Shown: piece after piece, positions 1-64,000 of the stretch
How the letters are laid out: each line of letters begins with the position of its first letter
Numbering within the stretch: the first letter of the stretch is position 1
Virus record (IMG/VR): IMGVR_UViG_3300030109_004085
Location: 1 to 64,000 of that record
Origin: a virus
Strand: one strand, 5' to 3'
Length of the DNA: 64,000 bases
Position numbers and translations under genes: made by a program
The notes under the pieces: model-generated
What the model saw: only the letters and a program-made list of their open reading frames with translations
What the model was told of the DNA's origin: nothing
The model's database searches: none

Positions 1-38
1 AGAAGTCCGTTGCTCTATCCTGACTGAGCTACGGGTGC
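1..38 (-). tRNA. tRNA-Arg(TCT), truncated by window edge
   Basis: The reverse complement gives an acceptor strand GCACCCG, a D arm with GCTC/GAGC and the 5' side of the anticodon stem, ending exactly after anticodon TCT. The 3' half lies outside the window. It would read AGA codons. A consensus sigma70 promoter lies just upstream at 59-87. Confidence 0.8.
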
Positions 39-58
39 TCGTTCCTTCCATCATCTAT

Positions 59-87
59 ACAATAGCACACAGGGCCGCGGTTGTCAA
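59..87 (-). promoter_or_regulatory. sigma70-type promoter before tRNA-Arg
   Basis: On the minus strand -35 TTGACA (82-87) and -10 TATTGT (59-64) are separated by 17 bp. It lies between the deaminase gene and tRNA-Arg and would drive the tRNA and whatever follows off the window edge. Confidence 0.75.
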
Positions 88-94
88 GAATTGA

Positions 95-466
95 TTACGA
101 AAGTCTTGTTTTCTTGAGCTTGCCTTCATTATCAAACCAGTAAACATTCTTCACGCCTTTGCGTGTCAGCAACTTCATACAACCATGACAGGGTTTTGAA
201 GATCCAAGTCCACCGTTCGGTTGGATACGCACACAAAGCACCTCTGAATTATAGATAGCGTCCGCACGCAAACCCTTCAAGCAATCTCGCTCTGAATGAA
301 TAGAAAACCGACGCTTGTCATCATCGTTTGGTGGTGCGACGGGATAGTTGTACCCTGTTCCAAGGATCTTCTTACCCTTCCAAATCACAGCACCGTGACG
401 ATAGTTCATTGGCGATTTATACGCTTGCGTTACAGCAAGTTGTAGAATGTTATCGTTAATCTTCAT
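95..466 (-). CDS. cytidine/dCMP deaminase-like protein
   Basis: This 123-residue protein carries the zinc-binding signature of the cytidine/deoxycytidylate deaminase superfamily: HSE at residues 57-59 (the Glu acts as proton shuttle) and PCHGC at 92-96 supplying two Cys ligands. Phage members usually deaminate dCMP to dUMP, feeding thymidylate synthesis, which fits the ThyX and dUTPase genes elsewhere in the window. It is shorter than T4 dCMP deaminase (about 190 residues), so it has the core domain only. The start lies 6 bases after the stop of the upstream nuclease-like gene, so the two are probably co-transcribed. Superfamily assignment is firm; the exact substrate is inferred. Confidence 0.75.
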   Translation of the reverse strand: MKINDNILQLAVTQAYKSPMNYRHGAVIWKGKKILGTGYNYPVAPPNDDDKRRFSIHSERDCLKGLRADAIYNSEVLCVRIQPNGGLGSSKPCHGCMKLLTRKGVKNVYWFDNEGKLKKTRLS

Positions 467-471
467 AACTA

Positions 472-894
472 TCAGTAGTCCGTGTTTTTCCTGACAGTTT
501 CATTAATCGGGAAATGTGTAGGCTGGTGCTTCTTAACACTGAAGCTTTTCGGCTTAGACTTATACAAATCCAAGGGGTAATAGAAAATTTGTTTTGTCTC
601 TATATCCACTCCCGCTAGCCACTCTACTCCACAAGCAGCGTAATCAATAGAGTTCCTTACTTTCCCATTTTTTGTTACCCTCTGATTACCGCGCTCAACG
701 ATCCGGTGCAGCTTATGATTGCTCATTTTTTTTACCTGCACTCTATAAAATGTACCGTGCATTTCCACAACCAAATCATAAGCCGAGTCACGCGAGGAGG
801 GAGTTAGTACAATCCATCCACGACGCATAAGATCAGTGCTAACCATAGCCTCAGCTAAATCGGCATTCATATTGGTATTGGTTTTATAAGTCAT
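472..894 (-). CDS. PD-(D/E)XK endonuclease-like protein
   Basis: I place the start at the ATG at 894 (protein starts MTYKTNTN). A longer frame would run into the tRNA-Asn gene. The 140-residue product has a short N-terminal helix with an ALE/AE-type acidic residue, then GW-V-TP, then an YDLVVE strand followed by a YRVQVKK strand. The spacing D...(V)QVK is that of the small archaeal/phage resolvase-like PD-(D/E)XK group (PDDEXK_5), in which Gln replaces the second acidic residue. It is therefore probably a structure-specific or intron-type endonuclease relative, but activity is not assured. It is followed directly by the deaminase gene. Confidence 0.55.
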   Translation of the reverse strand: MTYKTNTNMNADLAEAMVSTDLMRRGWIVLTPSSRDSAYDLVVEMHGTFYRVQVKKMSNHKLHRIVERGNQRVTKNGKVRNSIDYAACGVEWLAGVDIETKQIFYYPLDLYKSKPKSFSVKKHQPTHFPINETVRKNTDY

Positions 895-918
895 AACTAC
901 GAAGTCTGAATAGTAAAA

Positions 919-995
919 TGGCTGGGGCGGTTGGATTCGAACCAACAACCTCCGGGGTAACAACCCGGCGTCCTTGCCAATAGGACCTCACCCCA
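919..995 (-). tRNA. tRNA-Asn(GTT), atypical body
   Basis: Acceptor TGGGGTG pairs with CGCCCCA, D stem GTCC/GGAC, anticodon stem CCGGG/CCCGG around loop TTGTTAC, T arm GTTGG-TTCGAAT-CCAAC, discriminator G and encoded CCA. The anticodon is GTT. Position 8 is A instead of the usual T and the loop ends AC, features more like a tRNA-Glu body. A second tRNA-Asn of ordinary shape lies at 1363-1437. Confidence 0.75.
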
Positions 996-996
996 A

Positions 997-1073
997 TGGT
1001 GGGATAGGTGGGACTTGAACCCACGACCGGCGCTTTATAAGAACGCTACTCTGACCTACTGAGTTACTATCCC
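997..1073 (-). tRNA. tRNA-Ile(TAT)
   Basis: Acceptor GGGATAG/CTATCCC, D stem ACTC/GAGT, anticodon stem GCGTT/AGCGC with loop CTTATAA (anticodon TAT), T arm GTGGG-TTCAAGT-CCCAC, discriminator A and encoded CCA. It reads AUA, a codon that is rare in many bacteria. Confidence 0.85.
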
Positions 1074-1126
1074 AGGTTTAGGTTTGTAGGTCATTGAGAG
1101 TATACACTTAGGCTCGTAAGCGCCGG

Positions 1127-1318
1127 CTAACTCTTCTTATCTGTTTGTAAAACCATGAGAAGCCACTGCTTAAATTGCTTAGGTGCCCATCGTTTAAGGT
1201 TGTGTTCCAGTTTGAACCACTTTACAAAGTCATCAGACATGTCAATAGTCAGGACATTCTCGTCCTCGTTCTTTAACTCAACTTTTAGCATTGTAATGTG
1301 GGGCTTGTAATCTTTCAT
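1127..1318 (-). CDS. hypothetical protein, 63 residues
   Basis: The start is taken at the ATG at 1318 because a longer frame would overlap tRNA-Asn(1363-1437). The product is charged, begins MKDYKPHITMLKVELKN and has a central FVKWF segment and an aromatic-rich helix (WAPKQFKQWLLMVL). I do not recognise the family. The -10 element of a consensus promoter ends only 8 bases upstream of the ATG, so a transcript from it would have almost no leader. Confidence 0.5.
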   Translation of the reverse strand: MKDYKPHITMLKVELKNEDENVLTIDMSDDFVKWFKLEHNLKRWAPKQFKQWLLMVLQTDKKS

Positions 1319-1325
1319 TGTGAAT

Positions 1326-1354
1326 ATATTACCACGCTGGAACGTGTTTGTCAA
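1326..1354 (-). promoter_or_regulatory. sigma70-type promoter
   Basis: -35 TTGACA (1349-1354), 17-bp spacer, -10 TAATAT (1326-1331). It sits between tRNA-Asn (1363-1437) and the 63-residue gene and would also serve tRNA-Ile and tRNA-Asn (919-995) downstream. Confidence 0.75.
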
Positions 1355-1362
1355 GCGTTTTT

Positions 1363-1437
1363 TGGCTCCGGTGGCTGGACTCGAACCAGCAACCGTCCGA
1401 TTAACAGTCGGAAGCTCTACCATTGAGCTACACCGGA
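1363..1437 (-). tRNA. tRNA-Asn(GTT)
   Basis: Acceptor TCCGGTG/CACCGGA, D stem GCTC/GAGC, anticodon stem TCCGA/TCGGA with loop CTGTTAA (GTT), T arm GCTGG-TTCGAGT-CCAGC, discriminator G and encoded CCA. This is a canonical tRNA-Asn. Confidence 0.9.
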
Positions 1438-1443
1438 ATAAAA

Positions 1444-1542
1444 TTAGTCGTCTTGATCGTAAGTTTTAAGGCCATTACTAACCTCTGCAATGGCCACAGA
1501 AGCTGCCATCACAAATAACGTGAATCCTACTACAACATACAT
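1444..1542 (-). CDS. small membrane protein, 32 residues
   Basis: The frame begins ATG at 1542, overlapping the stop of the preceding mini-gene as TAATG, with GGAG placed 8-11 bases upstream. The product starts MYVVVGFTLFVMAASVAIAE, one hydrophobic segment long enough to span a membrane, and ends in a charged tail (TYDQDD). No homology is recognised. Being a coupled pair with a good ribosome-binding site supports translation, but the length is close to what chance can give. Confidence 0.4.
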   Translation of the reverse strand: MYVVVGFTLFVMAASVAIAEVSNGLKTYDQDD

Positions 1543-1622
1543 TATCTTTTCTCCATGTAAAACCATACAGCCAGTCCCATTAGAACTACGACTGCTACTA
1601 TTGCTTCAATATAATCTAGCAT
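1542..1622 (-). CDS. small membrane protein, 26 residues
   Basis: Begins ATG at 1622 with AAGAAAG 6-12 bases upstream. The peptide is MLDYIEAIVAVVVLMGLAVW followed by FYMEKR: a single membrane-spanning helix with a positive C terminus. It overlaps the next membrane mini-gene by one base (TAATG). It sits between two tRNA genes, as small phage membrane peptides often do. No function can be assigned. Confidence 0.4.
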   Translation of the reverse strand: MLDYIEAIVAVVVLMGLAVWFYMEKR

Positions 1623-1638
1623 ATTATACTTTCTTAAT

Positions 1639-1724
1639 TGGTAGCGCGGGCGAGAGTCGAACTCGCACGCACATAAGTGCGGCAGATTTTGAGTCTGCTG
1701 TGTCTACCATTCCACCACCGCGCC
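1639..1724 (-). tRNA. tRNA-Leu(CAA)
   Basis: Acceptor GGCGCGG/CCGCGCT, anticodon stem GCAGA/TCTGC with loop CTCAAAA (CAA), long variable arm CGCAC-TTAT-GTGCG typical of class II tRNAs, T arm GCGAG-TTCGACT-CTCGC, discriminator A and encoded CCA. Reads UUG. Confidence 0.88.
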
Positions 1725-1743
1725 GTATCTCCATCGTGACTAC

Positions 1744-1772
1744 AGTCTATCACGCCCTGCCAGTCTTGTCAA
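1744..1772 (-). promoter_or_regulatory. sigma70-type promoter before tRNA-Leu
   Basis: -35 TTGACA (1767-1772), 17-bp spacer, -10 TAGACT (1744-1749), 20 bases upstream of tRNA-Leu. Confidence 0.75.
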
Positions 1773-1804
1773 CCCTTATCTTAACTTTCAGCTTATTTTG
1801 AGAA

Positions 1805-1880
1805 TGGTGAACCCCCAGGGACTCGAACCCTGAACCGGCGGATTAAAAGTCCGCAGCTCTACCTGTTGAGCTAGGGGTCC
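1805..1880 (-). tRNA. tRNA-Lys(TTT)
   Basis: Acceptor GGACCCC/GGGGTTC, D stem GCTC/GAGC, anticodon stem GCGGA/TCCGC with loop CTTTTAA (TTT), T arm CAGGG-TTCGAGT-CCCTG, discriminator A and encoded CCA. Reads AAA/AAG. Confidence 0.9.
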
Positions 1881-1898
1881 TTCTCTCATCGTGTGTAT

Positions 1899-1927
1899 AC
1901 TATACCAGGGCCAGTGAGGTTTGTCAA
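1899..1927 (-). promoter_or_regulatory. sigma70-type promoter before tRNA-Lys
   Basis: -35 TTGACA (1922-1927), 17-bp spacer, -10 TATAGT (1899-1904). It starts right after the stop of the 254-residue gene and precedes the tRNA-Lys gene, so it heads the tRNA cluster. Confidence 0.8.
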
Positions 1928-1931
1928 GGTA

Positions 1932-2696
1932 TTATTTACAAACTTCGTAATCAATCCGAAGCGTCCCAGACGTTATTCCCTTTCTGGACTTTTGCGATAT
2001 TCGAATACCCTTGAGGTTGGAGTAAACTTTCTTGATGTAATTATCATCAATAGGCTTGTAGTAAAATGGCGTAAGGATATGAGTTGCAGAAGCGAAGTGA
2101 TGGCGACCCATAGTATAACAACCAGTTAGCGCTTCTTCGACCAAGCGTAGTGCGAAGGGTGGGTGATTTTCTAAAAACTTCGTAATTCGCGAAGCCAGAA
2201 GGGTCCCAATGTTTTTGTTCCATAATCCATAGTCATATTGGGGGAGAAGCTTGCCGTTCTGGAACCAATTCTTGCAGGAAGGGTGTTCTAGCAAAACCCG
2301 CTTTATATTCTGTGGAGCTACTCCACGCACGGGCATTTGTTGTAGGTTCGTAATGATCCAATCCAGTCCGCACGCGAGGAAGGTGTCCCGTAAATCGGCG
2401 GGAAAGGTATCATTGACCGCTCTAAACATATTAGCAGTAGTGGTTCCCTCCGCGGAGGTTAGTTGTACACCGCCCTTGAACTTCACCGAAACCCTATGGG
2501 AGCCAAATACAATGTCTGTTTTAACCTCTCCGACCGTGCCTGGGGCGCGCTTAATCTTAGCTTGAACACTCGTCTGTGAAGCTGCGATATTAGCTCCAGC
2601 CGCAGCAGCATGATTGCGTGCCTGGACTGCAAGAGGCTCAGTTGTATAAGGATTAGCGCACTCGCGCTCAAATTGTTTAGCGGTTAATTTGGACAT
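1932..2696 (-). CDS. hypothetical protein, possible PD-(D/E)XK nuclease
   Basis: The 254-residue product is not recognised by family. After a helical, Ala-rich N terminus (residues 1-50), it contains KTDIVFGSHRVSVKFKGG (about residues 58-75): an Asp on one strand, a short turn, then a strand ending S-V-K, followed by a Gly pair. That D...SxK pattern resembles restriction-type PD-(D/E)XK nucleases in which the second acidic residue has moved. It lies just downstream of a Dam-type methylase, so a restriction-modification or methyl-sensing role is possible, but this is inference. It has its own promoter (2757-2785). Confidence 0.4.
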   Translation of the reverse strand: MSKLTAKQFERECANPYTTEPLAVQARNHAAAAGANIAASQTSVQAKIKRAPGTVGEVKTDIVFGSHRVSVKFKGGVQLTSAEGTTTANMFRAVNDTFPADLRDTFLACGLDWIITNLQQMPVRGVAPQNIKRVLLEHPSCKNWFQNGKLLPQYDYGLWNKNIGTLLASRITKFLENHPPFALRLVEEALTGCYTMGRHHFASATHILTPFYYKPIDDNYIKKVYSNLKGIRISQKSRKGITSGTLRIDYEVCK

Positions 2697-2756
2697 ACTG
2701 GTTTCTTACCAAGCTCTTCTTCTCACGCCAGAGTGGCGCTCGTTCATCTTGTGTAC

Positions 2757-2785
2757 ACTGTAGCACAGCTCTGGTCGTGTGTCAA
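2757..2785 (-). promoter_or_regulatory. sigma70-type promoter
   Basis: -35 TTGACA (2780-2785), 17-bp spacer, -10 TACAGT (2757-2762). It separates the methylase from the 254-residue gene and gives that gene independent expression. Confidence 0.75.
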
Positions 2786-2795
2786 GTCTTTTTTA

Positions 2796-3746
2796 CTAAC
2801 CCAGAATTAGTATCTCGGATGATTCTTTGCTTTTATTCATGCCGTAAGCCCAATCAACTTCTACAATTCTGTATCCGTCGTACAACTCACGAATATATTC
2901 ACAATCATTATATGATAATACCCACTTTTCCCGAGACTTTAGAACGTTAGCCATACCAACATGGTCAAACCCTTCGTGATGATCTCCTTCGGTCCCATAC
3001 AAAGTTTCTCGATTTGTACCATTATTGCCGGTCTCTTTATTGAGACAGTACGGAGGATCTAGATATAGACCTGTATCAGGATGTTCTGCGATGGAAACAT
3101 TGAAGTCTGCGTTTCTTACCACAAAGTTATCAACCTTAAACTTGCTGAGATTATCCAACGTATTTTGTGTAAGTCGAGCCCAGCTTGCTTTCCAAGACCA
3201 ACCTCCCGATGTTGTGGAGCCAGAAAAGCTTGTACGGTTCACGATGTAATATTGTGCAGCAGCACGGAAAAGCTTATCTTGATTCTTTACCTGTGTCCGA
3301 CTATTAACTAATTCCCTCATATCAGTAAAAACCTGTTTAGGGACGCCCAGCATATCATTCTGCCAAATACGAAGTACATCTTTGTGATGAGCACAATACT
3401 CTGTATGATTTCCTTTGGAAAGGCATTTCTTTACCTTGCACATCTTTGCAGCTTCACGAAATAGAATTGCCTCGTCTGTATAGTCACGAACATTATGTCG
3501 ATATTCGTTTATATATTCCAGTAACTTATCCGGATTGGAAAGCAAAGCCTGCCAAAACCACACAAGAGGCTGGAAAAGATCATAACCATGAACGATCATT
3601 CCTTCTTCCGCACACTTTAATTCAATTGATCCGCCCCCTAGAAAGGGGGAGCAAAGCTCCCCACAATCTAGGTTACGAATGTAAGGCATAATTGTCTCGA
3701 CTGCACGAGACTTTCCGCCTGGATATCGTAACGGCGTTTTAGGCAT
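2796..3746 (-). CDS. dam: DNA adenine N6-methyltransferase, Dam/D12 class
   Basis: This 316-residue protein has the order of alpha-class N6-adenine methyltransferases: RYPGGKSRAVETI at residues 7-19, SAM-binding PFLGGGS at 34-40, an NRTSFSG target-recognition segment near 170-176, and catalytic DPPY at 230-233 followed by a WVLSYND strand. It is expected to transfer a methyl from SAM to adenine N6 in a short site (GATC for Dam itself; the site here is unknown). Its start overlaps the end of the upstream 393-residue gene by 8 bases, so the two are translationally coupled. Possible roles are protection of phage DNA from host restriction or pairing with the downstream nuclease-like gene. Confidence 0.88.
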   Translation of the reverse strand: MPKTPLRYPGGKSRAVETIMPYIRNLDCGELCSPFLGGGSIELKCAEEGMIVHGYDLFQPLVWFWQALLSNPDKLLEYINEYRHNVRDYTDEAILFREAAKMCKVKKCLSKGNHTEYCAHHKDVLRIWQNDMLGVPKQVFTDMRELVNSRTQVKNQDKLFRAAAQYYIVNRTSFSGSTTSGGWSWKASWARLTQNTLDNLSKFKVDNFVVRNADFNVSIAEHPDTGLYLDPPYCLNKETGNNGTNRETLYGTEGDHHEGFDHVGMANVLKSREKWVLSYNDCEYIRELYDGYRIVEVDWAYGMNKSKESSEILILG

Positions 3747-4920
3747 CGTCGTCCTTTGTCAATTTTTTGATTTCCTTTTCACAATCCTCGCAAGTGTTAA
3801 GGGTGCCCTCATCGTAGTTAACCAGCTGCCCCAGTTGAAATACATAATCGAATAAAGACTGCTTATCAGTTATATCAGAGCTAGAAAAATCTAGTTTTTC
3901 CATGACACCCTTTGAATCTTTATAAACTTCAACACTCTTCGTCTTCTTCGACAACGTAATTACTACAGACTTGATACTAGGAGAATTGTTGGTCTTGCGT
4001 CGGAGCAATTCCTGTCCAATGATTTTCTCTGTCATGCCTGCGGTTGGGGTTCGTAAATAAACCTTGTATTCATCGTGCTCAAATGAGTTTTCATCTGTCC
4101 ATGTGTCTGAGTCAATTGAGAACTCGGTACCGTCATCGAGAAGAACACCAGCATCTAAGGCTTTCTTGATAGTATTCCGACGATATTTTTCGTCACGATA
4201 CGAACGAATCCCCTGCTCTTGTTGCTCGCGGCGGCGAAGGGCTTCTTGCACCCACTTCTTAACGGTGGATTCTGCACGGCGCGCATCGCAGACGTGGTAA
4301 GCCCACGCAGCCAAAGACGCCTTGAACTCCTTGGAATTCACGGTTTCTTTATCCGCTGCATTGATCTTTCGACCAACAGCAGCCTTTATATCCTCAGCCG
4401 AGTTTTCTGAAGCGGGAAGGTGATTGTTAAAGGCTAGTCGTACTTCATCAGCCCACTTACACAAGAACTTGATCAGCGCGTGATCCTTCACTAGTCCTGC
4501 TCGCATGGGCTTCCGCGTGATCACGCCGTCATGCTCCAAATTTCGCGTCACAATCGTCTTAGAGCACCCATCAAATACTAATCCTTTAAAGGTAGCATTT
4601 GGATCAGTGTTGCTCAATAACAAAATTCTATCTTTTACCCCAGTAGAACGGACTGATTCGGTCATTTCAGCCACCTTACTTCCAATGTCATCTTCGCGAA
4701 TCTGTTTTATCAACCAATCAGCGTTGTCATAGAGCTGCTTATCTCCAGCGTCAATGTCAGGGTGGTAACACTGGTCTGCAAAAAAACTACCATAGTTAAT
4801 TACTTTTCCATAGAATTGATTCTTAGGATCGTTGAATGCGGAATTATTCTTAAAAGATTCAACAAATTCTTTTATTTTATTCCACTCAGTGTCAGTAGGC
4901 AAAATGTTCTTAGTCTTCAT
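3739..4920 (-). CDS. hypothetical protein coupled to the Dam methylase
   Basis: I do not recognise this 393-residue protein. It is largely hydrophilic and helical; the N terminus (TEWNKIKEFVESFKNN) and the block around residues 215-265 rich in Arg/Lys/Glu (KWVQEALRRREQQEQG) suggest nucleic-acid or protein contacts. The C terminus has CEDCEKEIKKL, a CxxC pair that could be half a metal site. It overlaps the methylase start by 8 bases, so they act in one operon, driven by promoter 4973-5001. A DNA-modification or restriction-related role is only inferred from this coupling. Confidence 0.5.
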   Translation of the reverse strand: MKTKNILPTDTEWNKIKEFVESFKNNSAFNDPKNQFYGKVINYGSFFADQCYHPDIDAGDKQLYDNADWLIKQIREDDIGSKVAEMTESVRSTGVKDRILLLSNTDPNATFKGLVFDGCSKTIVTRNLEHDGVITRKPMRAGLVKDHALIKFLCKWADEVRLAFNNHLPASENSAEDIKAAVGRKINAADKETVNSKEFKASLAAWAYHVCDARRAESTVKKWVQEALRRREQQEQGIRSYRDEKYRRNTIKKALDAGVLLDDGTEFSIDSDTWTDENSFEHDEYKVYLRTPTAGMTEKIIGQELLRRKTNNSPSIKSVVITLSKKTKSVEVYKDSKGVMEKLDFSSSDITDKQSLFDYVFQLGQLVNYDEGTLNTCEDCEKEIKKLTKDDDA

Positions 4921-4972
4921 TCTTATTCTCCTCTTTTCCCCACATTGGGGCTATATTTTTGGTCACGGTAAG

Positions 4973-5001
4973 ATCCTACCAGTTATCATGATTCCTGTCA
5001 A
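4973..5001 (-). promoter_or_regulatory. sigma70-type promoter for the methylase operon
   Basis: -35 TTGACA (4996-5001), 17-bp spacer, -10 TAGGAT (4973-4978). The element lies inside the last codons of the membrane-protein gene 4976-5242 and is followed 50 bases later by the 393-residue gene. Confidence 0.75.
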
Positions 5002-5242
5002 GGGAAGTTTCATTTCTTCGGTTTCTTCCTGCCCCAGAAAGCACAAACGCCGGGGGCCAAATCGTAAGTATAACGAACAGGGTCGCTGCAACTCCAGTTT
5101 TCAGCGTGACGTATGTGTCTAACTGAAAATCGTTGATAACCACAGTTGCCATCGCTGCTGTTGCAGCCATATAAAGTGTGACTGCAATGAAGAACCCTAA
5201 GGCTAACATCATATCACGAACAAAATCTAAAAAGCGTCTCAT
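4976..5242 (-). CDS. small membrane protein with two TM segments
   Basis: The 88-residue product has two hydrophobic stretches, about residues 10-35 (DMMLALGFFIAVTLYMAATA) and 48-70 (TGVAATLFVILTIWPPAFVL), joined by a short polar loop, with an Arg/Asn-rich tail. Both size and topology fit small phage inner-membrane proteins. There is no lysis motif I can point to. The start codon immediately follows the stop of the 128-residue gene upstream, implying co-translation. Confidence 0.55.
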   Translation of the reverse strand: MRRFLDFVRDMMLALGFFIAVTLYMAATAAMATVVINDFQLDTYVTLKTGVAATLFVILTIWPPAFVLSGAGRNRRNETSLDRNHDNW

Positions 5243-5629
5243 CTAATACTCCCCTGCCATAAAAGGCATATCCAATACTGTATCGTCACCACCAAAATGA
5301 TGCTTAAGCCAGTCGTTGATAGCCCTAATAGCATAATCTACAGTTACATCATCGTCAGTACGGTCCAACAAAAGCTCCTTAATCTCGTCAAAAAGATGAA
5401 TTTGCGGAATAGGAATCGCGCCGTCTAGACGTTCGGCATCTTCATGAACCTGGAAGGCAGAGAACGTTTCGCCCCGAAGACGAACGTACCTATCTCCATT
5501 CTTCCATTGCCAATCAAATCCTAGTTTCCATAGTCGAGCCCAAATAAGCGTCCAATCTCTAATCGCTTCTTCGGACCAAGTAAAGTTGCTAATTGTATGC
5601 GTCATCCATTCGTCTTCGTAATCAGTCAT
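5243..5629 (-). CDS. hypothetical protein, 128 residues
   Basis: The start chosen is the ATG at 5629 (MTDYEDEW): it has GGAGG ten bases upstream and overlaps the previous stop as ATGACTGA, whereas a longer frame would start inside a promoter. The protein is acidic and Trp-rich (TWSEEAIRDWTLIWARLWKL, then WQWKNGDRYVRLRGE), with a C-terminal helix-rich part. No family is recognised. Confidence 0.55.
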   Translation of the reverse strand: MTDYEDEWMTHTISNFTWSEEAIRDWTLIWARLWKLGFDWQWKNGDRYVRLRGETFSAFQVHEDAERLDGAIPIPQIHLFDEIKELLLDRTDDDVTVDYAIRAINDWLKHHFGGDDTVLDMPFMAGEY

Positions 5630-5864
5630 CGCCGCGGTAAACCTCCATCGTTGCCATAGTATACCCTCTGAACAGCACGTTGTCAACCTCTACTTCAGAT
5701 CTTTTTATTTCGTGCTCAATCCTAAGTTCACGAAGTCGCCGGGTCGTGTATCTTTCAACCACCGGGTCTAGTTGTTGAAGCTGAGGGCGTTGCCCTCTAA
5801 GCTCCCTCATTCTTCGCTTAGTATATTCTTCAATCTCTTGATATTCGTTCAAGGTAATCTCCAT
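5622..5864 (-). CDS. hypothetical helical protein with internal repeat
   Basis: The 80-residue product contains a tandem motif, YTKRRMRELRGQR (about residues 14-26) and YTTRRLRELRIEHE (about 39-52), giving a charged, helical, Arg-rich protein that could bind nucleic acid. It overlaps the downstream gene by 8 bases and the upstream TTG-started gene by 35 bases. A consensus promoter lies within its 3' part. Unrecognised. Confidence 0.5.
   Translation of the reverse strand: MEITLNEYQEIEEYTKRRMRELRGQRPQLQQLDPVVERYTTRRLRELRIEHEIKRSEVEVDNVLFRGYTMATMEVYRGDD
5658..5686 (-). promoter_or_regulatory. sigma70-type promoter inside a coding end
   Basis: -35 TTGACA (5681-5686), 17-bp spacer, -10 TATACT (5658-5663), ahead of the GGAGG and ATG of the 128-residue gene. 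Confidence 0.75.
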
Positions 5865-6036
5865 GAAATGTTATTGTTTTTCTAAATTTAGTAAAATAAA
5901 CAGCATACTTCTTTCCGTGGTCATTCTCTTTGCCCCGCGGATAATGTCCGTCTAATACGACACCAATTCCATAGCCGTTTTCGCCTTTGTTTAATTTATC
6001 GCGAACTAAGTCGCCTACCTTTAATTCTTTCTTCAA
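5830..6036 (-). CDS. small SH3-like barrel protein (inferred)
   Basis: The 68-residue product starts at a TTG codon that overlaps the preceding stop (TTGA), so it depends on translational coupling. Its sequence, KVGDLVRDKLNKGENGYGIG then VVLDGHY, reads as two or three beta strands around a GIGVV turn, the pattern of small SH3/KOW-like barrels. Two other genes in the window begin with the same 'IGDLV' opening (6813-7016 and 16148-16381). Function unknown. Confidence 0.5.
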   Translation of the reverse strand: MKKELKVGDLVRDKLNKGENGYGIGVVLDGHYPRGKENDHGKKYAVYFTKFRKTITFHGDYLERISRD

Positions 6037-6503
6037 CGTTTTACAACCATTACATCAGGCGCTCTACGCGGCTTTCTACTGCGTTTTGTCGCCTTCTGCT
6101 TTGTCCTCCCCTCTGCTTGCCTTACACAACGTCCACAAGCAACGTAGCCCTTCATAGGACCCTCCTTAAGACGTAAGAATGCTGGGGAATATCCACAACT
6201 TTCACACGTTATTCGTGATTGTTCCCGAGCAGTCTCAATGAGATCCAAGACCGGCGGCGTAAGATTGCGTGCCTCAACATAAAGTGTCCCGTCTTCGTTG
6301 CGAGAAACTTCTGTAACGGCTGGTGCGAATTCGTCGTCTGACGATAGCGCAGCAATCCTTTTAGACATTTTGTGAATAATATTATACCAACCATCACCAC
6401 ACTGAAATCCCCAGCCCATCTTTGAGCTTTCTAATGGGGCCAATCTTTCTCTGTATAAATGTGAGAACCTTTCGTAAAGTTCGTTTTCTTTATGACTATC
6501 CAT
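6033..6503 (-). CDS. hypothetical zinc-ribbon protein
   Basis: A 156-residue protein with an N-terminal GWGFQCGDGWYNIIHKM segment (about 30-46), a form often seen in uncharacterised phage proteins, and a zinc-ribbon pair CESCGY near residue 100 and CGRC near residue 123. The C terminus is strongly basic (KQKATKRSRKPRRAP). Nucleic-acid binding is likely but not proven. A promoter at 6523-6551 lies immediately upstream, and the next gene is coupled through TTGA. Confidence 0.55.
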   Translation of the reverse strand: MDSHKENELYERFSHLYRERLAPLESSKMGWGFQCGDGWYNIIHKMSKRIAALSSDDEFAPAVTEVSRNEDGTLYVEARNLTPPVLDLIETAREQSRITCESCGYSPAFLRLKEGPMKGYVACGRCVRQAEGRTKQKATKRSRKPRRAPDVMVVKR

Positions 6504-6522
6504 AGTAGCCTCCTACACCCAT

Positions 6523-6551
6523 ACAGTAGCACAGGGGACAGGAGATGTCAA
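6523..6551 (-). promoter_or_regulatory. sigma70-type promoter
   Basis: -35 TTGACA (6546-6551), 17-bp spacer, -10 TACTGT (6523-6528), 20 bases upstream of the zinc-ribbon gene and just after the lipoprotein gene. Confidence 0.75.
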
Positions 6552-6565
6552 GGTTTATTATCGTT

Positions 6566-6811
6566 TTATCGAGTTTGGCGTGCTCGGACCGCTGAATAAT
6601 ATCCGTTCTTTTGTGCGGACTCTTCATCAGCGAAGCACAGTTCAGCGTTTGTACGATGATAGAACGGACTATCCGGGGTATGATATAAATATGAATTAGC
6701 ATTGCCCTTAATAGGGAAATCCGCTGGACAGCTTCCATCGAGGGGCGCAAACCTTATATGGGCACACCCAGTCATTAATAGAGCGCAAATAATAATTAAA
6801 ATCTTTCTCAT
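6566..6811 (-). CDS. small lipoprotein with Ada/sunset-type motif
   Basis: The first 16 residues (MRKILIIICALLMTGC) form a lipoprotein signal peptide with lipobox LMTGC, so the mature 66-residue protein would be membrane-anchored. The mature part holds GNANSYLYHTPDSPFY, then CFADEESAQKNGYY. This order (GN...YH.P.SP.Y...CF...E.A...GY) is the short Ada-like metal-binding module found on bacterial surface and nuclease-associated proteins. Role here unknown; display on the infected cell surface is possible. Confidence 0.65.
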   Translation of the reverse strand: MRKILIIICALLMTGCAHIRFAPLDGSCPADFPIKGNANSYLYHTPDSPFYHRTNAELCFADEESAQKNGYYSAVRARQTR

Positions 6812-6812
6812 C

Positions 6813-7016
6813 TTATCCTCTTTTAATCAGATCAACATCTTGAACTGGAAAAACATGTATTTCGTTGTTTATGTGGGCTTTGCCCACCCACCACGACTCA
6901 CCACTCTCTTCGTGCGTAAGCTTATAAACATCCACCACAACTCCAACTGAGTCGCGAAGATACGCAACGCGAGGACGCACCAAATCACCAATTCTTATGT
7001 CTACTGGGCACTCCAT
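6813..7016 (-). CDS. small SH3-like barrel protein (inferred)
   Basis: The start is placed at the ATG at 7016 (MECPVDIRIGDLVRPRVAYL) because the promoter 7035-7063 and a GGTGGAG site lie directly before it; a longer frame would begin upstream of that promoter. The 67-residue product has DIRIGDLVRPRVAYLRDSVG followed by VVVDVY and later strands, resembling the other IGDLV small barrels of the window. It is not otherwise recognised. Confidence 0.5.
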   Translation of the reverse strand: MECPVDIRIGDLVRPRVAYLRDSVGVVVDVYKLTHEESGESWWVGKAHINNEIHVFPVQDVDLIKRG

Positions 7017-7034
7017 CGCTCCACCTTCAACTAC

Positions 7035-7063
7035 ATAGTAGCACGCAGGGCGCTCGGTGTCAA
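7035..7063 (-). promoter_or_regulatory. sigma70-type promoter
   Basis: -35 TTGACA (7058-7063), 17-bp spacer, -10 TACTAT (7035-7040). It decides the start of the downstream IGDLV gene at 7016. Confidence 0.75.
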
Positions 7064-7071
7064 GGATTATA

Positions 7072-7746
7072 TTATCTTCTTCGCTTGGGGGGGACATCCA
7101 CGCTCATTAGAGCATCTAATGCGTCGCGTTCTGGGGTGCCGGGAGTAGCAGCACGACCGACAGGAACATTTCTAGCTGGACGACTGTCAGCGTCGGACTT
7201 GGCTCTATCAAACATATCCTTACCTAAGTCCATAGTCTTCTTCTCAACGTATGTTAGAAGTGACTCAAGGTTTTCTGTGTTTGATCTTCCTTTAACTTCC
7301 AAAGCGGCGTCTTGAGAATTCTTAAACATTCCAATCCACTCTTCCACCCTGTCCATAAGCATAGGATTTGGCTTATTCATCTTTGTTTCGCCTGGGAACA
7401 TGAAACCAAACAAACTATCCAGAAGGTTACCCTCATCGTCCTCTTGTCTTAAACTAAAGATCAACTCTCGATTTGTGACATCTGGATATAGAATATCTAC
7501 GAGGCTCTCGGCGCGGCGACGATCTTCCTTGGTGGCTTTCGAGCCGCGCATGGCACGATCTCGGAGTTTATCGCGCATAGCTCGGACGTCAACTTTCTTG
7601 GTTTCTGCCCCGGCGGCAGCGCGTTTCATCGCCTCTCTTTCACCCGGCTCAAGCATACGCGTTGTTCCCGGGTCTTCCTGCTCCGCAAGAATATTATGCA
7701 GTTCCTCTGTGATGATTCGCTTAAGCTTCGACTTCGTTATTTTCAT
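7072..7746 (-). CDS. putative virion-packaged protein with MKITK leader
   Basis: The 224-residue protein starts with MKITKSKLKRIITEELHNIL, an amphipathic basic helix nearly identical to the N termini of the proteins at 32620-32853 and 32866-33174. The rest is charged and helical (Arg/Asp/Glu/Lys rich) with no catalytic motif that I recognise. Unrelated proteins sharing one short N-terminal signal, with acidic/E-rich sequence after it (ILAEQED), suggest targeting into the prohead, by analogy with T4 internal proteins. It overlaps the next upstream gene by 26 bases. Confidence 0.5.
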   Translation of the reverse strand: MKITKSKLKRIITEELHNILAEQEDPGTTRMLEPGEREAMKRAAAGAETKKVDVRAMRDKLRDRAMRGSKATKEDRRRAESLVDILYPDVTNRELIFSLRQEDDEGNLLDSLFGFMFPGETKMNKPNPMLMDRVEEWIGMFKNSQDAALEVKGRSNTENLESLLTYVEKKTMDLGKDMFDRAKSDADSRPARNVPVGRAATPGTPERDALDALMSVDVPPKRRR

Positions 7747-8098
7747 TGGGTTTTTCCTCTTCAGTAATTAGTCCATATCTCTCTTGTTCGCCGTCGTCAT
7801 ATGTAATAATCGTGCGATTGCCGGGATGCGGCTTGATATGAACAGTGATGAAATCGTTCATCGAATCAAAAATAGCAATAGAACCCTTCGGTCGAGGATA
7901 TAACCAGTGTGCGATACACTGACCCGTTGCTAGTACAACGCCTTCAATAACTACTCCTTCACCCGACACTCCCGATTCGTCCGCTTGCCGCGCAACCGTG
8001 AATGTCTGAATGCCGCGGGGACATAGACGAGAGGGTTTCTTAGGTATTAACTCCTCAGCGGGAGTTTGTTCTTCTTCAGTGGTAGTTTCATCGCTCAT
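7721..8098 (-). CDS. hypothetical protein, 125 residues
   Basis: An acidic N-terminal tail (SDETTTEEEQTPAEE) leads into a beta-rich domain with GVVIEGVVLATGQCIAHWL and GSIAIFDSMNDFITVH, then an acidic tail. Its layout resembles small uncharacterised phage proteins near nucleotide metabolism genes; no enzyme motif is visible. It overlaps the NUDIX gene by 11 bases and the MKITK-leader gene by 26. Confidence 0.45.
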   Translation of the reverse strand: MSDETTTEEEQTPAEELIPKKPSRLCPRGIQTFTVARQADESGVSGEGVVIEGVVLATGQCIAHWLYPRPKGSIAIFDSMNDFITVHIKPHPGNRTIITYDDGEQERYGLITEEEKPNENNEVEA

Positions 8099-8471
8099 TT
8101 TTTAAAATCCAATCGAATGCTTCTATCAAATTTGGAGTCGTCTGATAATCCTCTATACTATCTCTAGTGACCCACTCAAAATCGTCATGCTCAACACCAA
8201 TCCGTACGGTGCCGCTATGGTGGCCACAATAATATATGTCAACGACTTCATTACTAAATTCTTTTAGACAAACTAGATCAGATATATCAATATCCAAATC
8301 AGTCTCTTCTTTCGTCTCTCTAATCACGGCGCCCGGAGAATTTTCTCCGGAGTCGATTCTGCCTCCGGGTAAGCCCCACTTTCCGGGCATCCACCAAGCT
8401 TTTGTCGTCCTTTTTAAGATTAGAACTCGATCTTGCTCGTCCAGAATTAAGACTGCTGCGTTTCCTTTCAT
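8088..8471 (-). CDS. NUDIX hydrolase
   Basis: The 127-residue protein carries a complete Nudix box (about residues 36-58: GGRIDSGE, then RETKEETDL), matching Gx5Ex7REUxEExGU, preceded by the WGLPGG strand. Family members hydrolyse nucleoside diphosphates linked to another moiety, including oxidised (d)NTPs, nucleotide sugars and capped RNA. Substrate cannot be read from sequence; MutT-like size and the downstream DNA-metabolism setting suggest (d)NTP clean-up. It is the only domain. Confidence 0.85.
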   Translation of the reverse strand: MKGNAAVLILDEQDRVLILKRTTKAWWMPGKWGLPGGRIDSGENSPGAVIRETKEETDLDIDISDLVCLKEFSNEVVDIYYCGHHSGTVRIGVEHDDFEWVTRDSIEDYQTTPNLIEAFDWILKNER

Positions 8472-8494
8472 GTTTTTCCTGATCCTTATTTTAA

Positions 8495-10513
8495 TTACTG
8501 ATCTAAACTAAGAGCCTGATCGTATGCTTTGATATACACATCGTGTAGTTTCTGAATAGCATTGGATCTTCGCAGCATCTTAAACGCGAGATTCTCGGGA
8601 GAGAAGATGCCAGCTTTTTCCAATCCTGTTTGTCGCATTGTTTTGATCTTCTCTTTCAGACTAGCCGCAGCCTCAAGTGCTGCATTGTGATCTCCATCAT
8701 ACAGGATGGATGCCACCTTGTCAACCCCTCTTTCAATATCAGCTGCTTTTTTCCGAGCGGTTTTCTTGTCAATGAAGGGCTTCACTTTGTTTGGCTTCAC
8801 GAGCCACTTATCGTTCATTAAAGAATATACGCCCGTTGAAACATGTGGCTCGCTTTCGTCCTGAACATAAAGCTCAACCTCGTGTCCCTTGACTTTTATA
8901 TCGTGGGTTCTGTTCCAGTTGGCACGAACTGCGTCAAAGAAACGCTTAACCAACTCTTCATTCTCGTTAACTTCTTTGAAGTCTATCAGGATATGTAAAT
9001 CAATGTCAGAAAACTTTGACCAGTTATAGTTCGCTAAAGACCCTGTAAGGATAATATCTTTAATCTCGGCGTCTAAATCTAAACGCTCAACGAATTCATC
9101 AACAATATCCATCAAAGCAGCTTTAACCCCAGGTCGGATTCTCTCTTCACCGTCCCAGATTTTTTGCTGGAACTCTGGCTGCATCTCAAATGTTGCTAGA
9201 TCCTCTTCATTGCCTACGGAAATTAGAATATCCTCGCGTAAACGGTCAAAGCGGCTGAGATCTTTGTTGGTGTATCGTGGCTTGCGTTTTTGCTTTGTAA
9301 CCTGTACATACTTGTCGGCGCCTTGCAGGGATGCGGTGGTGTCTTTTGAATCCTTTTTATAAATCTTTGTAAGATGACGCTTGTTCTTGACATAATCTTT
9401 CATTGATTCTTTTGATTCTAGGTCGCTAACTGGTATAAAACCAGCCTCAGCCATATGGCGCGCAAGGTTATCTATGTCTGTTACACCAGCTTCATAAGCG
9501 TCGTACCAATCATCAATTGAGGAGTCTGCTTCTTTCTTTTCAACATCATCTCGGCTATCGTGGTAATACTTCCATACTGCCGCAGCATCGTCGGAGACAC
9601 TGTTATCATCTGCTTTTAGTCCTCTGCTGCTCTCTGACGCTATCTCTAGTGCCACATCATACAGCAAAGGTCCGAAGCCATCTCTGGCCTTTACAGTAGC
9701 AACTTTATAGGTTCCCTTGAACGGATCTCCGGAAGAACGGTGTGCCTCCAGCACGCCGTATACGTCGATACCAGCCTCCATACGATCTAAATCGTCCGCA
9801 ACCAAAGGAGCGTTAGGATTGTCCTTCATCGCGTAATACACCTTGTATTTCATTGGCATCTGCTGAAGATCAACGGCAACCACAACCCCTTCGGGTAGGT
9901 CGGCGGCAGTCTTCATCGCTTCGTCAAGGATAGCCTCTTCTAACCCACCGACGGCGCCGGGTGGTGCTGATTCAAAGTCAGGCGAGTCACTTACGTTTTT
10001 GTATCCACCCTTTCTCTGAGGTCCTTTGGAAGTAAGATCTTTGAAATCCTTTTTCAAATCTGACTTATGTTTTGCAGACTGATAATAATCACCCTCCGAT
10101 ACATTCTGGACTCTCTTGGTGTATGAACCGGGACCGTAGAAAGCTTTTCTTCTTTGTTTAGGTTTGCGTTCCTTGTATCTCAAGACCGAAACACCCTTGA
10201 GTCTAGCGATGAGCTTTACAACTCGCTTCATCATTAGTTCTTTGGACGTGTCTCGTGGACGACGGACGTGAACTTTGAGCGTGGAAAGATAAGTGTTGCC
10301 TAAATCTTTCTGAACACCTCCCTTTTCTCTCTCAATGAGAGTAACAGTCAGAACCTCTGGAAGGGCGCGGATGTCGTTTTTAGTCTCGTCGCGGGAGCCG
10401 CCACGATTCTTGTCCATTGATATCAGAACAGTAAAGTTAAACGTGTCCTGAAAGTATGCAGGATCTTTAGCTTCCTCTAGGAAGTCTTTAAAGGTTTGAA
10501 GTTCGCGTTTCAT
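8495..10513 (-). CDS. nucleotidyltransferase-domain protein, likely packaged
   Basis: The 672-residue protein has a C-terminal Pol-beta-type nucleotidyltransferase signature: DIILTGSLANYNWSKFSDID, then LHILI (about residues 487-510), i.e. hG[GS]...DhDhh with the two metal-binding Asp. Family members add nucleotides to proteins, RNA or small molecules. The N terminus, LQTFKDFLEEAKDP (residues 5-18), is close to the capsid-targeting peptide of T4 internal protein I and fits a prohead-protease cut FLEE|A. It follows the phosphomannomutase stop without a gap (TAGATG) and without an obvious ribosome-binding site, so it relies on re-initiation. The central 300 residues are unrecognised. A role as an injected protein modifying host components is inferred. 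Confidence 0.6.
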   Translation of the reverse strand: MKRELQTFKDFLEEAKDPAYFQDTFNFTVLISMDKNRGGSRDETKNDIRALPEVLTVTLIEREKGGVQKDLGNTYLSTLKVHVRRPRDTSKELMMKRVVKLIARLKGVSVLRYKERKPKQRRKAFYGPGSYTKRVQNVSEGDYYQSAKHKSDLKKDFKDLTSKGPQRKGGYKNVSDSPDFESAPPGAVGGLEEAILDEAMKTAADLPEGVVVAVDLQQMPMKYKVYYAMKDNPNAPLVADDLDRMEAGIDVYGVLEAHRSSGDPFKGTYKVATVKARDGFGPLLYDVALEIASESSRGLKADDNSVSDDAAAVWKYYHDSRDDVEKKEADSSIDDWYDAYEAGVTDIDNLARHMAEAGFIPVSDLESKESMKDYVKNKRHLTKIYKKDSKDTTASLQGADKYVQVTKQKRKPRYTNKDLSRFDRLREDILISVGNEEDLATFEMQPEFQQKIWDGEERIRPGVKAALMDIVDEFVERLDLDAEIKDIILTGSLANYNWSKFSDIDLHILIDFKEVNENEELVKRFFDAVRANWNRTHDIKVKGHEVELYVQDESEPHVSTGVYSLMNDKWLVKPNKVKPFIDKKTARKKAADIERGVDKVASILYDGDHNAALEAAASLKEKIKTMRQTGLEKAGIFSPENLAFKMLRRSNAIQKLHDVYIKAYDQALSLDQ

Positions 10514-11251
10514 CTATATAAATAGTTCGCCGTACTCAATAAGTGCGCGTGTTTCTTCCGGACATAGAACTTGATACCAGTGAGAACCTACAACAGATTC
10601 TAAACGCTGTGCGAGAGGCCAATCATTTCCGCCGGGTATGTTCTTATCCCCAACAAAAATCATCTCAACATCATCGCCGTGCAGCTCTCTTAGTTTTTCC
10701 ACCACTTGTCCTTTATTTTTGCCTTTTGGATAGATATCTACCGAGATCGAACCGCCAATTGAAACCTCTAGTTCTGGGTATGTTTCGCCAATATATGCGA
10801 CAATGTCTTCTCGTTCAAGTGTCCTCTTATCCCATCGCTCATAAGCCTCTCTCATATTCTTGTTGGCATTTCTTCCAACTGTAGAGAAATTAATCATACC
10901 GGGTCTTTTTTCAATATGATTACCTTTCTTAGAAAGCCATTGAGAGTTGTCTAAGTATAACTCTAAGTCTGAAATAAATTCTTCACTAGGACTGAAGACA
11001 TTGCTATAAACAATCTGTCCTTCCTGTCTAAACACATTCCCCGAGCACGTAAATACACCTAGACAAGAACGTATAAGATCTTCGCCTAGTTGCTCTCGTG
11101 TCTTTGAGATGTCCGAGCCTGTGACCAAATATACTTTCTTGCCACCGGTGACCCATGACATAAACACATCTTCAATTTCTGTCTTGATTTTTTGGCGGGG
11201 CTCAGTTAACGTCCCATCAACATCAAATAGGTATATTCTTTCAGGCATCAC
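10514..11251 (-). CDS. phosphomannomutase, eukaryotic-type HAD family
   Basis: A 245-residue HAD-superfamily protein: nucleophile motif LFDVDGTLT at residues 8-16 and GDKNIPGGND near 197-206, the metal/phosphate loop that characterises the PMM1/PMM2 type (about 245-260 residues, cap C2b). The reaction is mannose-6-phosphate to mannose-1-phosphate. A mannose-6-phosphate isomerase-type cupin is encoded at 15434-15835, so a phage-boosted route to activated mannose is plausible, for glycosylation of phage proteins or altered host surface sugars. Substrate range in this family can include glucose phosphates. Confidence 0.78.
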   Translation of the reverse strand: MMPERIYLFDVDGTLTEPRQKIKTEIEDVFMSWVTGGKKVYLVTGSDISKTREQLGEDLIRSCLGVFTCSGNVFRQEGQIVYSNVFSPSEEFISDLELYLDNSQWLSKKGNHIEKRPGMINFSTVGRNANKNMREAYERWDKRTLEREDIVAYIGETYPELEVSIGGSISVDIYPKGKNKGQVVEKLRELHGDDVEMIFVGDKNIPGGNDWPLAQRLESVVGSHWYQVLCPEETRALIEYGELFI

Positions 11252-11507
11252 CTTGGACTTTCGTATTTCGTAAAAGAATCTCAGCGATTTCTTTATTGTA
11301 ATCCTCTGCGCTGTTCACGAAGATTTGATCCATTTCTCTTTGCTCGTCAAGCATCTGCCACAAAGCATCGTTCTCATCGGCAAGCTTATCAAACTTTTTA
11401 ATCTTTGTTTGAACCTGATTTATCGTGCTTTCGATTCTATCCAAGCGGCTAAGCACGGTATCGAATGATGTGGCCGCTCGGAGTATTTTCTGTACTAAAG
11501 ATAACAT
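11241..11507 (-). CDS. small coiled-coil protein
   Basis: The start at 11507 has AGGAG eight bases upstream. The 88-residue product is almost entirely helical with a heptad-like pattern (FDTVLSRLDRIESTINQVQ, then TKIKKFDKLADENDALWQML). It overlaps the phosphomannomutase start by 11 bases and the upstream gene by 59 bases. Oligomeric coiled coil is all that can be stated. Confidence 0.55.
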   Translation of the reverse strand: MLSLVQKILRAATSFDTVLSRLDRIESTINQVQTKIKKFDKLADENDALWQMLDEQREMDQIFVNSAEDYNKEIAEILLRNTKVQGDA

Positions 11508-11718
11508 TTATCAACTCCTGTCTAGTAATTATGCCAGACTTGCGATTATAAATCAACTCTAAAAGTCTTTTTTGTGTTTCCGTTGAGAGAGGGAAGGGTG
11601 TATTCATATATGTATCAGGACTCACCTCTGCCATCTCAATAGCACGCGTCTCAGGAACGTCTGTTGCGTTTGTATTCCATTTGTCTTTCAAAACTATTAC
11701 CTCTTTTTTCACACTCAT
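11449..11718 (-). CDS. hypothetical protein, 89 residues
   Basis: The product has a polar N terminus and a C-terminal helical part (STETQKRLLELIYNRKSG then IITRQELINVIF). It begins 7 bases after the vWA lipoprotein stop with no clear ribosome-binding site, and it overlaps the following gene by 59 bases, an unusually long overlap that lowers confidence in its last 20 codons or in the downstream start. No family recognised. Confidence 0.4.
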   Translation of the reverse strand: MSVKKEVIVLKDKWNTNATDVPETRAIEMAEVSPDTYMNTPFPLSTETQKRLLELIYNRKSGIITRQELINVIFSTENTPSGHIIRYRA

Positions 11719-11724
11719 AAGTAG

Positions 11725-12762
11725 TTAACTACCGGCTGAATCGTCATCATCACCGGCGCTGTCGTCATCATCACCGGCATCATGATCAATAACATATCCA
11801 ATTTCCACTAATGCACCCTCGTAAGGCACCACCAGGAATTCAATGCTGTTTGTAGCAGCGTTATACACCCAGTCTGTGTCAGCCATCGGCACAGTATCTT
11901 CAAAAACAATCAACGTATCCTCAATAGGTGTGTAGGTCAGCGGCCACTCTTCGTAGGGGTCGACCTGTGAGGATGCAGCGGCTACACCGGGGGACCAATC
12001 TTCTTCGCAAATGTCAACCACCACACCACTGAATGCGTCTGTGGCGTCCATGTATCTGTCTCCCACAAAAGTAGCAGATACCCCTCCGTCGCAAATAGTG
12101 TCTGCTGGGTCAACGTTTACAATGCTCGCCATGAAGACAGATTGTCTTTGGTTACCGTACCACTGAATAAACTCTTGAAGACCGGCGTTGGTTGAAGTGA
12201 ATTGGGAACTACTTTGTTCATCTTCATCGCTAACAAATACTACCAACAGGGCGGCATCATTGCGTAGCCACGTTTGGTTGTAAGAGTTGAGAGCAACATA
12301 ACTGTGTAGCGCGTCGAAGCCTGCCTCTCGATAAGACGGGAGTCCGATGAGGGTGTTATAGGCTGCCTCAGCATCAGCCACCGTATCTCCCGGAACCAAT
12401 GGGAATATGGCTTGCTGTTGTGCCTGCATGTAGTCAGTTGTAGTAATCCCCAAACGCCAACCTACTGCCGGTAGGGCACTCATCATCTGACCAATACCAT
12501 CGATTACTGCTTGATTAAACGTATTCATTGAGCCCGATTGGTCAATAAGCCAAATAATGTCGACGCCATCAACTGTGAAAGGTTGTTCAAACGAATCAAC
12601 CCAAACATCGCCACCCTCTCCTGGAATGTCAATGTAAACAGTTTCTCCCGGGATTTCAACGTAGACTGTTTCACCTGGATTCTGCGAGTAGATTGTGTAA
12701 TCTCCTTCGCATCCGAAAACCGTCAAACAAACAAGAAATACTAGTGCAAATCTACTAAGCAT
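11725..12762 (-). CDS. vWA-domain lipoprotein with DDDDSA tail
   Basis: The N terminus (LVFLVCLTVFGC, Cys18) is a lipoprotein signal. It is followed by a Tyr/Pro/Gly repeat (NPGETVYVEIPGETVYIDIP) and a von Willebrand factor A domain with MIDAS motif DQSGSM at residues 74-79. The protein ends in two acidic repeats of GDDDDSA. vWA domains bind metal and mediate protein adhesion. Such lipoproteins with DDDDSA runs look like host surface proteins of Myxococcota/Deltaproteobacteria-type bacteria (recalled, not searched), suggesting recent acquisition from the host. Next to it is a protease lipoprotein. A role on the surface of the infected cell, such as superinfection exclusion, is inferred. Confidence 0.7.
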   Translation of the reverse strand: MLSRFALVFLVCLTVFGCEGDYTIYSQNPGETVYVEIPGETVYIDIPGEGGDVWVDSFEQPFTVDGVDIIWLIDQSGSMNTFNQAVIDGIGQMMSALPAVGWRLGITTTDYMQAQQQAIFPLVPGDTVADAEAAYNTLIGLPSYREAGFDALHSYVALNSYNQTWLRNDAALLVVFVSDEDEQSSSQFTSTNAGLQEFIQWYGNQRQSVFMASIVNVDPADTICDGGVSATFVGDRYMDATDAFSGVVVDICEEDWSPGVAAASSQVDPYEEWPLTYTPIEDTLIVFEDTVPMADTDWVYNAATNSIEFLVVPYEGALVEIGYVIDHDAGDDDDSAGDDDDSAGS

Positions 12763-12764
12763 TT

Positions 12765-13601
12765 TTAATCCCTCAACCCACCTCTTCTCGGAGCAGCAGC
12801 GCCAGGAATAGATTTCATCTCCCGCACTGGAACATCAGAGGATAGAATTCTTACTTTTAATAACTCAAGATCAATTTGACTAATGGGGGCAATCCAAACA
12901 ATCTCCTCCAGCGGGATACGACCGCCGCCGCCGAAGCGCCCAACGTCAATTCCCGACACACAGCCAAGATATCTGCCTGACTGGTCAAATACTCCGGAGC
13001 CAGATGAGCCGAACCACCCGAACATGTTGGATACAATCATGCTGTGCTCTAGGGCTGCTACATATCCTCGGATTGTCAGAAGGTCGTGATGTGATGGAAA
13101 GCCAGTATAAGTTAAGTTTTTTCCAACGAGTCTCTCGTCGTATTTTAATTCTGGTCGGTAACGAATGGCTGTTCTGGTTTCAATCTCAGGAACAACCATA
13201 AAAGCAATGTCAACCCTGTGGTCTGCAAAGATAACCTTGCCTATGACCACTTCACCATCTCGGCCCTCTATGAGCATAGTACTCTCGTTCCGGACAACGT
13301 GAGCAGCCGTTGCGACGATGCGGCGGCCATAGGCGACCATGTAAGTACCAGAGCCATGACCACCCTGTAAAAGCGAACGGACTTTTACAGCTGCCTGTCT
13401 GGTTCTTTTTTCTGTTAATGTAAGGTTAAGGGCGTCAATGACTTCCAGAACTCGTCCGATAGAGTTCCGTACTTCAACTGTACGCTGTGTTTGAATAATA
13501 TCCGGATTTAAGTTTGAGTTAGAATTTGGTAAGACCGGTCCAGTACAACTTACCAAAAGTAAAGAAGCTATTATTATAAAGTTTTTAATCCACCTAGACA
13601 C
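12765..13601 (-). CDS. trypsin-like serine protease lipoprotein
   Basis: The start is GTG at 13601 with GGAGGA six bases upstream. Residues 1-19 (FIIIASLLLVSC) form a lipoprotein signal, Cys19 being the lipidated residue. The catalytic triad of the chymotrypsin fold is visible: His101 in TAAHV, Asp131 in RVDIAF, and Ser200 in GSSGSGVF. A short tail with RRGGLRD ends the 278-residue chain. Phages rarely carry secreted trypsin-like proteases; the neighbouring vWA lipoprotein suggests a two-gene cell-envelope module. Substrate unknown. Confidence 0.75.
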   Translation of the reverse strand: MSRWIKNFIIIASLLLVSCTGPVLPNSNSNLNPDIIQTQRTVEVRNSIGRVLEVIDALNLTLTEKRTRQAAVKVRSLLQGGHGSGTYMVAYGRRIVATAAHVVRNESTMLIEGRDGEVVIGKVIFADHRVDIAFMVVPEIETRTAIRYRPELKYDERLVGKNLTYTGFPSHHDLLTIRGYVAALEHSMIVSNMFGWFGSSGSGVFDQSGRYLGCVSGIDVGRFGGGGRIPLEEIVWIAPISQIDLELLKVRILSSDVPVREMKSIPGAAAPRRGGLRD

Positions 13602-13770
13602 GAAAAATCCTCCGTGAAATAGGTTACTTTATCACTATCACTCCAACGTACTAATACCTGCAAACTCCTTACGGGACGCTAAATTTTGCATACAACCTGA
13701 GTCCTTTCTAACCCGATATGTCTATAAGTAACTAGAAGGCAAAAGACCTTTGACGAAAGAAGTTCTAAAT
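13602..13770 (-). other. 169-base intergenic leader
   Basis: The stretch is AT-rich and contains no consensus promoter. It holds the GGAGGA site for the GTG start at 13601 and a 17-codon frame (MQNLASRKEFAGISTLE) that I cannot support as a gene. Its length is unusual for this compact genome and it may carry a leader or weak promoter for the lipoprotein module. Confidence 0.4.
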
Positions 13771-15411
13771 TTATTTTATAATTTTTGCCCAGGAGCCAAA
13801 AACCTTGGACTCTTGGAAGGGAAGAGTTTGTTGCCCTGCCTCTTCTTCTTGGTCGCGCTTCATCTGGCGATCCTCTTCGCCGGCAATGTCTCGATACACG
13901 CCGAGTGCCTCTAATCTCTCCTGAACACCTTCCCAGAAACCGTTGTAATCAAAATCTGCTTCTTCGGGCGCAGCTGTCGTGCTTATCAGATATTCGGAGA
14001 CATCTTGCATTTCGTCTAGATAGTTGTTTAGGCGAGCTAGCTCTTCCGCCACATCCTCTGGTTCGTCTGGATCATCTGGTTCAAAACTATCTACCCACTC
14101 CATTTCAATACGGAGCATCGCGGCTTGCGAATCTTGTACGCCGCGCGGAAACACATCAACGCTGACAATGTTGGGGTTGGGAGTGAGGGTGTCGTAGCCA
14201 ATCCTCTGCGCATCCTGGCGAATCTCGTAACGCAAACGAGTGGTCTCTTCCTGTACAATAATATCTTTCACAGGCCAGAACGCTTGGTGCTTCACAAGGA
14301 AGCTCACTGCGAGGGATCCCATTGAGGGCCAGTCCACTTCCTGGCTTGTCTGGGAGTCGGACTCAAAGCCGGGAGCATACTGTTCTAACAGTTCATTGGC
14401 TTCTGTAATCCATGAGTCCTCAAACTTGATATCGGGGTGCTTCTGTTTAAGATATTCCAGCATCTCTATAAAACCGACGCTGTCAGAACTATGCGTTCCG
14501 TCCTCGTCAAACTTCTCTACGCCCGCGTTCTCAAGGAACCAATCAATGTAGGGCCACAAATCTTCGGTAGGAGCTTTGTTAGCTTTGCCTTTAACTTGAT
14601 ATACAACACCGTCAGCAAATTCCAGAGTAACCATTGGTTTAATGCTGCGGCGCTTCTCTCCGCTGCGGAGGGAGTAGAGCATCCCCTGGTCGGCGCGACC
14701 ACAATGTCCCATCTTCTTGCCTTCAAAATCACAAGCTCTGCTGCGGATATCATACCAGAAGTAGCCATTATCAAAGGTGTGAATAACTTGATCTTCTGCT
14801 TTGGCCGGACTAGTCAAAACATCTCGGGCTATCTCACTTGCAGTGCGGAGGAAGCGTTCCTGGTTCGTACCAATCCCCTGGCGTAGTTCGTCGTAGAAAG
14901 CTGGATCTTCTGCCAGCAGCGTCATAATGGGAACAATGTATCCCTGGAGCGCGCGAACGCCCTGAGTCGCTCTATATTCTAAAAACGAATCTAATTGCTT
15001 AATCAGCATGTCGGGAGCACCGCGCTTTTTCAGCATCTTTCGGGCGCTCTTTCTAAGAGATTTAAGATCCGCCAGTCCAGGGGCTCCCCGTACGCCGGAA
15101 TGGTTGATATACCACTCGCTAAAGAATTTGACGGTATTGCTCCAGGCTTCTTCTGCTTCGGGGGTATCGGGCCACCGGTCACGTCCAATTATTTCTTCAA
15201 TGATAGTCTTGTGGACGCTGGGGCTGTAGAAGTTCCTACTCTTAACCGCTTTTACAAGAGTGCCAATCCAAGTCAGATGTTTGTTGCTGACCGGACCGTA
15301 CTCATTGTTCATCTGCCTTAAGATAAACGCAACTTCAGAGGGGAGGCCAATATCCTCGACCCCTTCTTGAAGTAGATAATCTTTCCATTTGTTAGTTTGA
15401 CGCAAATACAT
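13771..15411 (-). CDS. large hypothetical protein, likely packaged
   Basis: I take the ATG at 15411; a TTG one codon earlier is an alternative. The 546-residue product opens MYLRQTNKWKDYLLQEGVED: an aromatic-x-D-aromatic-LLQE|G pattern similar to the T4 internal-protein targeting peptide with its prohead-protease site. Around residues 230-240 it has CDFEGKKMGHCG, reminiscent of the EG..M.HC motif in PcfJ-like proteins. The rest is helical and acidic near the C terminus. There is no clear ribosome-binding site. Function unknown; the leader suggests packaging and injection. Confidence 0.55.
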   Translation of the reverse strand: MYLRQTNKWKDYLLQEGVEDIGLPSEVAFILRQMNNEYGPVSNKHLTWIGTLVKAVKSRNFYSPSVHKTIIEEIIGRDRWPDTPEAEEAWSNTVKFFSEWYINHSGVRGAPGLADLKSLRKSARKMLKKRGAPDMLIKQLDSFLEYRATQGVRALQGYIVPIMTLLAEDPAFYDELRQGIGTNQERFLRTASEIARDVLTSPAKAEDQVIHTFDNGYFWYDIRSRACDFEGKKMGHCGRADQGMLYSLRSGEKRRSIKPMVTLEFADGVVYQVKGKANKAPTEDLWPYIDWFLENAGVEKFDEDGTHSSDSVGFIEMLEYLKQKHPDIKFEDSWITEANELLEQYAPGFESDSQTSQEVDWPSMGSLAVSFLVKHQAFWPVKDIIVQEETTRLRYEIRQDAQRIGYDTLTPNPNIVSVDVFPRGVQDSQAAMLRIEMEWVDSFEPDDPDEPEDVAEELARLNNYLDEMQDVSEYLISTTAAPEEADFDYNGFWEGVQERLEALGVYRDIAGEEDRQMKRDQEEEAGQQTLPFQESKVFGSWAKIIK

Positions 15412-15433
15412 CAACTATAAGTAGTTTTGAATT

Positions 15434-15835
15434 CTACTTTCCGCTTTGTTTGGTTTCGGGCAGTGAGGCTGGCTCAACGCGGCTGTAGTCATCAGCCAAG
15501 CGAACCACATCACCTAACTCGGGGGTGCTTACTTCGACTAGTCGAACATCTCCCATTTCCGCACAAAAGCGGTGAACGGTGCCCGGTGATACATGAAAGA
15601 TGTCACCAGGATCCATTACATGGCGTATAATCTCAGAGTTCTCCTCTGACGGACCCTCTTCGCAGATCAGCTGTCCATCTAGAACCATGATAGTTTCTTC
15701 TTTAGTGTTATGATACTGTCGCGACAGGCGATGACCTTTCTTAATAAACAGTATCTTTCCCGCGTATCGGGAGGCTTTAGCCCAGAGAAGTTCGTGTCCC
15801 CACGGCTTCTCGAACCGGTTAGCAGTTGTAATCAT
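15434..15835 (-). CDS. cupin, mannose-6-phosphate isomerase type II-like
   Basis: A 133-residue single cupin domain. KPWGHELLW at residues 10-18 is the typical opening of the C-terminal isomerase domain of ManC-type enzymes, followed by HRLSRQYHNTKEETIMVLDG, which supplies the His/Glu metal ligands, and GDIFHVSPGTVHRF as the second cupin motif. Expected reaction: fructose-6-phosphate to mannose-6-phosphate. Together with the phosphomannomutase at 10514-11251 this gives two consecutive steps to mannose-1-phosphate. Confidence 0.72.
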   Translation of the reverse strand: MITTANRFEKPWGHELLWAKASRYAGKILFIKKGHRLSRQYHNTKEETIMVLDGQLICEEGPSEENSEIIRHVMDPGDIFHVSPGTVHRFCAEMGDVRLVEVSTPELGDVVRLADDYSRVEPASLPETKQSGK

Positions 15836-15838
15836 TCT

Positions 15839-16147
15839 CTATCCTTTCAAAAGTTGATGGTTTTGTCGCGATAGCCTGTTGGCAACCGTTGCTGGATCCC
15901 CCACGACAGTGTGGACAGAGGAACTACCACCTTCATTAACAATGATTGTGGTAAAACGATGATTAGGATCTAGGTCAACTCCAGGCATACCTTCTTTCAA
16001 GAGACTATTATAGCCTACATGTTCCCTAACATTAACAACATATTTTTCATTAATCCAAACCTCGCCCAATTCAAACCGTGGCTTCGCAGTTCGTTCCATT
16101 CTCGGATTCTTGTCTGTCTTATTAATTACCTCTACAAACCGTATCAT
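15839..16147 (-). CDS. hypothetical protein, 102 residues
   Basis: Begins MIRFVEVINKTDKNPRMERT, with a central FELGEVWINEKYVVNVREH segment and a Gly/Ser-rich strand (IIVNEGGSSSVHTVVGD). It looks like a compact beta-rich protein. The start is one base from the previous stop, so it is co-translated with the IGDLV barrel gene upstream. Not recognised. Confidence 0.5.
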   Translation of the reverse strand: MIRFVEVINKTDKNPRMERTAKPRFELGEVWINEKYVVNVREHVGYNSLLKEGMPGVDLDPNHRFTTIIVNEGGSSSVHTVVGDPATVANRLSRQNHQLLKG

Positions 16148-16381
16148 CTACAACTCCTTAATAGTATATACATCTTGCTCTCTAACTGACCATTCTTTGC
16201 CGTTCCACAAAACCTGTACATAGCCATCTGCCCAGTCTATACCGCTAACTATAGCTACTTTGGGCTCCTCCAAGCGCAGAAAATCCCAAGGTATGTGAAC
16301 CTGCTTGCTGGTTGGGCTAAAATGCGTCAATCGACTGGCTTGTGGAATGTGAACTAGGTCACCAATTTTACTCTTCTTCAC
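16148..16381 (-). CDS. small SH3-like barrel protein (inferred)
   Basis: 77 residues starting MKKSKIGDLVHIPQASRLTH, with a VAIVSGIDWADGYVQVLWNG core and a WSVREQDVYTI end. The IGDLV opening and the repeated strand-turn-strand with a terminal 'V..I' match the two other small barrels (5830-6036, 6813-7016), so these are probably paralogues. Overlaps the upstream stop by one base. Confidence 0.5.
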   Translation of the reverse strand: MKKSKIGDLVHIPQASRLTHFSPTSKQVHIPWDFLRLEEPKVAIVSGIDWADGYVQVLWNGKEWSVREQDVYTIKEL

Positions 16382-16707
16382 TAATCGGCCCCGTAATACC
16401 TTTCATTCTCAGGAGCAGGAGCTTCTCCTTCTGATCTCTGATCGACGCGGTACTTGTCGTAACCTTTGATAATATCCTCAACTTCAATCAGTCGCGTATC
16501 AACTGCTAGCAACGCCTTGCGAAAATCCTCAATCATATCCAAAACTTTACCTGTGTTAGGCGCCTCTTCTTCTCGACGTAGCTCCTCCTGAACCGCTTTA
16601 AACATATCAATCGCGTGGCTCATATCGTCCGACGAAAGTCCGAGGATCTTAGCGGCTTCCTTCAAAATATCTTCTTCTTCAACTGTGTAAGATAGTTTAA
16701 CTCTCAT
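16381..16707 (-). CDS. hypothetical helical protein, 108 residues
   Basis: MRVKLSYTVEEEDILKEAAK opens with a short strand followed by long helices (MFKAVQEELRREEEA; DMIEDFRKALLAVDTRLIEV). Small proteins of this layout are common in T4-like marine phages, without function. Spacing to neighbours of 0-10 bases indicates an operon. Confidence 0.5.
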   Translation of the reverse strand: MRVKLSYTVEEEDILKEAAKILGLSSDDMSHAIDMFKAVQEELRREEEAPNTGKVLDMIEDFRKALLAVDTRLIEVEDIIKGYDKYRVDQRSEGEAPAPENERYYGAD

Positions 16708-16716
16708 TTTAATCTC

Positions 16717-17001
16717 CTAGGGGAATAAGACTGTCCAGACAGTTTTGACCAATAAACCGGCAACGGAGCCGCCAACCAACCACATCGCTCTAGTATTAGC
16801 CGCTTTCCAAGTTTCAAGCTGAATAATACGAATATCCAAATCTCTTAATCGAGCAAACAATCCCGAATCAGGATTGTAAACAGCTTCTTTAATCTTGCTA
16901 ATATTATCAGCTAATTCTTCTTGTTTGTCAAGTAAAATCTCCAACTTTGTGGACATTTCAACCAGCATTACAGTTAGTTTCTTCTCGTTATCGTCGGTCA
17001 T
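16717..17001 (-). CDS. XhlA-like coiled-coil membrane protein (holin-associated?)
   Basis: The 94-residue protein has a long N-terminal coiled coil (MSTKLEILLDKQEELADNIS) and one C-terminal membrane span (AMWLVGGSVAGLLVKTVWTV). This is the architecture of XhlA/hemolysin-type phage proteins that act beside a holin. A role in lysis is possible but no endolysin or holin partner is seen here. A candidate late-promoter motif lies at 17025-17031. Confidence 0.6.
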   Translation of the reverse strand: MTDDNEKKLTVMLVEMSTKLEILLDKQEELADNISKIKEAVYNPDSGLFARLRDLDIRIIQLETWKAANTRAMWLVGGSVAGLLVKTVWTVLFP

Positions 17002-17024
17002 TATTGGTCACCTCCAGACACCAG

Positions 17025-17031
17025 TAAATAG
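17025..17031 (-). promoter_or_regulatory. candidate late promoter CTATTTA
   Basis: CTATTTA on the coding strand, 24 bases upstream of the XhlA-like gene and followed by GGAGG. One of eight such motifs in the window. Confidence 0.35.
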
Positions 17032-17033
17032 AA

Positions 17034-18608
17034 CTAAATCTCTATAATGGCGTGTGAAGTTGTGATTAATGTTCCAGCAGCAGAGGCAGCATTTTGAAGT
17101 GCTGTCCGCGTAACCTTAACGGGATCTATAATGCCTTCTTCAAGCATGTCAACCATTTCATCGGTGCGGAAGTTATAGCCTAGATTGCTTTCAGCCGCTT
17201 CGATCTGAGCAAGAATCAAGTCGGGGGATAACCCACAGTTCTGTGCCATCTGTCGTAGTGGAGCTTTAACTGCGTCGCGTACTATTTCAATGCCAAACAC
17301 CTGATCTTCGTTCTCTGCTTCCACCATTAGAAGGTTGTTAGATACTCGAACCAATGTAACACCACCGCCGGGAATAATGCCTTCTTGCTGTGCAGACTTA
17401 ACCGCTTCAAGCGCGTCTTCAATACGATGCTTCTTCTCAATCATCTCTACTTCAGTTGCCGCACCCACCTTAATGACTGCTACCCCAGAGGCCAACTTGG
17501 TGATGCGTTCCTGAATATTGTCACATTCACGCATGTCATCGGTCTGCATCAACTCAGTCTTCAGCAAATCAATGCGACGATCAATCTCTTCAAAGTCGCC
17601 TTTGCCGCCAATCACAGTAGTATTACCCTTTGTAATGTCGATGGAACGACACTGACCAAAGTGTTGTAGCTTAATGTCTTTTAAGCCAACCGTGCCGCCC
17701 GTAGAGACGAACTCCGCACCTGTTGAAAGTGCTAGGTCGGACAGAATGTTACGACGCCTCTCGCCGTAGAAGGGAGCCTTTACAGCAACAATCTTCAAAG
17801 ATCCCCTAACAGTATTCATAATAAGGGCTGCGAGTGCCTGACCTTCAATTTCTTCGGCAACAATAACAAGGGGACGACCGTCACGAGATACAATCTCCAA
17901 CGCTGGGAGAATCTGGTCTACTGATTCAATCCGATTATCAGTTACAAGAAGAAGCGGGGAATCATAGTGAACCGCACCACGACGTTCGTCGGTTACGAAA
18001 GCAGACGCAGCATAGCCAGATTCAACTCGGAAACCTTCAATAACATCAAGTGAAGTATCGATCGTCTTGGCATCTTGAATGGTAATAGAGCCATCCTTAC
18101 CAGCCTTATCAACAGCAGTGGCGATTAACTTACCAATGGTTCTATCATTGTTGGCCGAGATGGTTGCGATGTTCTCAACATCGTCAAGCGTTTCAATGTG
18201 TTGTGCGTTGCTTTTAAGTTGTCCAACCAAAGCCTCCACAGCCAAATCAATGCCTCGCTTTAATTCTACCGGAGACGCACCAGCAGTGATATAACGCTGC
18301 GCCTTATTAAGGATGGCGCGCGCGAGGACAGTCGCTGTAGTGGTTCCGTCACCAGCCATAGTGTTGGTCTGGGAGGTTGCCTGCTTTAGAATCTGTGCAG
18401 CAGCGTTTTCAAACTCATCGTCCAGATGAACAAACGCAGAGACAGTTACACCGTCCTTCGTAATAATGGGATCATTTCCTTTTTGATGTAGGATAACATT
18501 GCGACCCTTCGGTCCTAAAGTTGCCGCAACATTGTCGGCAAGCTTATTAACTCCGTCCAGAACCTTTTGACTCAGGCCCTGTCGGTCTTCAAATACACAT
18601 TTGGGCAT
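17034..18608 (-). CDS. groEL: chaperonin GroEL (Cpn60)
   Basis: A full-length group I chaperonin of 524 residues. The ATP site is intact: LGPKGRNV near residue 31, DGTTT at 87-91 and the Asp of IEDALEAVKSA near 395, with GGGVTL after it. Equatorial, intermediate and apical segments are in order. It lacks the Gly-Gly-Met C-terminal repeat of bacterial GroEL and ends in TSHAIIEI. It would fold phage proteins such as the capsid protein, possibly with the GroES-like protein at 33215-33493. It has its own promoter (18635-18662) with near-consensus elements. Confidence 0.95.
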   Translation of the reverse strand: MPKCVFEDRQGLSQKVLDGVNKLADNVAATLGPKGRNVILHQKGNDPIITKDGVTVSAFVHLDDEFENAAAQILKQATSQTNTMAGDGTTTATVLARAILNKAQRYITAGASPVELKRGIDLAVEALVGQLKSNAQHIETLDDVENIATISANNDRTIGKLIATAVDKAGKDGSITIQDAKTIDTSLDVIEGFRVESGYAASAFVTDERRGAVHYDSPLLLVTDNRIESVDQILPALEIVSRDGRPLVIVAEEIEGQALAALIMNTVRGSLKIVAVKAPFYGERRRNILSDLALSTGAEFVSTGGTVGLKDIKLQHFGQCRSIDITKGNTTVIGGKGDFEEIDRRIDLLKTELMQTDDMRECDNIQERITKLASGVAVIKVGAATEVEMIEKKHRIEDALEAVKSAQQEGIIPGGGVTLVRVSNNLLMVEAENEDQVFGIEIVRDAVKAPLRQMAQNCGLSPDLILAQIEAAESNLGYNFRTDEMVDMLEEGIIDPVKVTRTALQNAASAAGTLITTSHAIIEI

Positions 18609-18634
18609 TGAAACCTCACTTTCTTACTCTTAGT

Positions 18635-18662
18635 ATTATAACATACGATTCGTATATGTCAA
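18635..18662 (-). promoter_or_regulatory. groEL promoter with palindromic spacer
   Basis: -35 TTGACA (18657-18662) and -10 TATAAT (18635-18640) match the sigma70 consensus exactly, with a 16-bp spacer. The spacer contains a 13-base inverted repeat ATACGA-t-TCGTAT (18643-18655), placed where a repressor would block polymerase. It differs from the CIRCE element of bacterial groEL operons. Confidence 0.8.
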
Positions 18663-18665
18663 GTA

Positions 18666-20375
18666 TTATTTATCACTTTGAAGGTCTTTGGTCCGTTCTC
18701 CAATAGACTTGGATGCATCAATTGCTGTTTGAGCCTCTTGATCATTCTGTAGCCCATTACCAAAGTAACTTTGAATGTTTGTGGTTAGAACCTTTAGATC
18801 CGAAAAGATTGCGAAGACTGAAGTGTCAATAATCTCGGAGATCTTCTGCATAAGATTCACAACCTGTTCTTGACCAATCTCAATGGAACCCAGCATAACC
18901 TTATCCTGGTTGGCGGGGAATATCTCCTTGCCAGCAGCAAGTGTTTTAATATCCAAAATACGAGGCTCGGTCAGTTCAAACTGGTCTGTATTAACATAGC
19001 CGTGGCTGAGCAAGAGAGCTTTCTTTTTCTGCTCCGGGGTAAGATTGTTGTAGGCTACGATCGAGTCTTTGGCGCCTTCTTGTTTTTTGTCTTTAGCGTA
19101 AGCCCCGCCGGCTCGACCCATCAGTTCTTGGCGAGCCGCGAGGTTTGCATTGGTTAATTCCGTAACCTCATTGTAGGCGGCTACAACAATTTCGTTGTAA
19201 ATTCTCAAAGCGGTGACGATGCGGTCTCCGTATGTTTCGATCCATTCTGCTCTCGCAGCCTTGGTAGTGGGAGCCTTCGGCGCCGGTTCAGACAAAAGGC
19301 CCATCCTGTAGGCTAAAGCAGCCTCCCGTGCTCCAGTGGGATTGTCCACTGCGCGCGGCATCAGTGGGTCGCGACCGAAGCGTTTGGGAGTTTTCAACTG
19401 CGAGGTGTCCTCTGGAAGTCCAACGAGCTTGACTGCATTTACCAATATATCTTGGGAGATATCGGACGCATCTCCCAACTCTTTCACCCGATCGTGGTAA
19501 AGTTTAAGAACGTCCTCGGCTTTGGGAGGAGGCGGGATCTTCACATCGGCCACGCTATCAGGATCATTTATAAATCCTTGAGGCAGCCTCATAAGACCTG
19601 GGTTTTCCAGACCGCCATTATACATGAGGTTGGCTACGTTATCTAACGTGAAGTCGAAGCGATAAAAGTCTAGACGCCCTGAACCTTGGTCGTCCAGTTT
19701 CTTTGTCACAGCTACATACTGCATCTTTTCGTACTTTCGAAGATCGTTTACCAAATCAGTGAAACTACCGCCAACCTTTAGGGAGCCTGCGGTGTATAAT
19801 TTAAGACTGATAGGAACTTTTTCTCCACCCACATTGGCGGTGAGGTCAGCAATTGTTCCTTCGCCAGTAGCAATCTGTGCGCCGCCCAAAAGCACCCCCA
19901 GAAAAGCTTCAAATGAGAAACCAGCCGAGGAAGCGTTGAAGTGGGCGACAATCTTTGTTAGGGTCTTATAGAAAGTTAGATAACCTAAAGCTTTTGAAAT
20001 ACGTTCCTTGTCAGTATCTCCAAAGAAACCCTGTTCAAGAAGTTGAACCGGGTCGGTCTGATAGAACTTTGCTAGACCCTCAACTTTGTCTTTTAGGTCA
20101 TCTCCTGCGATATCATCTAGGAACTGTTCAAGCTGCTTTCTCTGAGGGCTCGGGATATCAGCCCCTCCTTCAACTGTCTGAACAGAGGACCAGGGAATTT
20201 CCGAGATTGGAATATCGGGGACACCATCAAAGGTTAAAGTGATTGCCTCTCTTTGTTCTCTGATTAAGGCTTCGGCTTGTTCTCCACCTACTAATAGACT
20301 TAGAACTTCTTTAATTATGCTTTCAGTCTCGTCTTTTTTGGAGTAGAAACTCTCCACCAGTGTATCAATATTCAT
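18666..20375 (-). CDS. large hypothetical protein with nuclease-like core
   Basis: The 569-residue product is not recognised as an enzyme with certainty. Residues about 150-215 read GFSFEAFLGVLLGGAQIATG, then IADL and VPISLKLY, then GSFTDL: a Glu-bearing helix, an Asp, and a strand ending S-L-K, consistent with the PD-(D/E)XK nuclease fold. A long helical C-terminal region follows, with an Asp/Asn-rich tail. Similar proteins are common near structural genes in T4-like marine phages. It might be a virion-associated nuclease. It sits between groEL and clpP. Confidence 0.45.
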   Translation of the reverse strand: MNIDTLVESFYSKKDETESIIKEVLSLLVGGEQAEALIREQREAITLTFDGVPDIPISEIPWSSVQTVEGGADIPSPQRKQLEQFLDDIAGDDLKDKVEGLAKFYQTDPVQLLEQGFFGDTDKERISKALGYLTFYKTLTKIVAHFNASSAGFSFEAFLGVLLGGAQIATGEGTIADLTANVGGEKVPISLKLYTAGSLKVGGSFTDLVNDLRKYEKMQYVAVTKKLDDQGSGRLDFYRFDFTLDNVANLMYNGGLENPGLMRLPQGFINDPDSVADVKIPPPPKAEDVLKLYHDRVKELGDASDISQDILVNAVKLVGLPEDTSQLKTPKRFGRDPLMPRAVDNPTGAREAALAYRMGLLSEPAPKAPTTKAARAEWIETYGDRIVTALRIYNEIVVAAYNEVTELTNANLAARQELMGRAGGAYAKDKKQEGAKDSIVAYNNLTPEQKKKALLLSHGYVNTDQFELTEPRILDIKTLAAGKEIFPANQDKVMLGSIEIGQEQVVNLMQKISEIIDTSVFAIFSDLKVLTTNIQSYFGNGLQNDQEAQTAIDASKSIGERTKDLQSDK

Positions 20376-20401
20376 TTTAAATCCTCGGGAACTAATACTA
20401 A

Positions 20402-21046
20402 TTAGATGATTTCATCAGCAAGACCCATTTCAATTGCCTCTTCAGCAGAGAAATATTCGTCTATATTCTTAGAAAACATGTTATGAATCTCGCCAACAGA
20501 AAGATTGGAGTTCTCGGCAATCACCCGAACCATATTGTCTTCCATTAAGCGCATTTCATCGTGGCTTGCCTTCATATCGGCAGTGGATCCCATACCGCCC
20601 GATGAACAACGGTGCAACATAATGCGAACATTGCGCGTCACGAAACGCTTACCCTTTGTTCCCGAGACCAATAAAGGCACGCCAGCAGAGAACACCTTGC
20701 CTGTTCCTAGCGTTGCGATATCGCGGCGTCTCTTCACAATATTCATTATGTCAACAACACCGAACATATCGTAGACAGCACCGCCGCCAGTTGAAATAAG
20801 AAAGTGAACGTCCTCTGGGACTTCCTCTCCTTCTTCTAATGGGTTTGGAAAGACCTTCCCTCCGTTTAACTGAACAAGCCCCATATATAATTCTTGAGTT
20901 GATTCCTCATTTAATTCTCCAACCAAGCCAAGGGTATTGGGTTCTTCGCCATCCTGGCCAGCTGCCATCGCTGCCATAACCATTGCAGCCTGATGCTCAC
21001 AGATCTCCTCTTCTTCATCTGGGGTTTCGTTATTGAAAATTAACAT
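20402..21046 (-). CDS. ClpP-like serine protease (1)
   Basis: A 214-residue ClpP/crotonase-fold protein. ISTGGGAVYDMFGVVDIM (about 84-101) forms the oxyanion strand, Ser120 lies in GKVFSAG and His145 in IMLHR, matching ClpP catalytic Ser and His; an Asp-rich helix and EEAIEMGLADEII end the chain. An acidic 45-residue N-terminal extension is unlike bacterial ClpP. Phage ClpP-like proteins may act in prohead maturation or regulated proteolysis. A second copy, with a different N terminus, is at 25509-26072. Confidence 0.85.
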   Translation of the reverse strand: MLIFNNETPDEEEEICEHQAAMVMAAMAAGQDGEEPNTLGLVGELNEESTQELYMGLVQLNGGKVFPNPLEEGEEVPEDVHFLISTGGGAVYDMFGVVDIMNIVKRRRDIATLGTGKVFSAGVPLLVSGTKGKRFVTRNVRIMLHRCSSGGMGSTADMKASHDEMRLMEDNMVRVIAENSNLSVGEIHNMFSKNIDEYFSAEEAIEMGLADEII

Positions 21047-21053
21047 TGTTTTC

Positions 21054-21452
21054 CTATTCTCCCTTAAGGGAATTGTTTAAGAACCGCATAGCACTGTCCC
21101 AGTCGTGGAACGGTAACATCGATTTAAAGTGTCGGGGGGCTCTCTTCACTAGCGATACTATAACAGAGTCCTTCCAGTTTGTCAAGAATTGGTCGTCAAC
21201 TTTCTGGAACTGACGAATCTGCTCCTCTGTAAAGCCTGCGTCGTGCATCGACTTCGACTTTAATTCCTGCAGGAACGATAAGTCCTCTACCATCTTTACC
21301 AGCATCCATACCACAGAAACAACAGCCTCTTGCACTATTCTCCAAGTATGCACAATCTCCAGAAACCGAGACAAAAACATACTCGCGAATACGCCGGCGA
21401 AGAAAGCCATCGCAGCGATGGCGGTTAAATCATCTGTTGTTAGTTCTAACAT
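21054..21452 (-). CDS. membrane-anchored hypothetical protein
   Basis: 132 residues with a hydrophobic N-terminal segment (AIAAMAFFAGVFASMFL, about 11-27), then a second moderately hydrophobic helix (EAVVSVVWMLVKMVEDL) and a soluble helical tail ending HDWDSAMRFLNNSLKGE. Probably anchored to the inner membrane. The promoter for the downstream clpP lies inside its coding sequence. Confidence 0.5.
   Translation of the reverse strand: MLELTTDDLTAIAAMAFFAGVFASMFLSRFLEIVHTWRIVQEAVVSVVWMLVKMVEDLSFLQELKSKSMHDAGFTEEQIRQFQKVDDQFLTNWKDSVIVSLVKRAPRHFKSMLPFHDWDSAMRFLNNSLKGE
21157..21185 (-). promoter_or_regulatory. sigma70-type promoter for clpP (1)
   Basis: -35 TTGACA (21180-21185), 17-bp spacer, -10 TATAGT (21157-21162), inside the 132-residue membrane-protein gene, about 110 bases before the ClpP start. 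Confidence 0.75.
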
Positions 21453-21466
21453 AATTCATCCAAAAT

Positions 21467-21497
21467 AAAAAAAGCTGTGAGGGTCACTCACAGCTTT
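21467..21497 (-). terminator. hairpin terminator
   Basis: AAAAGCTGTGAG / CTCACAGCTTTTTTT forms a 12-bp stem with a TGAC loop followed by a T run on the minus strand. It ends the acidic prohead-core-like transcript. It lies immediately after the -10 of promoter 21499-21527. Confidence 0.8.
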
Positions 21498-21498
21498 T

Positions 21499-21527
21499 AG
21501 TATACGTTAGGAATTTTGGTTTGTCAA
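21499..21527 (-). promoter_or_regulatory. sigma70-type promoter abutting a hairpin
   Basis: -35 TTGACA (21522-21527), 17-bp spacer, -10 TATACT (21499-21504). Transcription would begin inside the 5' arm of the hairpin at 21467-21497. Confidence 0.75.
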
Positions 21528-21528
21528 C

Positions 21529-22239
21529 CTATTTCTTAGTGCTAAGAGCCTCCATAAGAATTCTCTTTGCAACTCTCTTCGTGATGGTCTCCATTAGATC
21601 ATCACCCATCTCGTCTGCATCAGCTGGCTCGTCTGCCATGGCGTCCATAGCATCTGGGGGCTCGTCTGCATCTGCAACCTCGTCAGCGTCAATTTCGACT
21701 TCCTCACCCATTGCGTCTTCAAGGGCGCGCTCAAGGGCTGAAAGGAAATCATCAACTGAAACCATCTTGCCTGCATCTGCGGCTGGCTCCTCAGCTGGTG
21801 CCTCTATCTCTGCATCTACTTCTAGTTCCTCGTCACCGGCAGCATCTTCCATTTCGGCTGCGTCGACTTCCAACTCTGCATGCTCCTCTTCCTCAAGACG
21901 ATCGGCTGGTCCGCGGCCTCTGCCGTGACCTCTTCGTGCGTCCTGTAGACCTCCACCAGCAGCGTCGGTGCGGACTTCATCCATCTCGTCTTCATCTCGT
22001 GCGTGACGCATCTCGTCAAGATCGTCTTCATCACGGCGCATGCCACGCATGCCCTCTTCCATCTCTTCCTCATCCTCACCGCGCATGCGCATTCCTCGAC
22101 CTTCTTCTAGGTCCTCATCAGCGTGCTTCTCTTCGGTAAGACCCTCTACAAAGCCTGGGGTCAAAGGCTCTAGCCTAGCTAGCTTCATGAACTGGCGAAT
22201 CTGTGACTCGCTTAAAATTGTTTTATTCTTTTTGGACAT
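21529..22239 (-). CDS. acidic prohead core/internal-type protein
   Basis: A 236-residue, extremely acidic protein: after a 50-residue N terminus (KTILSESQIRQFMKLARLEP), repeated Glu/Asp/Arg/Met runs (RGMRMRGEDEEEMEEGM; ELEVDAAEMEDAAGDEELEV) fill the chain until a final helix (TITKRVAKRILMEALS). Such composition is typical of phage scaffold or internal capsid proteins. The N terminus resembles the other MKITK/ESQIR-type leaders. Low-complexity DNA makes its repeats prone to slippage. Function inferred. Confidence 0.5.
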   Translation of the reverse strand: MSKKNKTILSESQIRQFMKLARLEPLTPGFVEGLTEEKHADEDLEEGRGMRMRGEDEEEMEEGMRGMRRDEDDLDEMRHARDEDEMDEVRTDAAGGGLQDARRGHGRGRGPADRLEEEEHAELEVDAAEMEDAAGDEELEVDAEIEAPAEEPAADAGKMVSVDDFLSALERALEDAMGEEVEIDADEVADADEPPDAMDAMADEPADADEMGDDLMETITKRVAKRILMEALSTKK

Positions 22240-22278
22240 CCTGCAAAACTCCTAACATTATTCGCGAATATGCTATTT

Positions 22279-22521
22279 TTAAATAGTATTTTGATCTGAT
22301 AATGTCTTTTTTAATTTAACAAGTGATTCATCGACTAATTGTTTTGCCCTTACAATGCTCACGCCGTGTCGCTCTCCTATCTGTTTAAGGGTCATAGCGC
22401 CGTGTTTATAGACGGCGATATCAGTACAATTTAAATCCTCTTCGTAATCTAAGTGCAACCTGCATTCACTTTGCGAGCAGGGTACGTGATGTATATAGCA
22501 TTTGCTGGCACATTCTTTCAT
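22279..22521 (-). CDS. sigma region 4-like transcription factor
   Basis: 80 residues. The N half has a Cys/His-rich block (CASKCYIHHVPCSQSECRLH) able to bind zinc; the C half has MTLKQIGERHGVSIVRAKQL then VDESLVKLKK, the helix-turn-helix of sigma70 region 4 (compare ...EIG...GVS..RV+Q....AL.KL). It lacks region 2, so it cannot be a full sigma factor by itself. It probably binds promoter DNA together with host or phage factors, and is a candidate late-transcription regulator. It overlaps the RHH-like gene by ATGA. Confidence 0.65.
   Translation of the reverse strand: MKECASKCYIHHVPCSQSECRLHLDYEEDLNCTDIAVYKHGAMTLKQIGERHGVSIVRAKQLVDESLVKLKKTLSDQNTI
22280..22286 (-). promoter_or_regulatory. candidate late promoter CTATTTA
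   Basis: ACTATTTA on the coding strand, overlapping the stop of the sigma-like gene, 41 bases upstream of the acidic protein start with GGAG before that ATG. Confidence 0.35.
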
Positions 22522-22853
22522 AACTCTGGTAAATCCTCTTCTAATATATCGAATATGTTTTCGATGTCTTCTTCAGTTAGCGCAAGGTCTTGTAACATTT
22601 TCTCGCCATCCTCACGCAGTTTGCGAGATTTAGTAACACGCTTTTTAGATTGAACTTTCTTGTTAATTTTGTAGTCGTCAAGAAACTTCATAAAAAGTTT
22701 GTCTTGTGATAGATAAGATTCAACGCAGTATCGAAAGAACTCGCTCTGTGTTTTAATCTCATCGTAGAACAATCTAATCTTTAAGTTCTCGTGGAGTTTT
22801 GAATCCAACGAGAAAGATAATATAGAGTGTCCTTCTGGGTACGATCTTTTCAT
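22518..22853 (-). CDS. ribbon-helix-helix-like DNA-binding protein
   Basis: The N terminus SILSFSLDSKLHENLKIRLF followed by the helix EFFRYCVESYL gives the strand-helix-helix pattern of small ribbon-helix-helix repressors, with an acidic helical C terminus. Its stop overlaps the start of the sigma-like gene (ATGA), and its start overlaps the IMPDH-family gene end by 4 bases. Regulatory role inferred from the coupling. Confidence 0.5.
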   Translation of the reverse strand: MKRSYPEGHSILSFSLDSKLHENLKIRLFYDEIKTQSEFFRYCVESYLSQDKLFMKFLDDYKINKKVQSKKRVTKSRKLREDGEKMLQDLALTEEDIENIFDILEEDLPEL

Positions 22854-23869
22854 CTCAAGATATGTGTCCCACTCTCAGTCTGTCCGCTAGAAGTCTGGCG
22901 GATAAACCGAGCTTTTGCTTGTAGCTCTGTAATGGTTCGTGCTCCGGAATATGAAAGTCCCGAACGAATGCCGCGGTCTAGTTCCATTAGTATATCTGCC
23001 ACTGGACCCTTACAAGGCACTGTCGTTGCAATACCCTCTAATGACGCTGTTCTTCCACGCCACTCGACCTGAGCATCCTTTGAAGCCATTCCACGGTAAG
23101 CCTTAAACTTACCTTCTCTGGTATTGATTATATCCCCAGGAGTCTCATTAGTACCTGACAAGAGAGAACCAAGCATAACGAAGTCAGCCCCAGCTGCCAA
23201 AGCTTTGACAATATCCCCCGAGTTTCGGATTCCCCCGTCAGCAATGATGGGAACGTTCCTGTCTGATCTCGCGCAATCAATAATTGTGTGAAGGCCCGGG
23301 ACACCGTGGCCAGTCTGAACCCTAGTTGAACAAATAGAACCGCCGCCAATATTGCAACGCACACTATCGGCTCCCCAATCGACCAAGTCATTATAACCCT
23401 CCAAGGTGGCAACATTGCCAGCCATGATATGAACAGAGTCTTTAAGGATCCCACGCAACTCTTGAAGCGCATGCTTCATTAGTATGTGGTGTCCGTGAGC
23501 TACATCAACACAAAGTATATTTGCGCCGTGCCCCACAAGAGCCACTGCTCTTTCTAAATAGTCACCAGACGTTCCTATTGCTGCGGCGACCGAACTGTCG
23601 GGATTCACAAGGTTTGCTATTGAGTGCTCTACTATGTTGACTTGCTCTTCAATAGTGTTGTATCTGTGAACAATAGCCAGCCCACCTTCGTCAGCCATTG
23701 CCACAACCATATCCTTTTCAGACACAGTGTCCATTGGACTGGCAATAATTGGCAATCTAAATTGATTGTCTGATAAGTTTGAAGTAAGTTTAACTTCGTT
23801 CCTGCTTTTAATGTCCGAATACTGCGGGACCAGTAGGACATCATTATAAGTTACTGCTTCTTGTATCAT
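22850..23869 (-). CDS. IMP dehydrogenase/GMP reductase family enzyme
   Basis: 339 residues, TIM-barrel core without CBS domains. [14 protein letters not shown] (residues 7-20), SPMDTVSE, catalytic loop [17 protein letters not shown] with Cys near 179 and its Thr, [20 protein letters not shown], and FKAYRGMAS are all family signatures. The segment between YRGM and EGI is short (WRGRT) and lacks the Arg-Tyr mobile flap of IMP dehydrogenases, which makes it look more like GMP reductase (GMP to IMP). I cannot decide from sequence. Its own promoter is at 23894-23922. It belongs with the PurA-like gene in purine balance. Confidence 0.8.
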
Positions 23870-24114
23870 TTTATCTTCTCCAATGCTTCCGTTATTTTAC
23901 CCCAACAATCTGGGCAAGTCAAGCGAACTCTATCTTCTACTACTGATACTTGCCAAGTCTTAACTGTTTCGTGGTTCCTCACAAACGGAATTCCACAAAC
24001 ACAACATTCTTTGGGATGGTCAAGGAAAGCAGCGGTCTGCTTTTCAAGCTTCTTCTGAGCTTCCTTGCGTTCCTTCTTTCTTTTGTTTGTGTTTACTTTT
24101 CTTACCTTTTTCAT
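23866..24114 (-). CDS. zinc-finger hypothetical protein
   Basis: 82 residues. A Lys/Arg-rich N terminus (KKVRKVNTNKRKKERKEAQK) precedes CCVCG near residue 37 and CPDC near residue 68, consistent with one zinc ribbon. Nucleic-acid binding is likely. It overlaps the end of the upstream gene by 71 bases, so its exact start is uncertain. Confidence 0.45.
   Translation of the reverse strand: MKKVRKVNTNKRKKERKEAQKKLEKQTAAFLDHPKECCVCGIPFVRNHETVKTWQVSVVEDRVRLTCPDCWGKITEALEKIK
23894..23922 (-). promoter_or_regulatory. sigma70-type promoter for the IMPDH-family gene
   Basis: -35 TTGACT (23917-23922), 17-bp spacer, -10 TAAAAT (23894-23899), inside the zinc-finger gene, 25 bases before the next ATG. 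Confidence 0.6.
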
Positions 24115-24601
24115 TGATCTTTAAAAACTCTCTGTATTCTTTATTAAGGTTATCATAATATTTCGTTTTGCGCAAGGACTTATGTGCATTATTTAACGCT
24201 TTTTTGTGCGCGATATTTATCATAAAGTAAGGCGCTTCTGCTCTTGGGTTATACCCCTGCACTTCCACCTCGTCGTTTGGGTTGAAACAAATACATTTAT
24301 AATCTTTTAGTCCCAACCTTTTTAAAATTGCATTAACAAAAACCTGAAACGGTTTGGTGTTTTCAGCTGATAACTCGTGTGGAAGTGCTATCAAAGCACT
24401 ATCATAATCTGATGCTGCGAAATCTTCAAGAAGATCTTTAATTCCTTTGTCTTCCTCGTGCATCATAACAACCATTAGTTTATCTTTAGCCAACTCTGGC
24501 GCAGCAAAGGGACAGGTGGCCACATCATTGAACTCTGGTCTCTTCTTATTCAGAACATTGTTAATGTAATCAGCTATTTTTTGTTTGTACGAACTTGACA
24601 T
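24044..24601 (-). CDS. hypothetical protein, 185 residues
   Basis: An alpha/beta protein with DKLMVVMMHEEDKGIKDLLE (about 40-59) and SALIALPHELSAEN strands and a basic, Lys-rich C terminus (KINEKGKKSKHKQKKE). I do not recognise it. It directly precedes the zinc-finger gene and follows the DUF3310 gene by a 32-base overlap. Confidence 0.45.
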   Translation of the reverse strand: MSSSYKQKIADYINNVLNKKRPEFNDVATCPFAAPELAKDKLMVVMMHEEDKGIKDLLEDFAASDYDSALIALPHELSAENTKPFQVFVNAILKRLGLKDYKCICFNPNDEVEVQGYNPRAEAPYFMINIAHKKALNNAHKSLRKTKYYDNLNKEYREFLKINEKGKKSKHKQKKEGTQGSSEEA

Positions 24602-24791
24602 GACGCTTTAGGTACCACTCCGCTTTCTTTAAATCTTCAATATTATCTTGTGATTTCTTGCCGGCTCTTGAAATGTATTTGACGACATTACCAAGATGAA
24701 AGTTTAAATCCCACGCTTCAATAACTTTAATTGCTTCGTAAGTGTTGTCCTCGCCGCCATAATGTCCTGGGTGATTTACTTTTTCAGCCAT
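24570..24791 (-). CDS. DUF3310-type protein (phage 'nucleotide kinase-like')
   Basis: Start at ATG 24791 (MAEKVNHPGHYGG), since the longer frame has no family match upstream. The 73-residue product has VNHPGHYGG, then YEAIKVIEAWDLNFHLGNVV and KYISRAGKK, then DLKKAEWYLKR: the conserved pattern of DUF3310 proteins, common in phages and often annotated as nucleotide kinases without proof. Its start overlaps the ThyX gene end by 8 bases. Confidence 0.75.
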   Translation of the reverse strand: MAEKVNHPGHYGGEDNTYEAIKVIEAWDLNFHLGNVVKYISRAGKKSQDNIEDLKKAEWYLKRHVKFVQTKNS

Positions 24792-25509
24792 TATCCCTAA
24801 TCCTTCTGTAGGCTCCAACTGTCTCAGGGAATAGATCCGTAGCGATCTCCAAGCAAGCCTCAGCAACCTTTTGAATCTCCCATTGCGCGCCTTCGTGTGT
24901 GCGAAGGTCAACGAACTTCAAGAGGTTAGATAGATTAACTGTGCCATAGTATTCGGTGTAGAGGTTCTGCGGTAGAATTCCTCTTGCCTGCTCTCGGCAA
25001 ACGCCGGCTTCAATCATCTTGTTATAAAGAGCGAGACAATCCTTATGATGAACCTGCAGCGCATTGCTAACAGATGTTTTATAAAGCTTGTTCTCGCCCG
25101 GAATGTAACAACCGATATCAGGATCGATCAACTCTTCGGCGTTTGATGCTTGTCGGTTTGACTTATGCTGTGTTCTGAAAGCCTTTGGCTCATAGAATCG
25201 GAGATCCACATCAGTATACCGCCGGGATATCTCATTATAAGACCAAGTTCGATGACGGTGATGCTGACTACGAATATATAAAGGTACACAAAGGCGGTAA
25301 GTGACAAGGTTATGCTCCAAAGTTGAGGTATGTCTATGTTTGATTAGATAGTTGATCAGCTTCTTATCTTTGTTATCCAGTTCTTCTTTCTGGACTCCAA
25401 ATGAAACTCTAGCCGAGTTGACGACGGTAAGGTCAGACCCCATATGTGAAACATAATCAACCTTTCCAATACCGTCGCCGTATAAATCAATAGACTTACT
25501 GTAACTCAT
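24784..25509 (-). CDS. thyX: flavin-dependent thymidylate synthase ThyX
   Basis: A 241-residue FAD-dependent thymidylate synthase. The signature RHRTWSYNEISRR lies at residues 85-97. Converts dUMP to dTMP with methylenetetrahydrofolate, FAD and NADPH. Together with dUTPase (26072-26536), the dCMP deaminase-like protein and class II ribonucleotide reductase it forms a complete dTMP supply. Start overlaps the ClpP (2) stop by one base. Confidence 0.92.
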   Translation of the reverse strand: MSYSKSIDLYGDGIGKVDYVSHMGSDLTVVNSARVSFGVQKEELDNKDKKLINYLIKHRHTSTLEHNLVTYRLCVPLYIRSQHHRHRTWSYNEISRRYTDVDLRFYEPKAFRTQHKSNRQASNAEELIDPDIGCYIPGENKLYKTSVSNALQVHHKDCLALYNKMIEAGVCREQARGILPQNLYTEYYGTVNLSNLLKFVDLRTHEGAQWEIQKVAEACLEIATDLFPETVGAYRRIRDNG

Positions 25510-26072
25510 TAAATGATCTCGTCAATCACACCCAACTTAAGAGCTTCTTCCGCGGACATGTACCAATCAATCTTGTTCTTAAGAATGTCGTTTAACTTCT
25601 TCTTAGAGATGTTGGTCTTTTCCAGGGTAATATCCTCTATCATCTTCTGAAGGCGCTTAGTTTCCTTTAACTTCTCCTCCATGTCCTGAACCTTACCGAT
25701 AAAACCGCTAGAGACCTGATGGTAGAGTGGAGTGGCGAGATTGTATGCAAACCTCTTGTGGCCACAGATTAGAATCATGAAACCACAAGACATAGCTGCA
25801 CCAGTTACAATAGTGTGGATTGGAGTTTCAGATCTCTCCATAACCCCGAGCAATCCAAAGCACTGATACACAGCGCCCCCATACGAATCAATGTGTAGCT
25901 TAATTGGTGCCGCCACGTATTCTAGATCGTGAACGGCATACAACTTCTTCAAGTGAGTATCACTGGCATTAATACCGATGATGCTCTGCGTGAGCTTATG
26001 CATTGATTCCTGATTAACTTGTTCAGGAAGATACAGATACCGATCCTTTGGCAATGGTAGTGAAGGAGGCAT
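25509..26072 (-). CDS. ClpP-like serine protease (2)
   Basis: 187 residues, ClpP fold without the acidic extension of copy 1. KLHIDSYGGAVYQCFGLLGV (58-77), Ser95 in GAAMSCG and His118 in LYHQ match the catalytic Ser/His. Ends AEEALKLGVIDEII like copy 1. Located between dUTPase and ThyX with 1-base overlaps, so its expression follows nucleotide metabolism, unlike copy 1 near groEL. Role inferred: processing of phage or host proteins. Confidence 0.85.
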   Translation of the reverse strand: MPPSLPLPKDRYLYLPEQVNQESMHKLTQSIIGINASDTHLKKLYAVHDLEYVAAPIKLHIDSYGGAVYQCFGLLGVMERSETPIHTIVTGAAMSCGFMILICGHKRFAYNLATPLYHQVSSGFIGKVQDMEEKLKETKRLQKMIEDITLEKTNISKKKLNDILKNKIDWYMSAEEALKLGVIDEII

Positions 26073-26536
26073 TACTTACCCGTGCTCCCTAGCGCACCCT
26101 CACCGCGGTTAGAAATGGTAATGGGATGCCAATCATAAATATCTGGATCGTCAGAAGCAACAAACCGAGCGTGGACCACTGGCACAACGACAGCCTGGGC
26201 AATCTTGTCTCCGGGTTCTACAATCTGGAAGTGACTTCCAATATTGTGAAGGTTTACGAAGACCTCACCATCGTAGCCGGAATCCACCACGCAAGCTCCA
26301 ACTAGAAGCTGACGCTTCGCTGCCATACTGGATCGGTTCTTAATCTCCATCATATAGCCGTGCGGGATCGCAAAACGTAGCCCGGTAGGCAGTAACTTGC
26401 TTTCTCCCGGCTCGATGCGTAGGGCACGGACTGCTTTGTCCTCGGGGTTAAATCGCAAGTCTAAACCTGCATCTGACGGGTTAGACCTCGTCGGGGGTTC
26501 CACATTATCGTGAACCATATGGTACTGCAAAATCAT
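26072..26536 (-). CDS. dut: dUTP diphosphatase (trimeric dUTPase)
   Basis: 154 residues with the trimeric dUTPase motifs in order: SDAGLDLRF (about 20-28), MEIKNRSSMA (63-72), VDSGYDGEVFVNL (86-98) and a C-terminal NRGEGALGSTGK P-loop-like tail. Hydrolyses dUTP to dUMP and pyrophosphate, keeping uracil out of DNA and feeding ThyX. Follows the PurA-like gene with a 2-base gap. Confidence 0.92.
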   Translation of the reverse strand: MILQYHMVHDNVEPPTRSNPSDAGLDLRFNPEDKAVRALRIEPGESKLLPTGLRFAIPHGYMMEIKNRSSMAAKRQLLVGACVVDSGYDGEVFVNLHNIGSHFQIVEPGDKIAQAVVVPVVHARFVASDDPDIYDWHPITISNRGEGALGSTGK

Positions 26537-26538
26537 TT

Positions 26539-27555
26539 CTAAATCCTTTCTGGTGATTCTGAAAAGACAACTCTAACAGTTGCCTTGGTGTTGAGGTAAC
26601 GCTTGATATATTGTTTCCAAGATGTCTCCGTTCCCAACTTAAGCATAATAGCATCATTATCGGAAGAACGCAAGTTCCAAGTGCGCGCGGAACGCAGAAT
26701 ATCTACTTTATTAATGATTACATCTGTGACACCATTAATATCAACTGCTTTCTTTAGATTCCGAATATTAAGCCAATTGCACTGTCTCGGGCGTCCGGTG
26801 GTTGCACCGAACTCTTGACCGAGTTGTTGAAGAAGATTAAATACTCTTCCTTCTCCATGGAACTCCTTGGCACCAACATAAGTGTCGTATGCCTTAGCCA
26901 CTCCGTATACACGGCGAACAGCCTGCGGCGGGATGCCGTTTAGGAGCGCCCCAGCGGACGTACAGTGGCTTGAAGTAACATAAGGGTAGTCTCCCCAGTC
27001 AATGTCCAACCCAAAGCCTTGAGCGCCCTCACAGAGGATGATACTGGAACAATCAAATTCCTCATCGGAATCGTACAGTTCTGTATACAAATCAATTAAG
27101 TATGGAGTACCGGCGAGTGCCTCGGAAGCAAGTGTCCCTCTACGATCATACTTATCCCGATAAGCGGGCCCGTTCCCTTGTTTGGTGGTGCCGAGCGTTG
27201 TGTCTTTACCGTCCTCTTCTAAATGAGCATCAGTAATGATGTGAGCGTTGTTTGCAATATAAATCAAACCTTCGGTTTTAATTCCGCCATCGTGAAGCAT
27301 CTGCAGTTCTCTCTGGAACTGATCGATATTCACAACACATCCATTACCGATAATGGACTTTACTCCAAAGAACACCCCGGCAGGGATATGGTGCGTTACA
27401 AACTTAACGCCTTCGTGATAAATGGTATGACCAGCATTGCAGCCGCCGTTAAAGCGAATACAATGAGTGTAGTCCCCATTCTTCAAAAGGTGATGTGTTA
27501 CTTTTCCTTTGCCCTCATCACCATAAGACAAACCTACTACGATATCAGCTAACAT
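26539..27555 (-). CDS. purA: adenylosuccinate synthetase, archaeal-type short form
   Basis: 338 residues, about 90 shorter than bacterial PurA and like archaeal PurA and the phage PurZ/PurZ0 group. SYGDEGKGKVT (10-20) keeps the catalytic Asp (residue 13); His42 in NAGHT, GTTKQGNGPAY (121-131), EGAQGFGL, GDYPYVTSS and TTGRPRQ are all present. PurA forms adenylosuccinate from IMP, Asp and GTP. In PurZ enzymes, as I recall, this Asp is Ser (GST motif). The Asp here points to IMP rather than dGMP as substrate, though a PurZ0-like use is not excluded. A promoter at 27674-27702 heads the gene. Confidence 0.85.
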   Translation of the reverse strand: MLADIVVGLSYGDEGKGKVTHHLLKNGDYTHCIRFNGGCNAGHTIYHEGVKFVTHHIPAGVFFGVKSIIGNGCVVNIDQFQRELQMLHDGGIKTEGLIYIANNAHIITDAHLEEDGKDTTLGTTKQGNGPAYRDKYDRRGTLASEALAGTPYLIDLYTELYDSDEEFDCSSIILCEGAQGFGLDIDWGDYPYVTSSHCTSAGALLNGIPPQAVRRVYGVAKAYDTYVGAKEFHGEGRVFNLLQQLGQEFGATTGRPRQCNWLNIRNLKKAVDINGVTDVIINKVDILRSARTWNLRSSDNDAIMLKLGTETSWKQYIKRYLNTKATVRVVFSESPERI

Positions 27556-27558
27556 TTT

Positions 27559-30500
27559 TTATCCTAACAATCTTAGATTTCTTTTAATCGATCGAGTTGA
27601 AAAACCCCACGCAGGGTCATAATCCAACTTACCCATGTAAGGACGGTTCAGATGAATCCTGTCCTTGCCCTCAACTATACCCCAACATCGGAACTTTGTC
27701 AAGGCAGAATTGGAATCAATTACCTCCACAATCCAATAAGGTTTACCGTTTTTCGTTTTCTTGCGAATGATCTCGCGTGGGATAAACCACACAAGCCCCA
27801 ACTCTGGATCGTAATCCGAAATCGCCGGAATGTAATATTCATCCAGCTTTTGCTGGACCTCCGGAGTTACAACCAACGACATAGGAAAGATTCCAGTGAT
27901 TGTCGTTAGATTCTCGATTTCTTCCGCCGAAGTGAAGTCGCCTTCGTCCTTGTACTTGTCAATGTTTTCATTGAACTTCTTGCGGTTGTAGACTCTATCG
28001 ACCGCGACAGCGGACCAATAATGTTTGCGGCCCGTAAAGCGGTCATCCATTAGACTATTCATTGCACCTGAGCGAACCAAGCAATCCAATGCTTTCTTAT
28101 TTAGCTTGCTGTATACAATGTCGTCGTGGAATAGAAACTCCTCGATATTCGCGAACGGACGGTTGTCGACAATCTGCTGGATCGCTGCGTCACCTAGCCC
28201 CTTCAAGCCCGCAAGAGGCTGAATAAGCTTGCGGTCATCATCGGGATCGATCTCCCAAACAAATGATGAGCGGTTTACGTCTGCCTTCTCGATAAAGAAG
28301 CCGTTCTGCTTCGCGATATTAATTGCCTTTTCCTTTCGCTTCTCGGGCTCCTTGTCCAAGAATGAAGCCATCCACTCTACCGGGTAATAATTCCATAGCC
28401 ACGCGCATTGGAACGAGATAGCCGAATATGAAATAGCGTGAGACTTGTTGAAGCCATACCCGGAGAAGTATTCAAACCTCTCCCACATATCCTCGGCTTC
28501 GCGTTGGCGAATCCCCTTCTCCACGCAACCGTTGATAAACTTCTGCTTGAGTTGGTTCTTAACTCGTGCTCCCTTACCCGTTCCCTTCTTCGTTAGCACC
28601 TTACGAAGCATATTGCCTTCGTCTAGGCTTAGATCCTTGCCGAGCTTGTGGGCGAGCAATGCAATCTGTTCCTGGAAGATAAGGAACCCGTAAGTTTCCT
28701 CCGTAACATCCTTAATATGATGATTCATGTAATCAATCTCGTCTGCGTTCTCCTTAGCTTGAATATACTGCTCGTGAACATTTGCCGATAGAGGACCCGG
28801 ACGATAAATGGAGGTAATAGCGGAAATGTCAACTAAGCTCTTGGGTTTTACGTTCGAACAGAATTCCTGTGCCCGCCCTTCGGTAAACTGAAAAATTCCC
28901 GCGAAATTGCCCTTCTGAAAAACATTCTTATACACCGCTTGATCGTCAAAATCAATCACGTCCGGATGGAGGTGCTTGTTGTAGAAAGCCTGAACATCCT
29001 TGAATGTCGGCTCTGGAATATTATGATGCCGAACAAGAATGTGACGGACCGCACCTTCGATCATCCGAAGCGTGGAGAGTCCCAACAAATCAAACTTAAT
29101 AAACCCGAGCGGTTCCAAGTGACGAAGGTTTTGACCTTCTGCCCACGGAGACTGGCGAACACCACCTGAACTAATAATTGGCATATGCTCGTTTAGGTCG
29201 TCTGCAATCAAAACACCCCCCGCGTGACGGGAGCAGGAACGAACCTGACCCACAAGCGCCTCAACGTGTGTTTTGATATGCGGATGCTTTACAAGGAACC
29301 CGCGGAGGGACGGAGATAGTTCCATAACCTCCTGCCAAGTCGGATTGTATACACCAGCCTTGATACCGTGCTTTGCCTTTGCAGCAGGCGTTGCCTCAAA
29401 GATCATCTGAGAAGTAACTTTGTTTACCTCGATAAACGGAACCCCATAGAACTTTGAAATGTCCTTAATCAGCGACTTCAGTTGCAGCGTGTTCCAGTTA
29501 GAGATCGGAACCACCGAGTTCTTGCCCCATTCGTCCATTAGAAGTTCTTTAAGTTCCATAGGCTCTGCGACATCATAATCAATATCGGGGTAATCCGTTG
29601 CATCCTTACGAAGGAATCTCTCAAAAAGAAGTCCGTACTTAATAGGATCAATCTGCGTGATTCCAAGAACATAAGCCACCAGCGAACCCGCAGCAGAGCC
29701 GCGGCCAGGACCAGTCAACTGAACTTCGTTTGCCTTGTCTGAGATAGCCTTCATAGTCAAGAAGTATTTACTAAATCCTCGGTCATCGATAACATCCAAC
29801 TCCATCTTGAGCCGGTCTGTGTATTCTTTGTTCTCATGCAGATCACGCTGACGCAATCCCTCTAAAGAATAGTTTACCAAAGCTGAGGTAGCCGTGAACC
29901 CTGCTGGAACCACAAAGTCTGGAAGTTTCACGGTCGTGTCCGGGACAAAGTCTTCAACCCGGTTGAAGGCAATGTTATGAGTCTCAGTGATGGAGTTCAT
30001 TACCAACTCATCATCATACTCGTGTCCACCGACCTTTGAATAATACTTATAGGCATCCCACATTTGGTTGCCGTTCTTCGGATACAGCTCGTATCCAATC
30101 TCTTCAACTCCCTCGGGGAGTTCCGTATTGTCCTCGGCCCAAGCAGGAGTTCCCTTGCCAAGCCAGCCAAGCCGCTTGTACAACTCTCGGTCCTTCCAGG
30201 CTTCGGTGTTTGGATAATGACTATCCGCAGTAGAAATGAGCGTAATATCAAACTCTTTGCATACCTTAATAATATACTGGTTTAATTCATGTTGCTCTGG
30301 AATGTTGTTCCATTGAAGCTCCCCATACCAGCGATCACCGAAGATCTCCACAAAGCGACGACTGGTTTCGCGCATCGCCTCCATAACAGCTTCGGACCCT
30401 TCTTCTCGGTTAGCCCAATAGTTTCCTGCATACGGACCACCCAAACAGGCTGAGGATGCAATCACACCTTCCGAATACTTGTCCAGAAGCTTGTAATCCA

Positions 30501-30999
30501 CACGAGGATAACGATAGAAGTTCTCTTCCTTGTAGGACTCAGAGATCAACTTGAATAGATTGTTCAATCCTGTCTGACTCTGAGCCAGAAGGACCAAATG
30601 ACGGCGACGATTGATAACAGACTTCACAGCCTTCTTAGAGGCTTCTTCGTCCTCCACGGTCGCACCAGAGGTGTCCCCCGCCTTGGCCAGCGTCTTAGCT
30701 AGTTTAGCGTCTGCCTTGATGCGATCATACTCCTTTTGCCATTCCTCAATAGAAGGTAAGAAATAAGCTTCAACACCAAAGATAGGCTTGAAGTCCTTGC
30801 CTTCTGCCTTCATCTTCTTCCAATGAAGAAACTGGTGTGAGAACCCATTCATGTTCCCGTGGTCTGTGAGTGCGAGAGCTTCGCCTCCATTCTCATAGCA
30901 GAAATCCATATGCTCATCGGGGTATCCGATAGCATCAAAAATGGAACCCGCCACAGAGTGAGCGTGAAGTCCAACAAAAGGTATCTTTTTATCCGTCAT
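27559..30999 (-). CDS. dnaE: DNA polymerase III alpha subunit (DnaE, family C)
   Basis: A full-length 1146-residue family C polymerase. The PHP domain has LHAHSVAGS (11-19) and LTDHGNM; the palm has GPGRGSAAGS and the metal-binding PDIDYDV (near 470), with the third Asp in IKFDLLGLST (near 628); a helix-hairpin-helix and OB-fold region (YWIVEVIDSNS) end the protein. It is expected to be the main replicase, needing a sliding clamp that is not in the window. A family A polymerase is also encoded (43301-44488). Phage DnaE is uncommon compared with family A or B. Confidence 0.93.
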   Translation of the reverse strand: MTDKKIPFVGLHAHSVAGSIFDAIGYPDEHMDFCYENGGEALALTDHGNMNGFSHQFLHWKKMKAEGKDFKPIFGVEAYFLPSIEEWQKEYDRIKADAKLAKTLAKAGDTSGATVEDEEASKKAVKSVINRRRHLVLLAQSQTGLNNLFKLISESYKEENFYRYPRVDYKLLDKYSEGVIASSACLGGPYAGNYWANREEGSEAVMEAMRETSRRFVEIFGDRWYGELQWNNIPEQHELNQYIIKVCKEFDITLISTADSHYPNTEAWKDRELYKRLGWLGKGTPAWAEDNTELPEGVEEIGYELYPKNGNQMWDAYKYYSKVGGHEYDDELVMNSITETHNIAFNRVEDFVPDTTVKLPDFVVPAGFTATSALVNYSLEGLRQRDLHENKEYTDRLKMELDVIDDRGFSKYFLTMKAISDKANEVQLTGPGRGSAAGSLVAYVLGITQIDPIKYGLLFERFLRKDATDYPDIDYDVAEPMELKELLMDEWGKNSVVPISNWNTLQLKSLIKDISKFYGVPFIEVNKVTSQMIFEATPAAKAKHGIKAGVYNPTWQEVMELSPSLRGFLVKHPHIKTHVEALVGQVRSCSRHAGGVLIADDLNEHMPIISSGGVRQSPWAEGQNLRHLEPLGFIKFDLLGLSTLRMIEGAVRHILVRHHNIPEPTFKDVQAFYNKHLHPDVIDFDDQAVYKNVFQKGNFAGIFQFTEGRAQEFCSNVKPKSLVDISAITSIYRPGPLSANVHEQYIQAKENADEIDYMNHHIKDVTEETYGFLIFQEQIALLAHKLGKDLSLDEGNMLRKVLTKKGTGKGARVKNQLKQKFINGCVEKGIRQREAEDMWERFEYFSGYGFNKSHAISYSAISFQCAWLWNYYPVEWMASFLDKEPEKRKEKAINIAKQNGFFIEKADVNRSSFVWEIDPDDDRKLIQPLAGLKGLGDAAIQQIVDNRPFANIEEFLFHDDIVYSKLNKKALDCLVRSGAMNSLMDDRFTGRKHYWSAVAVDRVYNRKKFNENIDKYKDEGDFTSAEEIENLTTITGIFPMSLVVTPEVQQKLDEYYIPAISDYDPELGLVWFIPREIIRKKTKNGKPYWIVEVIDSNSALTKFRCWGIVEGKDRIHLNRPYMGKLDYDPAWGFSTRSIKRNLRLLG
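27674..27702 (-). promoter_or_regulatory. sigma70-type promoter for the purA-thyX operon
   Basis: -35 TTGACA (27697-27702), 17-bp spacer, -10 TATAGT (27674-27679), within the last 50 codons of dnaE. Confidence 0.75.
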
Positions 31000-31855
31000 T
31001 AATTTTTCCTCTTCTGTACATTATCTTTTTAGATGGTCGCTTCATGCGCTTGCCGAGCGGCGACCCTAGTAAATTAGCATACCCAGCCCAGGTTGTCAAG
31101 TCAAAAAACTCTTCAATCTCTTGATCGTTGCTAGTGGGCCCTCCACCGAACACATCTTCAAGATTATACTTTAGGGACACCAATCGTTCCTCGGGGGGTA
31201 ACTTCTCTGTTGGGATGGCCTCTCCATCGGTTGACTTCCAAACCGAAGCATTTGTGGTTATTGTGTGTTTTGCTCTGCGCCACTCTTCTGGTTCCATAAC
31301 AAATGAGATAGGATATCCGTCCCTTACAGTCTTGCCTTTGTGCGAAAAGTAGAATGTTTTCTTTTTTTGCACCTTGGCCCGATGTTTAAGTAGTTCTTTT
31401 GGGTCCAGCATTCCCAAAGGAAAGGAAACGTAATAAGCAGCCGGTGTTGTCCAGCGCGAGAACATGCGCATAACCCAAAAACATACATTTGCGCCATAAA
31501 TGGTGGACCAAGCGTAGTTGTCGACCCTGTCTCTATGTTTCGGGTGAATAGGAACATAATAAATGGGAACTTCCAAATGATTGGGACTGCCCCAGTTTTT
31601 GAACGCACCTTGCTCCACAGAACGCATATCTGTCGCGTATTCACCAATGCGATGGCGGATAAGAGGGGCAATGTCGTCGTTTGCAACAATCCAAATAGAA
31701 TTGCACCCAACGTGGATGCATTCAAAGATAGCCGATTCCAATGCGGTGTAGTTTGGAGCAACAGGTATAAGAGAAGAGTCCCATTCCATACCAAACTCGG
31801 AGGTCATTCCTGCGACTGGAATAATGCCCGGTAGGTTTTCTTTACTACGGCTCAT
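30989..31855 (-). CDS. nucleotidyltransferase-like protein (GT-A fold, inferred)
   Basis: 288 residues opening IIPVAGMTSEFGMEWDSSLI, then a 'NYTALESAIFECIHVGCNSI' helix and WIVANDD strand, as in sugar-nucleotidyltransferases, but without the canonical GGxGTR loop. The middle part has PIYYVPIHPKHRDR and a Trp-rich region. Similar proteins sit next to polymerases in T4-like marine phages. It could activate a sugar made from the phosphomannomutase product; the link is speculative. Overlaps dnaE by 11 bases. Confidence 0.4.
   Translation of the reverse strand: MSRSKENLPGIIPVAGMTSEFGMEWDSSLIPVAPNYTALESAIFECIHVGCNSIWIVANDDIAPLIRHRIGEYATDMRSVEQGAFKNWGSPNHLEVPIYYVPIHPKHRDRVDNYAWSTIYGANVCFWVMRMFSRWTTPAAYYVSFPLGMLDPKELLKHRAKVQKKKTFYFSHKGKTVRDGYPISFVMEPEEWRRAKHTITTNASVWKSTDGEAIPTEKLPPEERLVSLKYNLEDVFGGGPTSNDQEIEEFFDLTTWAGYANLLGSPLGKRMKRPSKKIMYRRGKINDG
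31071..31099 (-). promoter_or_regulatory. sigma70-type promoter for dnaE
   Basis: -35 TTGACA (31094-31099), 17-bp spacer, -10 TAATTT (31071-31076), in the 3' end of the nucleotidyltransferase-like gene. Confidence 0.65.
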
Positions 31856-32576
31856 GCAGGACTATTCTATCATCCAAATCTTCTGTTGTCTCGAAATAAA
31901 AGTTTCTTTTGCTTATGTGACGGTCGCTATGACTTAACTTTAAGTATTCTTTGTTGTTTCGCTTGAGCTTCATTTGCTTTATTTTTCTTTCCAAAAGCAA
32001 GCGCACAATGGTGTCGGAATAATCAAAGTTTTTGATGTCTTGGGCGTCAATGATACTTGTTGCTAAAAAGTCCTTGAAATCTCCGGTTGAATTCCTATCA
32101 ACTCGGTTGGTTCTTATGGTTCTGAACTCTTTAACGAACGAATCGTGGGGCTTGACGATAATATCGTGCCCTAGCTTGGAACCTACTGTAATATCAAAGT
32201 AATCTTTAACAATGTAATCGTTAATGGTCTGATCCACGCCATCAAAATAGCAGTTTTCAAGGTCAAAAATATGAAGGAACTTAAACTCGACTAGAATCTT
32301 GGTGTTTCCCTTTGTAATAATCTTTAATTTGTCGTCTTCCATTCCGATAGTTTGAATATCAAACGGAACAGGAAGTTTGGATTTCATTCCAAGTTCAAAT
32401 ATGCCGTTATACCAGTTGCTTTTTACATCTTCATAACGAAAGAAATGAACAAAAGGTCTTTGCTCATCATTGACGATTAGGTGGTAGTTCTTTTTGTTCG
32501 CGAATGTAATCGCTTCTTCCCGCCAGCCAATCACAACGTTGGGAAGTTTGATTTGTATAGGTGAAAGCCCAGTCAT
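31845..32576 (-). CDS. hypothetical protein, 243 residues
   Basis: Mixed alpha/beta protein with strands (LPNVVIGWREEAITFANKK; KLKIITKGNTKILVEFKFLH) and a basic C-terminal region (RKIKQMKLKRNNKEYLKLSH). Found by gene order next to the nucleotidyltransferase-like gene, with an 11-base overlap. Not recognised. The promoter at 32583-32611 places its transcription start at or next to the ATG. Confidence 0.45.
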   Translation of the reverse strand: MTGLSPIQIKLPNVVIGWREEAITFANKKNYHLIVNDEQRPFVHFFRYEDVKSNWYNGIFELGMKSKLPVPFDIQTIGMEDDKLKIITKGNTKILVEFKFLHIFDLENCYFDGVDQTINDYIVKDYFDITVGSKLGHDIIVKPHDSFVKEFRTIRTNRVDRNSTGDFKDFLATSIIDAQDIKNFDYSDTIVRLLLERKIKQMKLKRNNKEYLKLSHSDRHISKRNFYFETTEDLDDRIVLHEP

Positions 32577-32582
32577 ACTACT

Positions 32583-32611
32583 AATGTAGCATAACCGGGC
32601 TTACAAGTCAA
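32583..32611 (-). promoter_or_regulatory. sigma70-type promoter, near-leaderless gene
   Basis: -35 TTGACT (32606-32611), 17-bp spacer, -10 TACATT (32583-32588). The -10 ends 7 bases from the ATG at 32576. Confidence 0.6.
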
Positions 32612-32619
32612 GTATTATT

Positions 32620-32853
32620 TTATAGAATGTTTTTTAGCGCTTCCTCAAGGAATGCGCGGAGAACATTTATATCTACATTTTGCTGGGCATCACTGATGGC
32701 ACTGTCAAGTATCTCAAGAGTTCCGATTTCTGCTTCGTTTCTGCCGTATCTTTCGCCGGCAGTTCGCATATCGGGCTCTTCCTCTTCGGATACAGCACCA
32801 AGCCCCAACTCTTCCTTAATAATCTCTTGTAATCTTGCTTTTGTGATTTTCAT
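32620..32853 (-). CDS. small MKITK-leader protein
   Basis: 77 residues beginning MKITKARLQEIIKEELGLGA then an acidic stretch and a helical C terminus (LEILDSAISDAQQNVDINVL). The leader is the same as in 7072-7746 and 32866-33174. The whole protein is short enough to be little more than the signal plus an acidic helix, as in small internal capsid proteins. Adjacent to the next copy, 12 bases apart. Confidence 0.5.
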   Translation of the reverse strand: MKITKARLQEIIKEELGLGAVSEEEEPDMRTAGERYGRNEAEIGTLEILDSAISDAQQNVDINVLRAFLEEALKNIL

Positions 32854-32865
32854 TTTATGCCCCTA

Positions 32866-33174
32866 CTATAGATTAGCTATATATTCATCAAAGAACTTAT
32901 CACCCATGCTTCGAACGGAGGCAAAATCGGCGCCCATGGCACCTTGTTTTCCGAGAGCTTGATAAATCTTCTTGCCGGAATACTTGGTCGCCTCTACATA
33001 GTCATCGTATGGGATACTGTTTGGATCGAGGCCGCGGGCGGCAAGGTACTCATCGTATTCACGCATCTCGTCGCGGTCGACAAGAGGAAGTTCCGTCTGT
33101 CCTTCAAGTTCCTCGGACACAGCTGCAATCTCTTCCTTAATAATCTCTCTTAGTTTTGCTTTTGTAATTCTCAT
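32866..33174 (-). CDS. small MKITK-leader protein (second copy)
   Basis: Start at ATG 33174 with GGAG ten bases upstream; an upstream in-frame ATG would overlap GroES. The 102-residue protein starts MRITKAKLREIIKEEIAAVS, then ELEGQ, and continues with an Asp/Glu/Tyr-rich region. It is a neighbour and likely paralogue of 32620-32853. A CTATTTA motif lies 30 bases upstream. Confidence 0.5.
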   Translation of the reverse strand: MRITKAKLREIIKEEIAAVSEELEGQTELPLVDRDEMREYDEYLAARGLDPNSIPYDDYVEATKYSGKKIYQALGKQGAMGADFASVRSMGDKFFDEYIANL

Positions 33175-33203
33175 GGCTTTATAATCTCCTTTTGCCGACA
33201 ACT

Positions 33204-33210
33204 TAAATAG
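33204..33210 (-). promoter_or_regulatory. candidate late promoter CTATTTA
   Basis: AACTATTTAAGTT on the coding strand, between the GroES-like gene and the MRITK-leader gene, 30 bases before the latter's ATG. Confidence 0.35.
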
Positions 33211-33214
33211 TTGT

Positions 33215-33493
33215 TTAATCGGATAAAATCCCAATAACATGGTTTTCTTTAATGACCGTGAAGGTTTCGCCATTATGGTCAATGTCTCGCAACATATGAG
33301 CCTCCACAACCAACCGCAGTCCAAATGCCCATAGGACGTTGTTTGAAGTGGTATGAGCTTGTCGTAGCTCCACAACCGCAAACGGTGATTCAACAGATCG
33401 GTAATCCTGTGGAAGCAAGATTCCGCTGTCTTCTGATTCATTATCCTCTACGGTTCTAACGTAAAGGTAGTTATTTACTGGTACAAAGTTCAT
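33215..33493 (-). CDS. groES: GroES-like co-chaperonin
   Basis: 92 residues: MNFVPVNNYLYVRTV as the first beta strand of the Cpn10 barrel, a flexible loop DNESEDSGILLPQ with the hydrophobic tripeptide ILL at 25-27, the GroEL-binding equivalent of IVL in GroES, and a closing DHNGETFTVIKENHVIGIL strand like the end of bacterial Cpn10. It is somewhat divergent, so homology rests on layout and these two motifs. It lies far from groEL (17034-18608), in the NrdJ region. Confidence 0.65.
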   Translation of the reverse strand: MNFVPVNNYLYVRTVEDNESEDSGILLPQDYRSVESPFAVVELRQAHTTSNNVLWAFGLRLVVEAHMLRDIDHNGETFTVIKENHVIGILSD

Positions 33494-33501
33494 TTTATCT
33501 C

Positions 33502-33810
33502 CTAGCTAAATGACATTCCGCAGCCACACGTTGAATTGGCGTCGGGGTTTCTAAACACAAATCCATGTTGTTGTAGTCCAGATTGGTAATCCACCGTCGT
33601 ATTCTTCAGTATGTCTGCGCTATGTGGATCAATATACACCTTCACGCCGGGAATGTCAAGCTTAATATCTTCTTCATCTATTTCCTCGGTAAAAGCTAAA
33701 GTATAAGTGAACCCACTACAACCGCCGCCCACAACAGCAACACGGATGATTTCTTCTTCTTCTACACCTTCCTTCAGATACTCCTTTGCGCTCGCTGTAA
33801 ATTCTATCAT
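33502..33810 (-). CDS. A-type Fe-S cluster carrier (IscA/ErpA family)
   Basis: 102 residues with the three cluster-ligating Cys: Cys31 in VVGGGCSGF and Cys95, Cys97 in STCGCGMSF. Family proteins accept and deliver Fe-S clusters to target enzymes. Phage homologues (often called HesB) are known from T4-like cyanophages. It precedes the ribonucleotide reductase by one base in the operon, which hints at support for Fe-S or B12-related metabolism but is not proof. Confidence 0.85.
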   Translation of the reverse strand: MIEFTASAKEYLKEGVEEEEIIRVAVVGGGCSGFTYTLAFTEEIDEEDIKLDIPGVKVYIDPHSADILKNTTVDYQSGLQQHGFVFRNPDANSTCGCGMSFS

Positions 33811-33811
33811 G

Positions 33812-36226
33812 TTATCCGCACTTTGCGTAGCCGCACACCGTGCAAGTCACGCAACCCTCAACATATATTAGGCCATCGGCATCACACTCAGGACAAGTCT
33901 TTTCAGTTGCTTCTTGTCCATCGGGAATGTAATTCTTAAGGATACGAGCGATACACTTTGAGAACGAGAACATATCAGAGTCCTTGTCTTTTTGTAATTG
34001 CTCTACAACATACTGAATGTTTGCTCCGTGGCGCAGGCCAAGTGAAATCATACGAGTGAAGGCGCTATGGTTTGCGTTGTCAAATACCTTAACGAGGTCC
34101 TTGATGATAACAGTATCACCATTTGTACCGACGCGCAAGTCATAAATAGAATTTACAGTTTTTCGTGGGTTCTTAACAAGAACTCCCTTTGCTTTGCCTC
34201 TCGGAATCTCGATAAGGTTTGAAAGTCCTCCCATGACCTCGTACGGCTTGTCGCCAAGAAGTCCGACCATAACAACCCACTTTTCACCCTTAATGGTGGT
34301 ATGGTGGATATTACACTCCAACTCCAAGGGACGCTTTGGCGCCCGGTGTTGAGGGAATGTCTCTTCCGCTTCTTTATCGTCCTCGGTCAACAAAACACCA
34401 GTTCGGGAACCATCAACATATACAGTGATGCCCTTGAGTCCCATTTCCCAGCCTTGCTGATATAATTTGCCAACAACTTCCGGGGCGGTGCCCTTTGGAA
34501 GGTTGATTGTGGAACTAATAGAATGATCAATAGACTTTTGAATTGCCGCCTGAATGGCCACTCGCTGTGACCAGTCGATAGAATCGGACTCCACAAAGAA
34601 ATCTGGAATGTCTTCAGTTTCTAATAATTTAAGATACTCGCGGACATTGTGATGGAACACCTTATATTCCAACCAACGATCTCCTAGCTCATCTACAAAG
34701 TCAGGCGTGACATCTGTCTCATTATGCGACAGTTTGCGGCGGCGAATGTAGTAGTTCTTAAATACGGGCTCCAAACCAGATGAAGTCTGTGACATAATAG
34801 AAACAGAACCAGTAGGAGCGTTCGTCAGAATAGAAATGTTACGACGACCATGAGTTTGAATTAAAGCCTGTATTTCATCGGGAAGGCGCTGGATGTAGGC
34901 GTTGTTGCTTTCCAGTTCCCAATCAAATACCGGGAATGCTCCACGCTCTTGTGCAAGGTAGCAACTTTCAGTGTAAGCGGTGTCTCTAACGGTCTCATAG
35001 ATTTTATCAATCAAAGCCAAAGCCTCGTCTGAGTCATAGGCAAGGTTCATTCGAGCGATAGCGTCTGCAAGACCGTGAGTCCCAAGACCAGTTCTGCGGC
35101 CATTTGCGGCTGCATTATAAAGTTTAGTCCATAGTTCCTTTTCATCATCTGAATCGGCAACGGCGCGGATGTTTTCTAACTTTTCTAGCTCCAATTCCAC
35201 AAGGTTGTCTGAAAGTCGCATACCAACAGCCGCTATCTCCTGCAGTTTGTTATAATCAAACACCGCGAGGTCCGTAAAGGGCTCCAAAACAAGATGCTTG
35301 AGATTCAGAGAAATAAGACGACAAGAATCATAAGCAGAAAGTGGGATTTCTCCACAGGGGTTGGTAGTCTTCGTTTGAAACTGTGGATAAGAGTGTGCCG
35401 GTAGGTTATTGATGATATTATCCCACATAAGAAGTCCGGGCTCTGCCGTCTTAGTGGCTGACTCTACAATGTCGTTCCAAAGCTCTACGGCGTTGATAGA
35501 GCTAATATGCGTTGGAGTCTCGGCATCTACCGGGAAACGAAGTGTAAACTCCTCTCCGTCCCTCACAGCCTCCATAAAGTCGTCTGTAATCTTTACAGAA
35601 ACGTTGGCGCCCGTAACCTTAGTCAGATCGTGCTTCATCTTTACAAATTCTTGAATGTCCGGGTGACGAACGTCCATAGAAATCATAAGGGCTCCCCGAC
35701 GACCATTCTGTCCGATCATCCGACAAACGTAAGAATAAAAATCAGCAAAAGACCAAGCCCCAGTTGTAGTGCGAGCAGAGTTGTTAACGGGAGCACCCTC
35801 GGGGCGCAAATCAGAAATATCAAGCCCAACCCCACAACGGCGCTTAAACAAGTTAGCAATGTCTTTGCCAGCATCCATAATAGAAGAAATGGAGTCTTTA
35901 GGATTCTCCACGACAACGCAGTTAGATAGTGATACATTAACATAATCATTTCCAATCCCCATCATGGGCGAACCCTGTGGGACAATATATTTGAAGTCCT
36001 TTAAGTAAGAGTAGATTTCTGATTCAGTCGGGTGGTCTCCACCGAACTTTTCTTCCATCCGAGCGAATTCGCTAGCGATGCGGAGATGCATCTCATCGGG
36101 GGTCTTTTCAACATAATTCCCCTTATTGTCGCGAAGACAATATTTCGTCATAAAAACGTTTGTTGCGAGTTCATCGCCATCAAAATAATCGAGCGTGGCC
36201 TCTCTTACTTCACCTTCATTATACAT
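33812..36226 (-). CDS. nrdJ: class II (B12-dependent) ribonucleotide reductase
   Basis: 804 residues. LSNCVVVENPKDS, then CGVGLDISDLRP, NGRRGALMISMD and active-site NPCGEIPLSAYDSCRLISLN (near 288) match adenosylcobalamin-dependent NrdJ. The C terminus has the redox zinc ribbon CPECDADGLIYVEGC then CTVCGY. It makes deoxyribonucleotides from NDPs/NTPs without oxygen or a small subunit. Source of dNTPs for the dnaE/PolA replisome. Class II enzymes depend on host B12. Confidence 0.92.
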   Translation of the reverse strand: MYNEGEVREATLDYFDGDELATNVFMTKYCLRDNKGNYVEKTPDEMHLRIASEFARMEEKFGGDHPTESEIYSYLKDFKYIVPQGSPMMGIGNDYVNVSLSNCVVVENPKDSISSIMDAGKDIANLFKRRCGVGLDISDLRPEGAPVNNSARTTTGAWSFADFYSYVCRMIGQNGRRGALMISMDVRHPDIQEFVKMKHDLTKVTGANVSVKITDDFMEAVRDGEEFTLRFPVDAETPTHISSINAVELWNDIVESATKTAEPGLLMWDNIINNLPAHSYPQFQTKTTNPCGEIPLSAYDSCRLISLNLKHLVLEPFTDLAVFDYNKLQEIAAVGMRLSDNLVELELEKLENIRAVADSDDEKELWTKLYNAAANGRRTGLGTHGLADAIARMNLAYDSDEALALIDKIYETVRDTAYTESCYLAQERGAFPVFDWELESNNAYIQRLPDEIQALIQTHGRRNISILTNAPTGSVSIMSQTSSGLEPVFKNYYIRRRKLSHNETDVTPDFVDELGDRWLEYKVFHHNVREYLKLLETEDIPDFFVESDSIDWSQRVAIQAAIQKSIDHSISSTINLPKGTAPEVVGKLYQQGWEMGLKGITVYVDGSRTGVLLTEDDKEAEETFPQHRAPKRPLELECNIHHTTIKGEKWVVMVGLLGDKPYEVMGGLSNLIEIPRGKAKGVLVKNPRKTVNSIYDLRVGTNGDTVIIKDLVKVFDNANHSAFTRMISLGLRHGANIQYVVEQLQKDKDSDMFSFSKCIARILKNYIPDGQEATEKTCPECDADGLIYVEGCVTCTVCGYAKCG

Positions 36227-36228
36227 TG

Positions 36229-37617
36229 TTAATTTTCTCCTTTGTTCTTCTTGAAATTCTTGTATTTTTCTGCAAGTGATTGCTTTTGCTTTTTAGCATT
36301 CACTTCCACATTCTCATCCTCCTCAGATGGCTCCAAAACCTTGATACTGACTGTGCTCGTATCCATAAAAATAGGAAATACAAGCCCATCAGGTCCATTT
36401 CTGTTCTTTGCCACAAAAACCCTTCCACCGTTCGCAACCTTATCATCCACAGTTCTTGAGACTGTGAAAATAAAGTCAGAAACAAAACATTTGTTGAACG
36501 CTTCGGAGATCGCCTCCATCGTGATAACCTCGGCATTCAAGCCAGACCTGTTAGTCTGTGAAGCCGTCCAGATGGGGCATTTCACCTCTGCCGCAATACC
36601 GCGGAGTTCTTCGTAAATAGTCTCTAGCTCATTTCTCTTCTCTCTTTGAGTACGAACCGGACGAAGCAGATCAGCATAATCTACGATAATCATATCAACG
36701 TTGATATCGCGCATCTTTAACTTTTCAAGGTGCGTCTTAATTGTGTGAGTTGTCGCAGACTTTGTTGGGTATTCCTTAACAATAAGGCGACCTTCAATAT
36801 CCTGGACCTCTTCATAAATCTTCTCTTTGAACGACATAAGATTACCCAAAGGCACCTTCGTCAGACATGAATCATAACGAGACGCGATAACCGTATCCTG
36901 AAGTTCTAGGGTATAATGAACAACGGTTTTACCAGCCTTTAGTGCTTGCGTGCCAAGGTGAACGAGCACCATTGATTTACCAGCACCGGTCGGGGCAATA
37001 ACAACACCAAGCTCCTTCTGTCCCAGACCGCCCTTAGAGATATTATCAATTAGATCCCAACCAGTTGAAATAGGGTTGCGGAAACGAGGCTTGAAGCGTT
37101 CTTCAAAGTCCTTCTTCCAGTCATAACCCTCGTCATTGTTCATACCAAGTCTTAGCGAGTCATTAATAACTTGCGAGATCTCATCATATGAAGAGTTCTG
37201 GAGCAGTCCGATGGACTTGACCATTGCAGACTTGAGATTCTGCTTTTTACAGAAGTCAAGCGACGTATCTTTGATATACTCTACGTCTGTAAGATTTGCG
37301 ATTTGTGAGCGTACATAAAACTCACGCACTTGTTTCGCAGTTAGTTCGTTCTCGCCATCTAGATCGGAGCGCAAGATAGTCTTCATAATATCACGGGATG
37401 GGTGGACCCCATACTTCTCGCGATAAGAGAAAACCTTCGTTAAAAAGAGTTTTAGGTAGTTTAACTCCAAAAAGTTAATATCAAGGACTTCTTCAATCTG
37501 GTCTGCAAATGAACGATCGTCTAGGATCACCATACAAAGCTTTTCTTGAAAGGACTTGCCATACTTTGAAAAGTTGGCGTTTTCGTTTTTACCGATAATA
37601 GTTTGATTCATAGCCAT
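36229..37617 (-). CDS. DnaB-like replicative helicase
   Basis: 462 residues with RecA-type ATPase core: Walker A APTGAGKSM (208-216), Walker B MIIVDYAD, and ASQTNRSGLN sensor region. Size and order resemble T4 gp41/DnaB-type hexameric helicases. Unwinds DNA at the fork with DnaE. No primase domain is visible, so priming is elsewhere. Two ATGs start the frame (MAMNQ); either could be used. Follows the 5' exonuclease by 3 bases. Confidence 0.85.
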   Translation of the reverse strand: MAMNQTIIGKNENANFSKYGKSFQEKLCMVILDDRSFADQIEEVLDINFLELNYLKLFLTKVFSYREKYGVHPSRDIMKTILRSDLDGENELTAKQVREFYVRSQIANLTDVEYIKDTSLDFCKKQNLKSAMVKSIGLLQNSSYDEISQVINDSLRLGMNNDEGYDWKKDFEERFKPRFRNPISTGWDLIDNISKGGLGQKELGVVIAPTGAGKSMVLVHLGTQALKAGKTVVHYTLELQDTVIASRYDSCLTKVPLGNLMSFKEKIYEEVQDIEGRLIVKEYPTKSATTHTIKTHLEKLKMRDINVDMIIVDYADLLRPVRTQREKRNELETIYEELRGIAAEVKCPIWTASQTNRSGLNAEVITMEAISEAFNKCFVSDFIFTVSRTVDDKVANGGRVFVAKNRNGPDGLVFPIFMDTSTVSIKVLEPSEEDENVEVNAKKQKQSLAEKYKNFKKNKGEN

Positions 37618-37620
37618 ATC

Positions 37621-38589
37621 TTACTCTTCTCTCAGTGCTTTGTCAATACAAATTTTGTTCATAGTGCTGTGCAGATCCTCCCAGTTAAAGACACCAAAGC
37701 CATCCTGATTCATCATACGAAGAATCTCGGTTTTGTTGTAATCGTGCTCAAAGTTGTTTAGTGCGTAGTGTACCTTTTCTTGACTCTGCAACGAGATGGC
37801 TGGAGCATACAGTTGCATAAGTTTATAGTTACTTATAACTATGTCTTTGTGCTCTAAAATGTTCGTGAAAAACTTTGCTTTTGAGTCGATATTCTCGCAA
37901 AAATCGAAAACCTCGTGTAAAGTCACATCTTTATCTTCTCTCAGAAAATTAAGATTTTTTGCGATGGACTTAAGACCAGCACGAGGAACACCCACAAGAT
38001 TGTCGGATGCATCGCCAGCGATGGCCCGGGCAAGAGCAAAGTTACGAGGGTGGATATTGAAATCATCAACCACATTTAGCTTATTATGTACAATCTTCTG
38101 AGTGGGACGAAGTAATACGGTTTCGTCGTCACATAGCTGAATGAAGTCCTTATCATTGGACACAATAACTTTCTGCCACCCATCATATTGCGAGAGGCGA
38201 CTGACATAAGAGATAATGTCGTCAGCCTCAATCTCGTCAAAGCGGAACTGAATAACAGGTAATTCATTTAGATACTCGATAAGTCGTACCTGCTGCCATA
38301 CCATGTTCTCACGCTGTTGTTCGGGCGTGAGATTATTGGGTCGATTGACCCGAATGGGCTTGCGACCCTCTTTATAATTCTTGTTTTGTTGTCGACGCTT
38401 ACGTGAGCCTCCCGGCCCATCCCAGACAATTACAATACTGTCTGGGTTAATATCCCGGCAAAGCTTCTGTAGAATGCCTAGAAAACCCTTAAGACCACCA
38501 ATTGGCTGTCCGTGGATCGAAATACTTGGATTTACAATGAAAGCCCTGAAGTAAGCATTCAGAGCATCCACAATCATTACTCTTTTCAT
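37621..38589 (-). CDS. 5'-3' exonuclease/flap endonuclease
   Basis: 322 residues of FEN/PolI-N family: EIEADDII (metal-binding), IVSNDKDFIQL, and GDASDNLVGVPRAGLKS (helix-hairpin-helix region). Removes RNA primers and flaps on the lagging strand, as T4 RNase H does. The promoter at 38626-38654 is immediately upstream. Probably co-transcribed with the helicase. Confidence 0.88.
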   Translation of the reverse strand: MKRVMIVDALNAYFRAFIVNPSISIHGQPIGGLKGFLGILQKLCRDINPDSIVIVWDGPGGSRKRRQQNKNYKEGRKPIRVNRPNNLTPEQQRENMVWQQVRLIEYLNELPVIQFRFDEIEADDIISYVSRLSQYDGWQKVIVSNDKDFIQLCDDETVLLRPTQKIVHNKLNVVDDFNIHPRNFALARAIAGDASDNLVGVPRAGLKSIAKNLNFLREDKDVTLHEVFDFCENIDSKAKFFTNILEHKDIVISNYKLMQLYAPAISLQSQEKVHYALNNFEHDYNKTEILRMMNQDGFGVFNWEDLHSTMNKICIDKALREE

Positions 38590-38625
38590 TTGTTATCCCC
38601 TAACGTAGAAAGCGACTGTGAGGTT

Positions 38626-38654
38626 ATGATACCCCACAGCCGCCGGTTTGTCAA
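38626..38654 (-). promoter_or_regulatory. sigma70-type promoter for the exonuclease-helicase genes
   Basis: -35 TTGACA (38649-38654), 17-bp spacer, -10 TATCAT (38626-38631), in the gap after the UvsX gene. Confidence 0.75.
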
Positions 38655-38665
38655 CCCTTATTTAC

Positions 38666-39790
38666 TTATTCTTCTTTATCTACGTCGTAGAAATCGCCTG
38701 CGTCTCCTTCGCGATTATCAAACTTCTTGATAATCTCCTCATCCATAATCTTAAATACACGATTTCTAAACTTATCATCTTCCAACTTATCTAACCAATG
38801 GGCTGACTGGAACTTTTCTTCTGTGCCATCTGCATAAACTAATGAATACCAAGCTCCTGCTTGCTTCAAATTGTCGGAGATCTTGATTGCCTCCAACCAA
38901 CTTTCCCTATCTTGCACCCCGATGTCTTCTGAGCCCCAAAGAATTTTGAAGGCGCAGTTTCTACCGGCAGTTCCAAATCGTGACTTCTCCAACTTAACTT
39001 TTACTTCTGAACCAATGCGGAAGCCACTTTCATCTACAATAAAGGCAGCCTTTGCCTTTCTTCCTGTCAGCCAAATGCGCAGGGAGTACACATAATGCAT
39101 AGACTTGCCGCCCGGAGTGATATAGGGCGTGGTCATAGCAATAATACGCGCATTTGGACCCTGTGGGATATTCGTCTTTAACTGATTAAGAACCAAGAAC
39201 GCAGACTGTGTGTTTGCGATTGGAACCGTCAGCTTTGACATTCCCTTTGATAGAACACGAGCCTTGACGGCCATCGTAGAGTTCGGGTTGAAATCTCCCT
39301 CTACATCTGAGACCGTTGGAGTCAGAGCAAGTGAATCCCAAATGAATAGGGTTCGGGTCGCTCCTGAATCCAAAACTGCCTCAACAGTCTCAAGAACATG
39401 TTCCACGCTCTGTGCCTGAACATAAATAAGGTTTTCTAAATCACATCCCGTACGCTGTAAGAAGCTCGGGTCAATAGCAGACTCTGCGTCCATATAAACA
39501 ACATTCATACCCATCTTCTGGGCGTTTGCAGCAGTCTGCGCAGCCATAAAAGACTTTCCTGTTGCTTCAAGTCCAGCAATCTCCGTAAACTTGCCGACCG
39601 GGATTCCAGCCAACTGTCCTCGGCAAATGATAGAGTCAAGCCAGCGCGAACCGGTTGGAATCCATTCTTTTACCTCAGTTGGATTTTCTTGATTTAGATT
39701 GTGGGCACACTCCACCCCTGAAGTCTTATTAATGAGACTTCGTAGACCGTCAATCGAAATCTTGCCAGCCTTTGATTTACTCTTCGCCAT
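38666..39790 (-). CDS. uvsX: RecA/UvsX recombinase
   Basis: 374 residues. Walker A is GLEATGKS (73-80), with VVYMDAESAIDPSFL (Walker B-adjacent), NTQSAFLVLNQLK and MTTPYITPGGKSMHY, all in RecA-family order. Catalyses strand exchange for recombination-dependent replication. It is longer than T4 UvsX core at the N terminus and ends in an acidic GDAGDFYDVDKEE tail. Its start overlaps the upstream small membrane protein by 14 bases. Confidence 0.9.
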   Translation of the reverse strand: MAKSKSKAGKISIDGLRSLINKTSGVECAHNLNQENPTEVKEWIPTGSRWLDSIICRGQLAGIPVGKFTEIAGLEATGKSFMAAQTAANAQKMGMNVVYMDAESAIDPSFLQRTGCDLENLIYVQAQSVEHVLETVEAVLDSGATRTLFIWDSLALTPTVSDVEGDFNPNSTMAVKARVLSKGMSKLTVPIANTQSAFLVLNQLKTNIPQGPNARIIAMTTPYITPGGKSMHYVYSLRIWLTGRKAKAAFIVDESGFRIGSEVKVKLEKSRFGTAGRNCAFKILWGSEDIGVQDRESWLEAIKISDNLKQAGAWYSLVYADGTEEKFQSAHWLDKLEDDKFRNRVFKIMDEEIIKKFDNREGDAGDFYDVDKEE

Positions 39791-39944
39791 CTTTATTAAA
39801 CCTTTCTAAGTATTTCTTATACATTTCTTCTGCGAAATCTTTATGCAAAGCCTGAAGGGCTTGCTCAACTTCGTTTAATTGGCGCCGCAAATCTAACAGA
39901 TACCAGATTAAAAGCGCTGTCAGAGTTGCGACGACCAATATCAT
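39777..39944 (-). CDS. small TM plus coiled-coil protein (spanin-like?)
   Basis: Begins ATG at 39944. The 55-residue product has an N-terminal span (MILVVATLTALLIWYLLD) followed by a coiled coil (LRRQLNEVEQALQALHKDF). This is the layout of an inner-membrane i-spanin, though it is short. The gene immediately upstream encodes a lipoprotein, the o-spanin layout. The last 14 bases overlap UvsX. Confidence 0.5.
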   Translation of the reverse strand: MILVVATLTALLIWYLLDLRRQLNEVEQALQALHKDFAEEMYKKYLERFNKDGEE

Positions 39945-39948
39945 TTTA

Positions 39949-40122
39949 TCACTCTGCGCTATCGTCGTCGTCTACAGCAGCCGAATCATCATCATCGGTG
40001 GCAGAGTCGTCGTCGTCGTCGGCGTTAGCAAGCGGACAGCCACTTAGGACCACCATTGCAAAGCCCATAATCAAGCTGAGAAACGCTGTTAGCGCAATTC
40101 TATTATTTCGTACGATCATCAT
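39949..40122 (-). CDS. small lipoprotein with DDDDSA repeats
   Basis: Begins ATG at 40122. The 57-residue product has a signal peptide (ALTAFLSLIMGFAMVVLSGC) with lipobox LSGC (Cys29), then three acidic DDDDSA-type repeats. After cleavage it is a 29-residue lipid-anchored acidic peptide. The same repeat ends the vWA lipoprotein (11725-12762). It precedes the small TM coiled-coil gene by 4 bases, so the two form a candidate spanin-like pair, but the acidic repeats argue for some other surface role. Confidence 0.6.
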   Translation of the reverse strand: MMIVRNNRIALTAFLSLIMGFAMVVLSGCPLANADDDDDSATDDDDSAAVDDDDSAE

Positions 40123-40131
40123 ATATCCTTT

Positions 40132-40662
40132 CTAGTCGAACGTTAGGGTGCCGTTTGCAGTCTGGACAGAGACATTAAAGCCGGACACAAAACTATCTAC
40201 ATCAAAATACTTGAAACGACCGTCAGTGTCAAGCTCTGCGTTAAGAATATCTCCAAAACGAACCTTGACCGCGGTGGAAATATCACAACGGCCGCGCTTG
40301 TAGTCATACTGCTCGGTTGAATACTCTAGAGAATACTCTCCCTCGTAGATGGTCTCCACAAGACGTTCAGTAATGAAATCCTGGAAATACTCCTCTCCTC
40401 GCTCATACTCATCAAGCTCATTATTAGCACGCATCTCATTAAGAATATCGTTGCCTTCACTTGGCTCGCCGTAGGTGCTGTACACCGGAACACCAGATGC
40501 AAGCAGTCCTGCAAGCATACTAGCAGTCGCCGTCTCAGCAACCGAATCAGCAACATACCCATCATTGATATGCCACACATCATTACCCTCTGTGAAAGAG
40601 AGGGTTACAAAACTATCCTCTGACATCTCCAGCTTCTTTAGCTGGTTAATAAAATCACTCAT
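40132..40662 (-). CDS. hypothetical protein, 176 residues
   Basis: A soluble acidic protein: MSDFINQLKKLEMSEDSFVT, then Tyr/Glu-rich (YERGEEYFQDFITE; YSLEYSTEQYDYKRG), with a closing YFDVDSFVSGFNVSVQTANG strand pair. Resembles uncharacterised T4-like marine phage proteins. No motif suggests an activity. It follows the H1-like gene and a terminator. Confidence 0.45.
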   Translation of the reverse strand: MSDFINQLKKLEMSEDSFVTLSFTEGNDVWHINDGYVADSVAETATASMLAGLLASGVPVYSTYGEPSEGNDILNEMRANNELDEYERGEEYFQDFITERLVETIYEGEYSLEYSTEQYDYKRGRCDISTAVKVRFGDILNAELDTDGRFKYFDVDSFVSGFNVSVQTANGTLTFD

Positions 40663-40683
40663 TTTAAACTCCCTTTGTTAAGT

Positions 40684-40713
40684 GAAAAATGGGGCACCTG
40701 TAACCCGTGCCCC
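40684..40713 (-). terminator. hairpin terminator after the H1-like gene
   Basis: Minus-strand GGGGCAC...GTGCCCC stem (7 bp) with a 9-base loop and then ATTTTTCA. The hairpin sequence overlaps a 26-base element also present at 40945-40971. Confidence 0.65.
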
Positions 40714-40730
40714 CCTGCGGTTGGTAGAGT

Positions 40731-40919
40731 TTACCTAGCGTTCTTAGTCTCTTGGACCTCAACGCGAAGCTCTTGAGCAAGCGTCTTTACTTCTTGCATA
40801 GCCTTGCGAACACGAGTTCCGGCGGCATTGTTTCCAGTGCCGAAGAACTTCTCGTGATCTTCGCGAGTCTGTTCAAGAAGCGTAATCAGCGTCTCAAGTC
40901 GGTTCGTTGTAGTAGTCAT
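40731..40919 (-). CDS. histone H1-like (Hc1 family) protein
   Basis: 62 residues: LETLITLLEQTREDHEKFFG, then GNNAAGTRVRKAMQEVKTLA, then QELRVEVQETKN. This matches the compact bacterial H1-like proteins (GN.AAGTR.RK...ELK.LA...R..V), best known to me from Bacteroidetes and chlamydial Hc1 relatives. Basic, probably DNA-binding. The start overlaps the upstream 57-residue gene by ATGA, after ssb. May compact or organise phage DNA. Confidence 0.7.
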   Translation of the reverse strand: MTTTTNRLETLITLLEQTREDHEKFFGTGNNAAGTRVRKAMQEVKTLAQELRVEVQETKNAR

Positions 40920-41089
40920 AACTCTTCCTTTCTAAATTGTGAGACCCCTGTAACCCCGGGCCTCCCTGCGGAGGGGATGTTTTCCAATTTTGCCTGAACT
41001 GCAAGGACTTGCTTTTCAAGGTATTTTATCATTCTACGGTAAGAATGCAACTCCTTGACAAGAAAGTCTTGTTCTTGCTCCATGGACAT
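40916..41089 (-). CDS. small coiled-coil protein, 57 residues
   Basis: Starts ATG at 41089, two bases after the ssb stop, and ends overlapping the H1-like start (ATGA). The product (MSMEQEQDFLVKELHSYRRM then IKYLEKQVLAVQAKLENI) is one long charged helix, then PSAGRPGVTG. Its C-terminal codons contain a copy of the element at 40695-40720. Confidence 0.45.
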   Translation of the reverse strand: MSMEQEQDFLVKELHSYRRMIKYLEKQVLAVQAKLENIPSAGRPGVTGVSQFRKEEL

Positions 41090-41091
41090 TT

Positions 41092-41868
41092 TTACAGAGA
41101 ACCCAACTCTGCGAATGCGGCATCGACAGAGTTAGTCTCACTGTCGCTGTTCTTATTGCCGTACTTCGTGGTCTCACTGCTAATCGCCTCTGGATCCTCG
41201 ACCTGCGAGTTAATAAAATTATCAAGCATCGTTTGGACATCAGAAGTCGACTTGCGCTCAAATAGTCCCCCGAATTCGGGAATACCATCAAGAAGCTCAG
41301 CGCACTTATCTGGAGTTAAATCCTCACAGAGAGCGGATGAACGTCGTCGTGGGACCAACTTAGTCTGGGGGAACGACGCTCCTGGGGGCTTACCGTAAGT
41401 AAGAGTCAGATCAGTGCCTGCCTCCGTATCGGTAATATCACCGTACTCAGGGTTGAGCACGAGAGAAAGAAGGTTTTCGTAAGCCATCTTGCCATAACCC
41501 CAGATACGAACTCCGAGATTTTCCTCGCCGCGGACCATCACCGGGGAGAAGAAACGCTGACGGACGAAGAGAGACTTCGCAGTCTTCTTGGAATGTTCGT
41601 CGTTGTTGTTTACACCCTCACGCCATAGCTGAGAAGCAAAATCGCACACAGGACAGTCATCACCGAAGTTACGCTTCGGACAAAGGAAGCCGCCCTTTTC
41701 TACATTGTAATGGAAATGCATTTCCTTGAAGGGGTCTCCATCAGCAGTCGGAACAATACGAATGTCCTGATCACCTTCTGAAGGCCGCCAGAAAACGGAA
41801 TCTCCACCTTTTCCCTCACCTCGCAAGGCTGAGAGCTTTTCTCGCATTTTGTCTAGATTAATACCCAT
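41092..41868 (-). CDS. ssDNA-binding protein (gp32-like)
   Basis: 258 residues. RKLSALRGE N terminus, KGGFLCPKRNFGDDCPVC with Cys63, Cys72 and Cys75 as zinc ligands, a Trp/Tyr-rich OB core (RQRFFSPVMVRGEENLGVRI) and an acidic C terminus ending ELGSL as interaction tail. It resembles gp32 of T4-like phages. Coats ssDNA at the fork; operon with two small DNA-binding genes. A sigma70-type promoter pair lies inside the upstream gene. Confidence 0.75.
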   Translation of the reverse strand: MGINLDKMREKLSALRGEGKGGDSVFWRPSEGDQDIRIVPTADGDPFKEMHFHYNVEKGGFLCPKRNFGDDCPVCDFASQLWREGVNNNDEHSKKTAKSLFVRQRFFSPVMVRGEENLGVRIWGYGKMAYENLLSLVLNPEYGDITDTEAGTDLTLTYGKPPGASFPQTKLVPRRRSSALCEDLTPDKCAELLDGIPEFGGLFERKSTSDVQTMLDNFINSQVEDPEAISSETTKYGNKNSDSETNSVDAAFAELGSL

Positions 41869-41902
41869 TTTTTAATCTCCTTATTGTTGGGTTAAAGTAC
41901 GA

Positions 41903-42769
41903 TCAGCTAATATCCTGATCGTCTAAAAGTTTGTTAATATATTGTACCACAGAGGAATACCGAATGCAATAACAATATTTCTGCTCGTAACTCGTTCTGA
42001 ACACACCATACGATACATTCTTCCCCGTGTCAAGCCGAGACTTGACAAAGTTGTTGATTTTTCTGAACAGAGTGCCGTCATTCTTCAGGTCGTCCTCTCC
42101 AATACCATAGTAGTATACCACGTCCTTCGTGTTTGTCAAGGGATAAAACCACTTTTCCTTATACTGAGTGTAGTCATCGCCCTCCAGTGTTACTGCGCCT
42201 ATGGTGCAGATACGCGATAATTCAGACGGAGTGATAAAATTACCAATTACAGGTTCTGAATGTCTAAACACATTAGTCATATGAATAATATTTACGATTG
42301 CTTGGTTCAGAGTGTCATAATAACCAATAATCGACATATCACCAATGCTTCGCTCAATGTAAGCGTTATTAACCATAATAATTTGCTCCAACATACCCGA
42401 ACGAGCATATTCCTGCAACACAGAGGATACAATTTTCTCTTGCTTCTTCTGAACCTCGGACATAATCGAGAGGTCGCCCTCAATATACAAAACAGTCAGT
42501 CTGTTCTTTTGAAGTTGCTCCAACAGTCGTAGTGAGCCGCCAGAAATCTTACCTGCGCCAGCAATAACAACCAATACATCCTCATCTTTAAACTTTAGCT
42601 TCCTCTTAAGATCCGGGAATGAACTATCGTACTCTTCGTGGTTCTTTTTAGCTTTAATTGTGATATCAGCGTCTGGGTTGGCATCGATACCATAAGTTTG
42701 GTATTGCGGAAACTTTGAGAAAGCCTTCGCTATGTTGCAACCAGCCTTGCCAAGGCCAACCACGATCAT
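41903..42769 (-). CDS. divergent FtsZ/tubulin-like GTPase-fold protein
   Basis: The ATG at 42769 overlaps the MazG stop as ATGA, giving 288 residues (an in-frame GTG at 42781 is an alternative). N terminus MIVVGLGKAGCNIAKAFSKF, then YGIDANPDADI, then VLVVIAGAGKISGGSLRLLE at about 66-85, in the place of the tubulin/FtsZ glycine-rich loop GGGTG(S/T)G, and a central helix-rich part with an NN motif. Fold assignment is plausible; loss of the exact GGGTGTG leaves GTPase activity doubtful. Could form a spindle or be a regulatory Rossmann protein. Confidence 0.5.
   Translation of the reverse strand: MIVVGLGKAGCNIAKAFSKFPQYQTYGIDANPDADITIKAKKNHEEYDSSFPDLKRKLKFKDEDVLVVIAGAGKISGGSLRLLEQLQKNRLTVLYIEGDLSIMSEVQKKQEKIVSSVLQEYARSGMLEQIIMVNNAYIERSIGDMSIIGYYDTLNQAIVNIIHMTNVFRHSEPVIGNFITPSELSRICTIGAVTLEGDDYTQYKEKWFYPLTNTKDVVYYYGIGEDDLKNDGTLFRKINNFVKSRLDTGKNVSYGVFRTSYEQKYCYCIRYSSVVQYINKLLDDQDIS
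42005..42033 (-). promoter_or_regulatory. sigma70-type promoter, possible
   Basis: -35 TTGACA (42028-42033), 17-bp spacer, -10 TATGGT (42005-42010), inside the FtsZ-like gene; would drive ssb. Confidence 0.45.
42112..42139 (-). promoter_or_regulatory. sigma70-type promoter for ssb
   Basis: -35 TTGACA (42134-42139), 16-bp spacer, -10 TATACT (42112-42117), inside the FtsZ-like gene. Confidence 0.65.
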
Positions 42770-43080
42770 TCCTGAACCCACTCCAGAAAATATCCCATAT
42801 CAAAACCACCGCGCTCAATTCGCTTGACAGTAGTAGCCGTCATAATCTGAGAATCTCGGATGCCTTCGCGCTCGCAAATAAAATGAAGAATTTCCATGAT
42901 ATCGGCTGCTTCTTCGGCACAAGGGTTCTCGATAAATTCCGTCACTTCCTCTTGAAGCTTCTTGAGAGCCGCGGACGTAAGAGCTTCACCTTCAAGAATT
43001 GTGGTTTGGTGAACTTTGCCCGCTTCTTCAATAATCTCTGGAATTCGATCTCGGACAAGCTTGTGATGTAGTGTTTTCAT
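42766..43080 (-). CDS. MazG-like nucleotide pyrophosphohydrolase
   Basis: 104 residues: LVRDRIPEIIEEAGK (8-22) and KLQEEVTEFIE, then AEEAADIMEILHFI, forming the EExxE...ExxD metal site of all-alpha NTP pyrophosphohydrolases. The LVRDRIPEII opening is typical of the house-cleaning phosphoribosyl-ATP-type MazG relatives. Removes non-canonical NTPs or lowers (p)ppGpp. Relatives called MazZ cleave dGTP in Z-DNA phages. Stop/start overlaps (ATGA) join it to both neighbours. Confidence 0.75.
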   Translation of the reverse strand: MKTLHHKLVRDRIPEIIEEAGKVHQTTILEGEALTSAALKKLQEEVTEFIENPCAEEAADIMEILHFICEREGIRDSQIMTATTVKRIERGGFDMGYFLEWVQE

Positions 43081-43304
43081 CGCTGGGCCTCTTCCAACTG
43101 AAACTCTTCTTCCTGGTCAACCAAATATTCAAAAATATCTGCCACCGTAAGTTCGGTATAATCGCACCCAAATTTCTCAGCGCACTCTTCAAATATCTCA
43201 ATAAGTTGAAGCCTCATAAATCCGGCGACACCATCGACTTTTCGTACGCCATTAACATAATGACTGTGTCTTGGAGGTCTGATCTCTCTTACGTTGTCTT
43301 TCAT
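43077..43304 (-). CDS. hypothetical protein, 75 residues
   Basis: Basic N terminus MKDNVREIRPPRHSHYVNGV then helical acidic C half (LIEIFEECAEKFGCDYTELT). ATGA-coupled to the MazG-like gene and to the polymerase gene. Unknown. Confidence 0.45.
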   Translation of the reverse strand: MKDNVREIRPPRHSHYVNGVRKVDGVAGFMRLQLIEIFEECAEKFGCDYTELTVADIFEYLVDQEEEFQLEEAQR

Positions 43305-44488
43305 AATTTTAATTCCTTCATTGCTCCGAGGTTCCTTCCAGCGGAGACATTCACCTTAAAGTCACCATAGCGGGTTTTTTTGAACGTGTCAAGCATTTCT
43401 ACAATTGCTTGTCGTTCGTCATTTGCGAGATCGATGTATACAGCGTCGTGAATAAGAAACGCGATATTGCTTTTCATCCCCCTCAAAAGCTTAAAAACCT
43501 TATATGCCTGCTCATGCACCATATCAATGGTGGTGCTTTGCACAATGTAGTTTAGAGAGCGATGCTCATCTACATTATCCATTATTCTACCATAATCAGT
43601 CTTGATTTTGAAGCCATTCCAGAACTTATTTCGTACAATATCCTTATTGTAAAGTTGCTCTAACTGCTTGTTTTCATTGGAAGAATACAACCAAGCGAAA
43701 GTCTTGACTTTGGCTTCCTCACGGGTTAATGTATTATTGAATACGCTCTGAACATTCCAATCATGAATGTCATTTTGCGGCTGTTCTTGCTCGGATAGAG
43801 CCAAAAGTACTCTTAACTCTGCGGCGTTGAAGTCAAGTTCCACGAGCCAATCATTGTTCGGCTTAATACATCCGCGAAATTCCTTGCCCATCGTCAGAAT
43901 CGGAAAAGACTTAGGCTTTGTCGCAAGTCTGCCGGTTACAGTGCCCCAGGCGTTATAATCACACACCCAACGTGAGTTACGGAGCCTGTGATGGAAGTTC
44001 CGACCCTTTACAGAAGACAAAAGATGCTTGATAGGCTCGATATCGATGTTTAAGTCTCTCGACTCAATGTCCGAGAGCATCTGAACCAGATTAGACATAT
44101 GCTCGTAATTCTCAGGACGATCGAAAGTGTCCAAAACGTGCTTTGTGACCTCATTTTTCGCATTCATATAGCGATAAAGGAAATATTCCGGCAATACGTC
44201 ATAGAAGCAATTATCGTCCAAGGAAAGGTCAGCAGTTTTGAAGGCTCTCAGACACGATCTAAGCGTGTTTTTGATTTCCTCCCAGTCAGCCTTCATATCC
44301 TCCGGACAAACGTCTGTAATCGACGCTCCGTTGGCGTAGATGCGTGCTATCTCGTAGTTACCTTCACCCAAATGACTGGAATATTCCCAAGTGCCACCTT
44401 CTGATGGAAGATCCGTCGTAGAGTTTATCTGATTTTTAGCGAAATAGCCAACACAATCGCGCTTGGCGTCTAGAACTTGAAAAAGCAA
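43301..44488 (-). CDS. family A DNA polymerase, short form
   Basis: 395 residues. Motif A is WLVELDFNAAELRVLLALSE (catalytic Asp), motif C is FLIHDAVYIDL. The finger motif B segment REEAKVKTFAWLYSS keeps Arg, Lys, Phe and Tyr but lacks the following Gly. No 3'-5' exonuclease domain precedes it and the thumb is short. It is therefore either a reduced, perhaps specialised, polymerase (gap filling or priming-related) or a degenerate one. Works beside DnaE. Overlaps the neighbouring small gene by 4 bases. Confidence 0.75.
   Translation of the reverse strand: MLFQVLDAKRDCVGYFAKNQINSTTDLPSEGGTWEYSSHLGEGNYEIARIYANGASITDVCPEDMKADWEEIKNTLRSCLRAFKTADLSLDDNCFYDVLPEYFLYRYMNAKNEVTKHVLDTFDRPENYEHMSNLVQMLSDIESRDLNIDIEPIKHLLSSVKGRNFHHRLRNSRWVCDYNAWGTVTGRLATKPKSFPILTMGKEFRGCIKPNNDWLVELDFNAAELRVLLALSEQEQPQNDIHDWNVQSVFNNTLTREEAKVKTFAWLYSSNENKQLEQLYNKDIVRNKFWNGFKIKTDYGRIMDNVDEHRSLNYIVQSTTIDMVHEQAYKVFKLLRGMKSNIAFLIHDAVYIDLANDERQAIVEMLDTFKKTRYGDFKVNVSAGRNLGAMKELKL
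43364..43392 (-). promoter_or_regulatory. sigma70-type promoter
   Basis: -35 TTGACA (43387-43392), 17-bp spacer, -10 TATGGT (43364-43369), in the 3' end of the family A polymerase gene. Confidence 0.55.
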
Positions 44489-44497
44489 GTTACCTCC

Positions 44498-45772
44498 CTA
44501 GTAACTGGACTGAATCGCAACAGCGGTTTCAGCCACTGTGTCTACTATATCAGATATTTCTGTCATGTCAAGGGAAGAATTCAGTTGACCATAATTTTTG
44601 GGGTAGATAAAGTTTTTGTAAGTTTCATCAACATACTTAACAATTTTCGCCATGGCCGTTTCTAGGGATGTTTGTGTTTTGAATATTTCGTAAGCTCTTC
44701 TCTTAGTTTTCTTAACAGATGGTCCCTCATAGTTTACCTCTGCATTTCTCAGATCAATGTAAAGATCAATTAGTTCCTTCGTTGTTAACGTTTGAGAACC
44801 TAATTGATCTCTTTGTTTTGTTACTAACTTATCCTTACCGCATGCTTCTTCGTAAAAAGGCTTTCGGTCAATAAACATTTGATATGCCCTTTGAATAGAA
44901 TATTCTAATAAGCTTAAATCAGTTTCACTAGCATCAGAATAAAACGTATTAAAGAAATTTTGTTCTGTAATATCTTCTCCTTGATTTGTTAGGTAATAAT
45001 CAATGTAATTTAAAGAAGCATCTGTGAACAAGTCATATGTTAATATCCAAGGCACATACTTGTCAACCAGAAAGCCAAACTTTTTTGCGGCGCGCGCATA
45101 AAACTTAAAATTAGGGTCGTTAATAAACTGATCGTATTTGATTGCATCATTACCGGCATCTTGCTGGGCGATTGCGATCTTTAAACCGCTGCCAAAAGTT
45201 GAGGCGAAAGGAGACAAAACAAAGCTGGTCATGGTTATGGGCATACTTTTAACCATACTTAAAAGATATTTGACATATATATGCTTAAAATCTATAAAGT
45301 TTCTAATTGGGGATTCGTAAGAAGGAACATAATTGTTGATAAAAGCCTCTATTATCTTGTTAGTGTGTGTGATGTGGGAAGAAGGCCAATCGATGTAACT
45401 AATAACAGCCCTTATATTATACAAAGATGAATTTCCGCCTCTATCAATACAATTTGTCAAATAAGCTGTTTTCATATGCTCAACAAAATCAGAAAATGCT
45501 TTGTTAACAAAGTTTAAACAAAACATGTTTGGCTGCACGCCGTACTCAATTTGAACTATGCTAGACTGCTTGGGTATCACGACTGTCTGCTCTTGATTAA
45601 CTCTACCGTATAAGTTCTTATCATACCAACTATCAAGAGGCTTAACAATATCGTCAGGATAGATAACTTCTTTGTATAATGAACGTTGAAAAAACTTAGC
45701 TCTGGCAGATTGAGAGTTTCTACCTGACGGGTTAGCCATCTCTTCCTCGGTATAATCGTATGTTGTAGTCAT
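44498..45772 (-). CDS. virion structural protein, 424 residues
   Basis: MTTTYDYTEEEMANPSGRNS opens a long, mixed protein with Tyr/Asn-rich helices (FCLNFVNKAFSDFVEHM; NIRAVISYIDWPSSHITHTN). Gene order directly after the large baseplate protein and composition indicate a tail or baseplate component. No T4 counterpart is recognised. Confidence 0.5.
   Translation of the reverse strand: MTTTYDYTEEEMANPSGRNSQSARAKFFQRSLYKEVIYPDDIVKPLDSWYDKNLYGRVNQEQTVVIPKQSSIVQIEYGVQPNMFCLNFVNKAFSDFVEHMKTAYLTNCIDRGGNSSLYNIRAVISYIDWPSSHITHTNKIIEAFINNYVPSYESPIRNFIDFKHIYVKYLLSMVKSMPITMTSFVLSPFASTFGSGLKIAIAQQDAGNDAIKYDQFINDPNFKFYARAAKKFGFLVDKYVPWILTYDLFTDASLNYIDYYLTNQGEDITEQNFFNTFYSDASETDLSLLEYSIQRAYQMFIDRKPFYEEACGKDKLVTKQRDQLGSQTLTTKELIDLYIDLRNAEVNYEGPSVKKTKRRAYEIFKTQTSLETAMAKIVKYVDETYKNFIYPKNYGQLNSSLDMTEISDIVDTVAETAVAIQSSY
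44544..44571 (-). promoter_or_regulatory. sigma70-type promoter for the PolA-MazG operon
   Basis: -35 TTGACA (44566-44571), 16-bp spacer, -10 TATAGT (44544-44549), in the end of the 424-residue gene, marking the switch from structural to replication genes. Confidence 0.7.
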
Positions 45773-45773
45773 A

Positions 45774-48700
45774 TTAATTTCCCGAGGTCTTGGGGTTCAA
45801 TACTGTTCGCCCATCATAACGAATTAGTTGTGTAACAGAATTTCCAGCACCCGAAAAGTCGATTCCTTCTTGAAGCGCGTCAATCGTTACGTTAAACCCG
45901 GCAGAAGATATATCGTGTGAAACTTTAGTCACCATATAATAGCCTCCTATGCCCAGTAATCGAGCTAAGTTTGGCAAGCTTCCTTTTTGCTGCATGCTGC
46001 CTGCTCCGATCGCAATGGGATTCACATAAATATATTGTCCATTTTTATGTAAATTGTTACCAATCATTTGAATATTCGCGTTGTAAAGCTCTCTCAGCTG
46101 CAGCGCCGACAGCGCACTCTTTCTTTGGAGGCGTCCTTCACGATAATATGGGATATCGGTTCTATTAAACGATATCTTTTTGGCAATTCCGCATGCTGCC
46201 CCCAGGTAATAATGATAAATCCCTGTATTCAAGTCATCATCATAGTTTCCAGTCATTGGTCTGGAGTCAACAGAATAGAGAACAAATGTTGGTATTGTCG
46301 GACTTTGGTTTTGAGGCAGAGCAATACAGTCTTTCTTATCGGCTGATTTTTTGGAGGACGCCAATTCTTCTACAGTTGTAACTTTGCCGGTAAATGTCTT
46401 ATCGAAATTAAATATTGAAGTATCAAATCTTAAATTAAAGTTAAGATCTTCAAAACAAGAGGCATTAAAAGCTTTTCCAATTAATGAGCTACATACTGTT
46501 TTAATAAATCTTAAAACATTATAGTTGTCTACCTGAGGTTTCACAATATTATTGATAAACCACTCTTGGAAGACTTCCAAAGAAATTGGCATGCTCGCTA
46601 TATTGGTGGTAAACTTCATTCCCACAAGTCCACGAAATCGCATTGGGTCTATTTGCGACATTTGTCGCAATACTTCAACATCTTTGTTGTCCGGACACTG
46701 AATCTTGACTGATTCGATCTGGTAAGCCAGGAGCGGATCCAACAACTCAACCTGAGACAGAATTAGTTGAAAACTTCCTCGGTCACCTTCTTTGTCGACA
46801 ATAATATCAATATGTTCCAGAACAGCATCTAGCAGATCGCCCAAATAAAAAAATGGAATCTTCAAGTCTGTGTTTGTTTTGCTCGCGGCTGTCCTCAAAT
46901 TAAAGTTTGAGACCGCACCTTTAGCCTTGGCTTCTTCAGACAAGACCTCGTCGCTTTCTTCAGATTTACTAATTTCGCTAATTTGTTTTGCAGCTGAATC
47001 ATATATTGCTGCTGCTGCGCCTGAATCAGACTGCGCTTCCCAACCAACTTGATATTCGTTAGACGCCACTCTGGTTGCAGCTTTCTTTGCTCTTTCCTCA
47101 GGTGTCATGTTTTTGAAAAGAATTCTTTCAGAGGCTGGTACCACATAAGTGTATATTTTTTGATCGTTGTACAACTTGTTCAAGAACCTTTTGTACTTAA
47201 TCGCTTTGCTTTGCTTTGTGAGCTTAACTTTTTCCTCAAGAAGATCTTCTTTATCTCTTCTCAAATCATTTATCGCATCATCTTCTAGTGCTAGCGTTCG
47301 ATTTTCTGGATCGTACGCATTGGTTCTTTCACTTATTCTTTTATTTTTTTCTTTAAGCTTTTCATTAATCTGTTTTAGTTGCCGGGACAATTCCGTGCCC
47401 CCAGAAAATATGTTTGCTGCTGGGGATCTTGCCAGTCCAGACAATCTTGCTTGGTAGTTTACACTCAGATCAACAGAGCCATTTTCATTAAAGTTTAGTT
47501 CGTGGGTGGTCAGGGTTAAGTATAGCCCAACTCTTGTCTCGTTGATCGCAGCTTCAAGATTTATCCCGTAGTCCGGTCCCTTATCTCTAGAGGATTGCAA
47601 ATCATTTATAATGTTTGAGAAATTTGCTGGCGTTGACCACCCTACGCACGCTTTGATTTCAAAATCTCTTGGATCATACTCCATCATCGTAGCTTCAAAA
47701 CATTCTGTCGAGATAGGGGCTGCCGCGGCCTGCTCGTTGAGAGCAGTTCCCCCCCCAGATTTGTTGGATCGTTGCCTTGCAGACTTGATGATAAGATCTA
47801 GATACCCGGGCTTCGCCTGTCCTGCAGCTAGCCCCTGGTTTAACGAGAACAGATCTTGAATTGTTTGGAAATGTAAGTCCAATCGGGCGCTTATGTTATT
47901 ATCAACCTCTGCTGGGTTTACACCATCTAAATTCCAAGAAAACGATTTAATGCCGGCGCCTGGGAATCGACCATAATCATTATTCATAATAGCCTGAATG
48001 TCCGACGGGTCTATGAAGTTTGGAAATGGTATTTCCTGTTGAAGTGTAGGAATTAACTTATTTTCACCTTCATATTCGACGCGATATATTTTAATATGTG
48101 GCGTTAGTAGAGCGTACACCTCCGGACATAAGTTTAAAAGAGCGTTTACTTCGTCAGTTTTGTCTGCATGATTAATATACGAAATCAAGTTGCCCGGGAG
48201 TGAATTCTTTCCTTGTGTACTGTTATATATCGTGCTGATATTCTCATATTTTTCCACACCACCCGCAATAACGCTATCTTTATACTCAGTTAAAACTCTA
48301 ATGTTTTCCAACAAATAGCACTGATGATCGACTGGCTTCAGGGCTTCTTTCTTCGGTGTTCTAACCACTTTTTTAGTGAAGGGTGTTCTGACGTCACCCT
48401 CATCAGCGCCTAGTATCCCTTCGGCCTGCTTAATATTTTTGTCAACTTCTCCAACAAAATCTAATAAAACTGACTTAAAGACTGACCAAGTTACGCTTGG
48501 ATATAAGGTGGCTATAGAGGTTATTACATCTTCATTCCAACCGTATATAGCTTCGAATATAGGTCCGCGCGCTTGTCGGACTTCATCACCGCCATTATAA
48601 AATAAAATGTTTCCCGCAAAAGGCTGCCCGGGTCTTTCGTCGTACAATCCGCCGGTAAGACCTCTAAAATCATAACCTTCACTTTCAAGCTCTTCTCTTG

Positions 48701-49613
48701 TTTTGACTTCAATTGTGCCGGCATTAGACATATATGATATTTCAACATCTGCAGGACCGAAAGTTCCCCCTGCAGGGATACCAACAAGCTCAGTGTTTTC
48801 TGTTAGTTTTGTAACCTCCCTAGTGGAAGGGGGTATACCGTCTCGAACGGACCCTGGGTTTCTTACAGTCTTCGTCTCGTAAACTGGCGCGCCGTCTGGT
48901 ACCATGTACGGGAAGTAGATGGGATTAAGGACGCCCGCAAAACGATCACCTAGTTCAGCCCTATCATCTGGCAGCGAAGTTGCGCCAAGTTTTACAGGTA
49001 AGTTTTCTGTATAATCTTTTGTGAACCACCCTGTTTGATACACAAACAGAAAGAACAAATAAATGCCTTCGCTTTGTAAATTTAGTGTCATTCCAGCAGT
49101 TGGCCAGTCTAACACTGGCTTGTCTACCGCGCCACCGAGATTGGCAGCTTCAATATTCGCTACATCCTCCCTTGGATTAAGTCTAGGATCTCGGAAGACT
49201 TCATTTGCGTTTTGTAGAATTGTGTACAAAACGGACTTTCCAAGTTCAGTTGTAAAAAGTTTCCTTATCGACTTGTAGGTGTTAGAAGCAACCGTATTTG
49301 TGTGCAGAGTAAATTGGTTTTTTACGAAATTATCATAGGCTTCTTTGGTGTTGTCCACCCGTTTGTATTCCGTAACCTCCTCACCGGTCTCTTCGTCTGT
49401 ATAAGTTTCTTTTAAGAACGCAAAATCAGGATCATTCTTATAAGCCTCCAGAAGTGTATTGAGTTTATCAGCCCACACAGCTGGGTCTACACCCTCGGGG
49501 GCAGCCCCACCAGAAGACAAGTATTCATAGACATATGATTGACATATATTTTCTATAATTTTGTTGTTAATCAAAAAATCAACTGCTTGTTTAATGTTAT
49601 TGGGCTGTGTCAT
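45774..49613 (-). CDS. large baseplate/tail hub-type protein
   Basis: 1279 residues, the longest gene in the window. The middle has a coiled coil (LKQINEKLKEKNKRISERTN; LEEKVKLTKQSKAIKYKRF). The end, ARLLGIGGYYMVTKVSHDIS then FNVTIDALQEG, resembles the C-terminal strand pattern of phage baseplate hub (gp27/gpD-like) proteins. Large size and position between tail genes support a central or peripheral baseplate role. Details unknown. Confidence 0.6.
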   Translation of the reverse strand: MTQPNNIKQAVDFLINNKIIENICQSYVYEYLSSGGAAPEGVDPAVWADKLNTLLEAYKNDPDFAFLKETYTDEETGEEVTEYKRVDNTKEAYDNFVKNQFTLHTNTVASNTYKSIRKLFTTELGKSVLYTILQNANEVFRDPRLNPREDVANIEAANLGGAVDKPVLDWPTAGMTLNLQSEGIYLFFLFVYQTGWFTKDYTENLPVKLGATSLPDDRAELGDRFAGVLNPIYFPYMVPDGAPVYETKTVRNPGSVRDGIPPSTREVTKLTENTELVGIPAGGTFGPADVEISYMSNAGTIEVKTREELESEGYDFRGLTGGLYDERPGQPFAGNILFYNGGDEVRQARGPIFEAIYGWNEDVITSIATLYPSVTWSVFKSVLLDFVGEVDKNIKQAEGILGADEGDVRTPFTKKVVRTPKKEALKPVDHQCYLLENIRVLTEYKDSVIAGGVEKYENISTIYNSTQGKNSLPGNLISYINHADKTDEVNALLNLCPEVYALLTPHIKIYRVEYEGENKLIPTLQQEIPFPNFIDPSDIQAIMNNDYGRFPGAGIKSFSWNLDGVNPAEVDNNISARLDLHFQTIQDLFSLNQGLAAGQAKPGYLDLIIKSARQRSNKSGGGTALNEQAAAAPISTECFEATMMEYDPRDFEIKACVGWSTPANFSNIINDLQSSRDKGPDYGINLEAAINETRVGLYLTLTTHELNFNENGSVDLSVNYQARLSGLARSPAANIFSGGTELSRQLKQINEKLKEKNKRISERTNAYDPENRTLALEDDAINDLRRDKEDLLEEKVKLTKQSKAIKYKRFLNKLYNDQKIYTYVVPASERILFKNMTPEERAKKAATRVASNEYQVGWEAQSDSGAAAAIYDSAAKQISEISKSEESDEVLSEEAKAKGAVSNFNLRTAASKTNTDLKIPFFYLGDLLDAVLEHIDIIVDKEGDRGSFQLILSQVELLDPLLAYQIESVKIQCPDNKDVEVLRQMSQIDPMRFRGLVGMKFTTNIASMPISLEVFQEWFINNIVKPQVDNYNVLRFIKTVCSSLIGKAFNASCFEDLNFNLRFDTSIFNFDKTFTGKVTTVEELASSKKSADKKDCIALPQNQSPTIPTFVLYSVDSRPMTGNYDDDLNTGIYHYYLGAACGIAKKISFNRTDIPYYREGRLQRKSALSALQLRELYNANIQMIGNNLHKNGQYIYVNPIAIGAGSMQQKGSLPNLARLLGIGGYYMVTKVSHDISSAGFNVTIDALQEGIDFSGAGNSVTQLIRYDGRTVLNPKTSGN

Positions 49614-49616
49614 CCT

Positions 49617-49955
49617 TTATTCCAAAATGTAATTTAATATCTTTTCTAGCGGAGTCGGTATGTAAATAATATCTCCGACAGTCAGATCAGCTTCGGTTGG
49701 TTTTTTGTTATAATGCGCAATAACCCACCAATACTTTGGATTGCCGTAATACTTTGAAGCTAGTTTGTAGTACCTGTCTCCTACACTCCAGACGTGTTGC
49801 ACCCTTGTTAGGTTCTTGATTTCATCGACAGTTGGATATTTTATAAATCTAGTTCCATACTGGAAGATTTGTTTGACTCCCCTGTCTTCAAGAATATTCT
49901 CATACTCTTCTAGATTGTTTTTAAGAACTCGTCGGTTATCGTATCTGCTGGTCAT
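49617..49955 (-). CDS. LysM-type baseplate wedge protein (gp53-like)
   Basis: 112 residues. QHVWSVGDRYYKLASKYYGN then PKYWWVIAHYN and GDIIYIPTP is a LysM-like fold (V.xGD....A.xYYG...WW.IA..N...G..I.IP), as in T4 gp53. LysM domains bind peptidoglycan or stabilise baseplates. Located before the hub-type gene with a 3-base gap. Confidence 0.72.
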   Translation of the reverse strand: MTSRYDNRRVLKNNLEEYENILEDRGVKQIFQYGTRFIKYPTVDEIKNLTRVQHVWSVGDRYYKLASKYYGNPKYWWVIAHYNKKPTEADLTVGDIIYIPTPLEKILNYILE

Positions 49956-49966
49956 AATATGAATTC

Positions 49967-50800
49967 CTAGGTTTTCTTAGTAATTTTTTCCTGCTGAGCC
50001 TCAGCTTCAGTTTGATTTGTGCCAATTCCGGTCTGCCAAACATCGGCAACCCCGTCGTTATTGAGATCGGGAGTTGTTATCTGTGGTGGTCCGACGTCTG
50101 GATTTGGATATTTGGGGACATAACCACTTGCGCCGGCGTGAGGGAAATTTCCATTTAAGCTGGCAGCCTCGCGCGATTGGTCAGCCCTTCCAAAAGAGTA
50201 TGTAACTTTACCATCGGCTCCCTGACCACCTTCTGTCTGTACCCAGCCAGTTAGGTGTGTGTGCAGCACGTTAAACGTCAATTGAACATTATGAGATTGA
50301 TAAACAAAGTCTTTATCTTTATTAGCAAAAAACTGACCCACCTCTATATTTGGAGCATATGTAAAACCATTTAAAAAACCAACCAAGTCGCTTCCATCGA
50401 CTGCGTTTCTTACAAGAGAGTTGAACTTCATTTTCAATAGAGGCGCGGCTTTGAGAACCTGACTATTTTCTCTAGAGGATCCGCCGGCAACTGGATTAGA
50501 ATATACAGGATACAAGAACTGAGTTAGTGTATTAAGTCTTGCCTGATTAAGCCTTGCTTCGTTAATATCAGCTGCCACAACATCAAAACTCATTGTTATC
50601 ACGCGTCCAGTTTTGGCAAAGGTGTATAAATCGTCCATTCGCCCGTATACGGGGGTTCCTTGCCAAGTAGAGGAAAAAGCATCAGTAAAGCCTGTAAGCC
50701 ACGAATGAAACTCAACCTTTTTATTGGTTGGAATATGAGTGATATGAATTAAAAAATTTGAATCATTAAAAAATGTTGGTTGTTTTACTCTGTCGGCCAT
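49967..50800 (-). CDS. tail/baseplate structural protein with calcium-type tail
   Basis: 277 residues. The core (FHSWLTGFTDAFSSTWQGTP then YGRMDDLYTF) resembles tail-tube-associated proteins such as gp54-like tube initiators. After it, a Gly/Pro-rich linker and ITTPDLNNDGVADVWQTGIG: D-x-N-x-D-G-x-x-D, the calcium-binding motif of dockerin/thrombospondin type 3 repeats. Such a C-terminal tail is not usual for phage tail proteins. Confidence 0.5.
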   Translation of the reverse strand: MADRVKQPTFFNDSNFLIHITHIPTNKKVEFHSWLTGFTDAFSSTWQGTPVYGRMDDLYTFAKTGRVITMSFDVVAADINEARLNQARLNTLTQFLYPVYSNPVAGGSSRENSQVLKAAPLLKMKFNSLVRNAVDGSDLVGFLNGFTYAPNIEVGQFFANKDKDFVYQSHNVQLTFNVLHTHLTGWVQTEGGQGADGKVTYSFGRADQSREAASLNGNFPHAGASGYVPKYPNPDVGPPQITTPDLNNDGVADVWQTGIGTNQTEAEAQQEKITKKT

Positions 50801-50812
50801 TTACTTTACCTC

Positions 50813-53011
50813 CTATCCCTCGTAAAATGGGGAAATTGAATTTCTTCCTCTTGTAGAGTTCATAGCTTTGACAACAACATCACCTAATTGCTGGTCACCG
50901 ACCTGAACCTGTACATTCATCGCGTTTTGTATAGCCTCAACAAGGACAGCGGTCTGTTTTTCAACAGATTCCCTAATCGCCTTATCCAAAGTTCCGTCTG
51001 GCTTAGCAGCGACGACGCCGTCAGCGACTCTTTCAAATGTATCTTGGTTGCTGAACTGAACCATTTTTATCTCGCCATCCTGAATCTTTGTAGCACTGCT
51101 AACGCCTGCCGCGCCGCCGATTGCACCTCCAACCAATGCGCCAATTCCAGTACCGATGACGGGTATAAATGATCCGATAGCAGCACCGGTCAAGGCGCCG
51201 GTAGCAACACTGCCGCCAATAGATGTTGCTTGCGCTGCCCCGGTTTGTCCTTTCGATTTAAAATAATCAACACCCTTTGCGGTGGCGTAACCTGTTGCTC
51301 CAGCAGCTAGACCAAATGCGCCTCCGCGGGCGAAGCGACTGAACTTACCGGCTGCGCCGGCAGCTCGTCCAGTTTGGGAAGCCAAGCCTGACATCTCTCC
51401 TGTCGATCTTCTTAGTAAACTAGGCAAACGCATAAAAGGACTAAATAAGAACCCTACAGCTTTGAGTGCAAGCCCTAGACCCCCCAGCGCCAGGGCTAGT
51501 TTCCCAACACCAAACTCTATATCCATAAAGCTGGCTTTGCCTTCATTTACTTTCTGTACAAAATCAGAGAACTTATTTATACCCTCAGATACGCTGGTTA
51601 TTAAAGGAGCAAAAGAAATAATCAGCGAATTGATTGCATCGGTTAGTTTTTCCATTATGGAGCGAGCATCGCCGGCGCGCTTTGCCAACTCTTCTTGCTG
51701 TAGCGCTTGTAGTTGAACTTCTGGATCTAGCTCGTTTAAAGACCTACGAAGAGTATCAACATCAGTTCCCATGGCAGATGCAAATGCTTTTTGCTCAAAC
51801 TTGTTCAATTGATCAAATTGAACACCGCCGGCCTCAATAGCTTCTTTAATCATTTCAAGACGGTCAGCCTCAGAGGCGTTCAACATATCAATGGAGTTAA
51901 GGTATGGTCCGCCCAGGATGGCGTTGAGGCGCCCTACAGCTTGTCCTGCGCCTTCAAAGGTATCGAACTTCTCACCAACCAAGCCAAGCAAAGAATCGAC
52001 CGACAAGCCCGTAGCCTTTGATTGTCTTTCTAACTGTGCGAACACATCAAACATTTGCTTGCCGTAAAAAGCCAATTTTGGACCTGCAGATGCTAAGTCT
52101 CCCGCAACTTCTGTTAATGGTTTTCCTATGTCTATCGCCAATGTTGCGGCTTGTCTAGTTAGAAGCTCGGCTTCTTGAGTATTCATGTATAAAGACTTTG
52201 TTGCTTGATCAAGAATCGTGGCGGTCGTAGTCGCAGAAACGCCAAACTGTTTTAACGTTGCGGTTGTGGCAATGACATTGGTTCTCTCACTCTCGGAAAG
52301 ATTTGTAAAATCACGGAAATTAGAAAATAAATCTTGTGCGGCTGCACCGGCATCTTCAACATTTATTCCGTAAGCTGCGAAGGCTAGTCCAGCATTTGCA
52401 ATAGAACTTGCGTATTCATTTCCGGCGCCCGTTGACCTCTTAAAGGCAGCGTTTTGCCTATCAAGTTCGAAAGCAAAATTAATAGAGTTGCCAATTACCT
52501 TTTGGAAAGTTTTTACAAACAAATCTCCTGTTATTACTGCTTTACCAAGACCAGTAACGAATCCAGCTAACCTCCGAGGCGAGGCGCCAATAGTTTGGAA
52601 GAACTTGGCGCCTTCTTTGTCAAGCTTAAGGAAACTGTTAGCTAGGTTGTCAGCTTCGGCTGCACCCTTTTCAAACTCGGCATTCAGGTTTTTTGTGCTG
52701 CGTTCTAGTTTTTGATTTGAATCCGAAAGTTCTTTGGCGCGCCCAATAGCTTCTTCGTAACCTTCGTTTCCTTCGCCAATAGCTACAGCTTGTTTCCTGT
52801 AAAAGTCAAGTTGCTCTTTTTGATATTTTGAATCCAGAGCTGCAAGTTCTTTTTTGCTTTTAAGAGTTTCTCTTTCTAACTTGTAAAACTTTTCGGCGGC
52901 TTTTCTTTTAGCTTCGATTTGCTCAGGCGTTTGACCACCAGCGGTGCCTTGACCCTGCAATTGTGCCGTGAGTCTGTTAACTGCTGCTGTGAGATCTGTA
53001 ATTTCAGACAT
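50813..53011 (-). CDS. tail tape measure protein
   Basis: 732 residues, helical throughout: N-terminal coiled coil (KKELAALDSKYQKEQLDFY), Ala/Gln/Leu repeats and a Gly-rich hydrophobic region (SVATGALTGAAIGSFIPVIG then IGALVGGAIGGAAG, about 605-640) that can form membrane-inserting or pore segments. Length correlates with tail length. The two small genes upstream act as assembly chaperones. Starts 11 bases after the 105-residue gene. Confidence 0.82.
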   Translation of the reverse strand: MSEITDLTAAVNRLTAQLQGQGTAGGQTPEQIEAKRKAAEKFYKLERETLKSKKELAALDSKYQKEQLDFYRKQAVAIGEGNEGYEEAIGRAKELSDSNQKLERSTKNLNAEFEKGAAEADNLANSFLKLDKEGAKFFQTIGASPRRLAGFVTGLGKAVITGDLFVKTFQKVIGNSINFAFELDRQNAAFKRSTGAGNEYASSIANAGLAFAAYGINVEDAGAAAQDLFSNFRDFTNLSESERTNVIATTATLKQFGVSATTTATILDQATKSLYMNTQEAELLTRQAATLAIDIGKPLTEVAGDLASAGPKLAFYGKQMFDVFAQLERQSKATGLSVDSLLGLVGEKFDTFEGAGQAVGRLNAILGGPYLNSIDMLNASEADRLEMIKEAIEAGGVQFDQLNKFEQKAFASAMGTDVDTLRRSLNELDPEVQLQALQQEELAKRAGDARSIMEKLTDAINSLIISFAPLITSVSEGINKFSDFVQKVNEGKASFMDIEFGVGKLALALGGLGLALKAVGFLFSPFMRLPSLLRRSTGEMSGLASQTGRAAGAAGKFSRFARGGAFGLAAGATGYATAKGVDYFKSKGQTGAAQATSIGGSVATGALTGAAIGSFIPVIGTGIGALVGGAIGGAAGVSSATKIQDGEIKMVQFSNQDTFERVADGVVAAKPDGTLDKAIRESVEKQTAVLVEAIQNAMNVQVQVGDQQLGDVVVKAMNSTRGRNSISPFYEG

Positions 53012-53022
53012 TGCTTAGCCGC

Positions 53023-53340
53023 CTAGTTCTTAAACGGCCACCGTAAGCCTGTTTCTTTCTCAAATCCAGAGACTGCTCTATCTAAGTCTCTTCTGTTCGT
53101 CATGGTTCTAGAGTCGCTCAGTCCGTGTCTTATATAAGAATCCATATACCTCTTCTCGCCCCGAAGAGCTTTAAAGAACGACTCAATCTGAGCTTGTGTC
53201 CCTCTAATAGTGGGGTTAATATTTACGCCGGCGTCATATAAATCCAGCAACAATCGGTTGACCTTATAAGAAAAATCTGTATAAAGCCTCTCATTAAGGG
53301 ACTTATCCGTTAAATCAATAACAATCTCATCTTTGCTCAT
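53023..53340 (-). CDS. small tail-assembly protein (chaperone?)
   Basis: 105 residues: SKDEIVIDLTDKSLNERLYT, then SYKVNRLLLDLYDAGVNINP and a helical end FEKETGLRWPF. Lies between the gp26-like gene and the tape measure gene, where tail-assembly chaperones usually are. Its family is not recognised. Preceded by terminator 53375-53401 and a CTATTTA motif. Confidence 0.5.
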   Translation of the reverse strand: MSKDEIVIDLTDKSLNERLYTDFSYKVNRLLLDLYDAGVNINPTIRGTQAQIESFFKALRGEKRYMDSYIRHGLSDSRTMTNRRDLDRAVSGFEKETGLRWPFKN

Positions 53341-53360
53341 GTGGGAACACCTCTTCTAAT

Positions 53361-53367
53361 TAAATAG
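53361..53367 (-). promoter_or_regulatory. candidate late promoter CTATTTA
   Basis: TACTATTTAATTAGAAGAGG on the coding strand, 21 bases upstream of the ATG at 53340, directly after a terminator. Confidence 0.4.
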
Positions 53368-53374
53368 TAGCATA

Positions 53375-53401
53375 AAGAAAAAGGCGCACTTATCGTGCGC
53401 C
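53375..53401 (-). terminator. Rho-independent terminator
   Basis: GGCGCAC-GATAA-GTGCGCC stem followed by TTTTTCTTT on the minus strand. Overlaps the stop codon of the frameshift extension ORF. Confidence 0.85.
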
Positions 53402-53566
53402 CGACATAGCTTTCTCTTCTGCAGCCTTCTTCTCATCAAAATGTTTTACGAGTCGATCCAAGAACCAGCGCCGTAATCCAGTGGGAAGCGAATAAGCCTC
53501 AGCAAAAGACCAATTTCCATGCTGCTTTAAAATAAAGAACTCTTCGTATAAAGTTGCTTGATAATC
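53390..53566 (-). CDS. frame +1 extension of the gp26-like gene (gp51-like)
   Basis: A 58-codon open stretch beginning at GAT (53566), exactly where the gp26-like gene stops (CTC TGA), with no ATG, GTG or TTG near its beginning. Product DYQATLYEEFFILKQHGNWS, FAEAYSLPTGLRRWFLDRLV, then KHFDEKKAAEE. The LP-lR-WF-dRl pattern is like that of small tail-assembly chaperones/gp51. It can only be made by +1 (or -2) slippage on the upstream T7 run or at CTC TGA. Confidence 0.55.
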   Translation of the reverse strand, partial: DYQATLYEEFFILKQHGNWSFAEAYSLPTGLRRWFLDRLVKHFDEKKAAEEKAMSGAR

Positions 53567-54419
53567 AGAGTTTAGGCCAAAAAAAGTCGATATTAATCGG
53601 CACCTCCATTCGCTCTATGTGGGAGCAGTTGTCGCAATTAAAATCGGCTTTTAGTTGAATGTTTGGCATTGCCTCTTCGTAAGCTTTACGAATTTTTCTT
53701 GATAGATTGACTGGAATCTGATTTATGACCTCCTGCAAAGCGCTCGGCTGTGAGATGCCATTAACAGATACAAGGATGTTCTTCAAAAGTTCTGTAACAG
53801 TACCAACTTCCATCTTAAGCTTTCGTCTTCCTTCGACATACTTGCTGATTTTCTGTTCATCATGACCGGTCAGTAATTTGATTTCAAAAGTAATCTCTGG
53901 GTTATACTCGTTAGCCGTAAGCAAAAAGTTGCCGTTGTCCAGAAGTTGCACATTTTCGAGCAAATTAGATTCTTTAATTTCTCTCTCTTGTAGAGAAAAC
54001 TCTTTTTCGTTCAGGTGCCCGCAAGAAGGACAATTTACGCTTGTTCCATACAATGGACCAAAGCCTGTCTCTCGGACGGACATAATAATAGCGTTTTTAT
54101 CGCCAATCAAAAGCGATGAAGGGTTAATGTTATCATCCACCAAAACAGAGCGCAAAAGCTTATCCATAACGACGCCCTTTTTAATCAGCGCTTCGGAGGA
54201 GAGGATATCTTCCTCTTTTGCTGTCATGTGTTTAATTTCAATTGTTTCTACTTTATGAAGTGGGTGTCCTTCACCATAAAACAGTCCCTTACTTGGAAGT
54301 TCAACGAACTCCGTTGGGACCGGGAAGGAAAATAAGTTTTGTTGAAATTGTTCTGGTAGTTGCTGTTGTGGTGGCGGGGGCACATCAGGCGCCCCTTGTC
54401 TGTTTGAATTTCTACTCAA
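53565..54419 (-). CDS. gp26-like tail/baseplate assembly protein
   Basis: 284 residues of the T4 gp26 (T4_baseplate) type: FVELPSKGLFYGEGHPL, EIKHMTAKEEDILSSEALIK, NIIM(S)VRETGFGPLY and a four-Cys zinc site, CPSCGHLNE and CDNCSH. It ends MEVPINIDFFWPKL at a TGA next to a run of seven T. The following ORF in another frame suggests a longer product, as in tail-assembly chaperone pairs of other phages. Followed by the tape-measure genes. Confidence 0.75.
   Translation of the reverse strand: MSRNSNRQGAPDVPPPPQQQLPEQFQQNLFSFPVPTEFVELPSKGLFYGEGHPLHKVETIEIKHMTAKEEDILSSEALIKKGVVMDKLLRSVLVDDNINPSSLLIGDKNAIIMSVRETGFGPLYGTSVNCPSCGHLNEKEFSLQEREIKESNLLENVQLLDNGNFLLTANEYNPEITFEIKLLTGHDEQKISKYVEGRRKLKMEVGTVTELLKNILVSVNGISQPSALQEVINQIPVNLSRKIRKAYEEAMPNIQLKADFNCDNCSHIERMEVPINIDFFWPKL
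53579..53585 (-). other. T7 run, candidate frameshift site
   Basis: GAC TTT TTT TGG CCT AAA CTC TGA in the gp26-like frame: seven T residues, 6 codons from the stop. Slipping by +1 or -2 here, or +1 at CTC-TGA, enters the extension ORF. GGAGG lies 17 bases upstream of the run. Confidence 0.4.
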
Positions 54420-54438
54420 AAATCACCGTCTCTTTCTT

Positions 54439-55014
54439 TTATCGAATGTTTGCTAAAGCTCTAGTTGCTGGACCTACGTCATAAGTTGCCCAGTCGTAAC
54501 GCATCTGGATTGTAATATCTAGAAGTTCCTCGCCTGCGTAATCTAAATCACCGAAAGTTACATTTGTAATAAAAGCATTCTGCAACTTCCAAGTTCCAAG
54601 TGTACCACCTTCTCCAGAAAGCTCGTCAAACTGAACCTGACCAAGCGCTGCTAGCGCAGCCTGCTTGTTCGGCGTTGAGGCTGGAAGGTTCTGTAGGAAA
54701 ACATCTTCCTGAACGTCAGGCTTTAGATAACCCATCTGCTGGAGTGCCTGATAAAGAAGCTCGTTACCATCTGGCGAGACGGAGTTAACAATAGTCGCTG
54801 TGCATTCATTCCATGTGACCGCGCCTGGGTAGTAATATGTGTTCCCTAAAAACTTGTGCGATGTCTCGCCAACTGTGTAGGAGGGCTTTGTAACAGACTT
54901 GGCCAAATACTCGGCGTACGCAAAGTCTCCATCCGGCGTGATAAGCTCCGGGAATCTCAAAATAAATCTGTGTTGTCTCTTAGGTTCTGAAAGTGCGCTT
55001 GTCCAAAAGGCCAT
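54439..55014 (-). CDS. tail tube protein (gp19-like)
   Basis: 191 residues, the T4 gp19 layout: FWTSALSEPKRQHRFIL N terminus, KPSYTVGETSHKFLGNTYYY, a central beta-rich part, and NAFITNVTFGDLDYAGEELL then DITIQMRYDWATYD at the end. Polymerises into the inner tail tube. Follows the sheath gene after a hairpin, 20 bases upstream of the gp26-like gene. Confidence 0.85.
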   Translation of the reverse strand: MAFWTSALSEPKRQHRFILRFPELITPDGDFAYAEYLAKSVTKPSYTVGETSHKFLGNTYYYPGAVTWNECTATIVNSVSPDGNELLYQALQQMGYLKPDVQEDVFLQNLPASTPNKQAALAALGQVQFDELSGEGGTLGTWKLQNAFITNVTFGDLDYAGEELLDITIQMRYDWATYDVGPATRALANIR

Positions 55015-55041
55015 TGTTATTATCTCCTGATAGGTCTAAGT

Positions 55042-55048
55042 TAAATAG
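55042..55048 (-). promoter_or_regulatory. candidate late promoter CTATTTA
   Basis: CACACTATTTAACTTAGACC on the coding strand, 28 bases upstream of the tube start and just after a hairpin. Confidence 0.45.
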
Positions 55049-55049
55049 T

Positions 55050-55072
55050 GTGGGGAGTCGGAACTCCCCCAC
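55050..55072 (-). terminator. hairpin after the sheath gene
   Basis: GTGGGGGAGT-TCCG-ACTCCCCAC forms a stem with one bulge on the minus strand. The T tract behind it is weak, so it may be a partial terminator or an RNA 3'-stabiliser; on the plus strand it is followed by TTTTATTT. Confidence 0.5.
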
Positions 55073-55078
55073 TTTTAT

Positions 55079-57916
55079 TTAATCGTCAAATGACGCTCCT
55101 GTTCTTGTGATATTGAAGTCAATCGCAATGAACTCGATTGCCCGCGTTGGCTTCAAGAAAATCTTCGCATATAGAATGTTTCTATCTACAAGATCAGGGG
55201 TTGTGGTTGTATCATCAAGAATAACTCTGTAATCCGAAAGACCAAAGTTTGTCTTTACATCAGCCAAGAAAGGATCAACTCGCGATGTGAATCTCGTCCA
55301 AGTTGTCTGAATATTTGGATCAAAGAGAATGCCACTGGCAATCTGCGAGATACGCTTCTTGACGAAGATCATTAGTCGTCGTACGTTAATACGATCCAAT
55401 GCCGAAGGGGTAACCTGCAGTGTCTTCTGACCGAAGATCACAATACCTTCTGCTGGGAACTTAGCAATTGGGTTAATGTTCGCAGCGTAGAGGTCATCAC
55501 GATCCTTTCGGCGCAGCTGGTGTGCAACGTCAACAACTGGAATTCCTGCGGAACCTTCTGTGAGTCCACCGCGGTTGAAACCAGCTGGTGCGAACCAAAC
55601 CTGTGTTCTGCGCTGTGAGCTAGAGAATGTGCCGATGGCCGCGACAGATGGTGGAAGCCATATGAACGAACCATTAATGGTGTCCCTAGCTCTGACCCAT
55701 GGGTAGTATGCCGCGCCGTAAGAGGAATTTAGGTTCCTGCTCCGAAGCCCATTGATAAGTGTAGTGATTGTGCTAGCAGTGTTATTTCTGTTGAGTTCCT
55801 CGCCGTCTTCTCTAGGAACGAATGCGTCCGGAAGATCAATAACAGCCATGGCGTCACCACGCTCCTCACAAGTTCTGACCAAGTGCGTTGTGAGACCGTC
55901 TTGAGTCTGAGCCGGGATGGCTGCAAGGTTCATCTCAACCACCTCTGGATCCGCGATAGAGTCGATGGCTCTTCTAATTGAGAAGAAGGCGTAACTATTA
56001 TCGTCGGTTGGCGCTGAAGGCATTCCCTTAACGCTAGAGAATGGATCCATCTGAAGGATGTCAACACCGTCGAAGCCACCGAAAAGTGGAACTGTGAAAC
56101 GATCGTATCCTTGATCTAGGACGCCTGATACAGCGCCACTCTGAGCGGTCAGGGATGTTTCGGTACCGGAGTTACCTGATCCGGTCACATATGTCCCATC
56201 AGATCCAGAAATATCATCCAAGGTAAATGTTGGGGAAAGAGCACCATTAGTTGGAACCGTGAATCCAACAGCGCCACCTCGTGGTCTGAACAAGTCAATG
56301 GTTGACTTACCAAAAACAGTAGAAGTAGCCGCCTCAGACGTTTGGACACCGAAGTATGCATCTGTTGGGTTAGCCAAGTTTCCGTCCGACGCGTTAACGC
56401 GAAGAACTGGTCTTGGGAACTCAACCGAGGCTGTTACCGAGACGCCGGCAGATGCCTGCGCCGAGGATGACACGACAAAGATTGAACCTGACGACGCGGC
56501 GACGAGGTCGTTCATCGAGCCCGAGCCGATCGATGCGGAGAGCCAGCTAGCCTGTCGTCCAGCAACATGAGATGAAATATCAATATACTTAACAATTCCC
56601 TGGAATCCGAATGGGAGCAAGCTTGGGTTTGTGTTACCGGCGTCGACATCAGAGTTAATACTAACGTAAACGTAGTCAGAATTATTAGCGTAATTACCCT
56701 GCTGCCTGTATCTTCGTTCATCCTGGCGCCAGTCCAGATAGGAGTCACCAATCTTGCGACCAATGTAGTTAAGGGAGTTTGGATTTAGGTTACAGTTATT
56801 AAACTGCTCAACCACCCTCACTACATTATCACTGTCGCTTAGGTGCCGAATTACAACCGAGAAAGAGCCGTAAGGATCATCGTCATTTGTGGAGCGCTTA
56901 ATATCTTGAATGGATACTTTAAGATTTTTGTTTGTCCAATCACCTGCCTTGCCCCTCGCAACAAACTTAAACAGCTTTGTTGGCTCAGCCGATGGAGAGA
57001 GCTTGCAGCTGATGATGAACGGAGTCTCTGCAGCTTGCGCTTCGTATCTAAAGTCGTCGCCCTCTGTGGTGGAGTTGTTGATTCTAACAAAAGCTGCCGC
57101 GATGGAAGAATCAGTATCTGTCAAAACATTGGTAAGGTGCCGATCAAATGTCTCGCCTAGGAAGTAATTCTTCTCATTGGCGGCAGTCGTAATCTCGCCA
57201 TTTAATAGCTGCGGATTTGTGTTGAGAACCTTTCGAATGTACTTCGAATCATTTTGATTGAAGTTAAATGTAATGGTGTCTAAAATAGTGCCCGTGCTGT
57301 TCTTGATAAGTGCCTTGAATTCTTTCGATGAATTGTTGGTAGAAAGTATAACTAGATCAGAGCCTGTGATCGCCATGCCAGAGTCAACATAGCGGTTCGT
57401 CAAGGTGTCTCTATTCTCAAGAATATTACCACTTAGTTCTAAGCTAACGCTATCCTCAGCGTATACAATGGCGCCTAACGCACCTGTCAAGCCCATAGCA
57501 GCAGACGACCCGGTTTGGAATACTACGAGTCCCCAGGCTCTTCCGTTTGTTCCACCATCCCAGCCGGCTTCGCCACCGCCCGACGCATTATCAGTCTCTG
57601 CTCCAAGCAAGCGAATGTAAGTTAGAGGAGAACTATTACGAAGATAAGCCTGCGCGGCGTACGCACCATAAGTTGTGGCAGTTGTGTTTGCGCCCTGGCG
57701 CCAAACGTCATCGCCAGAGTTTCCTGGGTTTGGGGTGCCGAAAACATTAACGAACTCTTCAAAAGAACTAACAGTTGTTGGTCTTAGTGACGGCCCTTTT
57801 TCGGCTCGTCCGATGATGACTGGTCCTATACCTGCTGGCGAGGCTGGTAGCTGTGAGTTGTCAATTTCATTGACAAAAACGCCGGGGGATACAAATCGGT
57901 AATTTTTAACTGACAT
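55079..57916 (-). CDS. tail sheath protein (gp18-like)
   Basis: 945 residues. The start VSPGVFVNEIDNSQLPASPA and GPVIIGRAEKGP are the sheath N-terminal domain; the C-terminal domain has RINVRRLMIFVKKRISQIAS, LFDPNIQTTWTRF and DYRVILDDTTTTPD, NILYAKIFLKPTRAIEFI. It is about 290 residues longer than T4 gp18, with extra surface domains in the middle. Contracts during injection. Leader contains a CTATTTA motif and GGAG. Confidence 0.92.
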   Translation of the reverse strand: MSVKNYRFVSPGVFVNEIDNSQLPASPAGIGPVIIGRAEKGPSLRPTTVSSFEEFVNVFGTPNPGNSGDDVWRQGANTTATTYGAYAAQAYLRNSSPLTYIRLLGAETDNASGGGEAGWDGGTNGRAWGLVVFQTGSSAAMGLTGALGAIVYAEDSVSLELSGNILENRDTLTNRYVDSGMAITGSDLVILSTNNSSKEFKALIKNSTGTILDTITFNFNQNDSKYIRKVLNTNPQLLNGEITTAANEKNYFLGETFDRHLTNVLTDTDSSIAAAFVRINNSTTEGDDFRYEAQAAETPFIISCKLSPSAEPTKLFKFVARGKAGDWTNKNLKVSIQDIKRSTNDDDPYGSFSVVIRHLSDSDNVVRVVEQFNNCNLNPNSLNYIGRKIGDSYLDWRQDERRYRQQGNYANNSDYVYVSINSDVDAGNTNPSLLPFGFQGIVKYIDISSHVAGRQASWLSASIGSGSMNDLVAASSGSIFVVSSSAQASAGVSVTASVEFPRPVLRVNASDGNLANPTDAYFGVQTSEAATSTVFGKSTIDLFRPRGGAVGFTVPTNGALSPTFTLDDISGSDGTYVTGSGNSGTETSLTAQSGAVSGVLDQGYDRFTVPLFGGFDGVDILQMDPFSSVKGMPSAPTDDNSYAFFSIRRAIDSIADPEVVEMNLAAIPAQTQDGLTTHLVRTCEERGDAMAVIDLPDAFVPREDGEELNRNNTASTITTLINGLRSRNLNSSYGAAYYPWVRARDTINGSFIWLPPSVAAIGTFSSSQRRTQVWFAPAGFNRGGLTEGSAGIPVVDVAHQLRRKDRDDLYAANINPIAKFPAEGIVIFGQKTLQVTPSALDRINVRRLMIFVKKRISQIASGILFDPNIQTTWTRFTSRVDPFLADVKTNFGLSDYRVILDDTTTTPDLVDRNILYAKIFLKPTRAIEFIAIDFNITRTGASFDD

Positions 57917-57952
57917 TCGTTCGGTTCTCCTACATTGCGAAAATGTTCAAAG

Positions 57953-57959
57953 TAAATAG
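57953..57959 (-). promoter_or_regulatory. candidate late promoter CTATTTA
   Basis: TAGCACTATTTACTTTGAAC on the coding strand, 37 bases upstream of the sheath start. Confidence 0.45.
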
Positions 57960-57980
57960 TGCTAAGTAGTAGGAATAGAA

Positions 57981-58925
57981 TTATTCTCTGTAAAATCCGT
58001 CCTTTATATTCTCAGGAATATCGCCAAGAATTGTTCTCTCTCGTCCAAGCTTTATGCTAACTGCATTTTCGCGCCGCACAATCTTTGGTCTTTCTTGGTT
58101 TTCTCCCTCACCAATAAGATAACCAAGAGTTTCAATATTAATATTGGTTTCGTAGTTCCTCTGCTCCATTCCAAGATTAGCTTGATTAGAGTTGTTTGCA
58201 AAACTACCATCAATAAATATTTCGTAATAGTGCCCTTCGGCTTCAATGCGTTTTGGTGTTCTTGAGTTACCTGGAATTGTTATAAACGGACGAATTAACT
58301 CATTCATTTGCTGCTGATACTCTGTTCTGATAGATATCTCATAGGTTACTTTAATCCAAGTAGGGATAGGGATTGTTATTGTTTCGTAAACAGCTTTCGC
58401 CGTAGACATATTTCTTTTATTGGTATTGAGCATCTTACTAGAGACGTTACCGTCGGCGCCGTATTTTCTATTAGCCTGTGCATTCTGGAACTCTGCTGTT
58501 TTCTTTTGATTAATCTGTCTGGCAATCGTTATAGTGCCGCCCTTTTCATCATTAATAGGATACAAGTTGGCGAATACAGTGCCACGAAAGTTGTCTTCTT
58601 TCGTCACGCTTGAGCGATTAACAGTGATTAAAGGAAGAATCAATGTTTCTTCTTTATCTCTTAAGTCTTTATTATGTTTTATCTGAAAGGCACGCTCGGC
58701 TGTAACCCAAAGGACTGGGACTTTCTTGAACCCATCATTGGTATTAGTGAAAAGATTAAGCTCTTCATCAATAAAACTAAGCATAGCTCTATCAATGGTT
58801 TCCAAAGAAGATGGCATAAACTCAATTTCTTGAAGTTTTTTTGCTACATCCTTATCCCCCACATAATCAAATCGCTGAGATCTCTTATCTTTTATTTGCT
58901 TTTCGGATCTTTTGCTGCGTGACAT
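57981..58925 (-). CDS. tail completion/sheath terminator-like protein (gp15-like)
   Basis: 314 residues. PVLWVTAERAFQIKHNKDL then TLILPLITVNRSS, and later YETNINIETLGYLIGEGENQ, RPKIVRRENAVSIKLGRERT, form the pattern of T4 gp15-like tail completion proteins. Lies between neck and sheath genes. Identification is by pattern and position. Confidence 0.6.
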   Translation of the reverse strand: MSRSKRSEKQIKDKRSQRFDYVGDKDVAKKLQEIEFMPSSLETIDRAMLSFIDEELNLFTNTNDGFKKVPVLWVTAERAFQIKHNKDLRDKEETLILPLITVNRSSVTKEDNFRGTVFANLYPINDEKGGTITIARQINQKKTAEFQNAQANRKYGADGNVSSKMLNTNKRNMSTAKAVYETITIPIPTWIKVTYEISIRTEYQQQMNELIRPFITIPGNSRTPKRIEAEGHYYEIFIDGSFANNSNQANLGMEQRNYETNINIETLGYLIGEGENQERPKIVRRENAVSIKLGRERTILGDIPENIKDGFYRE

Positions 58926-58929
58926 TAAA

Positions 58930-60198
58930 CTATCCTACGAATATGCCGGTTGGAATGTTCTCTAGAACCTTCTTAGCGGAGTCTTGCAGTGATGAATCAA
59001 CGGTGGCCAGCTTGTCATAGGTAGTATCATCAAGAATAGTTTTAAGTTCCTCTCTCAACTGATCCATTTCAGTTCTGGCTTGTGATAGTAATTCAGACGC
59101 ATTTAATGTCACTGATTCACCTGGAATAGGAACAGTGGAAAATTTACCTCTTACCTGTCCGAGTATCTCTTTTGTTAAGGCCAAGGCAAACCTGCGGATC
59201 CATTGTTTACCGATCGCATTAATGTTCTCAAACGGAATATTCTCAAATGGCAGTGTGTTTATGTTGTTAATGCCCTCAGCGCCCGTGTCACCTCGACCGG
59301 TGTCTTCCCAAGGCTCATACTGTCTTTCAATACTGAACTGAACCCAAAACTTTTGTGGCGATGTGTTATCGGGCGTGGGGAATATTCTTAGATTATTGTC
59401 GTGTATTTCATAAGAGTAGTGCGAGACTCTAACATTCAGAGCATCTTCGTAGGCGATTGCCTGAAGCTTGTTTTGCCAAGTTGGTACGATCTCAAAGGTT
59501 GAATCATCTGCGTACTGTCCGTATGTACGAAGGTTGCCCACAACAGAAAAGCCACCATAGTAGCCGTAGAACCGCCACATTGCTCGTGGCGTCTTGAAAA
59601 ACACTTTTCTAATAATAACTCTTTTATCGCCAACTTGCCCGTAGTAAGCAGCAGTTGTATCAGTTGCAGCCGAAGATGAAATTAAAGTCTGCAAATCATA
59701 ATCTTGCTGATCGGTGACTTTGTCAACCGAAGCAGAGTAAATTGGTGTTGTACCGCCGAAACCAGCTTCTGTTGCCAGCCCTTCCGAAACTCTTCGAACA
59801 TAGCCATAATCAAACTTTGGATATCGCAAAGCAATATTAGACCCTGAGAGAGAGCTTCCAGATACTATCTGCCCATCTTGATCAAAGGAGCCCGTCGTCG
59901 CGCCCAAGAGAGATGAAAGAGAATTCTTTGTTTGATATAGATTTACAAGATACGAGTATTCTAGAACAGCCTCCTCATAGGCTGAATATACTGAGCCCTC
60001 TGCCAACTCAATGTCCAGTACATCGCCGCCCAACTTCTTATAGGTATACGCAACCTGATCGGCGGCTCCCGATAGGAAGGCAGTTGAATTAGCGTAAATA
60101 GCAAAAGGTAGTGTAGCTGCCACATTTGCAGCTGCCCCTGTAACGGGAAGAATATTAGCGTTTGAAGTGGAGGCTGGGTTTAAATTTGGAATTGACAT
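58930..60198 (-). CDS. neck protein (gp13/gp14-like)
   Basis: 422 residues. After an Ala-rich N terminus, WRFYGYYGGFSVVGNLRTYG (near 200) and IRRFALALTKEILGQVRGKF then SVTLNASELLSQARTEMDQL (C-terminal) fit head-to-tail connector (neck) proteins of T4-like marine phages. Position directly after the capsid gene and before tail genes supports this. Preceded by terminator and CTATTTA motif. Confidence 0.65.
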   Translation of the reverse strand: MSIPNLNPASTSNANILPVTGAAANVAATLPFAIYANSTAFLSGAADQVAYTYKKLGGDVLDIELAEGSVYSAYEEAVLEYSYLVNLYQTKNSLSSLLGATTGSFDQDGQIVSGSSLSGSNIALRYPKFDYGYVRRVSEGLATEAGFGGTTPIYSASVDKVTDQQDYDLQTLISSSAATDTTAAYYGQVGDKRVIIRKVFFKTPRAMWRFYGYYGGFSVVGNLRTYGQYADDSTFEIVPTWQNKLQAIAYEDALNVRVSHYSYEIHDNNLRIFPTPDNTSPQKFWVQFSIERQYEPWEDTGRGDTGAEGINNINTLPFENIPFENINAIGKQWIRRFALALTKEILGQVRGKFSTVPIPGESVTLNASELLSQARTEMDQLREELKTILDDTTYDKLATVDSSLQDSAKKVLENIPTGIFVG

Positions 60199-60225
60199 TA
60201 AGGTCCCTCAGATTTTATCTATTAA

Positions 60226-60232
60226 TAAATAG
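60226..60232 (-). promoter_or_regulatory. candidate late promoter CTATTTA
   Basis: TTTCTATTTATTAATAG on the coding strand, immediately after the terminator stem, 28 bases upstream of the neck gene start. Confidence 0.45.
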
Positions 60233-60263
60233 AAAGCCCCGCCTCAAAAGAGACGGGGCTTTC
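60232..60263 (-). terminator. Rho-independent terminator after the capsid gene
   Basis: GAAAGCCCCG / CGGGGCTTTC stem of at least 10 bp around TCTCTTTTGAGG, followed by TATTTATTAA. Marks the end of the major capsid transcript. Confidence 0.85.
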
Positions 60264-60290
60264 ATTATTTTGACCTCAAGTCAGGCTAAA

Positions 60291-62027
60291 TTAGCCTTCG
60301 AGACCTCGGCAGATGACCAAGCCGTACATATCTGGACGGACCATCTTCTTGGCGTAACGGGTCATAACACCCTTGCGAGGTACGAAGTCCTCTACACCGA
60401 AGATAGTAGGTGTGGTCTGTAGTGGCACATAAGGTGCGTATACATAACCGCTCTCAAGGAAACTACTTCCGCGTCGACCCACAAGGATCAAGTTACGTGG
60501 GAAGTATGGATCGACCATAACGTCGAACTTCTTGGAGAGAGCGCCAACCTTAACGGCACCAATATCACCACGATCAGCATCAGCAGTCACGTTAGCACGG
60601 AAACCAGCTGTGAACTCAAGGATGTTAGCAATCTCTGGGGATGTAACCACAAAGTTTGCAGCACCACGGAGTGTCTTTCTGTGGATCTGTGCGGAGACGT
60701 CGTTGATTGTCTCAACAAGTGTCTCGTACCACTCACTGACGTTACCGGTGAAGTCCTGCGTAACGCTAGAAACAGCACCTGTCTCGCGATCGAGGAACTG
60801 ACCTGGGTGACGCGACCAGTAGCGAGTGCCACCGGTGGACAACTTGATAAGGTCCTCAAGGATCTCACGATCGATCTCAAGGGCGATCTGCTCAGAAAGA
60901 ATCTGAGTAAGCTCGACCTCGGCATCAAGGTTGTGGTAAGCGTTGAGATCCTGTCCCAACTCTGGAGTCCACTTAGCCTTGAGCTTCTTAGTGACAGCTG
61001 TGACGGCCACTGAGTCGACCTTGATGTCGATCTCTGGAATTGCTTCCTGGTTCTCTAGACCCCACTCAGATGCACCTTCGACTGAACCAAGGGCACCACC
61101 AACAACAAAGTTATCAGCCAATGGAGCAGCGATGTGCTCGTGACCACCAACGATCGTTGAAAGCGCGGCAAGGTGAGCAGCAGTTGTTGAAGCAGTCGTA
61201 GAAGCGACTGTGACAAGAATCTTGCCCTCATCGACAAACGACTCTCTCTGGAGACGTCGAACCTGAATTGTGTTGACACCAAGCGACTGTGAAAGTGTAA
61301 GTGCAACAAGGTCTTCCAAGTTTACATCTGCAGCAACCAAAGTGGATCTTGGCATTGTAGCAACTACGAACTGTGAACCAGAAATTAGATCTGGGTCGAA
61401 GCGTAGAAGACGATCAGTCTCATAGCCAGCTGTTGGCGTGTTACCAGCGTAAATAGTAAAATCTGGAACACCACCAGCACCAACGTTACCCGAAGCGACT
61501 ACAGTAAAGGCCATACCAATTGAACCGGTTGGCGAAGAGTAGCCGTTGTTAAGGGCGTATGGTCCAGTCTCAGCGTTGGCGTTCGTTAGAAGAACACCAC
61601 CGGTGATCTGGGCACCAACTCGACCACCACCATAGAGGGACGTGTCAACGGCGTTGGCAAGGCGGTCGCCTGTCGTGTCGCTGAGTGTTCCACCAAAGGT
61701 GAAGTCAAGGAAGAAAATGAGACCCGATGGGAGACTCATTGGCTGAACGCTAACGAGATCGTTGGCGATCAAATTGCCGAATACTCGGCGTACTAGTGGG
61801 AATGCAACAGCTGCAAAACCCTCTACATCTCCAGCAGCCATGGCGCTGGACTCACGGAGAAGCTCTTTTGCTTGGTTTTCAAGCAAACGGGCCATACCGT
61901 TTCTCTGGGTATCATCGGAAATGCCCTCTAGAAGACCAGTCTGCTCCCACTTAGAAATAAGTGCGGCACCCTCGGTCGAGAGGTCACGATTGACAATACC
62001 TTCAGTCAATCTTTCTACAATAGACAT
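60291..62027 (-). CDS. major capsid protein (gp23-like)
   Basis: 578 residues of the T4 gp23 fold. VEGFAAVAFPLVRRVFGNLI (near 75-95) marks the start of the mature protein, probably after cleavage at ...E|G; later ANFVVTSPEIANILEFTAGF, GRRGSSFLESGYVYAPYVPL, and GVMTRYAKKMVRPDMYG at the C terminus match. Forms the capsid shell; would be folded by the phage GroEL/ES. GGAGG nine bases before ATG. Confidence 0.9.
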   Translation of the reverse strand: MSIVERLTEGIVNRDLSTEGAALISKWEQTGLLEGISDDTQRNGMARLLENQAKELLRESSAMAAGDVEGFAAVAFPLVRRVFGNLIANDLVSVQPMSLPSGLIFFLDFTFGGTLSDTTGDRLANAVDTSLYGGGRVGAQITGGVLLTNANAETGPYALNNGYSSPTGSIGMAFTVVASGNVGAGGVPDFTIYAGNTPTAGYETDRLLRFDPDLISGSQFVVATMPRSTLVAADVNLEDLVALTLSQSLGVNTIQVRRLQRESFVDEGKILVTVASTTASTTAAHLAALSTIVGGHEHIAAPLADNFVVGGALGSVEGASEWGLENQEAIPEIDIKVDSVAVTAVTKKLKAKWTPELGQDLNAYHNLDAEVELTQILSEQIALEIDREILEDLIKLSTGGTRYWSRHPGQFLDRETGAVSSVTQDFTGNVSEWYETLVETINDVSAQIHRKTLRGAANFVVTSPEIANILEFTAGFRANVTADADRGDIGAVKVGALSKKFDVMVDPYFPRNLILVGRRGSSFLESGYVYAPYVPLQTTPTIFGVEDFVPRKGVMTRYAKKMVRPDMYGLVICRGLEG

Positions 62028-62053
62028 TTTTATATCCTCCTGAATGTTATTGT

Positions 62054-63112
62054 TTATTTATTCAAACCTGCTAAACGCAGCATACGACCCATAGATGGGT
62101 CCTTAGTTGCCTTGTTGTTTCTCTTAGAATTGATCAAAAGCGATGTAGGTCTTTGAACTGCTTCACGAAGTGTTTGTGGGCGTGTTCGGGGATCAGCCGA
62201 TGCCCCCACTGCGTTTTGAATTGTTTCAAAAATCATACTTGCTTCTTCAACAGAATTGGCAGATTGAACAGCTTCGACAATTTGTGTTTTTTGTCGCTCA
62301 TTCAGGGAGGCGCTGCCCAAAGCCTTGTTTTGATAAACAAGCTTGGCGTTATCAAGATTCAGCTTTGTAAGCTGATCCTTTGCTTCAACAATGAGAGCAC
62401 GAAGCTCTCTGTTAGATTCTGTAAGTTCGGAGATCTTTGTTTCGTGAAGTTCAACTGGCACAACGTCTGGTGCGGTATCTTCTTCAATCTCCTCTTCCTC
62501 TTCTTCCTCAAGGTGTGCTTCCTTAGCGGCTGCAATGGCATCATTGTTTGCCTGCAGCACGCTATTTTCAGCACCACCGAGCGAAGAGAAACCTGCTGGA
62601 GATGTGTCCATATCCAGGGTTAGTTCTTCTACTAATTCTTTAATAAAGTCTTCGGACAAGTTAAGGTCCTCGTCTTCTTCTAGTGGCTCGACGGGGGTGG
62701 CGCCTAGCTCGGCGGCATCCTCTTCGGCATCGCGGTCTGCCATTTTATCTAGCGGATCGCCTTCTGCTATTTCGTCAGCCATTTCTAAAGCGTCGTTGAG
62801 GGTATCTTCCTCTACAACTTCATCTTCCTCTTCTAGGCGTGTCTTCAACGCATCAAAGTCGATTTCAACGATTTCGTCTTCTGGGGCTTCGTCTAGCTCT
62901 TCGTTCTGAAAAGCATAGGGAACATCCTCCGTGAACTGTGTTTGAGTCTCATCCACTTCACCCTCTTCTAAATCTTCCTGTTCTAGTAAAGTATCTAATG
63001 CTTTCTTAACTTCGCCAGAATACTTTTCCAATACAACATTCTCAGCATTCTTCAATGCTGCTTCCTTAAGGGCTTTGGCGTCTACGATCGCCTCTTCTAA
63101 TAGTGAAGACAT
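62054..63112 (-). CDS. prohead core scaffold protein (gp22-like)
   Basis: The ATG at 63112 with GGAG nine bases upstream is chosen; the 352-residue product is MSSLLEEAIVDAKALKEAAL then KNAENVVLEKYSGEVKKALD, a conserved opening of T4-like prohead core proteins. A long acidic Glu/Asp domain follows and a basic C terminus (SLLINSKRNNKATKDPSMGR). Acts as internal scaffold and is cleaved by the prohead protease. Confidence 0.72.
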   Translation of the reverse strand: MSSLLEEAIVDAKALKEAALKNAENVVLEKYSGEVKKALDTLLEQEDLEEGEVDETQTQFTEDVPYAFQNEELDEAPEDEIVEIDFDALKTRLEEEDEVVEEDTLNDALEMADEIAEGDPLDKMADRDAEEDAAELGATPVEPLEEDEDLNLSEDFIKELVEELTLDMDTSPAGFSSLGGAENSVLQANNDAIAAAKEAHLEEEEEEEIEEDTAPDVVPVELHETKISELTESNRELRALIVEAKDQLTKLNLDNAKLVYQNKALGSASLNERQKTQIVEAVQSANSVEEASMIFETIQNAVGASADPRTRPQTLREAVQRPTSLLINSKRNNKATKDPSMGRMLRLAGLNK

Positions 63113-63147
63113 AAAAATTAACTCCAAACACGATAACTCGTCAAAAA

Positions 63148-63154
63148 TAAATAG
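63148..63154 (-). promoter_or_regulatory. candidate late promoter CTATTTA
   Basis: AACACTATTTATTTTTGACG on the coding strand, 36 bases upstream of the prohead core gene. Confidence 0.4.
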
Positions 63155-63239
63155 TGTTTTATTTCTCTAAATGACGAAAACAGTTTTATTTAAGAAGCGT
63201 AAAGTTAGTGCGGTCGACTGTATAACAACAAAAGTTCGA

Positions 63240-63989
63240 TTATGGGGTAGCTGTATACTCGGAGCCGTTAAGTATGACTTTATAAAGTCTGTAAGTTTCC
63301 TCTGATGCGGAACCAGCAAAGAATGATATTCCGATCGACACAGCGCCTCCTCCCGCATCCCACTGTTTGTCGGTGTCGGACCAACTTGGAGTTGCCGCCG
63401 TACCGCCTTCGCGGAACGAAACTGTCTGGCTGACGCGCTTTAGACCGACCCACCTTGCTGTAGTTCTAGACACATTCTGAGTTCCGTTGTGTGTAAGTCC
63501 ACCGGATGCCCAGGCGCCTATCCCATAGTATTTAGCGTTGGCTGCGTTCCATCTTCCATATCTATGTCCCAGCCAGTGAGCTTCACCCGTCGCATTGCCG
63601 CCGCCAGCCATCAAAGCTATCTCTGTGTTTACATTCTCGGCACTTGCACCTTGGTCAACATATATGGATAGATCAAAATCACCCATAAGAAGGTTAGGGT
63701 ATATAATACGTCCATTGGTTAAGATGCCATTGCCATTAGAAGGTGTTGAGGTGCCTCCGTCTCCCTGATCGAATTTGACATTAAATGTAGTGCCATCATC
63801 CACCATAGCATTAAAAACTCCATTTGGATCTTTAACAGTCCATCCACTTAGCATCCCGGCGTCTAGCGTAGCTCCATCTGCGATACTCGACGGGGTTCCA
63901 GCTGCAGGAACCTTGGTCTGAGCAACAGCTGTGACATTACTGCCGCCGGACTGTAATAACCAAATACCATTCTCTAATACTAATGCCAT
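63240..63989 (-). CDS. virion protein with lectin-like fold (possible)
   Basis: 249 residues, Gly/Ala/Thr rich. MALVLENGIWLLQSGGSNVT, then DFDLSIYVDQGASAENVNTE and GNATGEAHWLGHRYGRWNAA, YRLYKVILNGSEYT. The strand pattern, with 'FdlsiyVD' and 'GISFFAG', is like concanavalin/laminin-G-type beta sandwiches in phage appendages. It is likely a capsid decoration or fibre protein. Right edge of window; unsupported by name. Confidence 0.45.
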   Translation of the reverse strand: MALVLENGIWLLQSGGSNVTAVAQTKVPAAGTPSSIADGATLDAGMLSGWTVKDPNGVFNAMVDDGTTFNVKFDQGDGGTSTPSNGNGILTNGRIIYPNLLMGDFDLSIYVDQGASAENVNTEIALMAGGGNATGEAHWLGHRYGRWNAANAKYYGIGAWASGGLTHNGTQNVSRTTARWVGLKRVSQTVSFREGGTAATPSWSDTDKQWDAGGGAVSIGISFFAGSASEETYRLYKVILNGSEYTATP

Positions 63990-64000
63990 CTTATAATACC

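Follow-up and report, generated by a model that had tools for sequence, protein, structure and literature searches.

Genes A and B of an uncultured, T4-like bacterial virus begin with short peptides that resemble the leaders of T4 internal proteins, and the question they raise is whether their products are packed in the head and injected at infection. Both genes lie on the minus strand of the 64,000 nt stretch of this virus analysed here, referred to below as the window; in the list and throughout the text, a slash within a peptide marks a cut, known or predicted.

8495 to 10513, minus strand: gene A, an open reading frame of 672 aa with a leader, a ferredoxin-like N-terminal domain, a variable middle and a C-terminal Pol-beta-type nucleotidyltransferase
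10472 to 10513, minus strand: gene A leader, MKRELQTFKDFLEE, predicted cut E14/A15, then AKDP (T4-template score, conservation)
13771 to 15411, minus strand: gene B, an open reading frame for a 546-aa PcfJ-like protein (PF14284 in relatives, Foldseek)
15364 to 15411, minus strand: gene B leader, MYLRQTNKWKDYLLQE, predicted cut E16/G17, then GVED (conservation)

The original prediction held up in part, for the two reading frames and their leaders as well as for the upstream box described below, but not for the T4 template, the form of the motif or the view of gene B as a large unknown. The peptide TYQEFIAE/A, which had been assigned to T4 IPI, is that of IPII and IPIII, and IPI starts with MKTFKEFTSTTTPVSTITE/A. 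In the capsid-targeting sequence of T4 IPIII, positions 4 and 7 direct head targeting and positions 8 and 10 direct gp21 processing (PMC9026906). The key residues Y4, F7, I8 and E10 are matched in gene A by F8, F11, L12 and E14/A15, and in gene B, with one extra residue, by W9, Y12, L14 and E16/G17. The form first proposed, in which two residues separate I/L from E, describes gene B, whereas gene A and T4 have one residue at this place. Because the regular expression derived from that form fitted only gene B, it was replaced by a pattern built on T4 mutational data, [WFY]xx[FWY][LIV]x(1-2)E within the first 25 residues. Among 90 same-strand genes the pattern picked out A and B alone (0.07 expected, P 0.002); in T4, ipII and ipIII were its sole matches in 134 ORFs. 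The N-terminus of gene A scored 27 against TYQEFIAEA of T4 IPII/IPIII, the top of 97 N-termini, while the best of 23,037 internal 9-mers scored 22. Both leaders end in a gp21-type motif, LEE/A in A and LQE/G in B. The leader tags on A and B are real and significant.

Across relatives, the Glu predicted at P1 never varies, P3 is either L or I, P1' is A or G apart from a single T, and P2 is variable. Among 10 relatives of gene A, F11 and E14 of the leader are invariant and F8 and A15 nearly so; one homologue (L030) lacks the first aromatic residue and reads ADNFLVE/T. The leader of gene B is the best-conserved segment of the protein, with 84% column identity versus 50-72% elsewhere, and it stays where the bodies diverge down to 32% identity. 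Model confidence is below 50 for residues 1-19 of gene A, the fold of which begins near residue 20 (AF2), and for residues 1-20 of gene B; in both models the leader is a disordered stretch in front of folded domains. A T4-type head maturation protease is encoded (phrog_207, E 1.5e-57; G000 71945-72544), and the capsid protein, by which more than 590 related contigs were found, carries a site of the same kind.

60291 to 62027, minus strand: major capsid protein (phrog_138, E 1e-70), with LLRE/S (residues 59/60) at the T4 gp23 cleavage position

This site, LLRE/[SA] (L-x-E/[SA]), is kept in 24 distinct homologues at the point where T4 gp23 is cut.

The leader residues, the protease, the capsid protein site, the late-promoter-like box and the complete nucleotidyltransferase motif all support head packaging, and the original prediction is borne out in part. 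We consider it likely that A, a Pol-beta-type nucleotidyltransferase, and B, a PcfJ-like protein, are late, head-packaged and probably injected proteins of the T4 internal-protein kind. The first 14-16 residues would serve as a capsid-targeting sequence, by which the protein would dock on the prohead core; the leader would then be cut off after L/I-x-E by the gp21-type protease, and the enzyme left in the head would be injected together with the DNA. In the newly infected cell, A may act by nucleotide transfer to a host protein, an RNA or a small molecule. What was observed is the leaders, the conservation of the cut sites, the promoter motif and its spacing, the domains, the protease and the recurrence on unrelated bodies, and from these we infer the packaging, cleavage, injection and enzyme activity of A and B. 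Counting against this reading, mature A and B (658 aa, pI 6.6, and 530 aa, pI 4.7, after the predicted cuts) are large and neutral or acidic, versus the small basic T4 internal proteins, and the B leader is one residue longer than that of T4. This last difference would also suit N-terminal helices that act as docking peptides for another structure or partner, such as the portal, the core or the replication/transcription machinery, and are not removable, the L/I-x-E match being incidental. Several types of short amphipathic peptide are seen repeatedly at N-termini in the clade (MKITK..KLKRIIKEE, LLNESQIRQFMKLA and the ENW/ESW leaders), and having a leader therefore does not necessarily imply packaging. 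We nevertheless regard such docking as unlikely, given that the T4 targeting and processing positions are exactly kept, with a P1 Glu that never varies and L or I at P3, and that an ESW-type leader is found on a gene between the portal and head protease genes.

The sequence CTAYTTAT had been noted just before both starts, and it is indeed there, CTATTTAT / CTACTTAT lying directly upstream of the two genes.

10519 to 10526, minus strand: gene A box, ACTATTTA, 5 nt before the ATG, within the 3' end of the upstream HAD gene
10514 to 11251, minus strand: HAD/phosphomannomutase-like gene upstream of A (PF03332, E 4e-28), the last codons of which (CTA TTT A..) carry the putative promoter of A
15418 to 15425, minus strand: gene B box, ACTACTTA, 6 nt before the ATG
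57953 to 57960, minus strand: ordinary late-promoter box upstream of the tail sheath gene, which has a normal leader with a Shine-Dalgarno site (comparison)
63148 to 63155, minus strand: ordinary late-promoter box upstream of a putative scaffold gene (comparison)

In 12 contigs, ACTATTTA occurs 110 times on the coding strand versus 0 on the other; the counts for the box (coding:other) are 13:0 in this contig and 296:1 over 97 loci, where 224 of the 297 boxes are intergenic although intergenic DNA makes up 7%. It looks like the late promoter of the clade, and late in infection it would be recognised by a gp55-type sigma factor. The T4 late box TATAAATA was rejected for this role, as it was not enriched (3 found, 2.4 expected); the clade uses ACTATTTA.

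The end of the box is 5-7 nt from the ATG in A and B, whereas in promoter-led genes with a Shine-Dalgarno site the box is nearly always 15-48 nt from the start, with a gap up to 15 nt for nearly all other genes. In T4, the nearest late boxes lie 13-28 nt from the start, mostly 24-28. Neither A nor B has a Shine-Dalgarno site, in keeping with the earlier remark that no clear ribosome-binding site was visible. Because of the short distance at A and B compared with that elsewhere, and in agreement with the lack of a Shine-Dalgarno site, the two genes are predicted to give leaderless late mRNAs. The first transcribed nucleotide would be the A of the ATG or lie within 1-2 nt of it, making the messages leaderless and their translation independent of a Shine-Dalgarno site; we infer both the start point and this mode of translation from the position of the box. 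An 89-aa gene at 11718, in which box and ATG overlap, was left out of the leaderless set, since a Shine-Dalgarno site and a later TTG downstream indicate a true start that is probably further down.

In most relatives the stop codon of the HAD gene precedes the gene A ATG by 0-2 nt, and one could envisage that the start-adjacent box is not a leaderless promoter, A being coupled to this stop and B read from an upstream message. All HAD homologues that terminate at the box keep CTA TTT, even though CTA accounts for 12.6% of Leu codons. In L004 and L039 the HAD gene is deleted, yet the box, the spacer and the ATG of gene A are kept, which argues against coupling. Furthermore, gene B has no stop-start overlap, its 6-nt spacing is found in 14 of 14 listed family members though the spacer sequence varies, and neither start offers the Shine-Dalgarno site noted above as missing. 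Coupling is therefore quite unlikely to be the explanation, and we retain the prediction of a leaderless start.

The body of gene A consists of two domains, ferredoxin-like and nucleotidyltransferase, with a middle region that lacks any Pfam family match.

10166 to 10456, minus strand: gene A residues 20-116, ferredoxin-like beta-alpha domain (AF2 model, Foldseek)
8861 to 9094, minus strand: gene A nucleotidyltransferase core, GS-x10-DID (G491 S492, D503, D505) plus E547 (PF01909)

A GNAT-like assignment of the middle (about residues 205-400) was considered and, for want of a Pfam match, is not claimed. The ferredoxin-like domain is the best-conserved part of the protein and matched ferredoxin-like folds in Foldseek (E about 3e-3); the full AF2 model, with a pLDDT of 57, was too poor beyond this domain. 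A domain resembling it, judged by eye, stands alone behind another leaderless start (L269). PF01909 was detected at residues 474-551 (E 5.6e-5) and in 10 of 10 aligned relatives, and phrog_36119 at 439-670. The GS..Dh[DE] motif and a third carboxylate are present, and G491, S492, D503, D505 and E547 are invariant in relatives; the motif is complete, which upholds the original assignment of A to the Pol-beta-type nucleotidyltransferases. Sequence searches of the PDB found nothing for either A or B.

Stand-alone phrog_36119 nucleotidyltransferases of cyanophages, Cr30, Maribacter, Lak and other huge phages are homologous to the C-terminal domain of A (30-44% identity), but are mostly about 235-370 aa and lack its N-terminal domain and leader; the cyanophage and Cr30 homologues sit among DNA-metabolism genes, apparently without this leader. 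Such stand-alone, non-virion-type genes, and the late promoter, would be compatible with A and B being made late and acting late in the producing cell (lysis, assembly, tRNA/metabolite modification) without being packaged; we think this very unlikely, as it explains neither the leader nor why B has kept it so strictly compared with the body. It is likewise very unlikely that ACTATTTA acts at the RNA level, such as in processing, rather than as a promoter: its strict strand bias and mostly intergenic location also fit an RNA signal, but the box-start distances of 15-48 nt resemble those of T4 late promoters, and a relative that shares the capsid protein has a gp55-like sigma factor gene (L296:1438-2175).

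Gene B is not wholly unknown, in that it is PcfJ-like.

14530 to 14778, minus strand: gene B residues 212-294, PcfJ-like core (HTFDNGYFWYD..MGHCG..YSLR..VYQVKGKAN; phrog_7484, E 1.5e-4)

The PcfJ family PF14284 matched 3 of 13 gene B family members (best E 0.022), and the same search gave no match, and hence no clear sequence assignment to PcfJ, in gene B itself. The best named Foldseek matches were PcfJ-like phage proteins (E 6e-6 to 4e-5, in local alignments with low TM); the model had no meaningful match in the PDB, and B had no match in cultured phages. A TTG lies at 15414, one codon upstream of the gene B start.

T4 IPI, IPII and IPIII resemble A and B in having a short N-terminal leader with the plan aromatic-x-x-aromatic-L/I-x-E (PMC9026906, PMC12373910), and each blocks a type IV restriction enzyme (PMC12373910). 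Further points of likeness are expression late in infection, similar leaders placed on unrelated bodies and a gp21-type protease in the genome. The cargo here, however, is large and includes an enzyme domain, that of T4 being small and basic, and the T4 ip genes have ordinary Shine-Dalgarno leaders, whereas the start codons of A and B abut the late promoter. That large cargo is possible is shown by the T4 Alt ADP-ribosyltransferase, a large enzyme with a gp21-processed N-terminus that is packaged and injected (PMC9026906, PMC5512222). Alt differs from A in its catalytic fold, and its leader lacks the aromatic plan. A polyvalent protein, a kind known from phages and conjugative elements, is one that combines at least two disparate activity domains in one polypeptide. 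The repertoire of these proteins, which are predicted to be injected (Pol-beta nucleotidyltransferase, kinase-like, ParB-like, metallopeptidase-like), is that found behind leaderless starts here, but their definition involves no T4-type leader and the proteins described here mostly have one enzyme domain each (Iyer et al. 2017, PMC5512222). The same literature assigns the injected form of the Pol-beta nucleotidyltransferase domain to conjugative elements, not to phages (PMC5512222). The T4 proteins that carry leaders of the A/B type are injected and disarm the host. Should this code hold in the present abundant, uncultured clade as well, the nucleotidyltransferase would join the candidates for injected effectors, and the box, 5-7 nt and a leader would form a searchable signature for such effectors. 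A further prediction of the model is that leaderless messages can arise from late transcription of the T4 type.

A scan was carried out for the promoter, spacer and ATGAAR, with the leader left unspecified. Most matches of the short promoter-start patterns were attributable to chance, opening tiny ORFs in AT-rich contigs, and were discarded on ORF length. The long ORFs were all gene A or MK.L(L/I)ENW proteins (for example MKLLLENWRKYLTEET) with unrelated bodies: kinase-like, zeta-toxin-like, ParB-like and cysteine-rich. Counted by family, in a sample obtained partly through A and B, the strict motif was present in 5 of 12 leaderless versus 0 of 22 led families (P 0.003). Some leaderless genes, metallopeptidase-like and PhoH-like, have no leader, and some ENW leaders stand behind normal Shine-Dalgarno sites, indicating that the two features are associated but not inseparable. 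It is conceivable, though we would not call it probable, that phages of this large T4-like clade share a portable cassette for export, in which a late promoter runs straight into the start codon of a capsid-targeting leader; the messages of varied bodies would thereby be leaderless and their products head-loaded and injected, with leaderless initiation distinguishing the injected set. The bodies named for such a cassette are nucleotidyltransferase, PcfJ-like, kinase-like, zeta-toxin-like and ParB-like.

Two genes in the window encode N-termini that resemble the capsid-targeting sequences (CTS) of the T4 internal proteins, and the features compared were as follows.

8495-10513, minus strand: gene A, Pol-beta-type nucleotidyltransferase, N-terminus MKRELQTFKDFLEE before the predicted cut and AKDP after it
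13771-15411, minus strand: gene B, PcfJ-like by predicted fold and weakly by sequence, N-terminus MYLRQTNKWKDYLLQE before the predicted cut and GVED after it

The original prediction had compared both leaders with TYQEFIAE (cut before A) as the peptide of IPI; however, the T4 record shows that MKTYQEFIAE, cut before A, opens IPII and IPIII, and that MKTFKEFTSTTTPVSTITE, also cut before A, opens IPI, so the template is that of IPII/IPIII. Mutational work on IPIII assigned targeting to residues 4 and 7 and processing to residues 8 and 10, and the cleavage motif of gp21, the T4 head protease, is L/I-x-E (PMC9026906). All four IPIII positions are matched in gene A (F8, F11, L12, E14) and, with one residue extra, in gene B (W9, Y12, L14, E16). 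Compared with TYQEFIAEA, gene A scored 27 and ranked first among 97 N-termini; the highest score among 23,037 internal windows was 22. The pattern derived from the T4 positions matched only A and B in this DNA, and only ipII and ipIII in the T4 stretches examined. With the targeting and processing positions matched and the pattern specific to both genes, the predicted T4 internal-protein-like leaders were borne out in part, with the template corrected.

Ten relatives of A all share F11 and E14, and F8 and A15 are kept in nearly all of them; P2, the second residue before the cut, varies among E, Q, V, L and R. Every one of thirteen relatives of B keeps W9 and E16, and nearly every one keeps L14, while P2 and the aromatic residue at 12 vary. 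The leader is the best-conserved segment of B (84% vs 50-72% elsewhere), identity in the body dropping to 32%. In the AF2 models, pLDDT was below 50 across both leaders, and folded domains begin directly after the predicted cuts. The capsid protein retains LLRE, followed by S or A, where T4 gp23 is cut.

The CTAYTTAT noted upstream of both starts is present, but is only a portion of a longer motif, ACTATTTA. The source contig, G000, has 13 copies of this motif on the coding strand and none on the opposite strand, a strict bias noted across the window and in locus L015; the counts by strand were 110 vs 0 over 12 contigs and 296 vs 1 over 97 loci, where 224 of the 297 copies are intergenic and intergenic DNA amounts to 7%. 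Sheath, tube and scaffold genes have ACTATTTA upstream, and a late sigma factor gene is found in a relative sharing the capsid protein (74% identity over its second half). ACTATTTA is taken to be the late promoter of the clade; it differs from the T4 late box TATAAATA, which showed no enrichment in this DNA.

The gap between box and ATG is 5-7 nt in A and B; in nearly all other genes it is 15-48 nt and a Shine-Dalgarno site is present. The start point of T4 late promoters lies 5-6 nt from the box, and by analogy transcription of A and B would begin at or close to the ATG, giving a leaderless transcript. In T4 itself, the exact boxes closest to the start are 13-28 nt 5' of it, mostly 24-28 nt. 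All 14 listed members of the gene B family have a gap of exactly 6 nt, although the spacer varies in sequence (TAGTTG, GTTTGA, GAGTTG). The box of gene A sits within the final codons of its upstream neighbour, the HAD gene, in which the leucine at the box codon is always CTA (12.6% of leucine codons); in two related loci (L004 and L039) the HAD gene was lost, yet the box, spacer and ATG were kept ahead of gene A.

A scan for ACTAYTTATATAGATGAAR, with the leader unspecified apart from MK, yielded 22 stretches from 2.9 million viral contigs, and all of the long ORFs were either gene A or started with MK(L/K/Q/V)L(L/I)ENW. The predicted leaderless late genes of related loci include the following.

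L226, L257, L264, L271, L272, L277, L291, L293, L295: leaderless late starts, then MK.LLENW leaders on unrelated bodies
L279, L281, L283: metallopeptidase-like proteins (SLSHELVHHAQN motif) without a CTS-like leader

The bodies behind the ENW leaders are kinase-like (Pkinase E 5e-6, under the cut-off), zeta-toxin-like (E 1e-13), weakly ParB-like (E 0.19) and cysteine-rich, plus others, and the plan of the A and B leaders fits many of these leaders (WRKYLTE, WRRFLKE, WNKFVVE). Some ENW leaders follow Shine-Dalgarno sites, and PhoH-like genes are also predicted to be leaderless but do not encode the leader peptide. Counted by family, the strict motif was present in 5/12 families with a predicted leaderless start vs 0/22 promoter-preceded families with an ordinary Shine-Dalgarno leader (P 0.003); the count by sequence (25/40 vs 0/82) is inflated, because many loci came in through the A and B families.

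The nucleotidyltransferase domain of gene A, with catalytic residues intact in all relatives, lies C-terminal to a ferredoxin-like domain, whereas its homologues in cyanophages, Cr30, Maribacter and huge phages are mostly stand-alone. In L039, which also lacks the HAD and VWA genes, all that remains of gene B is its promoter, the leader and a short remnant with a frameshift (7208-7261 onward); B is therefore dispensable, like other accessory head proteins. Polyvalent proteins predicted to be injected carry Pol-beta nucleotidyltransferase, kinase, ParB-like and metallopeptidase domains (PMC5512222). We consider targeting to the head the best explanation for A and B, and a fairly probable one, with packaging, cleavage, injection and activity all predicted. 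CTS-tagged internal proteins as a kind are already known from T4; what is new is the predicted leaderless late start, which recurs on unrelated proteins that bear leaders.

A second recurrent N-terminus, MKITK..(K/R)LK(R/E)IIKEEL, is found on unrelated proteins, the gene for one of which adjoins the head protease gene. This and other N-termini are located as follows.

Window 7072-7746 and 32620-32853; L015 (a related locus) 8498-8941: MKITK-type N-terminus
Window 21529-22239, and relatives: LLNESQ(I/V)RQFMKLA.L.PL..GFV, a third N-terminus that recurs; the late gene encoding it has an ordinary leader
L015 10705-11322: possible core protein of 205 aa that carries an ESW leader (MSDMKLIMESWRSYGRVLEQE) and a hydrophobic stretch; its gene is flanked by those for the portal and the head protease

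G000 (83,881 bp, its first 64 kb forming the window) is a fragment of a T4-like myovirus of an abundant uncultured clade. T4-type head and tail genes (major capsid protein, sheath, neck/adaptor, baseplate hub) lie in the window, nearly all of whose genes are coded by the minus strand, and the head maturation protease, portal and large terminase are encoded on G000 outside it; the capsid protein matches at least 593 confirmed stretches. Other genes of the window are listed here.

27559-30999: bacterial-type DNA polymerase III alpha, 1146 aa (TIGR00594, E 3e-177)
26539-27555: adenylosuccinate synthetase family protein (PF00709, E 1e-80)
17034-18608: GroEL-like chaperonin gene, recognized by eye, position kept in relatives
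11725-13601: pair of putative lipoproteins, one of them VWA-like and the other a trypsin-like peptidase, encoded between A and B

The PurZ model also matches 26539-27555 (E 8e-38), but this hit falls far under the cut-off of the model and gives no support for a 2-aminoadenine genome. The bacterial type of DNA polymerase III alpha co-occurs in the window with the T4-like head and tail genes. The neighbourhood of the lipoprotein pair is conserved, and the VWA-like protein ends in C-terminal DDDDSAG repeats.
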